Positions 1 to 53,460 of a stretch of DNA of 53,460 nt are shown piece after piece. Both the position numbers and the translations under genes were made by a program. Under the pieces are notes generated by a model. That model did no database searches and had not been told where the DNA came from. It was given only the letters and a program-made list of their open reading frames with translations. The DNA lies in the NCBI GenBank assembly GCA_028532855.1, contig JAQQAL010000034.1, positions 1 to 53,460 on the forward strand, written 5' to 3'. Numbering within the stretch: the first letter of the stretch is position 1; each line of letters begins with the position of its first letter. The DNA comes from Candidatus Thalassospirochaeta sargassi (GTDB lineage Bacteria > Spirochaetota > Spirochaetia > UBA9216).

Positions 1-914
1 CAACTATTTTCACTTCCTTCTCTATTTTTCTTTACTTCAGTCCCGGCCATATGCTCAAAAACCTTTACGACCGCAGAGGCGTTTTCCTCTCCGAAACCCA
101 TATTCTGGCCAACCTTATTTACTTCGTGTACAATATTTGACAAAAACACCGGAACATCAAGAGATTCGGAAAAATTACGGATTAACTCTGTATCCTTTAC
201 CATTGTCCTGAGATGAAATGAAACGTCAAAATCCCTGTCTATTACGGAGCCGCCGACACCGCCTACAACAGGCGAGCGAAAGTCTGATTCCATCCAAACC
301 TTCACTATCTCTTCCGGATCAATGCCAGCTTTGGAGGCTAGCACAATTGATTCGCATACTGCGGCGACAACGGTCGAGACGAGGTGGTTTCCGCATAGCT
401 TGGAAGCATAGCCTTTTCCGCTGCTGCCCATATAGTGAACGGTTTCACCGAGAACACTCAGGACAACAGATGCCCGGTCGTAGATTTCGCGTTCACCGCC
501 GGCCATTATCCACAGCCCACCTGAGTTAGCCTCTGCCTTCGACCCGTGAATGGGAGCATCAATAAAGAAAGCACCTTTCTTTGCGAACTCAGCAGCCGCG
601 TCAAGGGCTGTATCCGGAAGCTGAGTACTCATATCAATAAAAATCTGCCCCTTGGAGGCATTTTTATACAGACCATCATCGCCCAGCATGATGGAGTCGA
701 AGGCGTCCTTATTCCAGACGGCACTTATAACAAAGTCGGCGCCTGCCGCTGCCGCTGCAGGGGAAGTGAAATATGCTGCACCGGCCTGGATCAGCTCCGA
801 TGCATTCTCCTTCGTTCTGTTGAAACAGTTTACTTCATATCCATTATCAATCAAAGTTTTACCTATTCCGGTCGCGATTATTCCCGCACCCATAACGGCT
901 ATTTTTTTGTTCAT
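1..914 (-). CDS. NAD(P)-dependent 3-hydroxyisobutyrate dehydrogenase-like reductase (3' end cut by window)
   Basis: This is a cytoplasmic beta-hydroxyacid dehydrogenase of the 3-hydroxyisobutyrate dehydrogenase / tartronate semialdehyde reductase family. I translated it from the ATG at 912-914, and the frame is open to base 1. The N-terminus has the Rossmann motif MGAGIIATGIG. A substrate-loop motif FIDMSTQLPD follows near residue 95, and near residue 170 is GKGYASKLCGNHL with the family's catalytic Lys and Asn. The 304 codons visible are close to the usual full length (290-300), so only the extreme C-terminus should be missing. It is last in the operon with the SorC regulator, FGGY kinase and epimerase, 40 bp after the regulator. 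A role in oxidising or reducing a sugar-acid or polyol intermediate is inferred; the substrate is unknown. Confidence 0.88.
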   Translation of the reverse strand, partial: MNKKIAVMGAGIIATGIGKTLIDNGYEVNCFNRTKENASELIQAGAAYFTSPAAAAAGADFVISAVWNKDAFDSIMLGDDGLYKNASKGQIFIDMSTQLPDTALDAAAEFAKKGAFFIDAPIHGSKAEANSGGLWIMAGGEREIYDRASVVLSVLGETVHYMGSSGKGYASKLCGNHLVSTVVAAVCESIVLASKAGIDPEEIVKVWMESDFRSPVVGGVGGSVIDRDFDVSFHLRTMVKDTELIRNFSESLDVPVFLSNIVHEVNKVGQNMGFGEENASAVVKVFEHMAGTEVKKNREGSENS

Positions 915-954
915 TTTAAAACTCCTTTATATAGCTTTTTGATTATATCATATT

Positions 955-1908
955 TTAGATTATTTTGTCGGCAGTTTGTTCATCGGTGATGAATGTTGTT
1001 AACCAACCGCCTTTAAGCGAGGCTTTAATTATTCTGATTTTTGAATCTCCAAAAGCAATTCCAAATCTATTTTTCACAGACTTCCACGATTTTTCATCAA
1101 AAGCGACCATACGGGTAAGCGAATCAACCTCAATCAATTTTCCGTCATCATCAAGACTGAAAGAACCTATATCACCTATTATTCCGCGTGCTCGCATGTC
1201 CTTCATATCAATAGCGCTGATATGTCCGCCTGCGTAGAGAGCGGAGCTGCTTCTGCTGTCGAATGAACTCATCCCGACGACGGCGGCATTCAGGCTTTTA
1301 CAGGCTTCAGCATTCTGGTTATTGCTCATGCTTTTGAAGAGCTGTCTCCGAATCTCCTCACTACTTACGATATACGGAGCATGAAGATATACGGAGCCGC
1401 AGTTCCATGATGATGAAAGCTTATGAACAAGCTCGTGCGAATCAAAAGCAGCCTCGGAAGCGCCGAGCGAGCCGGCGAGCTGAACAGCCGCTATACTCAA
1501 AGGCGGCTTCAGGGCAAGTGCATCTACTGCCTCTTTCAGGCTGGTTCCGAAGGTAAAACCGACAAAACTGCCAGGTTCAAGCCGGCTGTAGATAATGTCG
1601 GCCGAGAAACGACCGAGCTGTTTCTTAATTTCATCATGTCCAAACCCTCGGGGCAGCCTCAGAACAGCTGCGTCAATACCATAGCGGTCCCTGAGGCCGG
1701 ACTCAAGATCCTCGGCCCGCCTGAAAAAATGATTAATCGAAATAGTGACAATACCCTTATGCTGAGCCTCGGTTATCATCTTTGAAACAAGCGAGCGTGA
1801 AATATTCATTTTCGATGCTATTTCAGCCTGCTGCATTCCCTTCAGATAGTACAGTTCAGCCGCTTCAGCAAGCACAGCCCATCTTTCCCATTCCGTATCA
1901 GTCTGCAA
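955..1908 (-). CDS. SorC/DeoR-type sugar-binding transcriptional regulator
   Basis: This 317-residue regulator has an N-terminal helix-turn-helix (about residues 22-50, KGMQQAEIASKMNISRSLVS) followed by a SorC-type effector domain that normally binds a phosphorylated sugar. The start codon is TTG (1906-1908), supported by GGAG about nine bases upstream. That GGAG lies inside the end of the kinase gene, and only 6 bp separate the two genes. Its place inside the epimerase-kinase-reductase operon suggests it controls that operon, sensing a sugar phosphate made by the kinase or epimerase. The likely target is the inverted repeat just upstream of the epimerase gene. Family assignment is firm; effector and repressor/activator mode are inferred. 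Confidence 0.88.
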   Translation of the reverse strand: MQTDTEWERWAVLAEAAELYYLKGMQQAEIASKMNISRSLVSKMITEAQHKGIVTISINHFFRRAEDLESGLRDRYGIDAAVLRLPRGFGHDEIKKQLGRFSADIIYSRLEPGSFVGFTFGTSLKEAVDALALKPPLSIAAVQLAGSLGASEAAFDSHELVHKLSSSWNCGSVYLHAPYIVSSEEIRRQLFKSMSNNQNAEACKSLNAAVVGMSSFDSRSSSALYAGGHISAIDMKDMRARGIIGDIGSFSLDDDGKLIEVDSLTRMVAFDEKSWKSVKNRFGIAFGDSKIRIIKASLKGGWLTTFITDEQTADKII

Positions 1909-1914
1909 AATATA

Positions 1915-3456
1915 CTACTCCAGAGTCTTAACCAGCCTGGCTGATTCATCCTTCAACGCTTCATATGTTGCTTCATACTGACGCACGTATTCCTTGTATT
2001 TCTCAGTATTTTCCGGATTAGGTTTAATAACCTTGTCTATCCGAACCATAGCATCAGCCCCGCTCTGCAAATCAGGATAAATTCCCGCGCCGACTGCTCC
2101 GGCAATAGCCGAACCCAGCGACACAGCCTGCTGTTCCTCTGGTATTGTAAATGGAATCCCGCAGACATCGGCGTGAATCTGCATCCAGAGATCGCTCTGT
2201 GTAGCACCGCCGCAGGTTATTATTTCATCAATATGAACACCGCCCTCTTCCATCTTCTTCAGAATTACCGCGGTCCCGTAAACTACACCCTCCATAATTG
2301 CTCTGAAAATATGGGCGGGGGTATGCTTCAGGGTCAGTCCGCGAATTACTCCTCGGCTGTTTGCATCAACCCATGGGGTTCTGTTACCCTGCCAGTGTTC
2401 AAGTACAACAAGGCCTTCAGAACCGGGCGGAAGTTCAGCTGCCTGTTCGTTAAGAACATCATAGATCGACACACCGCGACGCTCAGCTTCTTCCTTAATT
2501 TCGGAATTCAAAAAATTCGAGACAAACCATTTGATAATAGAACCGGTTGAAATCTGTCCAGCTTCTACAACCTCGGCGCCGGGAATTATTGCGCCGGGAA
2601 AAGTTCCAAAAATGCCGGGAGCATGAAGTTCAGTATCGGTCAAACCGATATGCAGCTGTGAAGAACCGGTTATTAACGCAAGTTTTCCCGGCTTAAGGGC
2701 ATTAACACCGATAACACCGATGTATGCATCAGCACCGCCACCGGCGACAGGAATCCCCTCTTTTAGTCCGGTCTCAGCAGCGACCGATGCTGAAAGACCT
2801 CCTACGACCTCACCTATTTCAACAATTCTCTCAGGCAGTTTTTCAAAGATATCACCAAGGCCTATTTTCTCATAGAGTGATCTGGGATACCCGCCTTCGT
2901 TCTTATTGTAGAACCAACGCACTGATACGGTATTAATATTAGCGGTTATTTTTCCGGTAAGCCTGTAGGCCAGCCAGTCGGTATGTTCAAAAATGGTCCC
3001 GGCATTATTGTAAACCCCGGGCTCATTGCGTTTTAACCATAGATTCTTGCAGGGAAACCATTCCGCAGACACCTTGCCGTGGCCAACGTACTTCAACGCC
3101 GGATCGCCGCATGCTGCTATCTCATCAGCCTCCTCTACAGCCCTGATGTCCATCCACATGACAGCGTCGCGAAGCGGCTTACCATTTTTATCAAGACAGA
3201 CAACGGTACAGCTGGTTCCGTCAAGGCCCACACCCTCAATATCTGCCGGATTGATATCGGACTTCGCAATTGCTTCTTTTATACAGGCAATCAGAGAGGC
3301 ATCCCACTGTTCTATGCTCTGCTCACCCCAGCCCGGATTTCGATGAATATTCTTATTCGCGCTGACTCCGAAGCTTACACACTTTCCTTTTTCATCATAG
3401 ATACCCGCACGGATACTTTCAGTCCCCGCGTCTATTCCAAGTACGTATCTGCTCAT
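1915..3456 (-). CDS. FGGY-family pentulose kinase (D-ribulokinase-like)
   Basis: This is an ATP-dependent sugar kinase of 513 residues with both FGGY lobes. The N-terminal phosphate-binding motif is GIDAGTESIRAGIYD (residues 7-21), EGVGLDGTS follows near residue 76, and the C-terminal signature is ITCGGATQSDLWMQIHADV. The start overlaps the stop of the ribulose-phosphate epimerase by ATGA (3453-3456), and an AGGAGGA sequence lies upstream, so translation is coupled. Coupling to a pentulose-5-phosphate epimerase makes a pentulose (ribulose or xylulose) the most likely substrate. FGGY kinases vary widely, so the exact sugar is open. Confidence 0.88.
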   Translation of the reverse strand: MSRYVLGIDAGTESIRAGIYDEKGKCVSFGVSANKNIHRNPGWGEQSIEQWDASLIACIKEAIAKSDINPADIEGVGLDGTSCTVVCLDKNGKPLRDAVMWMDIRAVEEADEIAACGDPALKYVGHGKVSAEWFPCKNLWLKRNEPGVYNNAGTIFEHTDWLAYRLTGKITANINTVSVRWFYNKNEGGYPRSLYEKIGLGDIFEKLPERIVEIGEVVGGLSASVAAETGLKEGIPVAGGGADAYIGVIGVNALKPGKLALITGSSQLHIGLTDTELHAPGIFGTFPGAIIPGAEVVEAGQISTGSIIKWFVSNFLNSEIKEEAERRGVSIYDVLNEQAAELPPGSEGLVVLEHWQGNRTPWVDANSRGVIRGLTLKHTPAHIFRAIMEGVVYGTAVILKKMEEGGVHIDEIITCGGATQSDLWMQIHADVCGIPFTIPEEQQAVSLGSAIAGAVGAGIYPDLQSGADAMVRIDKVIKPNPENTEKYKEYVRQYEATYEALKDESARLVKTLE

Positions 3457-4106
3457 TCTTTTATCATCCTCCTGATATTTTCAATATTGTCCTGTATATT
3501 TCCACTAAAAATACCGCTGCCGAAAGTCAGAATATCAGCACCGGCATCAATGATTGACCGCATGGTTTTCGTGTTGACGCCGCCGTCAACCGAGATCTGT
3601 GTTTCAAGGTTGTTTCTGGATATATAATCAGCCGTCATTTCTATCTTTTTAAGTATTTTTGGGTTGAAATCCTGACCGCCGATGCCAGGGTCAACTCCAA
3701 GAATATTTATAAAATCGGCTTCATCAAGAAAGAATTCCATATCTTCAAAACGAGTAGCCGGAATAAAACTTATCCCGGGGCTCACGCCGTCCCGTCTGAT
3801 CTTTTTCATCAGCCTGGACGGAAGCTCACAGCTTTCATACTGAATTGTCAGAATATCAACGCTGCTTACTAGAAAAGTTTCAGCTATAGCGGGCATATTA
3901 TGCACGGCAAGATGGGCTTCGAGGACTGAAGAAGTTTCATAGCGCAGGTCTTTAATCGTCTGATCACTGAAGGCGATATGCGGGGTATAATGACCGTCGC
4001 AAACATCAACATGGAACCTGCTTATTCCGCAGTCTTCCGCAAGCTTCAAATCGCGGCTGATGTGCACATGGTTGGCCGCGAGGATTGATCCGCATAATTC
4101 TATCAT
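3453..4106 (-). CDS. rpe: Ribulose-phosphate 3-epimerase family protein
   Basis: This is a TIM-barrel epimerase (217 residues) that normally interconverts D-ribulose 5-phosphate and D-xylulose 5-phosphate. The family pattern is clear: GSILAAN near the N-terminus, FHVDVCDGHYTPHIAF with the metal-binding His/Asp, LEAHLAVHNM with a second metal His, SVDGGVN with the catalytic Asp, and a C-terminal phosphate site DILTFGSGIF. The central segment GVDPGIGGQDFNPKIL replaces the usual VNPGFGGQ-F. Because it is operon-encoded and somewhat diverged, it may be a pathway-specific epimerase rather than the housekeeping enzyme. The ATG at 4104-4106 has no Shine-Dalgarno sequence and lies 6 nt from a predicted -10 box. 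Confidence 0.9.
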   Translation of the reverse strand: MIELCGSILAANHVHISRDLKLAEDCGISRFHVDVCDGHYTPHIAFSDQTIKDLRYETSSVLEAHLAVHNMPAIAETFLVSSVDILTIQYESCELPSRLMKKIRRDGVSPGISFIPATRFEDMEFFLDEADFINILGVDPGIGGQDFNPKILKKIEMTADYISRNNLETQISVDGGVNTKTMRSIIDAGADILTFGSGIFSGNIQDNIENIRRMIKE

Positions 4107-4112
4107 GGGAAT

Positions 4113-4157
4113 ATTGTAAAGCCAAATTTCCCGATTGTAAATAATGTTATATTATTT
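4113..4157 (-). promoter_or_regulatory. Predicted promoter with overlapping inverted repeat for the epimerase-kinase-SorC operon
   Basis: On the minus strand TTTACA, 17 bp, then TACAAT (-10 at 4113-4118) precedes the epimerase gene. A perfect inverted repeat, AAATAAT-5 nt-ATTATTT (4139-4157), covers the -35 side. It is a plausible operator for the SorC-type regulator of this operon. A transcript from this promoter would begin at or very near the start codon. An alternative -10 (TATAAC) lies inside the repeat but has a poor -35. Confidence 0.5.
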
Positions 4158-4183
4158 TTCACATAATTTACGAATCATCGGGC

Positions 4184-5365
4184 TCAGAGCGTCTTCAGTA
4201 CCCCTGCCAGTTTTTCTATTGCTGATTCAATAACCGTAGCCTCACTCATGGTAAAGTTCAGCCTCATTGTTGAAAAACCTTTCGTTTCTTCTGTGTAGAA
4301 GTATTTCCCGGGAACGTAGGCTACATTCTGCTCAACAGCCTGCCAGTATCCATCCACCAGGTTGAGCCCCTCAGGACCTTCGACCCATATAAACATTCCG
4401 CCCTCAGGCCTGGAGAAGGTGAAGTCGGCTGGAAAATACTTTTCAAGAGCGTTCAGCATAGCCGCATGCCTGGGCCTGTACAGCTCAATAATCTTGGGCA
4501 GCTGCTGATTCAGAAAGCCCCCGGCAACATATTCGGCCGCTATAGCCTGTGAAAAAGTAGCGGTGTGCAGATCAACACCCTGCTTTACAACAACCATCCA
4601 CTCCGAAATTGTCTCAGGAGCAGCAACCACGCCTATGCGCAACCCGGGGGCAAGGACTTTGGATAATGTCGTGACATACACAACATTGTCCGGCGCCATT
4701 GTTTTTATAGCAGGCACCGGTTCTCCGGTATACCTGAGATTACTGTATGGATCATCTTCAACAAGAAGGGCATCATATTTAAGTATAATTTCGGCGATCT
4801 CTTTTCTTCGTTCAATGCTGATACTGCGGCCCGTAGGGTTCTGGAATGTGGGTACAGTATATACAAATTTAATGTTATGGTTCTTCAGAGTCTCTTCTAA
4901 CGATTCGGGAATCAGCCCCTCATCATCCATCTCCATCTCAATAAAACAGGGTTCATAGGGTTTGAATGCCTGTATCGCTCCCAGATAGGTTGGAGCTTCG
5001 ACGGCAATCTTATCGCCCTTCGACACAAGGACCTTGCAGAGTGAATCCAGAACACCCTGTGATCCGCTCTGAATCAGGACCTGTTCAGGGCTAAGCCTGA
5101 TGCCTTTCTGCCCCAGATAGTCGGCCATAGCCTCACGCAGAGGAGTAAAACCTTCGCTTAGATCATATTGAAAAGCGGACGAACCGTATTTTGACATAAC
5201 CTTGTCAATCAAATCCTTTATGGTATCCATTGGGAAACTGTCAGGACTAGGTATTCCACCGGCCAGAGAAACCATCCCCGGCTTCCCTACAACCTTCAGT
5301 ATTTCCCGGATCGCGCTTGCACCCATCTTGCCGGTACGATCGGCGAGTAGATCAGTATAATTCAT
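4184..5365 (-). CDS. PLP-dependent aminotransferase, class I/II (2-aminoadipate/MocR-like fold)
   Basis: This 393-residue fold-type I aminotransferase shows the expected landmarks: an N-terminal SLAGGIPSPDSFP segment, FQNPTG with the cofactor-contacting Asn (residue 176), VEDDPYSNLRY with the Asp/Tyr pair (residues 204-207), TTLSKVLAPGLRIG with the Schiff-base Lys at 236, and a C-terminal MRLNFT arginine that binds the substrate carboxylate. It resembles LysN/2-aminoadipate-type enzymes and the catalytic half of MocR proteins, but has no GntR DNA-binding domain. It follows the cellobiose phosphorylase by 46 bp with its own GAGGAG, so it is probably co-transcribed, although no sugar link is obvious. 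The amino-acid substrate is not known. Confidence 0.88.
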   Translation of the reverse strand: MNYTDLLADRTGKMGASAIREILKVVGKPGMVSLAGGIPSPDSFPMDTIKDLIDKVMSKYGSSAFQYDLSEGFTPLREAMADYLGQKGIRLSPEQVLIQSGSQGVLDSLCKVLVSKGDKIAVEAPTYLGAIQAFKPYEPCFIEMEMDDEGLIPESLEETLKNHNIKFVYTVPTFQNPTGRSISIERRKEIAEIILKYDALLVEDDPYSNLRYTGEPVPAIKTMAPDNVVYVTTLSKVLAPGLRIGVVAAPETISEWMVVVKQGVDLHTATFSQAIAAEYVAGGFLNQQLPKIIELYRPRHAAMLNALEKYFPADFTFSRPEGGMFIWVEGPEGLNLVDGYWQAVEQNVAYVPGKYFYTEETKGFSTMRLNFTMSEATVIESAIEKLAGVLKTL

Positions 5366-5411
5366 AATTACTCCTCAGACCTCCGATTTTAGATGATCAG
5401 AGGCTCATGGA

Positions 5412-7880
5412 TCAAGCACCGTTATGTAGTCTACAACTCCTGAAATTTACCTTCACACGACCGGGACCATCGGTAAAGGGAACAGTCATAGGCTCCCCCT
5501 TGCTTAAGCCGTCGGGGTTATCAATTTTAATCTCATATCGGGTACCGCGAAAATAACGTACTACCTCGACCTTTTTCATTTCAGGCGGCAGACATGGGTC
5601 TATAACCAATCCGTCGAATGACGGCCTTATGCCCAGAATCCATTGGCTTGCGGCAACCCAGTTCCAGGCGGCTGTTCCGGTCAGCCAGGAGTTCTTTGCC
5701 TGGCCGCTTCGACCCGCCTCACTCCCCGCTATCATCTGCGAATAAACATAGGGTTCCGTCCGATGAAGGTCGCTTATTTCTTCAATATAGGCCGGAGCTA
5801 TGCGGCTGTAATAATCAAAGGCCTTTTCGCCCCTGCCCGCAACCGCCTCAGCAATGATAATCCAGGGATTATTGTGGCAGAATATGCCTCCGTTTTCTTT
5901 GTATCCCGGCGGGTAGGATGTAATTTCGCCCTTGGATAAATCGTATTCCTGGTAAGCGGGCGCAATGATATCGATACCGTATTCATGGGCCAGATGTTTC
6001 CCTACTGAATCAAGGGCTTTTATTGTATACCCTTCCTCAGCGCCGATACCCGCCATCCCGCAGAATCCCTGCGGTTCAATAAAAATCCTGCCGGCATCAT
6101 TTTCAGAACTTCCGACCTTTCGGCTTTCAGCGTCATAGGCACGCAGGAACCACTCGCCGTCCCAGCCTTCACTAAGGATGATCTTACTCATTTTATCCAC
6201 TGCTGCTCTGACGTAATCAGCCTCTCCGTTCAGGACTCCGGTTTCAACCAATCTTTCAGCTGCATCACAGAGTGCGGCATATTCACGTCCGGCATAGACG
6301 AGCATTCCAGCAATCATTACCGACTCCGCAGTACCGGAATCATTATTCACGACAGTCTGAAAGGACTCGTCGGGGTTGGTCGAATAGCAGTTAAGGTTAA
6401 GGCAGTCGTTCCAATCAGCCCTGCCTATCAGCGGCAGGCCGTGCGGGCCTGTATTCTCATTAATAAAATGAAATGCACGGACAAGATGCTCGGCCATTTT
6501 GACATCTTTAGTTGAGGGATCAGCGTTACCGGATGCATCAGCAAAGGGAACCTTAGCATCAAGCACCGAGAAATCTCCGGTTTCTTTAACATAGGCGGCA
6601 ACAGCAATTATCAGCCAGAGCGGATCATCATTGAAATCTCCGCCTATTGCGTCATTCCCCCGCTTTGTCAGCGGTTGATACTGATGAAAGGCCCCGCCTT
6701 CAGCAAGCTGAATTGATGCCACATCTATCAGCCTTACCCTGGCCCAGGCCGGCTCCATATGCATTATCCCAAGCAAATCCTGGTTTGTATCCCTGAAACC
6801 TATCCCCCTACCGATACCTGATTCATACATCGAAGCTGAGCGCGAGAGATTATAGGTTACCATACACTGGTACTGATTCCAGACATTGAGCATTCTATCA
6901 AGTTTATCATCTTCGGTCTTAACGCTGAAATGGGACAGCTTGTCATCCCAGAAATCGCAGAGCTTTGACAGTGCAGCATCAACATCCTTATCCGCTGCAA
7001 AGGCTGAAATAATCTCCTGCGCACCGGTACGGTTAAGTTTTCCGTCTATCCATTTCCTGTCGCCGTTCTCTACATAGCCCAGTACAAATATAAAACTTGT
7101 GCTCTCACCGGGCTGCAAATCAATATCCACCCTCTGCGAGGCCGCCGGATACCATCCGTCCGCTACTGAATTTCCGCTGTTCCCCTGTTCAACCGCGACA
7201 GGCCTGGATAGACTCCGATTGGGACCGATAAAACTATCCCTGTCCGTATCAAAACCATCGGGTACGCGGTTAAGACCGTAAAAGGAATAATGATCACGCC
7301 GTTCTCTATATTCGGTCTTGTGGTAGACACAGCCTCCGTCAATCTCAACCTCACCAATGTTCAGATTACGCTGAAAGTTAGTCATATCATCAAGAGCGTT
7401 CCAAAGACAGAATTCCATGAATGACCAGAGCTGCAGACTTCTGACACTGCTGCTGTTGTTTGAGATTTTGAGCCTGTGAACCTCACAGTTATACCCCCGG
7501 GGGACAAAAAACACCCCCTCGGTTTTGATCCCGTTCAATTCGGAGTTAATCTTCGTATACCCCATTCCATGCCGGCATTCATAGCTGTCGAGCTTGCGCA
7601 TAACGGGTTTCCAGGCCGGTGACCAGATTTCTCCATCATATTCGCCCCCGTTTTCACGCAGGTAAAAACAACGGCCGTTCATGTCCGCCGGAATATCGTT
7701 ATAGCGGTAACGGGTTATCCGTCTGAGAAGGGCATCCTTATAGAAGGCGTATCCGCCGCCTGTGTTGGAAAACAAAGAGAAGAAACCATCGGTGCCGAAA
7801 TAGTTTATCCAGGGCGACGGGGTTTCCGGGTTGGTTATTACATATTCCTTTTCTGCGTCATCAAAATAGCCGTATTTCAT
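5412..7880 (-). CDS. Cellobiose phosphorylase (glycoside hydrolase family 94)
   Basis: This cytoplasmic enzyme splits cellobiose with phosphate into alpha-glucose 1-phosphate and glucose, saving an ATP. At 822 residues it has the length of bacterial cellobiose phosphorylases. The N-terminus MKYGYFDDAEKEYVIT and PWINYFGTDGFFSLFSNTGGGY is characteristic. The (alpha/alpha)6 barrel carries GIGFRDTNQDLLG (361-371), then GRADWNDCLNLNCYS (486-500) with the general-acid Asp at 489, and HRTEPYVYSQMIAG near the C-terminus. The LNLNCYS...ESFQT context fits cellobiose rather than chitobiose phosphorylases. It lies downstream of the oligosaccharide permeases and GH9 gene, completing an uptake-trim-phosphorolyse route. 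Confidence 0.95.
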   Translation of the reverse strand: MKYGYFDDAEKEYVITNPETPSPWINYFGTDGFFSLFSNTGGGYAFYKDALLRRITRYRYNDIPADMNGRCFYLRENGGEYDGEIWSPAWKPVMRKLDSYECRHGMGYTKINSELNGIKTEGVFFVPRGYNCEVHRLKISNNSSSVRSLQLWSFMEFCLWNALDDMTNFQRNLNIGEVEIDGGCVYHKTEYRERRDHYSFYGLNRVPDGFDTDRDSFIGPNRSLSRPVAVEQGNSGNSVADGWYPAASQRVDIDLQPGESTSFIFVLGYVENGDRKWIDGKLNRTGAQEIISAFAADKDVDAALSKLCDFWDDKLSHFSVKTEDDKLDRMLNVWNQYQCMVTYNLSRSASMYESGIGRGIGFRDTNQDLLGIMHMEPAWARVRLIDVASIQLAEGGAFHQYQPLTKRGNDAIGGDFNDDPLWLIIAVAAYVKETGDFSVLDAKVPFADASGNADPSTKDVKMAEHLVRAFHFINENTGPHGLPLIGRADWNDCLNLNCYSTNPDESFQTVVNNDSGTAESVMIAGMLVYAGREYAALCDAAERLVETGVLNGEADYVRAAVDKMSKIILSEGWDGEWFLRAYDAESRKVGSSENDAGRIFIEPQGFCGMAGIGAEEGYTIKALDSVGKHLAHEYGIDIIAPAYQEYDLSKGEITSYPPGYKENGGIFCHNNPWIIIAEAVAGRGEKAFDYYSRIAPAYIEEISDLHRTEPYVYSQMIAGSEAGRSGQAKNSWLTGTAAWNWVAASQWILGIRPSFDGLVIDPCLPPEMKKVEVVRYFRGTRYEIKIDNPDGLSKGEPMTVPFTDGPGRVKVNFRSCRLHNGA

Positions 7881-7893
7881 AATTATCTCCTAA

Positions 7894-8769
7894 TCAGCCT
7901 TTCGTTGCTCCCTGCACAAGACCGTCGATTATCTGCTTTTGCAGTATTGTAAAAAATATCACGACAGGAACCGAGACAAGGATACATGCGGCAAGCATTC
8001 CTCCCCATCTGGATTGCTGCGTGGTAATGTACTCCATTAATCCAAGTGACACAGTTTTTGTATGTCTTCCGGTCAAAATTGAGGCAAACAGGATTTCATT
8101 CCATGCCATTATAAAAGAATAGATAGCTACAGCCGTCACACCAGGGGTAATTACAGGAAACAATACCCTGAAAATTGCCTGCCTGCGATTACATCCATCT
8201 ATCTGCGCCTGTTCATCCAGGGAGATTGGTATTGAATCAAGAAAATTCCGCAACATAAGGATAGAAAAAGGAAGAGCAAAACTCGTATAGGTGAAAATCA
8301 TTCCCCAATAGGTATCTTTCATCGGTATTCCCGTCAGCTTATAGACCTTACTGAAAAGTATAAAGTATGGAATTAGAAAAGCAATACCCGGAAACATCTG
8401 TGTAGAGAATAAGCTGAGTTCATAGAGCCTTTTCAATCTGAAATTTATCCTTGATAATGCATATGCAGCAAACAGACTTATTACTACGGAAAAAAACATT
8501 GTTCCTCCGCTGATAATCAGGCTGTTTTTCATATAATCAAGCATCCGTACAGTTTTATTCACCTTCATATAATTGTCAAAAGTCGGCTCTCTTGGAATCC
8601 AACGAGGAGAAAGCTCCTCCTTCATTATATCAGCAGATTGTATTTCAAGGGTCGATTTGAATGAGCCCGATACCATCCATAGATAAGGAATAAGAACACT
8701 TATCACAACCGCCGCAACCCCTATCATGAGAAATACCTTTTTCAGTTTTTTTCTATTTGTATAGGTCAT
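7894..8769 (-). CDS. Carbohydrate ABC transporter permease, MalG-type
   Basis: This is an inner-membrane permease subunit (291 residues, about six membrane segments) of a family-1 sugar importer. The EAA loop that docks the ATPase is visible as SLDEQAQIDGCNRRQAIFRVLFPVITPG. I chose the ATG at 8767-8769 (MTYTNRKK) over the TTG just before it, because GAGGAG is 8 bases upstream and the codon overlaps the preceding stop as TGATG. That arrangement implies coupled synthesis with the MalF-type partner. The neighbours point to cello-oligosaccharides as substrate. No ATPase gene accompanies the pair. Confidence 0.92.
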   Translation of the reverse strand: MTYTNRKKLKKVFLMIGVAAVVISVLIPYLWMVSGSFKSTLEIQSADIMKEELSPRWIPREPTFDNYMKVNKTVRMLDYMKNSLIISGGTMFFSVVISLFAAYALSRINFRLKRLYELSLFSTQMFPGIAFLIPYFILFSKVYKLTGIPMKDTYWGMIFTYTSFALPFSILMLRNFLDSIPISLDEQAQIDGCNRRQAIFRVLFPVITPGVTAVAIYSFIMAWNEILFASILTGRHTKTVSLGLMEYITTQQSRWGGMLAACILVSVPVVIFFTILQKQIIDGLVQGATKG

Positions 8770-9671
8770 CAATGTAACTCCTCTTTTCTTGACAGGATCG
8801 AAAACCCGGTAAACAGCAAAACAACAAGCAGCATTATTACAGCCATGGCTGAGCCAAGACCGTAATGCAGATTTGTAAATGCTTCCCGGAGAATAACCAG
8901 TGAGGGAACCGCCACTGATGATGAGGTATCGCCGCCGAGCATAACATAAAACTGATTAAAGGCATGAAAGTTCCATATGCAGGACATAATAAGAGATGTT
9001 CTTGTAACCGGCCACAGCATCGGCCAGGTAATACTTCTGAATTTCTTCCACCATGATGCACCGTCTATTTCAGCTGCCTCATACAGCTCAGCAGAAATGC
9101 CCTGAAGTCCGGAGAGCAGTATCAGACATGTGAACGGCCAGCCCTTCCAGACGCTCGCCATAACTACTGAGGCCATCGCCCTATCGCCTACAAGCCAGAT
9201 AAGCGGCTCCTGAATTAAACCTATCTGAAGAAGGAGCTTGTTCACAAGCCCTATTCTTGCCTGGAAAATAAAACGCCATACGTTGTACATTACTGAATCC
9301 GGCGTTATATAGGGCAGGAGAACCAGCCCCCGCACAATTGTCCTGCCAGGGAATTTATTGTTAAGCAGCAGGGCCACAGCCAGAGCGATAACATAACCTA
9401 TTGGAATTGTAAGCAGTCCATATAGCACTACATTCCAGAGACTTCGCATAAATACCCTACCGACATCCATACCGCTGTTGAAGATATCAAAGTAATTACG
9501 CAAACCGACAAAGGGCGCTGATAGCCACTGAGTAAGCGTTTTTATATCAAGATCCAGAAAACTGATGAACATACCTGTTAGAATCGGAATAACATGTACA
9601 AAGAGCATCGCCAGCAGAGCCGGAAGTATAAATTTAAAAGCTGTTATATTATTTCGTTGGTTCAAGACCAT
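8769..9671 (-). CDS. Carbohydrate ABC transporter permease, MalF-type
   Basis: This is a membrane permease of 300 residues with six hydrophobic segments and the EAA docking loop ELYEAAEIDGASWWKKFRSITWPML. It pairs with the MalG-type protein encoded next. The ATG at 9669-9671 overlaps the end of the GH9 gene by 10 bp and is preceded by GGAGG at a 6-base spacing. It belongs to the same operon as the binding protein, GH9 enzyme and cellobiose phosphorylase, so cello-oligosaccharide import is inferred. Confidence 0.92.
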   Translation of the reverse strand: MVLNQRNNITAFKFILPALLAMLFVHVIPILTGMFISFLDLDIKTLTQWLSAPFVGLRNYFDIFNSGMDVGRVFMRSLWNVVLYGLLTIPIGYVIALAVALLLNNKFPGRTIVRGLVLLPYITPDSVMYNVWRFIFQARIGLVNKLLLQIGLIQEPLIWLVGDRAMASVVMASVWKGWPFTCLILLSGLQGISAELYEAAEIDGASWWKKFRSITWPMLWPVTRTSLIMSCIWNFHAFNQFYVMLGGDTSSSVAVPSLVILREAFTNLHYGLGSAMAVIMLLVVLLFTGFSILSRKEELH

Positions 9672-10993
9672 ATCTGTCCTCCTTTTTTCAATGCCGCTAA
9701 GCCGCCTGATAAAAAAACAAGCGGCGCGTTATAGTCTACTGCATACTCGTTACATGAATATGCTTCTGGCAGATCAGCGTACCCGAGTTTTCCAAGTCCA
9801 GCCGGGTAACATCCGTCTTCCGCTGAATTATTCGGCCCGCCTACAAGCAGACCCGGAATTACAGTTTTCGAAGCCTGAACAATTCGATGATGGGGATTAC
9901 AGACCGGGTTGTTCCCGAATCCGGTGATAAAGCACTTTCCCAGTGCATTATTTCCCAGAATATACTTCAATTGTTTTGAAGCAGTACTGTAATAAAGCTT
10001 CCGGCACACCGTATCATCACAAATTTCAGCAGCAAGAATTAGAAGCAAACCGTAGGCTGCGGCAAATTTATTCGACCCCCAAAGGTATTCATTTTCCTGC
10101 AGTGCACAGCCGAAGTCATCATCCGCTGAACATCTGCAAATTCGTTCGGCCTCAGCAAGTATCTGCTCCCTGTAATATGCGGTTCCATCCTCCTGATATA
10201 GCGCCCATACCGCAGCAGCACTCATGTTTTCCCAACCGAGCGGACCGCTGATGACGGGCATGTGCATAGAATTTATTGAAACGCACAAATCATACCATTG
10301 CCTGTCTCCGGTAAGCCGGTACAATTCAGCAAATGCCCAGATACAAATTGTATCCACACCGGCTGGTATATACGGGCCGGTCCTGTCGACGGAAGGCAGC
10401 ACTTCATAATCCGGCGGCAGGATTTTCTTCAGATAATTTCCGGCCCTTATTGCAGAATCATATATACGCTCCCGGGCTGGAAAAGCATTCGAGTTGAAAC
10501 GGCAGGCATAAGCCGTTGCCGCAGCAAAATAAGCCGCAGCAGAACTGCTTTTCTCATAAAGAAGCTGGGGTTCAGTGTCCATGTCAGGCATTACCATGTC
10601 ACAGAAATCATATGTATTAACCTTATGATAAACTCCGCCGTCATCATCCTGCATCTTCAACATCCAGGAAAGCTCAAAAGCTGCTTCCTCAAGCAGAACC
10701 GGGTTCTCAGCAGCAAACACAGGGAAAAGATCTGCAAGCAGCAGCAGCTGATAAACAGTGACGGCTGCCGTAGGGATATATTTTCCATAATCACCCGCAT
10801 CATGCCAGCCTCCGGAAACATCAACCTTACCAAGCTCTAACCTCGATAATTCCGAAGGAATAAAATCACCATTCGGTCTGATTATTGCAGGCTTCATATG
10901 ACATTCACCGTATATCGAAGTTCCGCAATGCTGGTATTTGTATGAGTGTATAGTTATATCGAAAACATCATATTCCGTGAAAATATCATTCAT
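9662..10993 (-). CDS. Glycoside hydrolase family 9 enzyme, cytoplasmic (cellodextrinase-like)
   Basis: The GH9 catalytic domain is clear: VSGGWHDAGDYGKY with the paired catalytic Asp residues 65 and 68, NPHHR in the C-terminal third, and SCNEYAVDYNAPLVF with the acid Glu at 416. At 443 residues it is essentially the catalytic barrel alone. There is no signal peptide, Ig-like domain or carbohydrate-binding module, so it should act inside the cell on imported oligosaccharides, unlike most secreted GH9 cellulases. It lies between the binding-protein and permease genes and overlaps the latter by 10 bp. Likely role: shortening longer cellodextrins for the downstream phosphorylase. An exo-beta-glucosaminidase activity, known in some cytoplasmic GH9 proteins, cannot be excluded. 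The ribosome site is weak (AGG nine bases upstream). Confidence 0.92.
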   Translation of the reverse strand: MNDIFTEYDVFDITIHSYKYQHCGTSIYGECHMKPAIIRPNGDFIPSELSRLELGKVDVSGGWHDAGDYGKYIPTAAVTVYQLLLLADLFPVFAAENPVLLEEAAFELSWMLKMQDDDGGVYHKVNTYDFCDMVMPDMDTEPQLLYEKSSSAAAYFAAATAYACRFNSNAFPARERIYDSAIRAGNYLKKILPPDYEVLPSVDRTGPYIPAGVDTICIWAFAELYRLTGDRQWYDLCVSINSMHMPVISGPLGWENMSAAAVWALYQEDGTAYYREQILAEAERICRCSADDDFGCALQENEYLWGSNKFAAAYGLLLILAAEICDDTVCRKLYYSTASKQLKYILGNNALGKCFITGFGNNPVCNPHHRIVQASKTVIPGLLVGGPNNSAEDGCYPAGLGKLGYADLPEAYSCNEYAVDYNAPLVFLSGGLAALKKGGQIWS

Positions 10994-11023
10994 TATTGTT
11001 GCCTGTTATAATATAATTGTGAT

Positions 11024-11093
11024 GAAGGGGAGGAAAGCGGCCCCAGTCTGTTACAATTGGACCCGTTTCAGACCGGGACTGCTTCCCCCTTTC
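11024..11093 (-). terminator. Long intercistronic hairpin between the binding-protein and GH9 genes
   Basis: On the transcript, bases 11093-11069 pair with 11050-11024 in about 20 base pairs with two one-base bulges and two mismatches, closing an 18-nt loop. The core is GTCTG/CAGAC and the G-rich outer stem is GGGGGAAGC/GCTTTCCTCCCC. No U-tract follows, so it is better read as an mRNA-stabilising or attenuating hairpin than as a full terminator. It sits directly after the binding-protein stop codon. Confidence 0.7.
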
Positions 11094-11100
11094 GCCTTGT

Positions 11101-12384
11101 TTATTCTTTTCCCAAAGCAGAATCTACTTTTGATGCAGCAGCATCAAGATGGGTCTTAACTGTGCTGTCGGTGTAGTCGCCGTTAATGTAATCAATAAGA
11201 ACACCCTTGAACTCAGTAACAATTGCATTTTCAATATCACCCCAGACACCAAGAGGCGCATAGGCAGTTGAATAACTCAGAACATTCTTAAAAAGCTGCC
11301 ATCGATCTGTGTCAAAGGCTGCATTGTTATACGCGTCTTTCTTTGAAGGAAGCATCTTTGACAGACTGCTTGTGTATTCAACAATTTGATCCTCTTCAAG
11401 AAGGAATTTGATCCATTCTTTTGCAGCAGCCTTATTTCGGCTTTCTTTAAGAACAACAAGGTTTGATCCTCCGGAGAATGATGCCTCCCCCTTCGGACCC
11501 TTAGGTGGTTCAACAATACCGTAATTCAGACCGGGATTTTCCTGCTCTATATTTGATATATTCCACGGTCCCATATAACACATAGCAACATTGCCGTTGA
11601 TAAACGCGGCATCAGCCTGCGGCTGATTGTACTCGGCACAAGCTTTGGCAGCATATCCGTTTCTAACAAGATCAACATACCACTGCATAGCCTTAACACC
11701 TTCAGGACTGTTTAACAATGCTTTCTCATTCGAGTCATCGAGCATCTGACCACCGTTTCCCCAGAGAATGATTGCCCAGTTATGAATAAGGTCCCATGCG
11801 TTTGTACCGGCAAGCGCAATAGCTGAGCCTTCACCGTATTCAGCAATAATCTTGTCTGCTGCGGCATAAAGCTCTTCATGGGTTTTCGGCGGAGTGGCGC
11901 CGGCTTTTTCAAACATATCCTTGTTATAAAACAGAACACGAGTTTCAGCAAACCATGGAACACCGTAACAGGTTCCGTCAAGGGTTGTTGAATCATAATT
12001 AGCCTTCATGAATGCATCTTTTCCGCCGAACTCATTGATGTCAATCATTTCAAGTCCGCTTGTAGCAGCAAACTGCGGGTTCCAGGTTGTTCCTACCTGA
12101 AAAACATCAACACCTTCTCCTGTGGCAACAGCGGTTGAAATTTTTGTCCAGGCATCGCCCCAACCAACAATTTCATACTCAACAGTAACTCCTGTGAGTT
12201 CATAAAACTCAGCAGCCTTCTCCTCAATCCACGGCATGTGGGTCTCGTCGGGTGCGTTCGGCATTACCCAGAACGTAATTGTTCCACCAAGTTCATCAAC
12301 CGAATCAGCAGCTTCCTGGCTTCCGCCAGCAAAAGCTCCGACTGCAATCAAACCTAGAATCAGTACAATTGCAATTCTTTTCAT
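11101..12384 (-). CDS. Sugar ABC transporter substrate-binding protein (family 1, MalE-type)
   Basis: This exported binding protein has 427 residues. It starts MKRIAIVLILGLIAVGAFAGG, a basic N-terminus plus hydrophobic core, with probable cleavage after AFA. No lipobox cysteine is present. The mature protein has the family-1 pattern: GGTITFWVMPN, GVDVFQVGTTWNPQFA, GVPWFAETRVLFYNKDMFEKAGATPPKT, and FINGNVAMCYMGPWNIS. The ATG has a strong AGGAGG. It follows the ROK regulator by 44 bp and precedes the GH9 and permease genes, which suggests it captures cello-oligosaccharides. The ligand itself is inferred from context. Confidence 0.93.
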   Translation of the reverse strand: MKRIAIVLILGLIAVGAFAGGSQEAADSVDELGGTITFWVMPNAPDETHMPWIEEKAAEFYELTGVTVEYEIVGWGDAWTKISTAVATGEGVDVFQVGTTWNPQFAATSGLEMIDINEFGGKDAFMKANYDSTTLDGTCYGVPWFAETRVLFYNKDMFEKAGATPPKTHEELYAAADKIIAEYGEGSAIALAGTNAWDLIHNWAIILWGNGGQMLDDSNEKALLNSPEGVKAMQWYVDLVRNGYAAKACAEYNQPQADAAFINGNVAMCYMGPWNISNIEQENPGLNYGIVEPPKGPKGEASFSGGSNLVVLKESRNKAAAKEWIKFLLEEDQIVEYTSSLSKMLPSKKDAYNNAAFDTDRWQLFKNVLSYSTAYAPLGVWGDIENAIVTEFKGVLIDYINGDYTDSTVKTHLDAAASKVDSALGKE

Positions 12385-12403
12385 GTTTTCCTCCTAAAAT
12401 AAT

Positions 12404-12425
12404 CAGCTCTTTCCGAGCTGTTTTT
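12404..12425. terminator. Small hairpin between the ROK regulator and binding-protein genes
   Basis: CAGCTC-5 nt-GAGCTG (12404-12420) forms a short perfect stem. Five T residues follow on the plus strand, and a weaker ATTATTTT on the minus strand. Both flanking genes read on the minus strand, so it could only partly attenuate there. It could alternatively be a 5' stabiliser for the binding-protein message. Confidence 0.35.
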
Positions 12426-12428
12426 ACC

Positions 12429-13562
12429 TCATATGATAGACAACTCCGGGTCTTTAACTTCTGGTCCCGGCACCTTGAAAAGCCGGTCTATGATCATTGA
12501 TGCCGCGCCATATGCAACAGCCTTCTCTTCAAGAGAAGAAAATCTTATTTCACATACGGAATCTCCCGGATAAGCCCAGTTCTTATCAAGCTCAGTTTTT
12601 AAAACTTCTGTAAAAACATCCTCATATCCATGAAGGTCCCCCCCCAGAAAACATTCGGATAAAGCGAAGGTGTTTGCTATCAATGCAATATTCCTGCTTA
12701 GTTCAATGGAAAAACGGTTAAACAGTTCCGGGTCTTTCTTGACCCTGAATTCATTTTCTTTTCCGAATGAGAACTGACCGCAGCTTTCAACTCCGGCGAA
12801 AACACTCCGGAATTCACCTGCAGTAAATGTTTTGCCGTGGTGAACCTTACCATCTATTACTATTCCCATTCCGACAGCCAGACCGCCATAGGCAGCTTTT
12901 GCGGAATTATGTTCGCGGAATTCAACCATGGTAAAAAGAAAATCTCTTAAATCCTGTGATTTATTAAAAAGAATCTCCCCCCAGCAGCAGCAATTACCGT
13001 CATTGTCGATAAATATCGGAATGTTGGTTCTCTTTTCAAGATCATCGAGAACTGCGTATTCTTCAGTTACCCCAAGCGGTATCGACTTATAGATGATACC
13101 TTTATCAGGGTTTATGATACCCGACATACCAAGACCTATTCCCGCGAGCGGAATATTCAATATTGAGAGCTGCGATTCCATATCGGAAAGGATTTCACTG
13201 AATACATCAGGAAAGCTGTATGCAGTTATATCCGCATGGAACTGCTTACTAAGGAGTATTTCACCAGCAAGGTTCACGCAGACAACATTACAGCATTCAG
13301 GCTGTACCTCAATTCCCATAACTGCTGAATAATTCTCAAGGATTTTTAATTTGATAGGTTTACGTCCCCCGTGCGGACCGGCTTCACCCGTCTCGGTTTC
13401 AGTGACAATATTCTTTTCCTGAAGAGATGCTGTGATATTGGTTATTGTTGATTTATCAAGCATGAGTTTCTCAGCTATCTCAATCCTGCTTATACCGTCG
13501 TTAAGCCAGATTGTCCTGAGTACCCTTGATGTATTCGACATACTTGCCGATCTATTTCTCAT
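12429..13562 (-). CDS. ROK-family (NagC/XylR-type) transcriptional regulator
   Basis: This 377-residue protein has an N-terminal winged helix (SRIEIAEKLMLDKSTITNITASLQEKNIV, residues 24-52) and a ROK sugar-kinase-like domain with IGLGMSG, FIDNDGNCCCWGEILF and GGLAVGMGIVIDGKVHHG. The usual ROK zinc motif (CxCGxxGC) is absent: the stretch after TAGEFRSVFAG reads VESCGQFSFGKE. It is the first gene of the cello-oligosaccharide operon, and a perfect XylR-like palindrome lies between its start codon and its -10 box. It is therefore most likely an autoregulated repressor of the whole operon. The effector (cellobiose or glucose) is inferred. Confidence 0.92.
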   Translation of the reverse strand: MRNRSASMSNTSRVLRTIWLNDGISRIEIAEKLMLDKSTITNITASLQEKNIVTETETGEAGPHGGRKPIKLKILENYSAVMGIEVQPECCNVVCVNLAGEILLSKQFHADITAYSFPDVFSEILSDMESQLSILNIPLAGIGLGMSGIINPDKGIIYKSIPLGVTEEYAVLDDLEKRTNIPIFIDNDGNCCCWGEILFNKSQDLRDFLFTMVEFREHNSAKAAYGGLAVGMGIVIDGKVHHGKTFTAGEFRSVFAGVESCGQFSFGKENEFRVKKDPELFNRFSIELSRNIALIANTFALSECFLGGDLHGYEDVFTEVLKTELDKNWAYPGDSVCEIRFSSLEEKAVAYGAASMIIDRLFKVPGPEVKDPELSII

Positions 13563-13580
13563 ACTATAACCCTATTACTG

Positions 13581-13605
13581 TTAGTTGGTTTTTTAAACCA
13601 ACTAA
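13581..13605. promoter_or_regulatory. ROK/XylR-like operator, perfect 25-bp palindrome
   Basis: The arms TTAGTTGGTTT and AAACCAACTAA are exact reverse complements around a 3-base centre. The shape and sequence match XylR-type ROK operators (TTAGTTTG...CAAACTAA). It begins right after the -10 box of the minus-strand promoter, so a bound repressor would cover the transcription start of the ROK-led operon. Confidence 0.85.
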
Positions 13606-13634
13606 ATACTAACATCCTTTATTCCACCTGTCAA
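13606..13634 (-). promoter_or_regulatory. Promoter of the ROK-cello-oligosaccharide operon
   Basis: On the minus strand TTGACA (13629-13634), 17 bp, TAGTAT (13606-13611). The perfect -35, ideal spacing and adjoining operator make this a strong prediction. Confidence 0.75.
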
Positions 13635-13662
13635 GAAATGTAAAAAAAGTATCGTTTGAACA

Positions 13663-13691
13663 TTGACTGCATTGACTAAATCCCCTATAGT
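13663..13691 (+). promoter_or_regulatory. Promoter of the DeoR-BtpA-M29-FGGY operon
   Basis: TTGACT (13663-13668), 17 bp, TATAGT (13686-13691). Transcription would begin near 13698, which rules out the in-frame TTG at 13663 as the DeoR start codon. A second TTGACT copy lies at 13672-13677. Confidence 0.7.
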
Positions 13692-13740
13692 GAGTTCTAA
13701 CATTTTTTATGTTCGTATAAACATACAACCGGGGTTTTGG

Positions 13741-14538
13741 ATGGGCATATCGAATAAAAGAAAGCTCCATATAAGAGAATCGATTAAAAACAGCGGAACT
13801 GTCAGTGTTGCAGATCTTGCTCAGGAGCTCTCTGTTTCGGAAATGACAATAAGACGAGATCTTTCAGAAATGGAAAATGAGGGTTTTCTTAAAAGGACTC
13901 ACGGGGGTGCAGTCCGGGAGGTGAGCCGCAGTTATGAACCGCCCTTTTCGGCCAGACAGGAAATAAACAAAGAAGCAAAAACCCTGATAGCAGAGAAGGC
14001 TGTGTCTTACCTTGAGGAAGGAGACACGATTGCGGTAGATTCAGGGACTACAGCACTTGAGTTCGCGCGCCTGTTGAATCGTTTCAGATCTCTTACCATA
14101 GTAACGCCCAGCATCCACATAGCATCCATGTTTTTAACAAATCCCGGCATAGAAACAATACTCGCCGGTGGAATAGTAAGAAAAAATGAGGGCTCAATGG
14201 TTGGGGAGATTACCCGCAAAACCTTCGAAAACCTATATTTTGACAAATTTTTCCTGTCCACTGCAGCTTTGAGTGCGGAGGCTGGTTATACCGAGTACAT
14301 TTCTGAAGATGCGGAAATTAAACGCCTGATAATTTCCCATTCAAAGAAAACTATTGCACTTATGGATTCGACAAAACTTGGCCGAACAGCCTTTTCGCGC
14401 GTTTGCGGCATAGAAGATACAGAAATACTGATTACGGATTCAAAACCGGACAACGGTTTAATCAGAGATCTAACGGATAATAATGTAATTTTAGACATAA
14501 ATAGAACACAAGGAGATAAAAATGAGTTGGTTAAATGA
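13741..14538 (+). CDS. DeoR-family transcriptional regulator
   Basis: The frame is open from 13663, but the promoter occupies that region, so I place the start at the ATG at 13741 (MGISNKRKLHIRES), giving 265 residues, typical for the family. The N-terminal DeoR helix-turn-helix is SVADLAQELSVSEMTIRRDLSEMENEGFLKRTHGGAV. The C-terminal effector domain has DSGTTALEFARLL, LAGGIVRKNEGSMVG and the FLSTAALSAEAGYTE segment that binds a phosphorylated sugar in this family. It leads the BtpA-M29-kinase operon and overlaps the next gene by 17 bp, so it probably represses its own operon until a sugar phosphate accumulates. Confidence 0.9.
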   Translation: MGISNKRKLHIRESIKNSGTVSVADLAQELSVSEMTIRRDLSEMENEGFLKRTHGGAVREVSRSYEPPFSARQEINKEAKTLIAEKAVSYLEEGDTIAVDSGTTALEFARLLNRFRSLTIVTPSIHIASMFLTNPGIETILAGGIVRKNEGSMVGEITRKTFENLYFDKFFLSTAALSAEAGYTEYISEDAEIKRLIISHSKKTIALMDSTKLGRTAFSRVCGIEDTEILITDSKPDNGLIRDLTDNNVILDINRTQGDKNELVK

Positions 14539-15325
14539 TGTTTTCAGCGTAAAGAAACCTGTAATAGCAATGTGTCACCTTCAGGCATTGCCCGGTGATC
14601 CCGGTTGGGACAGAGAGAAGGGAATGGACTGGGTTATTGATAAGGCCAGATTTGACCTAAAAGCCCTTCAGAACGGCGGGGTAGACGGTGTAATGTTTTC
14701 CAATGAATTCAGCCTTCCCTATCTTACAGAAGTTGAACCTGTTACCTACACCGCAATGGCCAGAATAATCGGGGAACTTAAAAGCGAGATAACTGTACCT
14801 TACGGGGTAAACGTTCTGTGGGACCCGAAGGCGTCCATTGATCTGGCTGTCGCCGTCGACGGCTTATTTGTACGTGAAATTTTTTCCGGAGTTTATGCAA
14901 GCGATTTTGGTCTCTGGAACACTAACTGCGGCGAGGTAATACGTCACCAGCATAAAATTGGGGGACAGGATGTAAAACTGCTGTTCAATATTGTGCCTGA
15001 AGCCGCACAGTACCTCGGCACACGGGACGTTGCCGATATTGCACGCTCAACTGTATTCAACCACCTGCCGGACGCAATCTGCGTTTCAGGTCTCACAGCA
15101 GGCGCAGAAACCGATGCATCAACACTTAAAAAAGTAAAAGATGCTATTCCCGATACTCCAGTTTTCGCTAATACCGGAGTTCGCCTATCAAACGTTGAAG
15201 AACAGCTGTCAATTGCCGACGGAACCGTTACGGCCACAACCTTCAAGCGCGATGGCGAATTCTTTAATGAGGTAGATGAAAAACGGGTAAAAGAATTCAT
15301 GGACAAGGTCAGAAGTCTTAGATAA
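14522..15325 (+). CDS. BtpA/SgcQ-family TIM-barrel protein
   Basis: This 267-residue protein belongs to the BtpA family (Synechocystis photosystem I biogenesis factor BtpA, E. coli SgcQ). Family marks are PVIAMCHLQALPGDPGW near the N-terminus, NGGVDGVMFSNEFSLPY, VPYGVNVLWDP, FVREIFSGVYASDFG, and the C-terminal VFANTGVRLSNVEEQLSIADG that resembles a phosphate-binding loop. AAGGAG precedes the ATG, which lies inside the end of the DeoR gene. The biochemical role is unsettled in the family. Here, between a DeoR regulator and a sugar kinase, a sugar or nucleoside-like substrate is more likely than a photosynthetic role. Confidence 0.88.
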   Translation: MSWLNDVFSVKKPVIAMCHLQALPGDPGWDREKGMDWVIDKARFDLKALQNGGVDGVMFSNEFSLPYLTEVEPVTYTAMARIIGELKSEITVPYGVNVLWDPKASIDLAVAVDGLFVREIFSGVYASDFGLWNTNCGEVIRHQHKIGGQDVKLLFNIVPEAAQYLGTRDVADIARSTVFNHLPDAICVSGLTAGAETDASTLKKVKDAIPDTPVFANTGVRLSNVEEQLSIADGTVTATTFKRDGEFFNEVDEKRVKEFMDKVRSLR

Positions 15326-15347
15326 AACAGAAAGCGGGGGGCTGTAA

Positions 15348-16415
15348 ATGGACAAAAGATGGAAAAAGCTCGGCGAAATACTCGTAAACTATTCAACAAG
15401 GGTACAGCGCGGCGAAAAGGTAATGATAGCCATGATCGAACCGGAAACCTGGCCGCTTGCACATGCCGTCTACGAGGCGGTGGTGAAAGCAGGCGGATAC
15501 CCCCAGATTCAGTTAAAATCCGAAACCCTCAGACGCTGTTTTCTTGAATATGGAACGGCCGAACAGATATCCTGGGTGCCGGAAATTGAAATGTACGGTA
15601 TGGAATGGGCCGATGTCTATATCGGTCTGCGCGGAGCACACAACCTCTTTGAGCTGCAGGATATTCCAGCAGATAAGCTCGCATCAAACCAGAATGCAAT
15701 GGGTGTTGTATCTACCGCCCGCTGGGAGAAAACCCGCTGGTGTCTGATTCGCGTACCGAATGAATCGTTTGCACAGCAGGCAGAAACTTCGTATGAATCA
15801 CTGCTTGATATGTTTTTTAATTCATGCTTCATCGACTGGAAGACCGAACTCCCAAAATGGGAAAAATGGTGCCGCAGACTTGAGAACAGCAGAAACGTAC
15901 GGATAACCGGCAAGAATACGGACCTGAGCTTCTCAATCGAGGGACGTAAATGGATGTCTTTTGCGGGTACAAACAACTTCCCCGACGGAGAGATTGCCAC
16001 AGCGCCAATTACTTCAACAATTAACGGCACAATATGGTTTGAAAACCCGGGAGTTCTCGGCGGACGGCTGATGAATGATCTAAGGCTTACATGGAAAGAT
16101 GGAGTGCTCACTGAGGCAAGCTCTTCAACCGAACAGGAGTTTTTAACCTCTATTGTTTCCAAAGACGCAGGCTCCTCTCTCATAGGAGAGTTTGCAATCG
16201 GTACAAACTTTTCGATAGACCGCTTCTGCAACGACATCCTGCTTGACGAAAAAATAGGCGGAACCATTCACATTGCCCTGGGCAGGGCATACCCGGAATG
16301 CGGAGGCTTAAACAAATCGGCCATCCACTGGGATATTGTAAAGGACATAAGACGTGAAGGGGCAGTTTATGTCGATGATAAAGTGATAGTAGAAGGCGGA
16401 AAAATCTACCTTTAA
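15348..16415 (+). CDS. M29-family aminopeptidase-like metalloenzyme
   Basis: This 355-residue protein matches thermophilic M29 metallopeptidases (AmpS/aminopeptidase T). Likely metal ligands can be seen in order: Glu in NNFPDGEIATAP, Glu in SLIGEFAIGTN, His in GGTIHIALGRAYPECGG, and His and Asp in SAIHWDIVKD. It starts after a GGGGGG-rich ribosome site and follows the BtpA gene by 22 bp, so it is co-transcribed with two sugar genes. Peptide cleavage makes little sense here. The E. coli sgc operon likewise contains a peptidase-like protein (SgcX, family M42). A hydrolytic step on a sugar conjugate is inferred. Confidence 0.88.
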   Translation: MDKRWKKLGEILVNYSTRVQRGEKVMIAMIEPETWPLAHAVYEAVVKAGGYPQIQLKSETLRRCFLEYGTAEQISWVPEIEMYGMEWADVYIGLRGAHNLFELQDIPADKLASNQNAMGVVSTARWEKTRWCLIRVPNESFAQQAETSYESLLDMFFNSCFIDWKTELPKWEKWCRRLENSRNVRITGKNTDLSFSIEGRKWMSFAGTNNFPDGEIATAPITSTINGTIWFENPGVLGGRLMNDLRLTWKDGVLTEASSSTEQEFLTSIVSKDAGSSLIGEFAIGTNFSIDRFCNDILLDEKIGGTIHIALGRAYPECGGLNKSAIHWDIVKDIRREGAVYVDDKVIVEGGKIYL

Positions 16416-16438
16416 CAGAGCTTTTAAATGGAGGCGGT

Positions 16439-17926
16439 ATGACTGATTGTTTTCTTGGAATTGATATTGGCACGGGCTCGTCAAAGGGAGTTATAACCGA
16501 TATCTCAGGCAAAATTCTTGCTGAGGCACAGGTTCCGCATGATATGGAGATGCCCGCACCCGGGCAGTATGAGCAGGATGCTGATGAGATATGGTGGGGA
16601 GACTTCGTTAGACTCTGCAGACAGCTATGCGATTTGCTCAGCCGTAATCATGGCCTGAGAACTGAAAATATTAAGGCCGTCGGAATAAGCACAATAGCTC
16701 CATGTGTTCTCCCCGTCGACAGCAAAGGCCGTCCGCTGCGCAAGGGTATAATGTATGGTATAGATACAAGGGCAGTCGATGAAATTACAGAAATTGAAGA
16801 GCTTGTGGGAAAAGATGAAATTTTCAGACTGACGGGGCTGACTCTATCCTCGCAGGCATGTGTTCCGAAAATGCGCTGGCTCCAGAAACATGAACCGGAG
16901 GTATGGGACCGTACAGCAAAAATTCTGACAGCAGCCGGCTACATTGTCTACAAACTGACAGGTCGCTTCACAGTTGATATTTACAACGCCATCGGATACG
17001 CACCACTCTTTGATATCCGCAAAAAATGCTGGGACAGCAATCACTCAGCAGACCTTAATATAAACATGAAACTTCTGCCCGAACTGCTGTGGAGCAGCGA
17101 TGTTGCCGGAACAGTCACTGCTGAAGCCGCGGAGCTCACAGGACTGTCCATCGGCACAGCGATCATCACAGGAACTGCGGATGCAGTATCAGAGGCTGTC
17201 GGGGCCGGTGTATGCATGAACGGTGACATGATGATGATGTACGGCAGCAGTAATTTTTTCATCATGCGAACCGAAAACCTGACCCCGCTGAGCTCATTCT
17301 GGTCCTCGAACTTTATTGATCCCGGAACGTCTGTCATTACCGGAGGAATGTCTACTGTAGGCAGTATGTTCAAATGGTTCAGTGAAACCTTCCCCGGTCG
17401 TTCACTTCCGGAATGGGAAAACCTTGCGGCGGCTGCAGCGCCCGGGGCGGGCGGCATTACAATCCTGCCGTATTTCGCGGGAGAGCGCACGCCCATAAAC
17501 GCCCCTGACGCAAAGGGAGTAATCTTCGGCCTCAGTCTACAATCCTCCCCCGGCGACATATTCCGTGCCTTGCAGGAATCTGTAGGCTACGGAATAAAAC
17601 ACAATATTGAAGAAATGAGACGGCAGGGAACCGGGGCCCGGCGCATCATCGCTATCGGCGGCGCGTCTGGAAGCAGACAGCTGATGCAGGTAATCAGCGA
17701 CATCACAGGAGTCAGCCAGTTTATTCCAGATATCGGCCTCGGTGCCTGCTACGGAGATGCTTTTCTTGCTGCTGTAGGTACAGGACATTTCAATAGCTCT
17801 GCAGAAGCAGGCAAATGGGTTGGGGTTGCTGATGAGATAGTACCCGATAAAGATCTTTTTGGATTTTATGAAGAGGGGTATAAAAAATACCGGGCACTCT
17901 ATGAGAGCACCCGGCACCTATTTTAG
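16439..17926 (+). CDS. FGGY-family carbohydrate kinase (xylulokinase-like)
   Basis: This ATP-dependent sugar kinase has 495 residues. The N-terminal motif is GIDIGTGSSKGVITD, and KAVGISTIAPCVLPVD follows. The xylulokinase-type ITGTADAVSEAVGAG and YFAGERTPINAPDAKGVIFGL come next, and the C-terminal lobe has IIAIGGASGSRQLMQVISDITG. GGAGG precedes the ATG. It is last in the DeoR-led operon and would phosphorylate the pathway's sugar after import. The ABC transporter encoded convergently is a possible supplier. The last codons contain a hairpin that also serves as terminator. The substrate is unknown. Confidence 0.9.
   Translation: MTDCFLGIDIGTGSSKGVITDISGKILAEAQVPHDMEMPAPGQYEQDADEIWWGDFVRLCRQLCDLLSRNHGLRTENIKAVGISTIAPCVLPVDSKGRPLRKGIMYGIDTRAVDEITEIEELVGKDEIFRLTGLTLSSQACVPKMRWLQKHEPEVWDRTAKILTAAGYIVYKLTGRFTVDIYNAIGYAPLFDIRKKCWDSNHSADLNINMKLLPELLWSSDVAGTVTAEAAELTGLSIGTAIITGTADAVSEAVGAGVCMNGDMMMMYGSSNFFIMRTENLTPLSSFWSSNFIDPGTSVITGGMSTVGSMFKWFSETFPGRSLPEWENLAAAAAPGAGGITILPYFAGERTPINAPDAKGVIFGLSLQSSPGDIFRALQESVGYGIKHNIEEMRRQGTGARRIIAIGGASGSRQLMQVISDITGVSQFIPDIGLGACYGDAFLAAVGTGHFNSSAEAGKWVGVADEIVPDKDLFGFYEEGYKKYRALYESTRHLF
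17882..17922. terminator. Bidirectional terminator inside the 3' end of the FGGY kinase gene
   Basis: CCGGGCACTCT-ATG-AGAGCACCCGG (17890-17914) folds into an 11-position stem with two internal mismatches. On the minus strand it is followed by TATTTTTT (17882-17889), a good terminator for the DhaK/DhaL/cupin operon. On the plus strand the weaker ACCTATTTT follows. The convergent genes are only 27 bp apart, so the signal is embedded in kinase codons. Confidence 0.65.
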
Positions 17927-17953
17927 CTGAAAAAGCCTACCGCCTCACCATGA

Positions 17954-18460
17954 CTAAAGCTCAACCTCATAATAGAAGCCGAACTCCTCTTTCAATTCAT
18001 AGGCGAAAAAATCTACATCCGGAGTATTTTCATAAAACGCAACGAATGTATTAGCCGTATCAGCCTGCGTAAGCGGAGCATGATGCCAAACCCCGGGGTT
18101 CAGAATAACAGCAGACCCCTTCTTTACCGGAAAGGCTTTTACCGAATTGAAATCGGGCCTCTGAGGATCATCAACCTCCGGTAGAGCTACTACAATGAAG
18201 ATATCTTCCGTCGGCAGCAGGGCCTCCCCGGTAGTCTTATGACATTCGAAAGTCTCCTCGACGAGGCCGTTCCTACCATAGGTCTGAACAATGGAGAATG
18301 ACGTATTACCTGCGTGAACCATTACACCAAGCTTATTCCAGAACTTCAATTCTTCAACATCGGCATCAGGTGCACGAAGTTCCTCGGAAATAATCGTTCC
18401 GTAGGTCCCGAAGTTCTTTTTAGTTAATTCTGTCAATTTTAAAACGCGTTTTTCCACCAC
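17954..18460 (-). CDS. Ureidoglycolate lyase (AllA)-like cupin protein
   Basis: This small cupin (168 residues) resembles ureidoglycolate lyase/hydrolase: NFGTYGTII near the start, FECHKTTGEALLPTEDIFIVVAL with the conserved His and Glu, and AVILNPGVWHHAPLT with the paired His. The start is a GTG (18458-18460) followed by a second in-frame GTG, just after AGGAG. No other allantoin or purine genes are present. It is the last gene of an operon with DhaL, DhaK and a sugar transporter, so it probably acts on a sugar or keto-acid derivative instead. An isomerase or lyase role is a guess. Confidence 0.85.
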   Translation of the reverse strand: MVEKRVLKLTELTKKNFGTYGTIISEELRAPDADVEELKFWNKLGVMVHAGNTSFSIVQTYGRNGLVEETFECHKTTGEALLPTEDIFIVVALPEVDDPQRPDFNSVKAFPVKKGSAVILNPGVWHHAPLTQADTANTFVAFYENTPDVDFFAYELKEEFGFYYEVEL

Positions 18461-18466
18461 AATCTC

Positions 18467-19102
18467 CTAAGCAGCAACAAAATCTGCAAATGTGCCGATA
18501 AGGATTGCTCCCATTGTAGCACCCGGATCCATTATATCTGCAGACTTCTCCTGGTAGTAGGCCGCCCTGCCATGCTGAGCAACCATGCCCACTGTGGCAT
18601 CACGACCTTCTTCAGCGGCCTTCTTCGCTTTTACGGCAGCCACGGATAGATCTTCGCCCGCGGCAGCTGCTGCCTCCAAGGCTTCAGCTGCAGGGTGGAG
18701 AGAATCAATTATCGTTTTTTCACCGGGCTTAGATTTTCCACGGTCCATTATACCGCCGACAAAGGCCTGCCAGAAAGAAGCAGCTTCTGCTGTACCCATT
18801 TCAGTACAGCCTTTTAATGCCTTGCCTCCGCGCATAAAACCGGTTGCCATGAGTGTCCCCATTGTTGACGGGGCAGCCTTTGACATAGCCATACCGCCCT
18901 TCATCAGCATTGAACCGAGGTCATCCTCAGTCCAGCCTGCTGCAAATTCGTCAACAGCTGCAAAAACAGCAGCCATTGTAAGACCCAGATCACCGTCACC
19001 CATCTTACTGTCCAAATCAATAAGATAATCTTTTTTCTCGACGGCAACAGAGTTCATTTTCGACAGAAAAGCCTTTACATCACTTACTGATAGTTTGTTC
19101 AT
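18467..19102 (-). CDS. dhaL: Dihydroxyacetone kinase-like subunit DhaL (nucleotide-binding)
   Basis: This DAK2-domain protein (211 residues from the ATG at 19100-19102) has GGAGG six bases upstream. A longer frame starts 63 bp earlier but lacks support. The magnesium-nucleotide site is intact as DLDSKMGDGDLGLTM, with all three Asp residues. KPGEKTIIDSLHPA and GRAAYYQEKSADIMDPGATMG match DhaL. In E. coli DhaL carries ADP that is rephosphorylated by the PTS protein DhaM. No dhaM is seen here, so it either uses ATP directly or relies on a DhaM elsewhere. It lies 16 bp after dhaK. Confidence 0.93.
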   Translation of the reverse strand: MNKLSVSDVKAFLSKMNSVAVEKKDYLIDLDSKMGDGDLGLTMAAVFAAVDEFAAGWTEDDLGSMLMKGGMAMSKAAPSTMGTLMATGFMRGGKALKGCTEMGTAEAASFWQAFVGGIMDRGKSKPGEKTIIDSLHPAAEALEAAAAAGEDLSVAAVKAKKAAEEGRDATVGMVAQHGRAAYYQEKSADIMDPGATMGAILIGTFADFVAA

Positions 19103-19118
19103 TCCGTCCCTCCGATGA

Positions 19119-20123
19119 TTAAAGCTGAACCTGCTCGAAGAATGGGGTATATGCCGGCTTGGCAAGATACTTTTTCAATTCATCATCAAGCTTCAGCAAA
19201 GAGATTGATGCCCCGGCCATTTCCATTGATGTTGCGTATTCACCTGCATAGACATGAAAAACGGAAATGCCCTTCTCTTTAAGCATCATATTAACCTTTC
19301 GATACATAACATAGAGCTCCTCTTTCGGAGTTGCTCCAAGACCGTTCATAAGTACAGCTACTTCATCTCCACTTTCATACGGTAGGTCTTCAAGTATAGC
19401 GTTCAGCATTGTTTCTACAACATCATCAGCGGGCTTAAGCGGTCCCTTTTCGATACCCGGCTCTCCATGTATACCCATGCCGATTTCCATTTCACCCTCT
19501 TCTATTGTAAATGACGGCTTACCGACTTCAGGAACAATACAGGGACTGAGGGCTACGCCCATAGTTCTGACATTTGCACAGACCTTTTCTGCAACTGCCT
19601 TAACCTCTTCAAGAGTTTTCATGTCATCGGCTGCAGCACCCGCAATCTTGTATACAAAAAAGATACCGGCGACACCGCGGCGTTTGTGTTCTTCACCCTT
19701 CTTTGATGAAGCAACGTCTTCGCCCGCCACTACCTGAAGGACCTTGATGTCTTCCATTTCGGCCATTTCCGCCGCCATGTCGAAGTTCATGATATCGCCG
19801 CCGTAATTACCATAGATGTAAAGTACTCCGGCACCCTTGTCTATATCCTTTGTAACCTCAAGCATCTGTTCGGCTGACGGCGACTGAAAAACGCCTCCGA
19901 CTGAACAGCCGTCAAGCATGCCGTCACCGACGTAGCCGAGGAAAAGCGGAAGGTGCCCCGAGCCGCCACCGGTTGCAATACCAACCTTACCGTCTTTACC
20001 TGTAGCGGTACATACACAGCGAAGATCATCATTGACATATTTAAGTTTTTCAGGATGTGCGGCCATGATTCCTTCGATCATTTCATCAACAAAATTCTCC
20101 GGTTTATTCAAGAATTTTTTCAT
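19119..20123 (-). CDS. dhaK: Dihydroxyacetone kinase-like subunit DhaK (substrate-binding)
   Basis: This DAK1-domain protein has 334 residues. The covalent substrate-binding His is present in MGIHGEPG. The catalytic pair equivalent to E. coli His56 and Asp109 is kept, in GGGSGH (His57) and NYGGDIMNF (Asp110). The residues next to His57 are changed: E. coli has GHEPMH, this protein GHLPLF (56-61). This suggests a pocket for something other than dihydroxyacetone, perhaps a tetrulose. GAGGAG precedes the ATG, and the gene follows the second permease gene by 16 bp. The kinase step is therefore tied to one importer. Confidence 0.93.
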   Translation of the reverse strand: MKKFLNKPENFVDEMIEGIMAAHPEKLKYVNDDLRCVCTATGKDGKVGIATGGGSGHLPLFLGYVGDGMLDGCSVGGVFQSPSAEQMLEVTKDIDKGAGVLYIYGNYGGDIMNFDMAAEMAEMEDIKVLQVVAGEDVASSKKGEEHKRRGVAGIFFVYKIAGAAADDMKTLEEVKAVAEKVCANVRTMGVALSPCIVPEVGKPSFTIEEGEMEIGMGIHGEPGIEKGPLKPADDVVETMLNAILEDLPYESGDEVAVLMNGLGATPKEELYVMYRKVNMMLKEKGISVFHVYAGEYATSMEMAGASISLLKLDDELKKYLAKPAYTPFFEQVQL

Positions 20124-20139
20124 TTTATACTCCTCACTT

Positions 20140-21159
20140 TCAGTCTGCAGCCTGTCCGGCAGCCTTTAATTTATTCATTTCCATTACGCGTTTTCGCTCA
20201 TTATATTTGTGCAGCAGGTAATTGATTACCATAATCGCAAGCAGTGCGAATCCCCAGATGAACTTCTTGAAAAACGGACTGAACGACATAATGTTAAGTC
20301 CGCTCTGCGTAATCTGCAGGATTATGATACCCATTACCAGCCCTTTAACTGTACCGAAACCGCCATCCGGATCAGTTCCGCCAAGTACAGCTACTAGAAT
20401 AGCCTGAAGCAGGTAGGCTGTTCCGTAACCGGGCCGCATTGAGTTTGCTCTTGATATCATTATCAGTGAAGCCAGGCCTGCAAGAACTGCCGTGAGTATG
20501 TAGGTGTTGATAAGAACCTTTGTGTTATTAACACCTGAAAACTTAGCAACAGTAGGGTTTGATCCCACCATGTACATATTAAACCCCTGCCTTGTCCGGT
20601 TCAGCAACACGCTGACAAGCAAGGCTATTAATACAAATATTATGAACGGAACAGGTATTCCAAGCACTGTACCGCTTCCAAGAGCCATAAACGACTCAGG
20701 AAAGCCGCTTACGCTGTGTCCCTGTGTGATAACAATTGCAAGCCCCAGAAACAACCCCTGTGTACCAAGGGTTGCAAGAATCGGAGGAACCCCGATACCT
20801 GCTATCAGCAGTCCGTTAACCAGACCGCATACTATAGACACAGCAATTACTGCAAGTACCGCCAGAAGGATTGCAACACCGGCAGGAGTCGAAGACTCAA
20901 TCGAATCAGCCAGAATCAGTGCTGCGATAACGCCTGTGAAGTTTGAAACTGAAACTACAGACAAATCAATACCGCCGGTAATCATCGCCATCATCATCGC
21001 GAGTGCAAGCAGTCCGAATTCCGGGAACTGCGATGCCATTGACTGCAGATTTATACCGGTAAGGAATTTACTCGGCATAGCTATCGACAGAATGATGAAA
21101 ATCACCATCATAATTATAAAAAGGGTAAAGTTCTTAGAACTTTTCAACTTTATCTTCAC
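20140..21159 (-). CDS. Rbs-type sugar ABC transporter permease
   Basis: This BPD_transp_2 (RbsC-like) membrane protein has 339 residues and about nine hydrophobic segments. Family features include MITGGIDLSVVSVSNFTGV, GVPPILATLGTQGLFLGLAIVITQG and AILVAVLGGTDPDGGFGTVKGLVMG. The start is GTG (21157-21159) with GGGAGAGG upstream. It pairs with the permease encoded 12 bp upstream, so the channel is probably a heterodimer. It precedes dhaK. Confidence 0.92.
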   Translation of the reverse strand: MKIKLKSSKNFTLFIIMMVIFIILSIAMPSKFLTGINLQSMASQFPEFGLLALAMMMAMITGGIDLSVVSVSNFTGVIAALILADSIESSTPAGVAILLAVLAVIAVSIVCGLVNGLLIAGIGVPPILATLGTQGLFLGLAIVITQGHSVSGFPESFMALGSGTVLGIPVPFIIFVLIALLVSVLLNRTRQGFNMYMVGSNPTVAKFSGVNNTKVLINTYILTAVLAGLASLIMISRANSMRPGYGTAYLLQAILVAVLGGTDPDGGFGTVKGLVMGIIILQITQSGLNIMSFSPFFKKFIWGFALLAIMVINYLLHKYNERKRVMEMNKLKAAGQAAD

Positions 21160-21171
21160 TTCGCCTCTCCC

Positions 21172-22176
21172 TTAAGCTGCCCGCAGGCCTTTTCTCTCGT
21201 TTATCTTATTCTGTGCATAGGTAATTGTGACACCGAGAATGATAATGACGCCTATGAAGAACTGCTGCCAGTATGACGACAGCCCGATAAGAACAAGGTT
21301 TTTCTCAAGTATCGTAATCAAAGCCACACCGATCAGTGTTCCGGTGATAGTACCGGTACCTCCGCTTATTCTCGTTCCGCCGAGCACTACCGCAGCAATT
21401 ACACTGAGCTCGCTTCCTACTATATAATTAGGATTTGAGTACCTTATCAGGGACAGATGCATCACACCCATAACCCCGGCCAGAAGGCCCGCGTACATAT
21501 ACGTAAAAAACTGGATTTTTCTTATATTGTATCCGCATCGCTTTGCAGCTTCCCTGTTCCCGCCTATCGCATAGATACCGCGCCCTATCATTGTATATTT
21601 CAGCAGGAACCAGGTTAAAACTACAATTATCACAAGGATCAGAAAGAAAACCGAAAGTCCGTACTGTGTTCCGTCAGGACGGGTAAAGGTGAGAATATTC
21701 ATCTTACCAAAAACCTTAATACTGTCCGGTATATTACCGACATTAATGGCCTTGGTTCCAAACCACTCCAGCAACGCGCCGTGAAAAAGTGAACTTGTAC
21801 CAAGGGTTGTAATCAGGGTCGGCAGATTGAAAATCGAGATAAATACTGCATTGATTGCGCCGAGAGCCAGGCCGACTCCAATTGAAATCAGGAAAGCCAC
21901 TGCAATGTTATCGACACCGCTTGCTATCAGAACATTGATAGCAATATACTGACCACAGATTGCAATAGCAGTACAGGAAACATCAATTCCACCTGAAAGC
22001 AGAACCACAAAAATACCTATTGCAAGCACTGCTGTACCCGAACTGCTTCGCAGAAGGTCAAACATATTTTCCCAGGTCATGAAGACAGGGTTAATTGTTG
22101 TGATTACAATTGAAAATACTATTACTATCAGCAGAAGATAGGTTTCATTCTTTTTGAACAATGATTTCAGATTCAT
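21172..22176 (-). CDS. Rbs-type sugar ABC transporter permease
   Basis: This RbsC-like membrane protein has 334 residues. Diagnostic segments are VVLLSGGIDVSCTAIAICGQY, NLPTLITTLGTSSLFHG and AAVVLGGTRISGGTGTITGTLIG. Its ATG overlaps the stop of the ATPase gene by ATGA (22173-22176), so the two are translationally coupled. It forms the channel with the neighbouring permease. Confidence 0.92.
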   Translation of the reverse strand: MNLKSLFKKNETYLLLIVIVFSIVITTINPVFMTWENMFDLLRSSSGTAVLAIGIFVVLLSGGIDVSCTAIAICGQYIAINVLIASGVDNIAVAFLISIGVGLALGAINAVFISIFNLPTLITTLGTSSLFHGALLEWFGTKAINVGNIPDSIKVFGKMNILTFTRPDGTQYGLSVFFLILVIIVVLTWFLLKYTMIGRGIYAIGGNREAAKRCGYNIRKIQFFTYMYAGLLAGVMGVMHLSLIRYSNPNYIVGSELSVIAAVVLGGTRISGGTGTITGTLIGVALITILEKNLVLIGLSSYWQQFFIGVIIILGVTITYAQNKINERKGLRAA

Positions 22177-23699
22177 GCTCCTGCCTCCTCCTCATAAGAT
22201 CTTGTTACAATATCGAACAGCTCATCAGCTGTGGTTGTTGTTGAATCCTCAACCTCTTTAATTATCCTGCCGTTCGACATAAGCAGTACGCGGTTACAGT
22301 TGTCAAGAATCTCCTGAATCTCATCGGATATCATGATGATTCCCATACCCTTTTCTGCAAGATCGCGTATTATTTCATGTATGGTATGTTTCGAACCGAT
22401 ATCAATTCCAATTGTGGGTCCGTCAAGGATAAAAACATCAGGCTCAGTTGCAAGCCATTTAGCAAGAACAACACGCTGCTGATTTCCACCTGAAAGGCTG
22501 TTAACAGGGTTATCACCGGTCGGAGTCTTAATAGACAGCTTTTCAATCCAGTTATCACCCGCTTTCTTCCGCTTAAACTGACTCAATAATCCGAGTTTCA
22601 CAAGTAGAGATTTAAGAATCGTGATTACGATATTATCGCCTATGGACTGTTCCTCAAACAGACCCTGCCCATGACGCTCTTCAGGAAGCAGGGCAATTCC
22701 ATTATTAATAGCATCTTCCGGCTTTTTAATATCAACAGCCTTGCCATGCATTTTTATCGTCCCGCTGTCAGGCTTATTCAAACCGAAAAGAGCCTGAGCA
22801 ACCTCGGTTCTTCCCGAACCAATCAATCCGGTGATACCAAGAATCTCACCCTTCTGCAGGTTGAAATTTATATCATGAAACTGACGCTCCTTGTTCAGTC
22901 CTTCAACCGAAAGAAGAGGAGTTTCTTCCGCTAATTTTTTATTATAAATGTATGGAGCATATTCCAGTTCCCGTCCCGTCATAAGATAAACAAGCTTATC
23001 GTTATCCAATTCTGAGGTAGGATAAACACCAATCTGTTTTCCATCTTTTAGAATTGTAATATTCTCAGAGATTTCAAATACCTCGCTAAGCTTGTGACTG
23101 ACGAAAAGGATAGAAATACCCCTTTCTTTCAACTTCATTATTATAGAAAAAAGATGATCAACTTCCTCTTTCGTTATTGCAGATGTTGCCTCATCCATTA
23201 TGATTAATTTCGCGTTCTGGGTGAGAGCACGTGAGATGGCGATAATCTGCTTTTTTGCCATAGAAAGGTTTTCAACCCTTTCATTCAAATCAATTTCTTC
23301 GCCTATTTCATCCAGAGCTTTTCTGGCAGACTCCTGGATAGTTTTCCAATTAACTGTTTGCTGGTTGCTTTCCAGCATCTGATTTATAGAAATGTTCTCG
23401 GCTACGGTGAGATTAGGAAACAATGACAGATCCTGATAGATAATCTGAACACCCGCACGAATTGTTTCAATAGTCTGCATACCGTGTTCATGAAGTTCCC
23501 TGCCTTCAATCTTTACACTTCCGCTGTCAGCCCTGTATACACCGCCGATTACTTTAATGAGGGTGGATTTTCCTGAACCATTTTCACCTATGAGGCAATG
23601 GATTTCACCCTTCCCTATTGTAAGATCAACATTGTCCAGAGCTTTTACTCCGACAAACGTCTTGCTTACTCCCTTAGCTTCTAGAAATACTTCAGCCAT
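22173..23699 (-). CDS. Rbs-type sugar ABC transporter ATP-binding protein (two ATPase domains)
   Basis: This is a duplicated ATPase (508 residues from MAEVFLEAKG at 23699, with GGAG four bases upstream). A longer reading frame begins 87 bp earlier but would start inside the terminator-like region. Domain 1 has Walker A GENGSGKST and Walker B KLIIMDEATSAIT. Domain 2 has a degenerate P-loop GLIGSGRTE, the signature LSGGNQQRV and FILDGPTIGIDIG. In this family one site is typically catalytically weak. It powers the importer whose binding protein is encoded just upstream. Confidence 0.93.
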   Translation of the reverse strand: MAEVFLEAKGVSKTFVGVKALDNVDLTIGKGEIHCLIGENGSGKSTLIKVIGGVYRADSGSVKIEGRELHEHGMQTIETIRAGVQIIYQDLSLFPNLTVAENISINQMLESNQQTVNWKTIQESARKALDEIGEEIDLNERVENLSMAKKQIIAISRALTQNAKLIIMDEATSAITKEEVDHLFSIIMKLKERGISILFVSHKLSEVFEISENITILKDGKQIGVYPTSELDNDKLVYLMTGRELEYAPYIYNKKLAEETPLLSVEGLNKERQFHDINFNLQKGEILGITGLIGSGRTEVAQALFGLNKPDSGTIKMHGKAVDIKKPEDAINNGIALLPEERHGQGLFEEQSIGDNIVITILKSLLVKLGLLSQFKRKKAGDNWIEKLSIKTPTGDNPVNSLSGGNQQRVVLAKWLATEPDVFILDGPTIGIDIGSKHTIHEIIRDLAEKGMGIIMISDEIQEILDNCNRVLLMSNGRIIKEVEDSTTTTADELFDIVTRSYEEEAGA

Positions 23700-23743
23700 T
23701 TTGTCTCCTGTAAAAATGGTAGTGTCATAACCATTATTTGGGT

Positions 23744-23776
23744 AAAAAAAAGAAGGAAGGCCTAAGCCCTCCCTCC
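23744..23776 (-). terminator. Intercistronic terminator-like hairpin after the binding-protein gene
   Basis: On the minus strand GGAGGGAGGG-6 nt-CCTTCCTTCT pairs over 10 positions (three G-U) and is followed by eight T residues. It lies between the binding-protein stop and the ATPase start within one operon, so it should terminate only part of the transcripts and lower expression of the downstream genes. Confidence 0.75.
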
Positions 23777-23792
23777 GAAAACTCAAGATTGA

Positions 23793-24833
23793 TTAAAGTT
23801 TGTAGTTACCGTCAGCGTCTTTCCAGTCGTCGAGGTTGTCTTTATTAACGTCAACCCATGCCTGTCCATAGATAACCTTGTTGCCATGCTCGTTTTCTTT
23901 AATGATGATATCTTCATATCCGGGAGCGCCCATGTCTGTTCCGTCTACAATTTCTTCACCCTTAAGTAGTTTGTATGCAGCCATTGCTGTAACATAGCCG
24001 GCATCGGCAGGTCTCCAGAAGTGAATTGACTGAGCAGCGCCTGACTCGAGGTAGTCGCCTGCTACAGAAGGCAGACATGTACCGAAAGCAGCAACCTTTC
24101 CAATAAGGCCTTTTTCTTCCACTGCAGCTGCAGCACCGGGAACAGTACTCATTGCTGAACCCATAATAGCCTTGAGTTCGGGGTATGTTTTGAGAAGCTC
24201 AAGAGATTTCTCATATGCCATCTGCTGATTTTCCTGATCTTCAACTCTGTCAGTAGCCATCGTGAGGTTGGGATATTTTTCTGCAACCTGTGCAACTTCA
24301 CCGTCAACCCACTGGTTATGAGTAGGAGATGTGAGGTGGCCGACAAACGGCTGCCATACGCCTTCTTCACCCATCCATTCTGCCATTACATCAGCCATGT
24401 GGCGTCCATATGCTTCATTGTCGAATGCTTCAACATCAAAGCTGATCTGCTTCTGGTTGGAAGCTTCGTGTGTGAAAGTAAGGATACCTGCATCATTAGC
24501 TTTCTTGAAAGCTGGTACAAGTGATTCAGGGTCATTGGGTACAACCAGAATTGCATCAACACCCTTCGCAATAAGGTCATTTACGAGTGCTACCTGTGCA
24601 GCCGGGTCGGCTGTATCAGCACCAATCTGGTAACAGTTCACGTCAGGATACTCTTCATTGAACCTCTCAATTCCAAGTCTCATATCATCAAACCATGCTA
24701 CACCTTCAAGTTTAACAACCATTACGATTTCAAGCTGGTCATCACCAGCTGCAGAGCTTTCCTGCTGTCCGCCTGCAAAAGCAAAACCGCCGATTACGAT
24801 TAATGCCAGAAGCATTGCTACGATCTTTTTCAC
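23793..24833 (-). CDS. Rbs-type sugar ABC transporter substrate-binding protein
   Basis: This exported family-4 (RbsB-like) binding protein has 346 residues from the GTG at 24831-24833, which has AGGAGG at a 6-base spacing. The longer frame to 24920 is excluded because it runs through the promoter. The signal peptide is VKKIVAMLLALIVIGGFAFA, followed by GGQQES; there is no lipobox Cys. The mature protein shows LVNDLIAKGVDAILVVPNDPESLVPAFKKANDAG, the hinge and ligand-binding pattern of pentose/hexose/autoinducer binders. It is first in the operon ending with DhaK, DhaL and the AllA-like cupin. The ligand is unknown and need not be ribose. Confidence 0.93.
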   Translation of the reverse strand: MKKIVAMLLALIVIGGFAFAGGQQESSAAGDDQLEIVMVVKLEGVAWFDDMRLGIERFNEEYPDVNCYQIGADTADPAAQVALVNDLIAKGVDAILVVPNDPESLVPAFKKANDAGILTFTHEASNQKQISFDVEAFDNEAYGRHMADVMAEWMGEEGVWQPFVGHLTSPTHNQWVDGEVAQVAEKYPNLTMATDRVEDQENQQMAYEKSLELLKTYPELKAIMGSAMSTVPGAAAAVEEKGLIGKVAAFGTCLPSVAGDYLESGAAQSIHFWRPADAGYVTAMAAYKLLKGEEIVDGTDMGAPGYEDIIIKENEHGNKVIYGQAWVDVNKDNLDDWKDADGNYKL

Positions 24834-24874
24834 GATCGACCTCCTAAAATGTTTTCTTTCCCCAAATTCCTGGG

Positions 24875-24887
24875 TATAAGCGTTATA
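24875..24887. promoter_or_regulatory. Possible LacI-type operator at the transcription start of the transporter operon
   Basis: TATAA-GCG-TTATA (24875-24887) is an inverted repeat centred just downstream of the -10 box, the usual repressor position. The divergent LacI gene is the natural candidate to bind it. The arms are short and AT-rich, so confidence is low. Confidence 0.35.
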
Positions 24888-24891
24888 ACAC

Positions 24892-24920
24892 ATCTTAACT
24901 TCACACGTTGCTGTTGTCAA
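24892..24920 (-). promoter_or_regulatory. Promoter of the ABC-DhaKL-cupin operon; contents of the 317-bp gap 24834-25150
   Basis: On the minus strand TTGACA (24915-24920), 17 bp, TAAGAT (24892-24897). The rest of the gap to the LacI start is AT-rich. It contains a 13-bp palindrome CTAAAT-C-ATTTAG at 24930-24942, upstream of this -35 box, and a TATCGATA core at about 25064-25071 that could serve lacI autoregulation. No clear promoter for lacI and no small gene were seen there. Confidence 0.75.
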
Positions 24921-25150
24921 TGTTTTTTTCTAAATCATTTAGTAACCATTAAGTCCAATTTAAGGAATTTTTTACTAAAATTACCCCAAACATATGTAGC
25001 AGTCAGCGACTTTTCATTGATTTTCATGAACTTTTGTTCAAATCCATCTAATTTAATAGATTTTATCGATAGAAAATAAAAACAATTTTTAGTTGTGTTA
25101 TATAAATTATTAAGTTAAAATTAAGTTCGATTATTAATTCAGGAAATGCA

Positions 25151-26179
25151 ATGAAGACAACAATAAAAGATATTGCAGACAAAGCGGGTGTTTCAACAGC
25201 AGCCGTCTCACTTTCAATTAACAATAAGCCGGGAGTAAGCAATGATACCAGAGAAAGAGTTATCGAAGTTGCACACGAACTCGGCTATGAACCTCTTTCC
25301 AAATTTGTTTCGCCTGACGCGGATATAATAATCCGGTTCCTGAAAATATCCAGACATGGACATACCATCAACAAAAACCACAATTATTTTATTGATGCCT
25401 ATGTAGAGGGGATAAGCGCGACCGCATCAGTAAGCGGAGCTACTGTTGAGGTAGAAGCCTATTCAGCCGATGAACCACTTGAGAACATCATAAACAAGAT
25501 CACCGACTCTCCACAGCTTACCGGATGCCTGATTCTGGGAACCGAACTCAGTGAAAAAGATATAAAGGCTTTTGTCGCAACCGGAAAGAACATTGTTTTC
25601 GTAGATACCTATCTTGATTATATCTCAGCTGATTTTGTCGATATGAATAATACTGACGCAGTCTACAAACTGGTTAATCACCTCATCGGCCGCGGTCATA
25701 AAGAAATAGGAATGATAAAAAGCAGTGTAAACACCCGTAATTTTCAACTTAGAGAAAAAGCCTTCTACCAGGTTATGGAAAGCCTCGGGCTCGAAATAAA
25801 TAAAGATTTTATAATAGATGTTGATTCCACATTTGATGAGGCATACAGCGGGTTTAAAGAATTCCTATCCGGAAATCCCCAGCTCCCGACAGCTTTTTTT
25901 GCTATTAACGACATTATAGCAATGGGCTGTATGCGGGCACTTCAGGATAAAGGTTATACTGTTCCGGATGAAGTATCCATTGCCGCCTTCGACAATCTTC
26001 CGATGTCCGAGATGGTCTCCCCGCCGCTTACAACCATAGATGTTTCAAAACGAGAGATAGGCCGGACAGCCCTAGACATGCTCCTTCATAAAGCATCAAG
26101 AGAGATAAGCCCGCCGCCTAGAAAAACAATGATCGGCGGCAGACTGATTAAGCGAGAGAGTGTTAAAAAAATCCGTTAA
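25151..26179 (+). CDS. LacI-family transcriptional regulator
   Basis: This 342-residue regulator has a typical N-terminal LacI DNA-binding domain, TIKDIADKAGVSTAAVSLSINNKPGVSNDTRERV. The periplasmic-binding-protein-like effector domain follows, with GCLILGTELSEKDIKAF, HLIGRGHKEIGMIKSS and IAAFDNLPMSEMVSPPLTTIDV. AGGAA precedes the ATG. It is divergent from the ABC-DhaKL operon and most likely represses it. The other neighbour, the arabinose-type transporter, converges on it with no spacer. The effector is unknown. Confidence 0.92.
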   Translation: MKTTIKDIADKAGVSTAAVSLSINNKPGVSNDTRERVIEVAHELGYEPLSKFVSPDADIIIRFLKISRHGHTINKNHNYFIDAYVEGISATASVSGATVEVEAYSADEPLENIINKITDSPQLTGCLILGTELSEKDIKAFVATGKNIVFVDTYLDYISADFVDMNNTDAVYKLVNHLIGRGHKEIGMIKSSVNTRNFQLREKAFYQVMESLGLEINKDFIIDVDSTFDEAYSGFKEFLSGNPQLPTAFFAINDIIAMGCMRALQDKGYTVPDEVSIAAFDNLPMSEMVSPPLTTIDVSKREIGRTALDMLLHKASREISPPPRKTMIGGRLIKRESVKKIR

Positions 26180-27142
26180 TCATTTAATTATCAGAACTGC
26201 ATCTCTATCAGTATTGGCAACGACAATTACAAGAAAAACAAGACCACGTATCAACTGCTGAACATTAGGGTTTATTTGCAGCATAACAAGACCGTTGTTC
26301 AATATTGCAAAAAGCAATACACCCACAAGAACGCTGCTGAATCTGTTCTTTGCACCGCCGGAAACCGGCATCCCGCCAAGAACAAGGGATATCATAATGT
26401 TTGTTTCTAATAATGTTCCTGATGATGCTGTTATTGAACCGACCCTGATTGTATTTATAGTAGCGGCGAATCCGGTTAGAATTCCAGCGAGCATAAAAAC
26501 TAAAAACTTGATCTTTGCGACTTTTACGCCGGAAAATCTGGCGGCTGTTTCTCCGGCGCCAATAGCTTTCAACTTCCTGCCGAACGATGTCATGCTAAAA
26601 AAGAACGCACCTAATACAAGAACAAGAACAGCTGCTGAAATCAGATAATACCACTTATTAAATGAATACATGAATATCGGGGCAGACATCGGCTTTGCAG
26701 TTGTCAAAAAAGCACACACACCTCTAAAAATAAACATCGTACAAATAGTGACAATAAATGATCCGATTTTAAACTTCACATGCAAAATACCGTTTATAGC
26801 CCCAATAAAAAGACCGACAAACATACCGGAAATAACAGCAAGGAGGAAGTTATACTGTGCAAAATAGGCAACAGCTATTGAAGCAACTCCGATTATCGAA
26901 CCTTGTGAAAAATCCAGACCTCCCATTGTCATTATAAAAAATACACCGGTTGCACAAATAAACAATACACAAGATTGTTCGATAATCAGTCTGATATTTC
27001 TAAAAGTTAACGATCTGAAATCTGTTAGAATTCCAAACAGCAGCACAACGACCACAATGCCTATATACGGCAGCAGCCTCTGGAAAACCTGCATTTTTTG
27101 AGAGGAATTATTTCCCTCGGATATTTTTAAAGACTTTTCCAT
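26180..27142 (-). CDS. Rbs-type sugar ABC transporter permease (arabinose-linked system)
   Basis: This RbsC-like permease has 320 residues. Family segments are IMTMGGLDFSQGSIIGVASIAV, KIGSFIVTICTMFIFRGVCAFL and MISLVLGGMPVSGGAKNRFSSVLVG. It is the last gene of the GH4-transporter operon and lies 12 bp after the ATPase gene. It and the permease encoded before the ATPase would form the channel. Its stop codon abuts the stop of the convergent LacI gene, and no terminator is evident between them. Confidence 0.92.
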   Translation of the reverse strand: MEKSLKISEGNNSSQKMQVFQRLLPYIGIVVVVLLFGILTDFRSLTFRNIRLIIEQSCVLFICATGVFFIMTMGGLDFSQGSIIGVASIAVAYFAQYNFLLAVISGMFVGLFIGAINGILHVKFKIGSFIVTICTMFIFRGVCAFLTTAKPMSAPIFMYSFNKWYYLISAAVLVLVLGAFFFSMTSFGRKLKAIGAGETAARFSGVKVAKIKFLVFMLAGILTGFAATINTIRVGSITASSGTLLETNIMISLVLGGMPVSGGAKNRFSSVLVGVLLFAILNNGLVMLQINPNVQQLIRGLVFLVIVVANTDRDAVLIIK

Positions 27143-27154
27143 TTCTTCCCTCTA

Positions 27155-28681
27155 TTATATCATCGCGTGAATTAAATCATGTTCAGCCAATTCTTCATTT
27201 CTCAGAAATTCCCGACTGATTTTACCGTTTTTCAATATTAGGATGCGATCACACATTCCTATAAGTTCCAGTATTTCCTCTGAGATCATAATAATTGTCT
27301 TTCCTCTTTTTCGAAGTTCATCCATCAAAGAATAAATATCTGCCTTAACCTTAATATCTATCCCTCGTGTAGGACTATCAAGGATCAGAATGTCTGAATC
27401 TTTTCCAAGCCATCTGGCAAGCACAACTTTCTGCTTATTACCACCCGACAACCCTGAAACAAACTGGTTAACATTTTGCATTTTAACGCTCATCTGTTCA
27501 GAAAATTTCTTTGCGAACTCATTTTCTTTTCTTTTTGAAACAACAATTCTGTTTCTCAGATGTTCCAGCGACAAAAGACAAATATTATCTTTAATACTTG
27601 AATTTAATATTACGGATTCGTTATCCCGATCCTTCGACGTATAGGCAATATTATTTTTAATAGCTTCAGGAATGGAATTTATTTTATTACCGTTTGCAAT
27701 AAATACTTCCCCAGAAGCGTCATAGGCAGCGCCAAAAAGAGCTTTAGCAAGGTCATGCATTCCGCAATCGCTCAAGCCGCCGATGCCCAGAATCTCACCC
27801 TTGCACACCTCAAGATCAATATTAAAGATTTTATCTTTTACAGATAAATCTCTGGTTTTGAGTACCACTTCCTCGTTTATCGATTCTCCGTAGTCGGTTC
27901 GATAATATTTCTTATCGATCTCTCTTCCTACCATCAACAGCTTTAAATCATCTTCGCTGCTTTCAGAAGAAATTACCGTGTCGACATAAACTCCATCCCG
28001 AAAAACCGAAATTCTATCGGTCATTTCCAAAACCTCTTCCAGATCATGAGAGATAAAAACAACTGTATTACCTTCTTCTTTTATCTTTTTAATCTGTTTA
28101 TAGAGAATATCACGCCCATCCTGCGATAATGCTGTAGTTGTTTCATCAACAACTACTATTTTAGGATCAAAATGCGTAGCTTTAACTATTTCAACCAGTT
28201 TTCGTGTCTCATAATCATAATTGTCAATCATAGTGGCGGCATTAATAAAATCAAACCCATAACGGTTCAATATCTTATTTACAGTATCATTTAGCTTTTT
28301 CTGACTCAGGATACCGTATTTTGTAAACTCATCTTCTTTTCCAAGAAAGATATTCTGAGCTACCGTCAATCCGTTTAAAGTTCCCAGTTCCTGAACTATT
28401 ATTGAAACTCCTTTTTCGTTTGCTTCCACCTGCGTGTGTGCCTCATATTCATTCTCATCAAGATAGAATGTTCCGCTGTCTTTTCTATAGACTCCGCACA
28501 GCATTGACGCAAATGTTGATTTTCCGGATCCGTTTTCCCCTATCAATCCATGGATTTCTCCTTTTGATAGAGAAAAACTGATATCTTTACAGGCCTTTGT
28601 AACCCCAAAGGACTTACATATATTAGCAGCTCTTAGCACTTCGTTGTTATCCGTCATGACATTTTCCTTGCTTGTACTCAT
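27155..28681 (-). CDS. Rbs-type sugar ABC transporter ATP-binding protein (arabinose-linked system)
   Basis: This double-domain ATPase has 508 residues. Domain 1 carries GENGSGKSTFASMLCGVYRKDSG and a Walker B reading KIVVVDETTTALS, with Glu after the Asp. Domain 2 carries GIGGLSDCGMHDLAKALFG, SGLSGGNKQKVVLARWL and LILDSPTRGIDI. The second P-loop is degenerate, as usual. The first ATG overlaps the permease stop by ATGA (28678-28681); MTDNN, eight codons later, is an alternative start. It energises the importer encoded with the GH4 enzyme. Confidence 0.92.
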   Translation of the reverse strand: MSTSKENVMTDNNEVLRAANICKSFGVTKACKDISFSLSKGEIHGLIGENGSGKSTFASMLCGVYRKDSGTFYLDENEYEAHTQVEANEKGVSIIVQELGTLNGLTVAQNIFLGKEDEFTKYGILSQKKLNDTVNKILNRYGFDFINAATMIDNYDYETRKLVEIVKATHFDPKIVVVDETTTALSQDGRDILYKQIKKIKEEGNTVVFISHDLEEVLEMTDRISVFRDGVYVDTVISSESSEDDLKLLMVGREIDKKYYRTDYGESINEEVVLKTRDLSVKDKIFNIDLEVCKGEILGIGGLSDCGMHDLAKALFGAAYDASGEVFIANGNKINSIPEAIKNNIAYTSKDRDNESVILNSSIKDNICLLSLEHLRNRIVVSKRKENEFAKKFSEQMSVKMQNVNQFVSGLSGGNKQKVVLARWLGKDSDILILDSPTRGIDIKVKADIYSLMDELRKRGKTIIMISEEILELIGMCDRILILKNGKISREFLRNEELAEHDLIHAMI

Positions 28682-29634
28682 TTAACCACCGTGCCTTTTT
28701 TCACTCTGGTTGTTAAGAGGACAATACCTAACAACGTACATCCTGTTACAACGTTCTGAATAGTTGTGGGAACCCCCAGCGAAATCAGGCCGTTCAGTAT
28801 CATTGCGATGATAAATTCTCCTATTAACATTGAGATTACCGGATTTATATTCTTTTTAAATGCAAGACCGAAAAAACATCCCATAATCGGGGTAAAGTTT
28901 CTTGCCATACTGGCCATGTTAGTGCTTGAAGTAATTGCGTTACCGTAGCTTATAGTCAGAATACTCATAACTCCTGCAAAAAAACCGCAAAGAACAAAGG
29001 CAATAATCTTATATCTATTAATATTAATTCCCATGTTTTTTGCGACTGCCTCATTACTGCCTATCGCATTAGTATATGTACCTATTTTTGTATGCTTTAA
29101 AAATAAATGCGTTAAAAAGAAGGCTATAAATGCAAGAATAATATTCCATGGCGCTACTCCAAAAGCATTAACATTTTCTCCAAGCGTTAGTACATTTCCT
29201 GATGCAATTAAGGCTCCTATACATTCATATATTATCATCAACCCGATGGTTACAATAATTGATGGAATTCTCAATCTCACATACAGAAATCCGTTTATCA
29301 GGCCGATCACCGTGCCGACAAAGACTGCACCTATAATAAGCCCCCAATATCCAAAATGCCGACTCAACAAAACTCCAATTATTGCAGACAGAACAATGTT
29401 TGAACCGATACTGAAATCAAAAAGTCCCATAACAATGATAAAATAAAAACCGCAAGCAGCTACAGTAGGAAGTAGTGCCTGCTGGAAATAGGAAAAAATA
29501 TTACTAAGACTACCAAAATTATGAGGCCGCAGCACCTTAAAAAATAAATAAATTAGAATAGTAACTCCAAGCAACAACCATATTCCCCTTATCGATAATG
29601 AGGAAGTTCTCTTTTTCACCGAACTATCTACCAT
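28678..29634 (-). CDS. Rbs-type sugar ABC transporter permease (arabinose-linked system)
   Basis: This RbsC-like membrane protein has 318 residues. It shows IIVMGLFDFSIGSNIVLSAIIG, RLRIPSIIVTIGLMIIYECIGALIA and GINVNRYK-type segments after the conserved TYTNAIGSNEAVAKNMG loop that contacts the ATPase. It is separated from the binding-protein gene by a hairpin and is coupled to the ATPase gene by a 4-bp overlap. Confidence 0.91.
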   Translation of the reverse strand: MVDSSVKKRTSSLSIRGIWLLLGVTILIYLFFKVLRPHNFGSLSNIFSYFQQALLPTVAACGFYFIIVMGLFDFSIGSNIVLSAIIGVLLSRHFGYWGLIIGAVFVGTVIGLINGFLYVRLRIPSIIVTIGLMIIYECIGALIASGNVLTLGENVNAFGVAPWNIILAFIAFFLTHLFLKHTKIGTYTNAIGSNEAVAKNMGININRYKIIAFVLCGFFAGVMSILTISYGNAITSSTNMASMARNFTPIMGCFFGLAFKKNINPVISMLIGEFIIAMILNGLISLGVPTTIQNVVTGCTLLGIVLLTTRVKKGTVVK

Positions 29635-29660
29635 AATATATTACAAATCCTTATTAATAA

Positions 29661-29689
29661 GAGACAGTACGGTCAAACCGCACTGTCTC
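29661..29689 (-). terminator. Intercistronic hairpin after the arabinose-linked binding-protein gene
   Basis: GAGACAGTACGG (29661-29672) pairs over 12 positions with CCGCACTGTCTC (29678-29689), including one G-U on the transcript, around a 5-nt loop. The sequence after it on the minus strand is TTATTAATAAGG, only modestly U-rich. Like the other two transporter operons, it sits just after the binding-protein stop codon. Confidence 0.7.
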
Positions 29690-29710
29690 GCTGTTAGATA
29701 ATTATAAACC

Positions 29711-30847
29711 CTAACGTCTTGATTTGACATCAGCAATGCTCAAAGCTGCTGCCGTATCCTGCAGTGCTTTAAAACTGCCGTTCGCCATTGCAGTAAGTTC
29801 CTCTGTATTATAGGGAAGCGACTGTATGAAATATTTATCAAATGCGGAATAATCATCAGCTGATGCAACAAACATCATCGGAAAGATGACTTCCAGATAT
29901 TCAGAATCAGTTCTGTTATAACTGCCGGTAATTGCATTATACACCATCATGAAAGAGAAAAGAGGATCCGCAAAGTGACCGCCGGACATCGCCGAGATTT
30001 CATTGTTAGAAAGCTGCGCATGCAGATTAGTTGTAAAATCTGTTGATGCAACATGAATTTTTCCGGTTAAACCTTTAGCTTTTACTGCTGCGAGAGCACC
30101 TTCAAGCGACTGTCCGCCGCCGCCGACAACAATCAATCCGTCCATAGTAGGATTTGCATCAATCATACCTTCAACAGCCTGTCGGGCTTCCTCTGAAGTA
30201 TATTTATCATCTACTACATCCATGAGAATTGCTCTATCTCCAGGATTAGCTTTGTTCCAATCACTTACAGCCTGTTTATATCCGACCATTCGGGCATTCG
30301 CTGTTGCATCACCAACACGATAGCTTGTCATACCGATATTTCTGCAATTCTTCTCTTCAACAAGAATTCTGCCGAGCTCATATCCGTTTGCAGTCTCATT
30401 TTCATGAGTACATCCAAGATAGTATGAACTATTAAGTGCAATCTTCTCAACTTCAGGGTCACCAATTATTCTAAAGAACTGTGAAATATATACACTGTTA
30501 TTCTGAGCAATAGGAATTGCACGAGCCATTTCTGCATCTGCAGAGTTACAAATAATAATACCGTCGACTCCTGATGCACAGAGGTTCTCAACGGATGCTA
30601 CAACCTCTTCCGACTTGTGCGACTGCTCAATATATACAACCTTCACGTCCAATGCGTCACCGGCAGCATCGAGCATTTTCTTCACTTGGCTTCCCAATGA
30701 ATCATTAATACCCCAAATTGATACACCGATAGTGATATCCTCTGTTTTTACTGCGGCGCCTTCCGTCTGTCCGCCCGCAAAAACCATTGCGGTACTGAAT
30801 CCTGCAATAATCAGAACCATTACTAAAACCAACAACTTCTTTTTCAT
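29711..30847 (-). CDS. Rbs-type sugar ABC transporter substrate-binding protein (arabinose-linked system)
   Basis: This exported family-4 binding protein has 378 residues. The signal peptide MKKKLLVLVMVLIIAGF-STAMVFA is followed by GGQTEG, again without a lipobox Cys. The mature protein has DITIGVSIWGINDSLGSQVKK, VENLCASGVDGIIICNSADAEM and LIVVGGGGQSLEGALAAVKAKG. AGGAG precedes the ATG. It follows the GH4 gene by 25 bp in an operon with an AraR-type operator, so an arabinose-containing ligand is inferred. Confidence 0.93.
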   Translation of the reverse strand: MKKKLLVLVMVLIIAGFSTAMVFAGGQTEGAAVKTEDITIGVSIWGINDSLGSQVKKMLDAAGDALDVKVVYIEQSHKSEEVVASVENLCASGVDGIIICNSADAEMARAIPIAQNNSVYISQFFRIIGDPEVEKIALNSSYYLGCTHENETANGYELGRILVEEKNCRNIGMTSYRVGDATANARMVGYKQAVSDWNKANPGDRAILMDVVDDKYTSEEARQAVEGMIDANPTMDGLIVVGGGGQSLEGALAAVKAKGLTGKIHVASTDFTTNLHAQLSNNEISAMSGGHFADPLFSFMMVYNAITGSYNRTDSEYLEVIFPMMFVASADDYSAFDKYFIQSLPYNTEELTAMANGSFKALQDTAAALSIADVKSRR

Positions 30848-30872
30848 TTTCCTGCTCCTTTAAAATTTTGTT

Positions 30873-32207
30873 TTATTCAAAATCAGTTAAATATTCAGCG
30901 TTCGCTTCGATCATTTCAGCGACCATATCGTTAATCTGATCGAGTGTTAAGATAGCGCCTGTGAGCGGATCCATCTTAACGGCATCATATATAAGCTGAG
31001 TTTTCTTCTCATTAGCAGCCATTGCCATACCAACATGCATATTGATATTTGTCTTGTTTAGTGCTGCAAGGGCATAAGGAAGTTCTCCCACATAACATGG
31101 GTGAATACCTTCCGAATCTGTATAACAAGGAACTTCAACAACACTGTTTTCAGGAAGATTCGAAATGAGGCCGGTATTCTTTACATTCAGGTTAGCTCTA
31201 AACGGCTTACCTGTAATATTTGCATGAATAATCTCCGGTGCATATTCAAATGTCTTTGCACAGGGTATTTCCGCATCTTTTGCCAGCATGTCTTTCAACT
31301 CTTCAAAATAACTATCCGCAGCACATTCATGAGCAAACCACCATCGGTTATCTACCTGCAGATCTTTTATTGCCTTCTCATTTTTCCTGAAATAAGGGAC
31401 ATACTCCGACATGTGAAAAGGGGATTCCGAAGGATACCTGCCAAAATTATGCATGATTTTAAAACGAACCAAATCAACAAGCCGGACTCCCAAACTCGCA
31501 TAGTCCTTTTCATAATCAGCTAGCTTAATGATCTCTTCTTCTGTTTGAGAAATCTCAAAGAGCTTCGGATAAGCATCTTTACCGTCCACCTTATATTCAA
31601 GAAACCAATCCATATGATTAATTCCTGAAGCCCAGTATGATATTCTTGATTCATCCACCTGAAGATAGTTGGAAAGCTGCTGCGCCGTACTCTGCACATT
31701 ATGGCAGAATCCGAAAAGCTTAATGCTCGTCTGATTACTAAGGGCGAGACAAAGCGGAGCCATAGGGTTGGTATAATTAAACAGAAAAGCATCCGGACAA
31801 AGGTCTTCCATATCTTTACAAATCCGAAGCAATTCAGGATATGCACGAAGGAATCTGAACATTCCGCCGGGGCCGATAATATCACCGATGCACTGGCTTA
31901 AACCGTATTTATCCGGAATCTCAAGATCTTTTCGATAAGCCTCAACTCCGCCTACTCCGATTGTGTTAATAACATATTTTGCATCTTTCAAAACATCTCT
32001 GCGGTTATCCGTTATAGTTACCTTTACTTCTTTGCCAAACTGTTTGCAAAGTTTCAAAACAACTTTTTCCATAACAGCAAGCTTTTCCGTATTGATATCG
32101 ACAAGAGAAAATTCATCCATCTGCATATCATCGAAAGAAAGCAAATCACCGATCAGCTTCCTGGTAAACATGGAGCTGCCCGCTCCAATAATCACAACTT
32201 TGTTCAT
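30873..32207 (-). CDS. Glycoside hydrolase family 4 alpha-glycosidase (MelA/LplD-like)
   Basis: This cytoplasmic NAD+- and divalent-metal-dependent glycosidase has 444 residues from MNKVVIIGAG at 32207, with GGAGGA upstream; an upstream in-frame start is rejected. Landmarks are IGAGSSMFTRKLIGDLL (NAD), DIIGPGGMFRFLRAYPEL, LFNYTNPMAPLCLAL, GFCHNVQSTAQQL with the metal-binding Cys/His, and ASGINHMDWFLEYKVDG. The pattern fits MelA-type alpha-galactosidases and LplD-type alpha-galacturonidases better than phospho-glucosidases. It heads the transporter operon under the AraR-type operator, so it may cleave an imported arabinose-containing oligosaccharide. The linkage is unknown. Confidence 0.9.
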   Translation of the reverse strand: MNKVVIIGAGSSMFTRKLIGDLLSFDDMQMDEFSLVDINTEKLAVMEKVVLKLCKQFGKEVKVTITDNRRDVLKDAKYVINTIGVGGVEAYRKDLEIPDKYGLSQCIGDIIGPGGMFRFLRAYPELLRICKDMEDLCPDAFLFNYTNPMAPLCLALSNQTSIKLFGFCHNVQSTAQQLSNYLQVDESRISYWASGINHMDWFLEYKVDGKDAYPKLFEISQTEEEIIKLADYEKDYASLGVRLVDLVRFKIMHNFGRYPSESPFHMSEYVPYFRKNEKAIKDLQVDNRWWFAHECAADSYFEELKDMLAKDAEIPCAKTFEYAPEIIHANITGKPFRANLNVKNTGLISNLPENSVVEVPCYTDSEGIHPCYVGELPYALAALNKTNINMHVGMAMAANEKKTQLIYDAVKMDPLTGAILTLDQINDMVAEMIEANAEYLTDFE

Positions 32208-32283
32208 TATTGTCCTCCGACACATTTTATTTCCAATCGAGAAACTCCCCGATCTGATTCCTGACTCATCCACTTGTAACCCT

Positions 32284-32297
32284 CTTGTACGTACAAG
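32284..32297. promoter_or_regulatory. AraR-type operator upstream of the GH4-transporter operon
   Basis: CTTGTACGTACAAG is a perfect 14-bp palindrome whose core TTGTACGTACAA is the operator core of Bacillus subtilis AraR. It lies 77 bp upstream of the GH4 start codon and just beyond the end of araR. A GntR/LacI-hybrid AraR-like gene is next to it. No convincing -35/-10 pair was found here, so the exact promoter is unresolved. Confidence 0.85.
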
Positions 32298-32304
32298 TTG
32301 GAAT

Positions 32305-32332
32305 AAAAAAATTACAGATTCCTGCTGGAATC
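32305..32332 (-). terminator. Possible weak terminator at the end of araR
   Basis: GGAATC/GATTCC (32317-32322 with 32327-32332) makes a 6-bp stem in the last araR codons. Seven T residues follow on the minus strand (32305-32311), five bases after the stem. The stem is short, so read-through into the GH4 operon is possible. Confidence 0.4.
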
Positions 32333-33394
32333 CCTTACAATCAATTCCGGTTCATAAACAAGCTGAGGTCTTTTCATTCTTCCCTCCAGCATATCAATCA
32401 TAAACCTGGCGCTCTGCCCCCCCATTTCCTCTTTCGGATGCTTAATTGTAGTTATCCTCATATCATTGGGCATTGATTCAATGGAATCGTCAAATCCAAC
32501 TACAGACACATCCTCAGGAAACCTGAGACCACTGTCTTTAATAGCCTGAATAACCATTAATGCACTTTGATCGTTATAACACGAGAAAGCAGTCGGTCTG
32601 TTTTCAGAGCGCAGCAGATTCTGTGCGAACATATACGGAAAAAGATACAATCCGGCGGTGTCATATTCTCCGATGAGCGCAGAATCTATATCAGCCCCAT
32701 ACGCTTTCATCGCTTCAAGATACCCTTCCTTTCTGTCTAATCCCTGTCTGTCATCGGTTTTGTAAACGCAGGCTATTCGTCTATGTCCAAGCTGCAAAAG
32801 ATGCTCAACAGCCATATGTGCGCCCTTTTTATCATCCATAACAACAAATGAACTGTCAAAATCGCTATAGCTTGAGTTTAAAAATACGAATCTTATCCCT
32901 TTTCTTCTCATATCATTCAGATACTGCAGGTTTACGTTCCCCTGAGCGCTTCTTGACGGTTCAATGATCACTCCGACAACATTATGTTCCATCACATTAC
33001 TCAGGAACTCTGCTTCTTTCTCTTTACTGTTGTTAGTATTTGCAAGAAGCATCATATAGCCTTCGCTGGAAAGAACATTCTCAATTCCCGATAAAATTCC
33101 GGGAAAAACAAAACCGGACATATATGTAGTTATGACAGCAATAATCTGTTTATGCCGCATATCTTTCCGATAATTGCTAAAGGTTCCTTTACCCTGCTGT
33201 TTATATATCAATCCTTCATTAGCAAGATCATTAAATGCCTGACGAATGGTCTGACGACTGACTTCAAATTTCTTCATCAACTCGTGTTCAGACGGAAGCT
33301 TCATTCCGAAGCCGATTGTACCGTCTAAAAGCATTTGTTTAATATGATGTCTCACCATCTCATATTTTGTTCCAAAAAACTTGTCAGTATCCAA
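32312..33394 (-). CDS. araR: AraR-type arabinose-responsive repressor (GntR DNA-binding domain, LacI-type sensor)
   Basis: This 360-residue hybrid regulator has an N-terminal GntR winged helix (KYEMVRHHIKQMLLDG, LPSEHELMKKFEVSRQTIRQAFNDLANEGLI) joined to a LacI-like effector domain (IIAVITTYMSGFVFPGILSGIE, HLLQLGHRRIACVYKTDD, SVVGFDDSIESM). This architecture is typical of AraR. The start is TTG (33392-33394) with GAGG six bases upstream; the nearby ATG is closed by a stop within four codons. AraR-like operators lie at its own promoter and upstream of the GH4 operon, supporting autoregulation and control of that operon, with L-arabinose as the likely inducer. Confidence 0.92.
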   Translation of the reverse strand: MDTDKFFGTKYEMVRHHIKQMLLDGTIGFGMKLPSEHELMKKFEVSRQTIRQAFNDLANEGLIYKQQGKGTFSNYRKDMRHKQIIAVITTYMSGFVFPGILSGIENVLSSEGYMMLLANTNNSKEKEAEFLSNVMEHNVVGVIIEPSRSAQGNVNLQYLNDMRRKGIRFVFLNSSYSDFDSSFVVMDDKKGAHMAVEHLLQLGHRRIACVYKTDDRQGLDRKEGYLEAMKAYGADIDSALIGEYDTAGLYLFPYMFAQNLLRSENRPTAFSCYNDQSALMVIQAIKDSGLRFPEDVSVVGFDDSIESMPNDMRITTIKHPKEEMGGQSARFMIDMLEGRMKRPQLVYEPELIVRDSSRNL

Positions 33395-33411
33395 ACATTA
33401 CCTCGCCAATA

Positions 33412-33427
33412 ACTTGTACGTACATGT
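33412..33427. promoter_or_regulatory. AraR-type operator in the araR promoter
   Basis: The sequence ACTTGTACGTACATGT contains TTGTACGTACAT, one mismatch from the perfect palindrome found upstream of the GH4 gene. It starts immediately downstream of the araR -10 box and covers the predicted transcription start, as expected for autorepression. Confidence 0.8.
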
Positions 33428-33456
33428 ACTATACAAGCTATCCATTCAGCCGTCAA
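33428..33456 (-). promoter_or_regulatory. araR promoter
   Basis: On the minus strand TTGACG (33451-33456), 17 bp, TATAGT (33428-33433). The leader would be about 27 nt long to the TTG start codon. Confidence 0.75.
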
Positions 33457-33466
33457 GAAAAAGTTT

Positions 33467-33502
33467 AAAAAAAAGCTGTAACGAGTCAAACCCGCTACAG
33501 CT
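33467..33502 (-). terminator. Rho-independent terminator of the lacI-araD-araA operon
   Basis: On the minus strand AGCTGTAGCGGG-5 nt-CTCGTTACAGCT pairs over 12 positions (two G-U) and is followed by eight T residues (33467-33474). It lies shortly after the araA stop codon and just upstream of the araR promoter, insulating the two units. Confidence 0.88.
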
Positions 33503-33523
33503 CAGAAAATACACATTCAACTT

Positions 33524-35050
33524 CTATCTGTAATACGCCTCGTTCCAGCGCAGTTCGTTCCTGAAGTTGGTCAGCTTTGTGTCCTTATCAATCACAACAA
33601 CCTCTACCCCGTAAATGTCGGCATAGGTTCGAAGCTGGTCTGATGTGACCGACTGACTGAATACGGAGTGATGGGCGCCGCCGGCATAGATCCAGGCGTT
33701 GGCGCTTGTTTCGAGGTTCGGCATCGGCTTCCAGAGGGCACGGGCTACGGGCAGCTTGCCGAAGGTTCCCGCGGCTGCAGGCGGCTCAACTACCTCAAGC
33801 TCGTTGACCACCAGCCGGAACCGGCTGCCGAGATCTATCATGGTGGCGTTTAGTGCGCGGCCTGCGGGAACGTCGAAGACCAGCCTTACAGGGTCTTCCT
33901 TACCGCCGATGCCAAGAGGGTGGACCTCTGCACGGACGTCTCCGCCGGCAATGCTGGGACAAACCTCAAGCATGTGCGCACCGAGCACGAGTGAGTTCTC
34001 GCCGTCGAAGTGATAGGTGTAATCCTCCATAAATGAAGTTCCGGCAGGGGCGGCACCATTTCTGTCTGAAGCCTGTCCTTTAGCCTCACCCATCACCTTC
34101 ATTGTGCGCAGCAGGGCTGCCGTCTTCCAGTCGCCCTCGGCGCCGAAGCCGTAGCCCTTGGCCATGAGGTTCTGAACGGCTGTGCCGGGCAGCTGTTTCA
34201 TTCCGTAAAGGTTCTCAAATGTGGTTGTAAACGCCTTAAAACCGCCCGCCACAAGGAAGTTCTCTAAACCAGCCTCAATTTTCAGAGCTTCCGTCAGGGA
34301 TGCATATGCTGCTCCGCTCGATTTCAATTCATCGCTCATTACATAGCGCTCATTGTACTCATCAACCTTGGCGCTTATATCATCTTCCGTAACATTATCT
34401 ATACTGGCGGTAAGATCTCCGATGCCGTAGCCGTGTACTTCATACTCAAAATCGATCTGAGAACTTACCTTGTTGCCTTCGGTAACTGCTACATCACGCA
34501 TATTATCACCGAAACGGGCAACCTTCATATTACGGCTCTCATCCACCGCTTCGGCGACGGAAATCCAGTCGGCGACCTGCTGCTGAACATTCTCATCCTG
34601 CCAGTACCCCGTCACGACCTTTCTGCTCACGCCGAGCCGGGTATTTATGTAGCCGAACTCACGCCCACCGTGGGCCGACTGATTGAGGTTCATGAAATCC
34701 ATATCTATCCTGTCCCATGGAATTTCACGGTTGTACTGCGTATGAAGGTGGAGCATCGGCTTTGTAAGATTCTTTAGGCCTTTTATCCACATCTTTGCAG
34801 GTGAGAAGGTATGCATCCAGGTAATAATGCCGATACAGCCCTGATCAGCCCCGGCTTCGATTATAGTTCTGTAGATCTGATCTGAGGTGGTTACCACCGG
34901 TTTCAGAACAACATCCCGACGAATTTTCGGGCTGCCGTTAAGCCCCGCGACTATCTTTTCAGCATGTTCCGCAACCTGCTTAAGGGTCTCTTCCCCGTAT
35001 AAATGCTGGCTACCGACAACAAACCAAAGGGTTTTCTTCTCAGTTTTCAT
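33524..35050 (-). CDS. araA: L-arabinose isomerase
   Basis: This enzyme interconverts L-arabinose and L-ribulose in the cytoplasm and needs Mn2+. The 508 residues cover the full family length. Recognisable segments are WFVVGSQHLYGEETL, TWMHTFSPAKMWI, LNQSAHGGREFGYI, KGYGFGAEGDWKTAALLR and TSFMEDYTYHF with the two metal-binding Glu, GAHMLEVCP with a metal His, and YAGGAHHSVFS with the last metal His. It follows araD by 24 bp in the lacI-araD-araA operon and is closed by a strong terminator. Confidence 0.97.
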   Translation of the reverse strand: MKTEKKTLWFVVGSQHLYGEETLKQVAEHAEKIVAGLNGSPKIRRDVVLKPVVTTSDQIYRTIIEAGADQGCIGIITWMHTFSPAKMWIKGLKNLTKPMLHLHTQYNREIPWDRIDMDFMNLNQSAHGGREFGYINTRLGVSRKVVTGYWQDENVQQQVADWISVAEAVDESRNMKVARFGDNMRDVAVTEGNKVSSQIDFEYEVHGYGIGDLTASIDNVTEDDISAKVDEYNERYVMSDELKSSGAAYASLTEALKIEAGLENFLVAGGFKAFTTTFENLYGMKQLPGTAVQNLMAKGYGFGAEGDWKTAALLRTMKVMGEAKGQASDRNGAAPAGTSFMEDYTYHFDGENSLVLGAHMLEVCPSIAGGDVRAEVHPLGIGGKEDPVRLVFDVPAGRALNATMIDLGSRFRLVVNELEVVEPPAAAGTFGKLPVARALWKPMPNLETSANAWIYAGGAHHSVFSQSVTSDQLRTYADIYGVEVVVIDKDTKLTNFRNELRWNEAYYR

Positions 35051-35074
35051 AATGTCTCCTTGATTCTTATTCCA

Positions 35075-35776
35075 TTAATTCTGCCCGTAATAGGCGTTTT
35101 TTCCGTGTTTTCTGTAATAGTGTTTCGCCCTGAGGCTTTCTTTAAGTTCAGGGGTGTCGGGCCTCACCGTGTGAGTCACAAAAGCCATTCTGGCCATTTC
35201 TTCCAGGACCACGGCGTTGTACAGCGCTTTTTCAGGTGTAGCACCCCAGGTGAACGGACCATGGCAGGCAACGAGAACCATCTCTACCTCCGAAGGATAA
35301 AGGTCCCTAAATGTTTCAACTATCTGCACTCCGGTTTCGGTCTCGTAATCACCTTCAATCTGCTCATCACGCATGACGGCCGTACAGGGCACCGGTTTGG
35401 TTAAATGGTCGGCATGGGTAGTTCCGTAGATCGGAATATCAGTGCAGGTCTGGGCCCATCCTGTTGCATATGGGGAATGCGTATGCACAACACCTCCGAT
35501 CGTTTCAAAGCTGTTGTACAGAACAAGATGCGTATTAGTATCGGAAGAAGGCCGGCGGTCTCCTTCAATGATACTTCCGTCAAGCCCGACCACAACAATA
35601 TCATCTACAGTCAGGTTGTCATATGCGACGCCACTTGGCTTGATCGCAAAACATGAATTCCCGCGATCAACAGCACTGACATTTCCCCAGGTGAAGATTG
35701 CCAGTTTATGCTCCTGAATACCCATATTGCATTCAAGAACCCTTTTCTTAAGTTCAGAAAATTTACTCATATACAA
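35075..35776 (-). CDS. araD: L-ribulose-5-phosphate 4-epimerase
   Basis: This class II aldolase-fold enzyme converts L-ribulose 5-phosphate to D-xylulose 5-phosphate. The 233 residues align along their whole length with E. coli AraD: TWGNVSAVDR, FAIKPSGVAYDNLTVDD, PSSDTNTHLVLY, GGVVHTHSPYATGWAQ with two zinc His, GTTHADH, ACHGPFTWG with the third His, and KHYYRKHGKNAYYGQ at the end. The start overlaps the LacI gene by 14 bp; a second Met two codons in is an alternative. Confidence 0.97.
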   Translation of the reverse strand: MYMSKFSELKKRVLECNMGIQEHKLAIFTWGNVSAVDRGNSCFAIKPSGVAYDNLTVDDIVVVGLDGSIIEGDRRPSSDTNTHLVLYNSFETIGGVVHTHSPYATGWAQTCTDIPIYGTTHADHLTKPVPCTAVMRDEQIEGDYETETGVQIVETFRDLYPSEVEMVLVACHGPFTWGATPEKALYNAVVLEEMARMAFVTHTVRPDTPELKESLRAKHYYRKHGKNAYYGQN

Positions 35777-36851
35777 ACTCCTGATTGTTTTCTTTATTGC
35801 CTGCCGTAAAGGTATGCAGATTCTCCTTTGTAATTATATTCAGCGGAACTGTAATATCTCTCCCGACGGTTCTGTTTAAAACAAGGGTGTCATACAGCAG
35901 CATGATCCCCCGGTAAGCCTGCTCTTCAGGCTGCTGAGTCAGAATAAAGTTAATTGTTTCATTTTCTATGTAATACTCGCGCCCTTCAATCAAATCATAA
36001 CCTATGATCGGAATATCCCTGAACCGCTGTCCGGCGGGATCAAGATAGGACGCAAGAAAGTAAACGGATGAATTCAAGGCAAAGATTCCCCGGGGCAGCC
36101 TTTTTTTCCGGCTGAAAAAGGTTTCCAGACTCTGATGAAAATCTTTTTCGGTGTCGGTTTGAACCTGCAGATATTCGAACTCAAGCTCCGGCTTGTTATT
36201 TGATAGGAAATGAACAAAACCGTCGGCCCTGCTTTGCAGGTGGGAATTTGCCGCTTCCGGTTCCAGTATCAGGATCGGACCGCTTTTCTCTTCAGTGCTA
36301 TCCGCAGTCAGCATTTTCATCAGCCGTCCGGACAGAATACCGCTTTGAAAAGAATCCTGACCGATAAATGCCAGCCGCTTTTCTAAACCGGGAACATCGG
36401 TATCTATAAACATAAACGGAATATCCATTTTACGCAGCTGCTCAATACCCTCCGGGGGCATTACAGGGGCTATCATCAACCCGTCTGCACCCGAGCCGGC
36501 AGCTGCAGCAATGGCCGACAGACATGATTCAGTCGAGAACTGATCATAGGAGAATGTCACAACAGGTTCACAGAACGATGCAAGCTCCCTTGAAGCTCTT
36601 TCTATACCTGCCGAGACGAGTCTCCAGTACCCGGCATCCTGCTCTATATCGGGAATAACCGCGGCAAAGCTTCGGCGGCCTGTTTTTTTCAATCCCCGGG
36701 CGTGTATATTCGGGGTATAATCCATCTCGTCAACCAGCCTGCGTACTTTTTCCGCCGTCGCAGCGGAAAACCGGCCCCTGTTATGCAGAATCCTGTCTAC
36801 CGTTCCTATTGAGACTCCTGCCGCATCTGCTATATCTTTCAGTGTTGCCAT
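35763..36851 (-). CDS. LacI-family regulator of the arabinose genes
   Basis: This 362-residue regulator starts TLKDIADAAGVSIGTVDRILHNRGRFSAATAEKV, a LacI-type DNA-binding domain. The VDRILHNRGR variant is frequent in regulators with xylose/arabinose-binding-like sensors. The effector domain shows PDIEQDAGYWRLVSAGIERA and GLMIAPVMPPEGIEQLRKMDIPFMFIDTD. It is first in the operon with araD (14-bp overlap) and araA, and is divergent from the araB-like kinase. Two near-identical palindromes in the shared promoter region are its probable targets. It is distinct from the nearby AraR. Confidence 0.92.
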   Translation of the reverse strand: MATLKDIADAAGVSIGTVDRILHNRGRFSAATAEKVRRLVDEMDYTPNIHARGLKKTGRRSFAAVIPDIEQDAGYWRLVSAGIERASRELASFCEPVVTFSYDQFSTESCLSAIAAAAGSGADGLMIAPVMPPEGIEQLRKMDIPFMFIDTDVPGLEKRLAFIGQDSFQSGILSGRLMKMLTADSTEEKSGPILILEPEAANSHLQSRADGFVHFLSNNKPELEFEYLQVQTDTEKDFHQSLETFFSRKKRLPRGIFALNSSVYFLASYLDPAGQRFRDIPIIGYDLIEGREYYIENETINFILTQQPEEQAYRGIMLLYDTLVLNRTVGRDITVPLNIITKENLHTFTAGNKENNQEFVYE

Positions 36852-36862
36852 TTAAAAACCTT

Positions 36863-36882
36863 TTGCGTTATCGTTAACGCAA
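36863..36882. promoter_or_regulatory. LacI-type operator O1 (lacI-araDA side)
   Basis: TTGCGTTATCGTTAACGCAA is palindromic at 18 of 20 positions. It begins right at the edge of the minus-strand -10 box, where a repressor would block transcription. The half-sites TGCGTT...AACGCA with a 6-base centre recur in O2. Confidence 0.8.
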
Positions 36883-36910
36883 TTCTATTATGATTGTTTT
36901 TATCTGTCAA
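36882..36910 (-). promoter_or_regulatory. Promoter of the lacI-araD-araA operon
   Basis: On the minus strand TTGACA (36905-36910), 17 bp, TAGAAT (36882-36887): a near-consensus sigma-70-type promoter facing away from the araB-like gene. Confidence 0.8.
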
Positions 36911-36924
36911 ATAGAATTTGACAG
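36904..36924. promoter_or_regulatory. Perfect palindrome containing both divergent -35 boxes
   Basis: CTGTCAAAT-AGA-ATTTGACAG has exact 9-bp arms. Each arm contains a TTGACA -35 box (36905-36910 for the minus promoter, 36918-36923 for the plus promoter). The plus promoter has a poorer -10 (TATTAC at 36939-36944, 15-bp spacing). The symmetry could come from the paired promoters or mark an activator site. Confidence 0.6.
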
Positions 36925-36946
36925 ATTACCGATGATAATATTACAA

Positions 36947-36964
36947 TGCGTTCTCAATAACGCA
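36947..36964. promoter_or_regulatory. LacI-type operator O2 (araB side)
   Basis: TGCGTT-CTCAAT-AACGCA has the same half-sites and spacing as O1. It lies just downstream of the plus-strand -10 region and upstream of the araB-like ribosome site, so it would repress the kinase gene. Confidence 0.78.
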
Positions 36965-36987
36965 AATATCCTGATTGGAGAACAGAG

Positions 36988-38577
36988 ATGGAAATAATAG
37001 ATTACATCAACAGCGGAGAAACTTTTCTCGGTATAGAGCTTGGCTCAACCCGAATAAAGGCAGTTCTTACAAAACCCGACGGCACCCCCATAGCCGGCGG
37101 AGGACACAGCTGGGAAAATTCACAGGTTGACGGGATATGGACCTATCCCCTTGAAGAGGTCATTGAAGGAATACAAGCCTGCTATACCGATTTAAAAAAC
37201 ACAATCAGGAAAGAATACGGTCTTAACCTCAAACGATTTCGTGCGGGGGGAATTAGTGCCATGATGCACGGATATATAGCCTTCGATGCCGATGGCAAAC
37301 TTCTCGTTCCGTTTCGAACCTGGAGAAACAACATAACCGCTGAGGCTTCCGCCGCACTCTCAGAGCTCTTCAACTATCCTATTCCGCAGCGATGGAGCAT
37401 AGCCCATCTATACCAGGCCATTCTTAACGGGGAAGCCCATACAACTGAAATATCCTCAATAACAACACTCGCCGGATGGATGCACCGGAAGCTGACCGGC
37501 ACGAATGTCCTAGGCATCGGTGATGCTTCCGGAATGTTCCCAATCGATACAAATACCGCAAACTATAACAGCAGCATGCTCAAAGCCTTCGATGAAAAAG
37601 TTTCAGAAAAGGGATTCGGCTGGAAACTTGCAGAGCTATTCCCGGAAGTCCTGCCCGCAGGTGTGAGCGGAGGCATCCTAACCGCAGAAGGGGCGCTCCT
37701 CCTTGATCCCTCCGGCGATCTTGAATCAGGGATCACCTTCTGCCCACCGGAAGGTGACGCCGGAACCGGGATGGTTGCAACCAACAGTGTGCGACAGCGT
37801 ACAGGTAATGTATCGGCCGGAACATCTGTCTTTGCAATGATTGTGCTTGAAAGAGAGCTCTCTAAAACCCACGAAGAAATCGACCTTATAACTACACCTG
37901 ACGGCAGCCTTGTTGGAATGGCTCATTCAAACAACTGCAGCACCGAGTACAGCGCATGGATTGAACTTTTCGGTGAAGCGGCAAAGGCTCTCGGGGCCGA
38001 TATCGATCCTGCAAATCTTTATGACAGCATGATGAAACTCGCACTGACCGGCGATTCCGACTGCGGCGGCCTGCTTGCATACGGATATCATTCAGGCGAG
38101 CACATGACAGGTTTCACGGAGGGCCGTCCGCTGCTGGTTCGCAGACCCGGGGACAGCTTTACCCCTGCAAATATAATCCGGGCCCAGTTATTCACATCTC
38201 TCTGCGCCCTTCGCACCGGGCTGGATATTCTGACCGGACAGGAAAACGTCACTGTTGATGAAATAAAAGGCCACGGGGGATTTTTCAAAACGCCGGGCGT
38301 CGGCGAACGAATTATGGCTGCCGCTTTAAATACCCCGATATCAGTCCTCTCTACAGCGGGTGAAGGCGGAGCATGGGGAATAGCCCTGCTCGCCGGTTTT
38401 ATTGAAAGGGAAAACAAATCCCTTTCACTGCCTGATTATCTCGACGGTATTTTTGCTGCCGGCGCAGGCAGGACTGCTACTCCGGACAGGAGTGATGTTG
38501 AAGGATTTCAGAAGTTTTTTGAAAGATACCACGAGGGACTGGCTATTGAGAGAGCCGCAGTTGAGAACCTGAAATAA
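36988..38577 (+). CDS. araB: AraB-like FGGY kinase (probable L-ribulokinase)
   Basis: This 529-residue FGGY kinase has an N-terminal FLGIELGSTRIKAVLTKPDG motif, RAGGISAMMHGYIAFD, LAGWMHRKLTGTNVLGIGDASGMFPID, and NVSAGTSVFAMIVLE in the ATP-binding region. Its sequence differs from classical E. coli-type AraB (about 560 residues). It is the only kinase in the arabinose locus, shares its operator sequence with the lacI-araDA operon, and GGAG precedes the ATG. L-ribulose phosphorylation is therefore inferred from context. It ends close to the convergent cobalamin operon, and only a GC-rich palindrome (AAGCGGCCGCTT) without T-tract lies between. Confidence 0.85.
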   Translation: MEIIDYINSGETFLGIELGSTRIKAVLTKPDGTPIAGGGHSWENSQVDGIWTYPLEEVIEGIQACYTDLKNTIRKEYGLNLKRFRAGGISAMMHGYIAFDADGKLLVPFRTWRNNITAEASAALSELFNYPIPQRWSIAHLYQAILNGEAHTTEISSITTLAGWMHRKLTGTNVLGIGDASGMFPIDTNTANYNSSMLKAFDEKVSEKGFGWKLAELFPEVLPAGVSGGILTAEGALLLDPSGDLESGITFCPPEGDAGTGMVATNSVRQRTGNVSAGTSVFAMIVLERELSKTHEEIDLITTPDGSLVGMAHSNNCSTEYSAWIELFGEAAKALGADIDPANLYDSMMKLALTGDSDCGGLLAYGYHSGEHMTGFTEGRPLLVRRPGDSFTPANIIRAQLFTSLCALRTGLDILTGQENVTVDEIKGHGGFFKTPGVGERIMAAALNTPISVLSTAGEGGAWGIALLAGFIERENKSLSLPDYLDGIFAAGAGRTATPDRSDVEGFQKFFERYHEGLAIERAAVENLK

Positions 38578-38608
38578 TTAGAAGCGGCCGCTTATTAAAC
38601 GCCGGGTC

Positions 38609-39289
38609 TTATCTGATGTTAAGCTTTGAAAGAACTGCGGACACAGAACCATCTTCGGCCCTGTATGTACTGACAATGCTGCAGGATGCGCAGTCAACCT
38701 GAAATGATAAATGCCTGTCCGACGGAAGTTTAAGCAAGAGACAGATTATGGATCTGATGACGCCTCCGTGGGCGGTTATGTATATCCTGGAATTATCAGG
38801 CTTCTGCTCAGAGGCGCAGTCAGCACCCGCAGCATCCGACAACGCACGCTCAAGTCCCTGCATCACTCTTTTGTCAAAGGCGGAAAGACTTTCGCCGCCC
38901 GGGGGTGATATATCAACCGGGTTTTCAAGCCAGCTGTCGAAGGCTGCCTCGTCAGTCTTTTTTATCTGGGCCCAGTTCAACCCATCCCATTCGCCGAAAT
39001 CGACCTCGGCAAACTCATCAACAGTCTCTCTTTTCAAGCCGGTGGTCAGGTATTCTCCGAACACGATTTCGGCTGTCTCGGCTGCCCGGCACATTGGACT
39101 GACAAGCAATCGTGAATTACCCGTCGGCAGCAATCCGTCGCAGAGCATGCGCTCTCGCAGGGATTCAGCCCGGGCCCTCCCGGTATCAGAGAGCGGAGGA
39201 TCTGTTCGCCTGCCGTTGAATCCGCCCTGCCCGACAGCCTCACCATGCCGGATCAGTACCAGCTCAGCCACCCTGAAGCATCCCGGCAA
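38609..39289 (-). CDS. cobC: Histidine phosphatase, probable alpha-ribazole phosphatase
   Basis: This phosphoglycerate-mutase-type phosphatase (226 residues as drawn) has the phosphohistidine motif LVLIRHGEAVGQGGFNGRR, the Glu in EFAEVDFGEWDGL, and the second His in YITAHGGVIRSI. In a cobalamin operon this family removes the phosphate from alpha-ribazole phosphate or adenosylcobalamin phosphate. The ATG at 39289 overlaps cobS by 26 bp. A GTG at 39269-39271 (VAELVLIRHGE) with an 8-bp overlap is an equally plausible start. It is last in the operon. Confidence 0.85.
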   Translation of the reverse strand: MPGCFRVAELVLIRHGEAVGQGGFNGRRTDPPLSDTGRARAESLRERMLCDGLLPTGNSRLLVSPMCRAAETAEIVFGEYLTTGLKRETVDEFAEVDFGEWDGLNWAQIKKTDEAAFDSWLENPVDISPPGGESLSAFDKRVMQGLERALSDAAGADCASEQKPDNSRIYITAHGGVIRSIICLLLKLPSDRHLSFQVDCASCSIVSTYRAEDGSVSAVLSKLNIR

Positions 39290-40061
39290 CAGTCTGAATC
39301 CAGGGGGCTGGAACCGGACTGAGAATATTTAACAGAATCAGTAGAAACAGCTCTGAAAGCTCACAGATTGCACCGTAGGAATCGCCGTTCAAGCCACCCA
39401 GCCTGCGGCTTACCCACCAGCCGGACATCAGGGCAAAAACACAGCCGACTGCAGGAACAATAAGACCGTACGGTCCCCATAGCACAGCGGCAGATAGGCC
39501 GGCAATCAACCCGGCTGAAACTGTATCGCCGGTGCCGACACCGTTTTTAAAAGCAGCGCCGAAACCTTCTTTTTTTGCCGGAGCAAAAACCCTTATGCTT
39601 AAAACCTGGGCAAGACGAGCCCCGGATGGAATAAACAGAATTACTGCAAAAGCAGGCCAGAAACCTGCAGACGAGGCAAGCTCATAAATAAAGACAGTCT
39701 TGAGCAGCAGCAGGATTACAACCGAGAGGGCACCGTAGGTTCCTATTGCCGAATCTTTCATTATCCTCAGCCTTGATTCCACATCCCATCCGCCGCCGAT
39801 ACCGTCTGCAAGATCCGCAAGCCCGTCAATATGCAGCCCGGCGGTAAGCAGAACCCAGCATACAACTGTTGCAGCTGCTGCAACAGGCGCAGACCATAAC
39901 AGCCCCGCGGCCCGGAATACGATGGCGCAGAGAAAACCGATAACAAGACCCACGATGGGGAAGAAGGCCGCCGATTTTCCCGCTTCGGAAAGATCGGCAT
40001 GCTCGGCACCCGGGATGGGAATAATGGTCAGGAATCTGAATGCATTCAGCAATTTTTTCAT
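39264..40061 (-). CDS. cobS: Adenosylcobinamide-GDP ribazoletransferase (cobalamin synthase)
   Basis: This integral membrane enzyme (265 residues, several hydrophobic segments) joins adenosylcobinamide-GDP to alpha-ribazole (or its phosphate). Recognisable features are FRFLTIIPIP at the start, GLHIDGLADLADGIGGGWDVESRLRIMKDSAIGTYG with the Asp-rich active-site loop, and WWVSRRLGGLNGDSYGAICELSEL near the end. It follows cobT by 25 bp. Confidence 0.95.
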   Translation of the reverse strand: MKKLLNAFRFLTIIPIPGAEHADLSEAGKSAAFFPIVGLVIGFLCAIVFRAAGLLWSAPVAAAATVVCWVLLTAGLHIDGLADLADGIGGGWDVESRLRIMKDSAIGTYGALSVVILLLLKTVFIYELASSAGFWPAFAVILFIPSGARLAQVLSIRVFAPAKKEGFGAAFKNGVGTGDTVSAGLIAGLSAAVLWGPYGLIVPAVGCVFALMSGWWVSRRLGGLNGDSYGAICELSELFLLILLNILSPVPAPWIQTVAGMLQGG

Positions 40062-40086
40062 CTGCGCCCTCCGTTATATAACAGCA

Positions 40087-41151
40087 TCAGTTTTCATCAT
40101 TCGCCTCGGAAACCCCAGCCTCTGCAAAGGTCGCCATCTCATCAAGGGTTCTACAGGCGGCTTCAACGATATTGAAACAGAGAACGGCACCGGTACCTTC
40201 ACCAAGCCTCATATCCAGCTCCAGATAGGGCTCGAGTCCGAGTTTCGCAAGGGCGAAAGAATGCCCGGGCACCTGCGAACGGTGTCCTGCAATCATATAA
40301 TTCACGGAATCGGGAGCTATAAGTGATGCAATCAAAGCCGCTGCGGATGATATAATTCCGTCTATTACAACAGGAATTCTTCTAGATGCGGCTGCAACGA
40401 TTGCGCCTGCCATTGCTCCTATCTCAAATCCGCCGAGAGATGCAAGTACATCTATGCCGTCTGTAACATCAGGGCTGTTTACTGCAAGCGCCTTTTTAAC
40501 AATTTCTTTTTTATGCTGCAGTTTCTCAGGCGCAAGCCCCGCTCCGGTACCTGTAACCTCATCTGGAGAATTGCCGGTAACCGCACAGATTATTGCCGCG
40601 GATGAGGTAGTGTTGCCTATACCCATTTCACCGACTGCAAGGAGATTCATTCCCTTGTCGGCGTCCAGAAGAGCAAGCTCCATTCCCGTTTCAAGCGCTT
40701 TTACTGCAGTCGCCCTGTCCATTGCAGGACCTACAGCAATATTTGCAGTTCCGGGGCCCAGCTTACGGAGAATTACATCATCCGCTTCGGGATAGGGACA
40801 GGCAACACCCATATCTACAAGGCTGATATCAGCTCCGGCCTGAGCAGCAAGTACATTAATAGCGGCCCCCTTTACACGGAAATTCATAAGCATCTGCATG
40901 GTAACTTCCTGTGGATAACTGCCGACACCCTCCAGGGCGACACCGTGATCAGAGGCAAAAACTATTACCTTTTTTTTATCAAGCGACGGCCGCGCTTCAG
41001 CACGCATTCCTGCTATTTTTATTACAAGTTCTTCAAGCCGTCCAAGACTGCCGATGGGTTTGGTAAGCTGATCCTCACGTTCAGCAGCAACCTTTATCGC
41101 AGCATTATCGATGGCCGGTATGTTTTTTACAATTATCTCAAGAAGTTCCAT
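40087..41151 (-). CDS. cobT: Nicotinate-nucleotide-dimethylbenzimidazole phosphoribosyltransferase
   Basis: This 354-residue enzyme activates the lower-ligand base to alpha-ribazole phosphate. It shows LTKPIGSLGRLEELVIKIAG, VFASDHGVALEGVGSYPQEVT, GEMGIGNTTSSAAIICAVTG, LASLGGFEIGAMAGAIVAAA and the C-terminal GEGTGAVLCFNIVEAA with the catalytic Glu. It is transcribed after cobU (14-bp gap). Confidence 0.96.
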   Translation of the reverse strand: MELLEIIVKNIPAIDNAAIKVAAEREDQLTKPIGSLGRLEELVIKIAGMRAEARPSLDKKKVIVFASDHGVALEGVGSYPQEVTMQMLMNFRVKGAAINVLAAQAGADISLVDMGVACPYPEADDVILRKLGPGTANIAVGPAMDRATAVKALETGMELALLDADKGMNLLAVGEMGIGNTTSSAAIICAVTGNSPDEVTGTGAGLAPEKLQHKKEIVKKALAVNSPDVTDGIDVLASLGGFEIGAMAGAIVAAASRRIPVVIDGIISSAAALIASLIAPDSVNYMIAGHRSQVPGHSFALAKLGLEPYLELDMRLGEGTGAVLCFNIVEAACRTLDEMATFAEAGVSEANDEN

Positions 41152-41165
41152 CTAATGTCCTCACA

Positions 41166-41711
41166 TTATTTAAGTTTTTGCGGGATTCCCGCGTTAATAA
41201 AAAATACTTCATCCGCCGAAGCGGCAATTTGCTGGTTCAGCTGCCCCATGATCCTCTGAAAAAACCTGCCGGCTTCTGAAACGGAGACAAGGGTCATTCC
41301 AACCTCTTCAGACACAAGCACAAGGCTTATCCCTGCTTTCCCGGCACGCTCCAAAAAGTCCTCAATTCTCGCTCCTGAATTTTCACCGGATTCCGATTCC
41401 ATGAGCATCCGCCCGGCAAGGGTCCCTACCGAATCAAACAGGATAACATCACCTTCAGACAGACTATCAATGAATTCAGCCGGATTAAGACCGCATTCAA
41501 CTGTTTCAAGCCAGTCGGGGCGACGCTCCCTGTGAATCTTAACCTTTGCCCGCATCTCATCATCCTCGGGAGGGGCTGCCGGGGTAAAATAATAGAAGCG
41601 CCCGTCTCTCTCCGAATACAGCTGCTGAATCAGCCTCTCTGCGTACTCACTCTTTCCACTGCTGATTCCGCCAAAAACTAAAACGGTTAAACCGGATTTT
41701 TCAGCAATCAT
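41166..41711 (-). CDS. cobU: Adenosylcobinamide kinase / adenosylcobinamide-phosphate guanylyltransferase
   Basis: This bifunctional enzyme phosphorylates adenosylcobinamide and then attaches GMP. The P-loop reads VFGGISSGKSEYAERL; RRPDWLETVE includes the conserved Trp region, and GDVILFDSVGTLAGRML is the second nucleotide-site segment. I start at MIAEKSG (41711, 181 residues) because AGGAGG sits five bases upstream. The longer frame from 41729 has no such support. It overlaps the end of cobD by 11 bp. Confidence 0.93.
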   Translation of the reverse strand: MIAEKSGLTVLVFGGISSGKSEYAERLIQQLYSERDGRFYYFTPAAPPEDDEMRAKVKIHRERRPDWLETVECGLNPAEFIDSLSEGDVILFDSVGTLAGRMLMESESGENSGARIEDFLERAGKAGISLVLVSEEVGMTLVSVSEAGRFFQRIMGQLNQQIAASADEVFFINAGIPQKLK

Positions 41712-42813
41712 TATTCCTCCTGCCAACAAGAACTCTCTCTATCACTTCCAGAAAATGTCGGTTTTCATCGGGCAGCCGCACCCCTATCCGGCAGAACCCG
41801 GGCGCACCCATCGAGCTGCAGTCCCTGATCCGGACACCCGCATCAAGCATCGCCTCAGAAAAGCTTTTCCCATCGGGCATCCTTGGACTTTTAAAAAAAA
41901 CAAAGTTACCGGAATCAACACCGGAAGAGGCGGGAATATCCAGCTTCAGCCCGAGCATCGCCTCAACAAGATCTTTTTTCATAAGCGAAACCTTTCGCCA
42001 ACTCTCTTTGAAGTATTCTATCTCAGTAAAAAGCACTATCCCAGCCTCCTGAGCGGGACGGCTGACGCTCCAGCCTGGTTTCAGCAGACTCAGCTTTCTG
42101 ATAACATCTGATTCAGCATTGATACAGCCGAGACGCAGCCCCGGAATTCCGAAGTCCTTGGTAAGAGATCTCACAAAAACAACATTACTCAAATGCGGGA
42201 GGGTTTCAGACAGGGGCAAAGCTTCGGAGAAGGCGGCATAAGCCTCATCAATAATCAGGGTACCGCCGTAAAACCGGAGGGTATCTGCAATTGAAAGCGT
42301 CAGCTCCGTATCAAAAACCGTTCCTGTCGGGTTATTCGGGCTGCACAGCCATATGAGATCCGGTCTATTTTCCGATATATTTCCCAATAATTCTTTTTTA
42401 TCAGGTATAAAAGACTGTTCAGGCTTAAGTGAGCAGCGGCAAATCCGGGCGCCGGCAAGTTTTGAGACCCATTCATAATCACTGTAACAGGGTGATACCA
42501 CCATGGCTGTCGTATTCGTACCGAGAAAAGCCGAGGCAAGCAGGCTGAAGGCCTCGGTTGCTCCGCTTGTCATCAGCAGTCTTTCGGGTGCTATAGAAAA
42601 GTATTCAGAAACAGCTTCGGACAAGCTGCTGTTATCATTATCCGGATACCGGCCTATTTCATCCCAGGCTGAAATATATGCTTTTCGAACAGCTTCAGGG
42701 ATTGGAAAGGGATTGATTGATATGCTGAAGTCAACAACATTTTCGGGAAGGGGTGTTCCGCCATGCACCGGGGCCTGAAGCGAATCAAGTCGTCTGAACA
42801 AACCGCCAGTCAA
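41701..42813 (-). CDS. cobD: L-threonine-O-3-phosphate decarboxylase (CobD-type, PLP)
   Basis: This PLP enzyme (370 residues) supplies (R)-1-aminopropan-2-ol phosphate, the linker of cobalamin. It has VHGGTPLPENVVDFSISINPFP at the start, CSPNNPTGTVFD, IIDEAYAAFSE with the cofactor Asp, and VRSLTKDFGIPGLRLG with the Schiff-base Lys. Histidinol-phosphate aminotransferase is the closest alternative, but HGG near the N-terminus and the cob context favour the decarboxylase. The start is TTG (42811-42813) overlapping cbiB by 4 bp; its ribosome site is weak. Confidence 0.92.
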   Translation of the reverse strand: MTGGLFRRLDSLQAPVHGGTPLPENVVDFSISINPFPIPEAVRKAYISAWDEIGRYPDNDNSSLSEAVSEYFSIAPERLLMTSGATEAFSLLASAFLGTNTTAMVVSPCYSDYEWVSKLAGARICRCSLKPEQSFIPDKKELLGNISENRPDLIWLCSPNNPTGTVFDTELTLSIADTLRFYGGTLIIDEAYAAFSEALPLSETLPHLSNVVFVRSLTKDFGIPGLRLGCINAESDVIRKLSLLKPGWSVSRPAQEAGIVLFTEIEYFKESWRKVSLMKKDLVEAMLGLKLDIPASSGVDSGNFVFFKSPRMPDGKSFSEAMLDAGVRIRDCSSMGAPGFCRIGVRLPDENRHFLEVIERVLVGRRNNDC

Positions 42814-43790
42814 AACAGAACCCCAGCCGCAAGGATAATCAGTACAGCCAGAATCACAAGGGCGGAAGCTGCTGCTCCCTTTATAACCCTGATGATCCGC
42901 TCAATATCTACCCTGTCAGGCAGAGACTCACCACCGCTAATCGAATAGTGACTGGCTTTCACCAGGCGTAAACCCAGCGCTCCGGCCGCTGCAGACATAG
43001 TCCAGCCCGCATTAGGACTTTCGGTAACCCTGTGTTCGCGTAACATTGTTTTAAACGCATTTTTGCCTGAACAGTCCGGCTGCATAGCTGCCGACAAAGA
43101 TATCAGCAGCGCAGCTATCCTGGCAGGGATAAAATTCAGCAGATCATCAAATCTGGCTGCAAACTTTCCAAGCCATTCGTATTTCTCATTCCTGTACCCC
43201 ATCATTGAATCACAAGTATTGGCAAAGCGATATGCAAGGGCAGCTCCGACCCCCCCGACGAAAAGAAAGAACCAGGGGGCAATAATCGAGTCCGTAAGAT
43301 TTTCTGCTACTGATTCAATCACAGCTGCCGCGATTTCATTCTCATTGAGGTCTGAAGTATCACGGCTGACAAGGTGTGTTGCCGTTCTGCGGCGCGCATC
43401 TTTAAGGTTTTCAGCTTTCAGGGCGTCATTCACCGTCCCGGCGGCTTTCAGAAGTCCAGTGAGACTGAATGAGCTTTTAATTAAAAATACGGTGATAAGT
43501 CCGGTTAGAATCCAGGTCACGGAAAAAGGAGCAGCTGCGGCAAACCATGCGGCAATCAGCCCTGATGCAGCTCCGACCAGCGCCAGCCCGCAGATTACTA
43601 TTACAGTTCCACCCAGAAACCTTAAAGCCCTGTGACTGTACGCATCTACAATATCTATACCGCGCCGGATGCCTGTCCCCATCCAGACAACGGGGTGCAT
43701 AATGCCGGGATATTCACCTGCAAAAATATCAAATAAAAAAGCCGCGGCAAACAGCGGCCAGATGTAAAGCGTATCAACCAATATGGGCAT
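42810..43790 (-). CDS. cbiB: Adenosylcobinamide-phosphate synthase
   Basis: This membrane protein (326 residues) attaches aminopropanol phosphate to adenosylcobyric acid. Typical segments are FDIFAGEYPGIMHPVVWMG near the start, ATHLVSRDTSDLNENEIAAAVIESVAENLTDSIIAPWF, ANTCDSMMGYRNEKYEWLGKFAARFDDLLNFIPARI, and ESPNAGWTMSAAAGALGL. It is first in the cobalamin operon, 70 bp downstream of rex on the same strand. The gap is too short for a cobalamin riboswitch and none is seen. GGAGG lies eleven bases upstream of the chosen ATG. Confidence 0.95.
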   Translation of the reverse strand: MPILVDTLYIWPLFAAAFLFDIFAGEYPGIMHPVVWMGTGIRRGIDIVDAYSHRALRFLGGTVIVICGLALVGAASGLIAAWFAAAAPFSVTWILTGLITVFLIKSSFSLTGLLKAAGTVNDALKAENLKDARRRTATHLVSRDTSDLNENEIAAAVIESVAENLTDSIIAPWFFLFVGGVGAALAYRFANTCDSMMGYRNEKYEWLGKFAARFDDLLNFIPARIAALLISLSAAMQPDCSGKNAFKTMLREHRVTESPNAGWTMSAAAGALGLRLVKASHYSISGGESLPDRVDIERIIRVIKGAAASALVILAVLIILAAGVLF

Positions 43791-43860
43791 ACGGCATTAT
43801 GCCTCCGAACATGATAATTTGATTGTAAAATTCTATTTTCTTCTGGCTTTATCGGAGATT

Positions 43861-44505
43861 CTAATCGAACCGTCCAAGCCTGACAGACAGTACAGCAAGA
43901 CCGGAGGAAATATCCTCCCTCTGGACAACCACAGAATCAGGAACATGCAGCTTTATCGGCGAAAAATTCCAGATGCCGCTTATCCCGGCTTCTACCAGTC
44001 TATCGGCAACCTCCTGAGCACCGCTGCTCGGAACAGTGATGATTCCCAGTTTCACCTGCATCCTCTTTGCCAGATCAGGAAGCTTTTCAAGTGAAAGAAT
44101 CTCTTTTTCATGTATAGTTTTACCGATCACATTTGGAGAAATATCAAATGCCGCAACAATATCAAGCCCGTGACGCTGAAAACCGCCGTAGCCCAACAGG
44201 GCCGAACCGAGTGCACCAGCGCCAACAAGAAACGCTTCAGTAAGATTATTCCAGCCTAGAAAATCATATATTGTCGATATCAATTCATCTACTTTAAAAC
44301 CCTTTTTGGGTTTTCCGATTATACCCGTATGCGCGAGATCTTTTCGCACCTGTATGGGCTTAAGAAACAGAACCTCTGAAAAATCAGTCGTTGATATCCA
44401 TTCCTTCCCTTCCCGGGCAAATTCTTCAAGAACAGTCAGATACAGAGGCAGCCGTCTGACGGACGGAAGCGGTGCGCTGTTTTTTAACATTTCATTATCA
44501 CTCAA
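43861..44505 (-). CDS. rex: Redox-sensing transcriptional repressor Rex
   Basis: This 214-residue repressor senses the NADH/NAD+ ratio. The N-terminal winged helix includes VRRLPLYLTVLEEFAREG and FLKPIQVRKDLAHTGIIGKPKKGF. The Rossmann domain has FLVGAGALGSALLGYGGFQRHGLDIVAAFD and GIITVPSSGAQEVADRLVEAGISGIWNFSPIKL, followed by the C-terminal domain-swap helix. The start is TTG (44503-44505) with AGGGG seven bases upstream; the ATG at residue 6 is an alternative. In fermenters Rex usually controls NADH-recycling genes, none of which are adjacent. Confidence 0.95.
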   Translation of the reverse strand: MSDNEMLKNSAPLPSVRRLPLYLTVLEEFAREGKEWISTTDFSEVLFLKPIQVRKDLAHTGIIGKPKKGFKVDELISTIYDFLGWNNLTEAFLVGAGALGSALLGYGGFQRHGLDIVAAFDISPNVIGKTIHEKEILSLEKLPDLAKRMQVKLGIITVPSSGAQEVADRLVEAGISGIWNFSPIKLHVPDSVVVQREDISSGLAVLSVRLGRFD

Positions 44506-44525
44506 TATGTTACCCCTTAATCCTT

Positions 44526-44569
44526 AATCACTGGTAAGTTATTTTACCATATAGTGATTCTTTTATCAA
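44526..44569 (-). promoter_or_regulatory. rex promoter with overlapping inverted repeat
   Basis: On the minus strand TTGATA (44564-44569), 17 bp, TAAAAT (44541-44546). The -10 box lies inside TGGTAA-6 nt-TTACCA (44532-44549). Flanking AATCACT and AGTGATT extend this into a longer, bulged inverted repeat (44526-44557). It could be an operator, perhaps for Rex itself, but it does not match the common Rex consensus TTGTGA-N8-TCACAA. Confidence 0.6.
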
Positions 44570-44635
44570 TCTGGATAGATTTTTATCAGATTTCATAACT
44601 TTTTTGTCTTCATTAGATTTTAACACCTAAAGTAA

Positions 44636-44664
44636 TTGATAAAGTTAAAAAATCGCACTATAGT
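44636..44664 (+). promoter_or_regulatory. Promoter of the unknown lipoprotein gene
   Basis: TTGATA (44636-44641), 17 bp, TATAGT (44659-44664), followed by an AGGAG ribosome site at 44693-44697, six bases from the ATG. All elements are near consensus, suggesting strong expression. Confidence 0.75.
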
Positions 44665-44703
44665 TTTTAAATATAGAAAACTAAAAAATTTCAGGAGAAA
44701 AAA

Positions 44704-45267
44704 ATGAAAAAACTTGTTGTAATCATGCTTCTCGTAATGGTTGTATTTGGTGTAACTTCATGTTCCACTACATACGACAAAAAAATGCTTATGACCGGCG
44801 TCAGTAAAATGACAACTGAACCCCAGGCCATGTGGGCAAGACCTACCGAAGTAACATATGAAATCATGGGCGATGTTGAAGGAACTGCGGAATACAAACT
44901 TCTTTTCGGCATACTCCCTCTCGGCGATGCACCGAAAACTGAGTTCAGTATCTTCGGAAACAACGCGGCAAACAGCCCAGGTATCAAGCTTGCTGCATAT
45001 GATGCATGTAAGACTATCGGTGCCGATGGCATCTATCTTACCTCAGTTTACACTGAATCAAAGAGCGGTCTCTTTGTTAACTCTGAACTCGTTACTATCA
45101 AGGGGAAGGCCCTCAAGCTTGTTGATCTTGGCACAGTAGACCAGGAAAGAGCTGATACAGTAAGATACCTTGAAGCTGCAGGCGGTCTTAACCAGGACAA
45201 TACTGCTCCGAACCTTACAAGCGGTTCAGCTTTCAGCGCACTTAGTTCACTTTTTACTGTTAAATAA
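44704..45267 (+). CDS. Predicted lipoprotein of unknown function
   Basis: This 187-residue protein starts MKKLVVIMLLVMVVFGVTSC, a lipoprotein signal peptide with lipobox VTSC and the lipidated Cys at residue 20. The mature part is short, mixed alpha/beta in character, and has no domain I recognise. Segments such as KLLFGILPLGDAPKTEFSIFG and AAYDACKTIGADGIYLTSVYTES recall small periplasmic TRL-like or YbjQ-like stress lipoproteins, but I cannot assign a family. It is a single gene with its own strong promoter and a near-perfect terminator, which points to an abundant envelope protein. Confidence 0.88.
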   Translation: MKKLVVIMLLVMVVFGVTSCSTTYDKKMLMTGVSKMTTEPQAMWARPTEVTYEIMGDVEGTAEYKLLFGILPLGDAPKTEFSIFGNNAANSPGIKLAAYDACKTIGADGIYLTSVYTESKSGLFVNSELVTIKGKALKLVDLGTVDQERADTVRYLEAAGGLNQDNTAPNLTSGSAFSALSSLFTVK

Positions 45268-45281
45268 ACTATATAAAATAG

Positions 45282-45321
45282 AAAAAGCTGTCTGTTCAGA
45301 AGAATGGACAGCTTTTTTTTT
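45282..45321. terminator. Bidirectional terminator between the lipoprotein and RND exporter genes
   Basis: AAAAAGCTGTC (45282-45292) and GACAGCTTTTT (45307-45317) form a perfect 11-bp stem with a 14-nt loop. The plus strand continues into a T-run to 45321 and the minus strand has TTTTT, so it can end both converging transcripts. Confidence 0.9.
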
Positions 45322-45341
45322 GTCTTGCGCTAATAACCAGA

Positions 45342-47657
45342 TTATGAACGTCGAATGTCTTTAATCCTGCTGTAAGCAGCAAGAAATGCCGGCAGAAACA
45401 GCAGGGTTGAAATCATGGCGGCCGCAAGACTTATAGAGACAAGCAGGCCGAAGTAGACTATGGGTTTAAAACTTGCGAAACCCAGAATAGAGAACCCTGC
45501 AACAATAGAAACCGTTGTAAGAATAATGGGGCGGCCGGTTATCTGATAGGATTCAACAATAGCCGGACGTCTGTCCCGGCCGTTTAAGGCAAGCCGGCTA
45601 CGGTATTGAAGCAGAAAATGAATAGCATCGTCAACGCCTACCCCTATTGCAACATTCGAGACAAGAACAGTGGTAACATCAAGCGGGATGGAAAACAGAA
45701 CCATCATTATATAATTCAATGCAATAGCAAACACAAGCGGAATAAGTGAACAGAAACCCATAAGTACCGAACGAAAGAAAATCATTGAAACTATCACAAT
45801 CAATACCATAGCTATACTTGTAGAAAGCAGCTGATCTCGATGTATCTGTCTTCCAGCTTCATAAAACAGGACGGTATTGCCCCAGATATGTGAAGCTCCG
45901 GCTTCCGGAAAAGCAGCATCAACCTTCATCTGCAGATCCTCAATCAATTCCAGAATATCCCTGTCTGCTATGGTTTTCCCTGTCTCGCTGTCATATACCT
46001 TTAAAAACAGGGTAACCTGTGAATAATCTCCGCTGACAAAGTCTGCATCTGCAGCATAGGTAATATCCCGGTCTCCCATTAGATTGAAATACCTTGAAAG
46101 CAGCATTATCAGCCCACGATTTTGAGGCAGACCTTCTTCATTGAACATCACTCCGTTAATCTGCTCTAAAATAGTATAAAACGACATTACCCCGAGAACA
46201 TCAGGGATTTCCCGGATACTGTCCTGGAGCGCATCTACCTCAGCCATTACATCAGGCCTGAGAAAATACCTGTTCTCTCCTTCAGGAGCAATCAGGGTTA
46301 TATTCAAAGACTGTCCGCCACCGGAACTCTCGGTAATCTTTGCTGAATCACTGACTATCTTGTCATCTGCCGGGAAATAATCTACATAATCAACCTTACG
46401 ACTTATCTCCGGGTAAAGAAGTACAGCACATAGTATAGACACTATGAAAATTATTATAAATACAGGATAAAACCGCAAAACAAGCTTACTTATGCCTCCG
46501 ATCAGCCTGTTAAGCGGACCATAGGCAATTCGCTCCCTTTGAGCATCGCGGGGCGGGGAAAGTTTAGATAAAAGTGAGGGAAGGAAAAAAAGCGACAAAA
46601 TTATGCAGGCGAGGATTCCAAAACTGACGGAAAGACCAAATTCCCTTATCGGTGCAATTGTCGTAAACAGCAGACTGCAGAATCCGATTATTGTTGTTAC
46701 CCCTGCAAGAACTACGGTTTTTAAAACATGAGACACTGCAATACATATCTCAAAAGCGGTATCAGCACCCTGTCCCGACTGTCCGAATTCACGGAAATAT
46801 TCGCTGAGGATATGAACCGTATATGAGCTGCCTATCGCAAGCACGATAGTCGGAAGCACAACACTTACAACCGTCAGTTTGTACCCGAGAGTCGCGGCAA
46901 AGCCAAGAGCCCATACGGCGCCGAAGGCAACTGTTATGATTGGAAGCAGTACAGCCCGAAAGGACCGAAAACTCAGGAATAAAACAATTAGAATTACGAT
47001 AACGGCCAGCACAACCAGCAGCATAAGGTCTTTCTGAATGTAACCGGTCGTCTTAGCAGCAAAGGGCAGATCCCCGGAATGATAGACCTTGAAAACGTCG
47101 TTAAGGGGAGATATCAGCTCTTCGAATTCTGCGGTAAATGCAGCAGGGTTAACATCCGAGGCAGTAACGAATAACGCACTCATAACCCGACCTTCTGCGG
47201 AGGAGATAAAGCCCTGCGCCAGGGGCTCAGTTTTCAGGCGGTTTATGAACAAGGCTGCATCGGTCTCTGTCTCAGGTGCTCCGGCAGTCATGGGCTCAAC
47301 GGAAAACCTGCCTCCGTTATTTCTGAAGGTAATAAAGTTGAAAGGGGTGATACTGCCAGTTACATCCTCCCGTGCCTCAATATTCTGCAGGACTTCATAA
47401 AAGAGCCTCAACTGCTCAAGGTTGATATCATCCTCAGATTCGACCGTAAGATATAAATGCATTTCAAGACTGTCGGTTATACCTGTTTCATTAAACAGTT
47501 GTTCAACTCTATCATTCTGCTGTGGGAAAATACTGTAGAAGTCAGGATCAATAACAGTATCGAGGGCTTTATATCCAAAAAAGGCAGTGATCAGTATTGT
47601 CACAACAATAAACAGATTTGACCGCTTCATAATTGCCTGTAATAATTTAAACATCAT
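45342..47657 (-). CDS. RND-superfamily exporter (MMPL/SSD type)
   Basis: This large membrane protein (771 residues) is built as two repeats, each with one N-terminal membrane helix, a periplasmic domain and a cluster of helices (about residues 200-375 and 615-765). SSD-type segments include VVSVVLPTIVLAIGSSYTVHILSEYF in the first half and VTTVLVSNVAIGVGVDDAIHFLLQYR in the second, with the Asp pair expected for proton coupling. It likely exports lipids or other hydrophobic compounds. No membrane-fusion protein or outer-membrane channel is next to it. The ribosome site is weak. A promoter TTGTCC-17 bp-TATATT (47679-47707, minus) is plausible. Confidence 0.9.
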   Translation of the reverse strand: MMFKLLQAIMKRSNLFIVVTILITAFFGYKALDTVIDPDFYSIFPQQNDRVEQLFNETGITDSLEMHLYLTVESEDDINLEQLRLFYEVLQNIEAREDVTGSITPFNFITFRNNGGRFSVEPMTAGAPETETDAALFINRLKTEPLAQGFISSAEGRVMSALFVTASDVNPAAFTAEFEELISPLNDVFKVYHSGDLPFAAKTTGYIQKDLMLLVVLAVIVILIVLFLSFRSFRAVLLPIITVAFGAVWALGFAATLGYKLTVVSVVLPTIVLAIGSSYTVHILSEYFREFGQSGQGADTAFEICIAVSHVLKTVVLAGVTTIIGFCSLLFTTIAPIREFGLSVSFGILACIILSLFFLPSLLSKLSPPRDAQRERIAYGPLNRLIGGISKLVLRFYPVFIIIFIVSILCAVLLYPEISRKVDYVDYFPADDKIVSDSAKITESSGGGQSLNITLIAPEGENRYFLRPDVMAEVDALQDSIREIPDVLGVMSFYTILEQINGVMFNEEGLPQNRGLIMLLSRYFNLMGDRDITYAADADFVSGDYSQVTLFLKVYDSETGKTIADRDILELIEDLQMKVDAAFPEAGASHIWGNTVLFYEAGRQIHRDQLLSTSIAMVLIVIVSMIFFRSVLMGFCSLIPLVFAIALNYIMMVLFSIPLDVTTVLVSNVAIGVGVDDAIHFLLQYRSRLALNGRDRRPAIVESYQITGRPIILTTVSIVAGFSILGFASFKPIVYFGLLVSISLAAAMISTLLFLPAFLAAYSRIKDIRRS

Positions 47658-47678
47658 TCCAGGAGAATATCATAATTG

Positions 47679-47707
47679 AATATATCCACCCAATACTGAT
47701 AGGACAA
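47679..47707 (-). promoter_or_regulatory. Putative promoter of the RND exporter gene
   Basis: On the minus strand TTGTCC (47702-47707), 17 bp, TATATT (47679-47684). The -35 is only partly matched. The remainder of the 47658-47824 gap has a weak GCAC...GTGC repeat (about 47735-47752) but no clear promoter for the plus-strand gene. Confidence 0.45.
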
Positions 47708-47824
47708 AATAAAGTGTATTTCTGCACTCATTGCACAACCGCGCACGGTGCAGAGGGTTAAGACACCTGAGATTTTTACAAGTAATGAATAGAACAATTT
47801 AGAGTTAGATTTTACCAGTCTGGT

Positions 47825-49045
47825 ATGTTAACCTTGGTTATGACATGCAGATGTGAACTTAGAAAAAAAATCAAAGCGGCTGCTGTTCCATGGATACCTG
47901 AACGCACCGTCTATCTTGATTACAACGCAACAACACCGGTAGACCCGAGGGTACTCGGAGCCTTTGAGAGAGCGTGCAGACAAAGCTGGGGCAACCCCTC
48001 AAGCCTGCATTCAGCCGGCTCGGCAGCATGGAACGAACTTGAGCAGCTGTATAAGGCCGCGGGTTCATTTTTCAATACAGAACCGGAGGGTTTTCATTTC
48101 TGCTCAAGCGGTACTGAAGCCCTGACCGCCGCCATCTTCGGTCTGGCATCCCGCAAAAAGGAGCTATGCTTTATTACCAGCCCGATTGAGCATCAGGCGG
48201 TCAGACACCCGCTATTCCATCTGGGACGACGCAGTCCGGCCGCTCCGGCAGGATACCGCGGATGCGTCCGGACCGTCGGTGTTAACGGCAGCGGAGTGAT
48301 TGAACCGGATAAACTTGACGGAATGCTTCGCGACTCAGGACCGGCTGCAGTGGTCATATCGCCCGTAAACCATGAAACAGGGACGGTTCAGCCGGTGCGC
48401 GAAATAAGCAGGGTAGTACGCGGCCGCGGAGCACTGCTTATACTCGACGGGGTTCAGGCCGCTGCAAGGCTCCAGCCTGCTGAATGGGCACCCTATGCCG
48501 ATATATTCTGCATAAGCGGCCATAAACTCTGTGCACCGAAGGGCACGGCCTTGATCTGGAAAAAACCGGATATCCGCCTGACCCCCCTCAGATTCGGAGG
48601 AAGTCAGGAGGGCGGACTCTTCCCCGGAACCGAAAATGTACCCGGAGCCGCAGCACTGACAGAAGCCCTTCGGCTGCTGAAGAAAGAACAGGCAGACGAG
48701 CTGAGAATGCTGCGTGCCCTGATCCGCGACGGTATTGCAATTCTTGAGAAGGCGGACATAGGTTTCAGGATGGAGAGTCCCCCTGAAGCTGCGCCGGGAG
48801 TGCTGTGCATAAGCCTTGATTATGCCGGCAGTATGGAAAAGCTGATTTTTGAACTCAATAGCAGGAAAATATGTATCAGCCGCTTCTCCGCCTGCTCAGA
48901 GAAACTTGACGGCCCTTCGCCAGTGCTGAAAGCAATGGGCAGGCCCCCGGGGTATAGCGGAAAATCTATCCGGATATCCGCCGGCCGATGGAGTCGCAGG
49001 GACGACTTTTATAAACTTGCAGCAGCACTGAAAGAATGTCTCTGA
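47825..49045 (+). CDS. Cysteine desulfurase family protein (NifS/IscS-like)
   Basis: This fold-type I PLP enzyme (406 residues as drawn) has TVYLDYNATTPVDPRVL, WGNPSSLHSAG, FHFCSSGTEALTAAIFGL, ISPVNHETGTVQPV, LLILDGVQAAARLQP, FCISGHKLCAPKGTALIW with the Schiff-base Lys, and a C-terminal loop ISRFSACSEKLDGPSPVLKAMG holding the candidate catalytic Cys. Family members normally begin near the YLDYNATTP motif, so the first 27 residues may be spurious. No better start or ribosome site was found. No IscU-type scaffold or tRNA-thiolation partner is adjacent, so its role in Fe-S or tRNA sulfur transfer is undefined. Confidence 0.88.
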   Translation: MLTLVMTCRCELRKKIKAAAVPWIPERTVYLDYNATTPVDPRVLGAFERACRQSWGNPSSLHSAGSAAWNELEQLYKAAGSFFNTEPEGFHFCSSGTEALTAAIFGLASRKKELCFITSPIEHQAVRHPLFHLGRRSPAAPAGYRGCVRTVGVNGSGVIEPDKLDGMLRDSGPAAVVISPVNHETGTVQPVREISRVVRGRGALLILDGVQAAARLQPAEWAPYADIFCISGHKLCAPKGTALIWKKPDIRLTPLRFGGSQEGGLFPGTENVPGAAALTEALRLLKKEQADELRMLRALIRDGIAILEKADIGFRMESPPEAAPGVLCISLDYAGSMEKLIFELNSRKICISRFSACSEKLDGPSPVLKAMGRPPGYSGKSIRISAGRWSRRDDFYKLAAALKECL

Positions 49046-49128
49046 TACAAATTACACGGTCTATTAAGACTATAACTGAACCTATTGCTGTATTTTTGAA
49101 ATATCTATAGAGTAAAAATGTGAATGTA

Positions 49129-50481
49129 ATGACAGACCGGCAGAAACAGCTGCTGAATGATAAACCGTCGGTACTCTTTTTTAAGCTTTCCGTTCCGGGA
49201 GTAATCGGCATGCTCGTCTTCGGGTTCTATCAGTTCATCGACGGTGTATTCGTCGGTCAGTTCGTAGGTCCGGCGGGAATGGGAGCAGTAGGCCTTATCT
49301 ACCCCTTTTCGCTCCTTAACAACGGCATATCGGGGCTGATAGGAATCGGGGCATCTTCTGTTGTTTCACGCGCCATCGGGCGGGGTGACAATGAGATCCT
49401 TGAACGGATCTTCCCGGTTGTCTTCATGCTCAATTTGATCATCTGCGCAGTTGTTACCGTATTCTCGATTATTTACGCCCCTCAGGTTGTATCCTTCATG
49501 GGTGGTGAAGGAGAAATGCTGACGCTCGGCGTCCAGTACATGCGGATAGTTATTGCAGGCACTTTTTTTATTAATTTTGCAGCATCAACAAACCTCCTAA
49601 TCCGCTCCGAAGGAATGATCAGAGAAGCCATGATAATATTAGGCGTCGGCGCGGTACTTAACCTTATACTCGACCCGCTGTTCATGCTCGTTTTCGACAT
49701 GGGAATAAGAGGCGCCGCTGCTGCGACAGTCCTGGCTCAGATGGTCAGCATGCTGACAAGCGTACTGTTTCTGAGATCAGAAAAAAGTATAATCAGCGTC
49801 AGCTTCAACCTGAAACACATCTCGGCCGACATTGTAAAACGTATACTGAGAATAGGATTTTCGGGATTCGCATTACCGCTGATGGCAATAGTCGAGATTG
49901 TTACCGCCTACAAAATGCTCGATCTGTTTGCCGGCATCAGCGATGTGATTGCGCTGGGTACAATATTCAAGATTTTCAGCCTGCTTCTTCCCCCGGCATG
50001 GGGAATTGCGCAGGGGATGCAGCCCTTTGTTGGAGTAAACTACGGCGCAGGCAGGATAAAGCGAATGTTCAGCGGTTACAGGTTGTTTACATTTTACGCT
50101 AGTATTTTCACATTGATTTTCTGGTCTGTACTTATGTTCGCTCCGCGATTCGTAACAGGCTTATTTGTAACCGACCCGATTATTCTTGAACAAATCTACC
50201 ACGCACCGAGAATTTTCTTCTGCATGTACCCGCTGTACGGATTCATGTTCAACACCCTGGTTCTGCTGCAGGCAACCGGTTCCGCCAGGCAGGCGGCAGT
50301 CTTTGTGAGCTGCAGGATGGTTCTGTTTTTTATCCCCGTAATGCTGATAGTATGCCCGTTCTACGGGGCAATCGGGGTCTGGATTGCAAACCCGATTGCG
50401 GATATTCTGACCTCTGCATCCGCAGCTATGGCACTCGTCCGGTTCAACAGCAGGCTTAAACCCGATCCGGAATATGTATAA
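49129..50481 (+). CDS. MATE-family multidrug/cation efflux transporter
   Basis: This is a membrane transporter of about 450 residues and twelve hydrophobic segments. N-terminal landmarks are LFFKLSVPGVIGMLVFGFYQFIDGVFVGQFVGPAGMGAVGLIYPF, followed by GIGASSVVSRAIGRGDNE. The second half repeats the fold with AWGIAQGMQPFVGVNYGAGR. It would export drugs or metabolites using a Na+ or H+ gradient. I start at the ATG at 49129 (MTDRQKQ); a GTG three codons earlier is also possible. Neither has a clear ribosome site. The 3' end overlaps the convergent ftsK gene by 26 bp. Confidence 0.92.
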   Translation: MTDRQKQLLNDKPSVLFFKLSVPGVIGMLVFGFYQFIDGVFVGQFVGPAGMGAVGLIYPFSLLNNGISGLIGIGASSVVSRAIGRGDNEILERIFPVVFMLNLIICAVVTVFSIIYAPQVVSFMGGEGEMLTLGVQYMRIVIAGTFFINFAASTNLLIRSEGMIREAMIILGVGAVLNLILDPLFMLVFDMGIRGAAAATVLAQMVSMLTSVLFLRSEKSIISVSFNLKHISADIVKRILRIGFSGFALPLMAIVEIVTAYKMLDLFAGISDVIALGTIFKIFSLLLPPAWGIAQGMQPFVGVNYGAGRIKRMFSGYRLFTFYASIFTLIFWSVLMFAPRFVTGLFVTDPIILEQIYHAPRIFFCMYPLYGFMFNTLVLLQATGSARQAAVFVSCRMVLFFIPVMLIVCPFYGAIGVWIANPIADILTSASAAMALVRFNSRLKPDPEYV

Positions 50482-53179
50482 TCTCTCGCGGTTTGCTTCC
50501 GTTAGCAGGCCCTACTATTCCCCGGTCTTCCATTTCTTCAACCAATCTTGCTGCCCTGTTATAGCCTATTTTCAGCCTTCGCTGAAGATAAGAGGCTGAG
50601 GCTTTACCGGCATCCACAACAATCGAAATAGCCGAATCCATCAGAGGATCCCCGCCTGAGGTGCTTTCGAGCTCAAACTCACCATTCTCATCCTCAGAGA
50701 TAAAGATCTCATCATCGATGTAATCCGGTTCTCCGAGGGTCTTAATATGATCAGTAACCCGTTCAACCTCATCATCCGACAGAAAAGCACCCTGTATCCT
50801 GACAGGGTTCGGGTCCCATGCGGAAGTAAACAGCATATCCCCCTTACCGAGCAGTTTATCGGCACCCATGCTGTCGAGGATGATCCTCGAGTCGGTCTTA
50901 CTGGCAACCATGAAGGCTATTCGGGAGGGAATATTAGCCTTAATAAGGCCGGTGATAACATCAACCGACGGCCTCTGTGTTGCCAGAACCAGGTGTATAC
51001 CAATGGCACGGCTCATTGCCGCAAGCCTGGAAATTACATTTTCAAGCTCCTTGCCGGTTGTAGCCATAAGATCGGCAAATTCATCAACAATTATCACAAT
51101 ATACGGAAGGGTGTCGGTTGCTATCCGTGCATCACGGACCTTTCTGTTATAGGCTTTTATATCACGAACACCGAGCGAATTGAGCAGAGTGTACCTGCGT
51201 TCCATTTCGCACATCGCATACTGCAGAGCCTGAAAAGCCCGCTTCGGTTCAGTTATCACCGGCGTAAGCAGATGCGGAATATCATTATAAAGCTTCAACT
51301 CAACGATCTTGGGATCAATCAGTATCATTTTAACTTCTTCCGGTGATCTCGAATAAAGCACAGAGCAGATAAGTGAATTAACACAGACAGATTTTCCGGA
51401 TCCTGTAGCCCCGGCAATCAGCATATGCGGCGTCTGGACCAGATCAATAACCCTTGCTCCGCCGGTAATATCTTTTCCTAGCACAACCGGGATTGACATC
51501 CGCGACTTCTTAAGATCCTCAGCCTCAAGGATTTCTTTAAAAGATACAATAGCCCGGTTCTTATTCGGGACTTCAATTCCTACAGCATGCTTTCCTGGTA
51601 TCGGAGCTACGATCCTAACCCTTGATGCAGCAAGCCTGAGTGCGATATTATCAGCAAGATTCACGATCTTTGAAAGTTTAACACCCGGAGCAGGCAGAAT
51701 CTCGAACATTGTAACAACAGGGCCGCGGCTTATCCCGGTAACCTCTGCCGCAATGCGGAACTCCTCAAGAGTTTCCCGAAGAATCTCTGCTGCAGCTCTT
51801 GTTTCATCATCAACAACCCAGTATTTATCATCTCCATAATGATGAAGCAGTTCATCTACCGGAACTGCATACTTTTTTGGTTTTCGCTTTTTTCTGGGTG
51901 CCGGCAATTCGGGTTCCTCGGGGGCCCGGGGCGCGGCAACAACTTCAGGCTCTACCGCCGGGACCAGAACTGAGTCTATGTCTATAATCTCATCAGCTTC
52001 AATAGCTTTCTCTTCATCCTCAACATCATCGGGTTCATCCATTTCTTCAAGATCTTCGAGCTCTTCAAGTTCCTCAAAAGCCTCAAGAACTGATTCCTGA
52101 TTAGGTGAATCGGTAATTTCCGGGATTTCAAGGGCGGTCTGTCCTGCTTCAAAATCCAGCCGGAGATCTTCGGCTTCAGTTTCGGCTTCAGTTTCGGCTT
52201 CAGTTTCGTCAGCAGATAAATCGTCATCCAAAACTATTCTTTCAGGAAGCACATCATCAAATCCAAGCTGTTCTGCTTCAGCCCATACCTCAACTGCAGC
52301 CCTGCTAATCTCATCTTCATCGCCGCGAACAGGCGCATCAGGATAGTTCTCATCCTCTCTATGGGCCGGAATGACAACAGGTGCGGATTCGGCCTGATTT
52401 AAATCATCCTCAATAACTCCGGCCTGCGGATCAAGATCCAGAGGCTCTACAACCTTTTCCGGATCATGGTGCTGTATATCTTCGAAGATGAGCTCTTCAA
52501 TTTCAACACCATAGGTTTCGACTCCATCGTCAGATTCGGTTTCAGCATCCGGGGCTTCAGACACTTCAGATAATTCCGGCTCCTCATCGACAGCGGCTTC
52601 AGCCTCCTCTGATTCTATAACTTCCAGCATCTCCGGTTCATCATTGCTCCAATCAAGCGGGACAGGCTCAAATAGATGTTCGGACTCAAAATCCTCCTCA
52701 CCGGCAGGCTGCTGTACAGCGTTGCCCCGCGATTCAGATTCCGAATCAGCACCCTCACCGGGATCTAGCAGTATGCGTATAAAAATAAGCAATTCGGGAA
52801 TCAGTAGAAGCCCAAGAACCATTGAGCCGCCCCGAACACCAATGCTGTTAATAATAAAATCAGCAGCAGGGGAGCCCGGAACATAGTCCAGCACCCGCAG
52901 AAGCAGAGACAGGGTAAAAAAAGGCAGAAGTGAAAAAAGTTTGGCTGCAAAAACCCTGACATTGTAATATTCAGTTAATATCAGAAAGCTGCTGATAAGA
53001 AACAACAGCGGCAGATAAAATGAAGCCTCAAGAAAGGCGAGATAGAGAAACTGCCCGGGTGCAGTGAAAAAACTGTTTCCAATTATCGGTCGCATTGAGT
53101 TAAGTAAAACTATAAGCAGATACATTCCCGCTGCAGCAAGTACTGCGGCGGATATAAGCCTTGTGGCTTTTTTATTCAA
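50456..53179 (-). CDS. ftsK: DNA translocase FtsK/SpoIIIE
   Basis: This chromosome-segregation motor works at the division septum (907 residues). The N-terminus has about four membrane segments (residues 8-140). A long acidic Glu/Asp-rich linker follows (about 155-440), then the motor with Walker A GATGSGKSVCVNSLICSVL (around residue 590), Walker B YIVIIVDEFADLMATTG, and LVLATQRPSVDVITGLIKANIPSRIAF. The C-terminal gamma winged helix that reads KOPS-type sites is DAGKASASYLQRRLKIGYNRAARLVEEMEDRGIVG. The start is TTG (53177-53179) with AGGAG six bases upstream. Confidence 0.96.
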   Translation of the reverse strand: MNKKATRLISAAVLAAAGMYLLIVLLNSMRPIIGNSFFTAPGQFLYLAFLEASFYLPLLFLISSFLILTEYYNVRVFAAKLFSLLPFFTLSLLLRVLDYVPGSPAADFIINSIGVRGGSMVLGLLLIPELLIFIRILLDPGEGADSESESRGNAVQQPAGEEDFESEHLFEPVPLDWSNDEPEMLEVIESEEAEAAVDEEPELSEVSEAPDAETESDDGVETYGVEIEELIFEDIQHHDPEKVVEPLDLDPQAGVIEDDLNQAESAPVVIPAHREDENYPDAPVRGDEDEISRAAVEVWAEAEQLGFDDVLPERIVLDDDLSADETEAETEAETEAEDLRLDFEAGQTALEIPEITDSPNQESVLEAFEELEELEDLEEMDEPDDVEDEEKAIEADEIIDIDSVLVPAVEPEVVAAPRAPEEPELPAPRKKRKPKKYAVPVDELLHHYGDDKYWVVDDETRAAAEILRETLEEFRIAAEVTGISRGPVVTMFEILPAPGVKLSKIVNLADNIALRLAASRVRIVAPIPGKHAVGIEVPNKNRAIVSFKEILEAEDLKKSRMSIPVVLGKDITGGARVIDLVQTPHMLIAGATGSGKSVCVNSLICSVLYSRSPEEVKMILIDPKIVELKLYNDIPHLLTPVITEPKRAFQALQYAMCEMERRYTLLNSLGVRDIKAYNRKVRDARIATDTLPYIVIIVDEFADLMATTGKELENVISRLAAMSRAIGIHLVLATQRPSVDVITGLIKANIPSRIAFMVASKTDSRIILDSMGADKLLGKGDMLFTSAWDPNPVRIQGAFLSDDEVERVTDHIKTLGEPDYIDDEIFISEDENGEFELESTSGGDPLMDSAISIVVDAGKASASYLQRRLKIGYNRAARLVEEMEDRGIVGPANGSKPREIIHIPDRV
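52171..52206 (-). repeat. 12-bp tandem repeat in the ftsK acidic linker
   Basis: Three perfect copies of TCGGCTTCAGTT (plus-strand reading) encode three copies of the tetrapeptide ETEA in the acidic linker of FtsK. The unit is a multiple of three, so copy-number change would keep the frame. Confidence 0.9.
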
Positions 53180-53263
53180 TTCACGCTCCTTTCATGTCCG
53201 TTCTCAGGGGTTGGATAGGTTCTCAATTTGATTATCGGTAGAATTCTTAGGTTTATAAGTAGA

Positions 53264-53287
53264 AACTGCCGCCTTGTGACGACAGTT
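53264..53287 (-). terminator. Hairpin downstream of uppP
   Basis: AACTGTCGTC-ACAA-GGCGGCAGTT (minus strand) pairs over 10 positions including G-U pairs. It lies 11 bp after the uppP stop codon. The following sequence is only weakly T-rich, so termination may be partial. Confidence 0.5.
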
Positions 53288-53298
53288 CCGCTTGTAGT

Positions 53299-53460
53299 TT
53301 ACAGCACGAAAAATGAGAAGATTCCGAACGGAATCAGATAAAAACTGAACAGGTACAGACGGCTGCGTTTAATAAGTCTTAACAGGAAGAGTATTGAGGC
53401 TAGTCCTACAACAAAGGCGGCTACCATTCCGGCAATCATTACATCAGGACTCACTGAACC
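53299..53460 (-). CDS. uppP: Undecaprenyl-diphosphatase UppP (BacA), C-terminal end only
   Basis: The minus strand is open from the window edge to a TAA at 53299-53301, giving 53 residues. They read PDVMIAGMVAAFVVGLASI, then LFLLRLIKRSRLYLFSFYLI, then PFGIFSFFVL. The two hydrophobic helices, joined by a basic loop (LIKRSRLYLFSFY), match the C-terminus of UppP, the membrane enzyme that recycles undecaprenyl pyrophosphate for cell-wall synthesis. The catalytic part lies outside the window. It reads in the same direction as ftsK and precedes it. Confidence 0.78.
   Translation of the reverse strand, partial: GSVSPDVMIAGMVAAFVVGLASILFLLRLIKRSRLYLFSFYLIPFGIFSFFVL

Follow-up and report, generated by a model that had tools for sequence, protein, structure and literature searches.

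We propose that a seven-gene operon of Candidatus Thalassospirochaeta sargassi imports a small, ring-forming ketose of the ketopentose class, which would be phosphorylated by a re-tuned, PTS-independent DhaK/DhaL pair. The proposal is tentative, and we give it slightly less than an even chance. It builds on directly observed gene content, synteny, absence of DhaM and residue patterns, and on the predicted fold of a cupin; from these we infer the substrate, the phosphate donor, the activity of the cupin and the product.

Operon structure and genomic context

The operon lies on the reverse strand, at positions 17954-24833 of the window (the whole stretch of 53,460 nucleotides that was analysed, on contig JAQQAL010000034.1). 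It encodes a CUT2 sugar-binding protein (SBP) of the AauA/5BRA/3D02 family, with a GTG start (23793-24833; PF13407, Peripla_BP_4, E 2.8e-56); a CUT2 ABC ATPase with two ABC_tran domains (22173-23699; PF00005 in two stretches, E 4.4e-58); the CUT2 permeases B (21172-22176; PF02653, E 6.5e-34) and A (20140-21159; PF02653, E 1.7e-30); a DhaK of what we call the 'GHLP' clade (19119-20123; PF02733, Dak1, E 1.9e-124); the nucleotide-binding subunit DhaL (18467-19102; PF02734, Dak2, E 1.5e-37); and a predicted AllA/DUF4867-like metallocupin (17954-18460; PF04115, Ureidogly_lyase, 47.8 bits, cut-off 23). Because the genes are spaced by 6-16 bp or overlap by 4 bp, with a 93 bp gap between the SBP and ATPase genes as the only exception, they form one operon, which encodes separate proteins and no fusions. 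An earlier, sequence-only reading had described a complete importer with a dedicated binding protein, followed by DhaK, DhaL and an AllA-like cupin in one operon, and all seven genes were confirmed with their coordinates.

The 93 bp gap holds a terminator-like hairpin found by consensus scan (23751-23776, reverse strand), a candidate attenuator with an 11-pair stem and a T tail. Upstream of the SBP gene there is a sigma-70-like promoter (24892-24920, reverse strand; TTGACA-17-TAAGAT, 10/12 match), the best of 17 sites in a consensus scan that returned no more sites than expected by chance.

Conservation extends beyond the operon to a larger locus, which includes positions 13663-17926 and 1915-4106 and which the sequence-only reading had left out. 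A LacI-family regulator (25151-26179, forward strand; PF00356/PF13377) is divergent to the operon and a conserved neighbour by synteny. Convergent to the operon is a XylB-like FGGY kinase, FGGY kinase 1 (16439-17926, forward strand; TIGR01312, 299.8 bits, below cut-off), syntenic with it in seven loci of relatives (L044-L046, L060-L063). Three further forward-strand genes are conserved by synteny: an M29 aminopeptidase-family protein (15348-16415; PF02073, E 3.1e-58), a BtpA-family protein (14522-15325; PF03437, E 3.7e-94) and a DeoR-family regulator of uncertain start (13663-14538; PF00455/PF08220). The BtpA-family protein is an orthologue of E. coli SgcQ, with 68.9% identity over 267 aa (BLASTP). 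On the reverse strand are a ribulose-phosphate 3-epimerase-family (Rpe-type) protein (3453-4106; PF00834, E 4.4e-48), whose gene adjoins the operon locus in L044-L046, and the ribulokinase/pentulose-kinase-like FGGY kinase 2 (1915-3456; top PDB matches 3gg4 and 3l0q, and the ribulokinase 3qdk), which adjoins the operon locus in relatives. The FGGY kinases of the locus could themselves phosphorylate the sugar, leaving DhaKL another job.

The E. coli sgc operon, of unknown function (PMC13343008), resembles this locus by its SgcQ (69%), an Rpe-type epimerase, a DeoR regulator and a metallopeptidase-family protein, although the M29 protein gave no BLAST match to SgcX. It differs in having a PTS in place of the ABC importer, and the locus described here additionally carries DhaKL, the cupin and the FGGY kinases.

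Distribution among bacteria

Synteny was evaluated for the best 80 DhaK relatives, which gave 78 usable loci. About half of these had the importer beside DhaK. The importer-DhaKL arrangement recurs in Spirochaetota, Pseudomonadota, Bacillota and Chloroflexota; it is thus widely conserved, and neither rare nor peculiar to this window. Conserved neighbours include pentulose-type kinases, the Rpe-type epimerase and the SgcQ orthologue, and the arrangement probably feeds small keto-sugars into metabolism. Other members of the DhaK clade were found with TctABC, PTS or GRP-type permeases or with microcompartment genes; a single substrate therefore cannot account for all of its members. No description of an ABC-DhaKL system of this kind was found in the open-access literature; most subscription papers were outside this search.

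Absence of DhaM

The sequence-only reading had noted that DhaM was missing and had suggested a genome-wide search for it. The EIIA-man domain of DhaM (PF03610) had zero matches in the whole 3.8 Mb genome (completeness 100%), and five control genomes gave matches in the same search. Other PTS components were present, with five matches for EI and three over cut-off for HPr. The genome's second DhaK/DhaL pair, on contig 11 and associated with a TRAP transporter, lacks DhaM too. Among the genomes of nine relatives, DhaM was not found in eight; the ninth (G156) has an EIIA-man domain 2 kb from another DhaK, 45% identical. At the locus level, DhaM occurred in only one of the 78 usable loci from the best 80 relatives: in L125 the clade DhaK is accompanied by a second, canonical one, and it is the latter that DhaM follows.

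DhaK and DhaL are encoded by two separate genes, not in the single-chain layout of ATP-dependent dihydroxyacetone kinase. In one clade member (L114), DhaK and DhaL are naturally fused, as they are in ATP-dependent enzymes. ATP may be the phosphate donor of DhaKL, for which the absence of DhaM and this fusion give indirect support.

The substrate pocket of DhaK

As in the PTS-dependent DhaKLM systems of E. coli and L. lactis, DhaK and DhaL are separate proteins, and the catalytic H56, D109 and H218 (E. coli DhaK numbering) are kept as H57, D110 and H219. The LDxxxGDGD acidic motif of E. coli DhaL is conserved in the operon DhaL, as seen by alignment. In contrast to DhaKLM, the genome has no DhaM, a dedicated ABC importer accompanies the kinase, and E57, T79 and K104 of E. 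coli DhaK are replaced by L58, Q80 and G105. From the E. coli structure, we take T79 and K104 to be dihydroxyacetone-binding residues, and E57 is presumably another residue of the dihydroxyacetone pocket; a literature search for DhaK contact residues found none. Gly at 104 and Leu at 57 were present in all 85 clade rows, against Lys and Glu in the DhaM-linked DhaKs examined, and the phylogenetic tree sets the clade of the operon DhaK apart from the DhaM-linked ones. Scores against the NCBIfam equivalog models were just under cut-off, for both DhaK (396 versus 406.25) and DhaL (123.7 versus 138.3). The pocket substitutions support a substrate other than dihydroxyacetone for the operon DhaK.

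The binding protein and its likely ligand

The top PDB matches of the SBP were 5bra (4.1e-71) and 9i1m (2.5e-56). The latter is AauA, the D-ribulose receptor of EHEC (Kd 2 uM, crystal 9I1M; PMC12307932), with which the SBP shares 38% identity. Five of the six AauA contacts with D-ribulose are kept: the SBP contact positions are K41, W47, E123, H172, E201 and M228, of which the first four correspond to K37, W43, E118 and H167 of AauA, and E201 to E196. At the sixth contact, S223 of AauA, the SBP has Met (M228), as does 5BRA; its ligand may therefore be a sugar other than D-ribulose. Across all 47 rows of DhaK-linked SBPs in the residue table, the K, W, E and H contacts are invariant.

By these residues, the SBP best fits a ring-forming sugar of the ketopentose class, the candidate ligand being D-ribulose or a near relative that differs from it in a single hydroxyl. 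The sequence-only reading had suggested a larger or rarer substrate, such as a tetrulose or a branched keto-sugar. A keto-sugar other than dihydroxyacetone agrees with both the DhaK pocket and the AauA-like SBP, whereas a tetrulose is less favoured than a ketopentose, because it cannot form the furanose ring bound by AauA.

The D-ribulose ABC systems Aau (EHEC) and Rbl (Citrobacter rodentium) use an SBP of the same family and a CUT2 importer (PMC12307932), and a ribulokinase-like FGGY kinase is present in the wider locus here, as a further likeness. The present operon differs from them by DhaK/DhaL and the cupin, and by Met in place of AauA Ser223; the Rbl operon has its own FGGY kinase and a KpsF-type isomerase instead of DhaK/DhaL and cupin.

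The cupin

The AF2 model of the cupin (pLDDT 92.6) matched AllA with Z 18-19 and DUF4867 with Z 14.7; its other fold matches, at Z about 10 and under, were generic cupins. The invariant residues E72-H74-E79-H126 aligned to the 2Glu-2His metal motif of DUF4867 (9gyy; PMC11968277). With AllA ureidoglycolate lyase (PF04115), the protein has in common the cupin fold and the E-x-H and H metal-site residues, but the identity is only ~21%, a Glu stands where AllA has Gln, and there are no allantoin genes nearby. With the AllA equivalog and subfamily models it reached no more than 31.8 bits, where the cut-offs are 160 or higher. No allantoinase over cut-off was found in the genome (best 262.8 versus 357.85); since its allantoinase-family proteins all scored below cut-off, an allantoin pathway was rejected. 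A second AllA-like protein, on contig 32 (24% identity), belongs to another transporter locus (L041) without DhaKL.

The DUF4867 cupins of sulfoglycolysis (SftX/SqvD) share the 2Glu-2His motif and the association with ketose and FGGY kinase genes (PMC11968277). The present cupin belongs to a different pathway and scores below the DUF4867 Pfam cut-off (24.8 against 28.7 bits), and the function of DUF4867 is itself only proposed: its authors suggest ketose mutarotase or ring-opening roles, and their assay detected no mutarotase activity (PMC11968277). Directly upstream of DhaK, different loci have either a cupin or a member of the mutarotase family RbsD/FucU. The earlier view that the cupin is unrelated to allantoin holds; of the two steps that it offered, isomerisation or lyase, the lyase step fares less well, as the DUF4867-like motif favours a ring-opening or mutarotase-type metallocupin as the better explanation.

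Proposed pathway and alternatives

In the proposed pathway, the SBP would capture the furanose form of the sugar via K41, W47, E123 and H172 and deliver it to the CUT2 importer. The metallocupin would then open the sugar ring or interconvert anomers. The free carbonyl could be bound covalently by H219 of DhaK, in a pocket in which E57, T79 and K104 have become Leu, Gln and Gly, and DhaL would move the phosphate from ATP. The resulting phosphoketose would enter pentose-phosphate or triose metabolism, with help from the FGGY kinases and the Rpe-type epimerase that are conserved alongside.

Alternatively, an FGGY kinase phosphorylates the imported ketose, and DhaKL phosphorylates a small ketone (dihydroxyacetone or similar) that a retro-aldol or lyase step splits off the sugar. 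We regard this division of labour as rather unlikely. It is consistent with the co-conservation of the ribulokinase-like FGGY kinase 2 and Rpe in the spirochaete locus, and with the class II aldolase genes that accompany clade DhaKs in PTS-type loci (L037, L112, L133, L134, L139) and on the margins of microcompartment loci (L089, L095). A published classification of such loci describes those with class II aldolases, but DhaK goes unmentioned in its main text (PMC4207490). However, in minimal clusters (L053, L076, L083, L105), which comprise importer, DhaKL and cupin, neither an FGGY kinase nor an aldolase is among the recognised neighbours, and the changed pocket of the DhaK clade would be hard to explain were dihydroxyacetone still the substrate.

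Uptake of plain dihydroxyacetone or of a tetrulose (erythrulose), with an ATP-dependent DhaKL, appears unlikely. DhaK and DhaL are clear members of their families with intact catalytic residues, and LerK is a DAK-family enzyme. This L-erythrulose 1-kinase is known from tetritol catabolism (PMC10733421). Yet neither compound forms an AauA-type furanose, while the four SBP residues that hold the ring and the C2-C4 hydroxyls are invariant, and the canonical E57, T79 and K104 of DhaK are replaced. An importer of autoinducer-2 (or a DPD-like compound) is highly improbable: the SBP does score with the RhaS (TIGR02637, 141 bits) and LsrB (95 bits) models, but both scores are far under cut-off, LsrB proteins have K, F, D and Q at the four contact positions, with F, D and Q for the W, E and H of the SBP, and an LsrK/LsrF/LsrG-type set was not seen in the locus; receptor identity was rejected on these residues and scores.

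Implications

Our preferred reading of the operon could extend to a widespread DhaK/DhaL subfamily re-tuned from dihydroxyacetone to ketopentose-class sugars, with covalent capture of the open-chain carbonyl by a histidine, ATP rather than DhaM as phosphate donor and a dedicated ring-opening metallocupin of the AllA/DUF4867 type. We consider this extension possible, though doubtful. If it is true, many genomes would carry a ketose kinase pathway that is mis-named by the current annotations 'dihydroxyacetone kinase' and 'ureidoglycolate lyase'; there are at least 568 DhaK relatives. It would also provide a functional setting for two orphans: the AllA/DUF4867-type cupins, whose mutarotase role is so far a proposal, and SgcQ, encoded in the sgc operon of E. 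coli.

The operon and its host genome

The minus-strand operon described in the sequence-only reading (17954-24833) was confirmed: it encodes a binding protein, an ATPase with two domains, a pair of permeases, DhaK and DhaL, and an AllA-like cupin. The genes overlap or are spaced by 6-16 bp, apart from a 93-bp gap 3' of the binding-protein gene (23793-24833), inside which lies a terminator-like hairpin. A LacI-type regulator (25151-26179) is divergent to the operon. The host genome (3.8 Mb, 100% completeness; the operon is on contig 34) has its close relatives in the Spirochaetia. The ABC-DhaKL-cupin operon is real and conserved, and its genes are probably mis-named by standard annotation. We rate the system as a DhaKL subfamily that is linked with an importer of the D-ribulose-receptor type and with a metallocupin; the substrate, donor and cupin reaction are predictions.

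A DhaK clade separate from DhaM-linked DhaKs

Phylogenetic analysis split the operon DhaK (19119-20123, minus strand) and its relatives, hereafter the clade, from DhaM-linked DhaKs (SH-aLRT 95-99); a caveat is that the E. coli and plasmid outgroups are long-branched. In all 85 sampled clade DhaK rows, H56, D109 and H218 (E. coli numbering) were kept, E57 was replaced by Leu and K104 by Gly; T79 was Gln in most. DhaM-adjacent DhaKs retain E57, T79 and K104. We take K104 and T79 of E. coli DhaK to contact dihydroxyacetone; the substrate is bound as a covalent hemiaminal on H218. In one member of the clade, DhaK and DhaL are naturally fused into a protein of 575 residues, and a single chain is the layout of ATP-dependent enzymes.

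The earlier observation that DhaM was missing from the window extended to the whole genome, in which EIIA-man, the first domain of DhaM, was not found. Enzyme I (five matches) and HPr (three over the cut-off) are present, so the absence of DhaM is not mere PTS loss. EIIA-man was likewise not found in eight of nine tested relatives bearing this operon type; in the ninth, it lies ~2 kb from another DhaK (45% identical), away from the clade member. In Clostridium peptidivorans, clade and canonical DhaKs are adjacent, and it is the canonical copy that DhaM follows. The window's genome has a second DhaK/DhaL pair (contig 11; positions 8415-13423 of the extracted locus), again without DhaM, beside genes for a TRAP transporter and for a PCC-domain protein.

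Binding protein and cupin

The closest solved structures to the binding protein were 5BRA, 9I1M and 3D02; LsrB was the next family, its E-value weaker by ~30 orders of magnitude. 9I1M is the structure of AauA; this protein binds D-ribulose (Kd 2 uM, >200-fold better than L-arabinose) through K37, W43, E118, H167, E196 and S223 (PMC12307932). At these positions the window protein has K41, W47, E123, H172, E201 and M228. The K, W, E and H were kept in 47 of 47 DhaK-linked rows (two loci being listed twice under different ids), in which AauA position 196 was Glu or Asp and position 223 Met, Gly or Ser. LsrB controls have K, F, D and Q at the four positions. From these residues we infer that the ligand would be of the furanose-forming ketose class, probably unlike D-ribulose near the hydroxyl named C5 by the AauA authors.

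The AlphaFold model of the cupin (17954-18460, minus strand; pLDDT 92.6) matched AllA with Z 18-19 and DUF4867 with Z 14.7. E72, H74, E79 and H126, invariant among aligned cupins, coincide in alignment with the DUF4867 metal site (2Glu-2His; PMC11968277), whereas AllA has Gln in place of E79. The cupin gene is directly upstream of DhaK in three loci; in four others RbsD/FucU, a mutarotase family, fills this slot. The swap is suggestive, though not proof. For DUF4867, mutarotase or ring-opening activity in ketose metabolism was proposed, but mutarotase activity was not detected (PMC11968277). A ring-binding importer delivering to a kinase that needs an open-chain carbonyl would give the cupin its purpose. 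Within the 78 usable loci (see below), the cupin lay at most six genes from DhaK in ten (Spirochaetota, Chloroflexota, Bacillota); a further one, found by translation, adjoins the ribulokinase-like gene of another locus.

Distribution of the clade

Comparing the clade-DhaK alignment with genome contigs revealed at least 568 relatives. The best 80 matches to one query were kept, and locus fractions are biased accordingly. At least two CUT2 importer genes (≥35% identity) were near DhaK in 41 of 78 usable loci (43 by a looser criterion), making the ABC form the commonest setting among the best 80. Plasmids of rhizobia and roseobacters have the set LacI, permease, binding protein, ATPase, permease, DhaK and DhaL, often with an aldo/keto reductase or FGGY pentulose kinase. 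Elsewhere the clade accompanies TctABC, GRP-type permeases, PTS with class II aldolase, or microcompartment shell genes. Such varied partners indicate that the clade is probably a general small-ketone/ketose kinase.

Microcompartment genes (EutN/CcmL, PduL, Fe-ADH) hold or adjoin clade DhaK/DhaL in ten Bacillota loci, some with a class II aldolase nearby. A mobilizable E. coli IncN plasmid (NZ_CP027125.1; positions 4814-11947 of the extracted locus) encodes PTS IIA/IIB/IIC, a BglG-type regulator, class II aldolase, clade DhaK, DhaL and an HPr-like protein; similar DhaK matches occur on many other enterobacterial plasmids.

The wider locus and the sgc operon

Three relatives, one of the same genus and two of other families, share the order ribulokinase-like FGGY kinase, Rpe, DeoR, BtpA, M29, XylB-like FGGY kinase, convergent cupin-DhaL-DhaK-importer, and LacI. 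In the window, the ribulokinase-like kinase (1915-3456, minus strand; top PDB matches 3gg4/3l0q and 3qdk) and Rpe (3453-4106, minus strand) are split from DeoR (13663-14538), BtpA (14522-15325), M29 (15348-16415) and the XylB-like kinase (16439-17926), all on the plus strand. The intervening block (4184-13562) encodes a GH94 cellobiose-phosphorylase-family protein, CUT1 permeases, GH9 and a ROK-type regulator. It looks like an insertion, as relatives have the kinase and Rpe close to DeoR. An aminotransferase (4184-5365) scored best with the PdxR/MocR C-terminal domain, and the DNA-binding domain was not found with Pfam. Beside the operon, a second CUT2 importer (26180-30847), GH4 (30873-32273), AraA (33524-35050), class II aldolase (35075-35776) and an FGGY kinase (36988-38577) look like an L-arabinose utilisation locus.

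Over its full length, the window BtpA shares 69% identity with E. coli SgcQ, whereas DeoR and Rpe resemble SgcR and SgcE at family level only (27% and 24% identity). The substrate of the E. coli sgc operon is unknown (PMC13343008), and an SgcQ-like BtpA within a sugar locus conserved among spirochaetes may help in its assignment.
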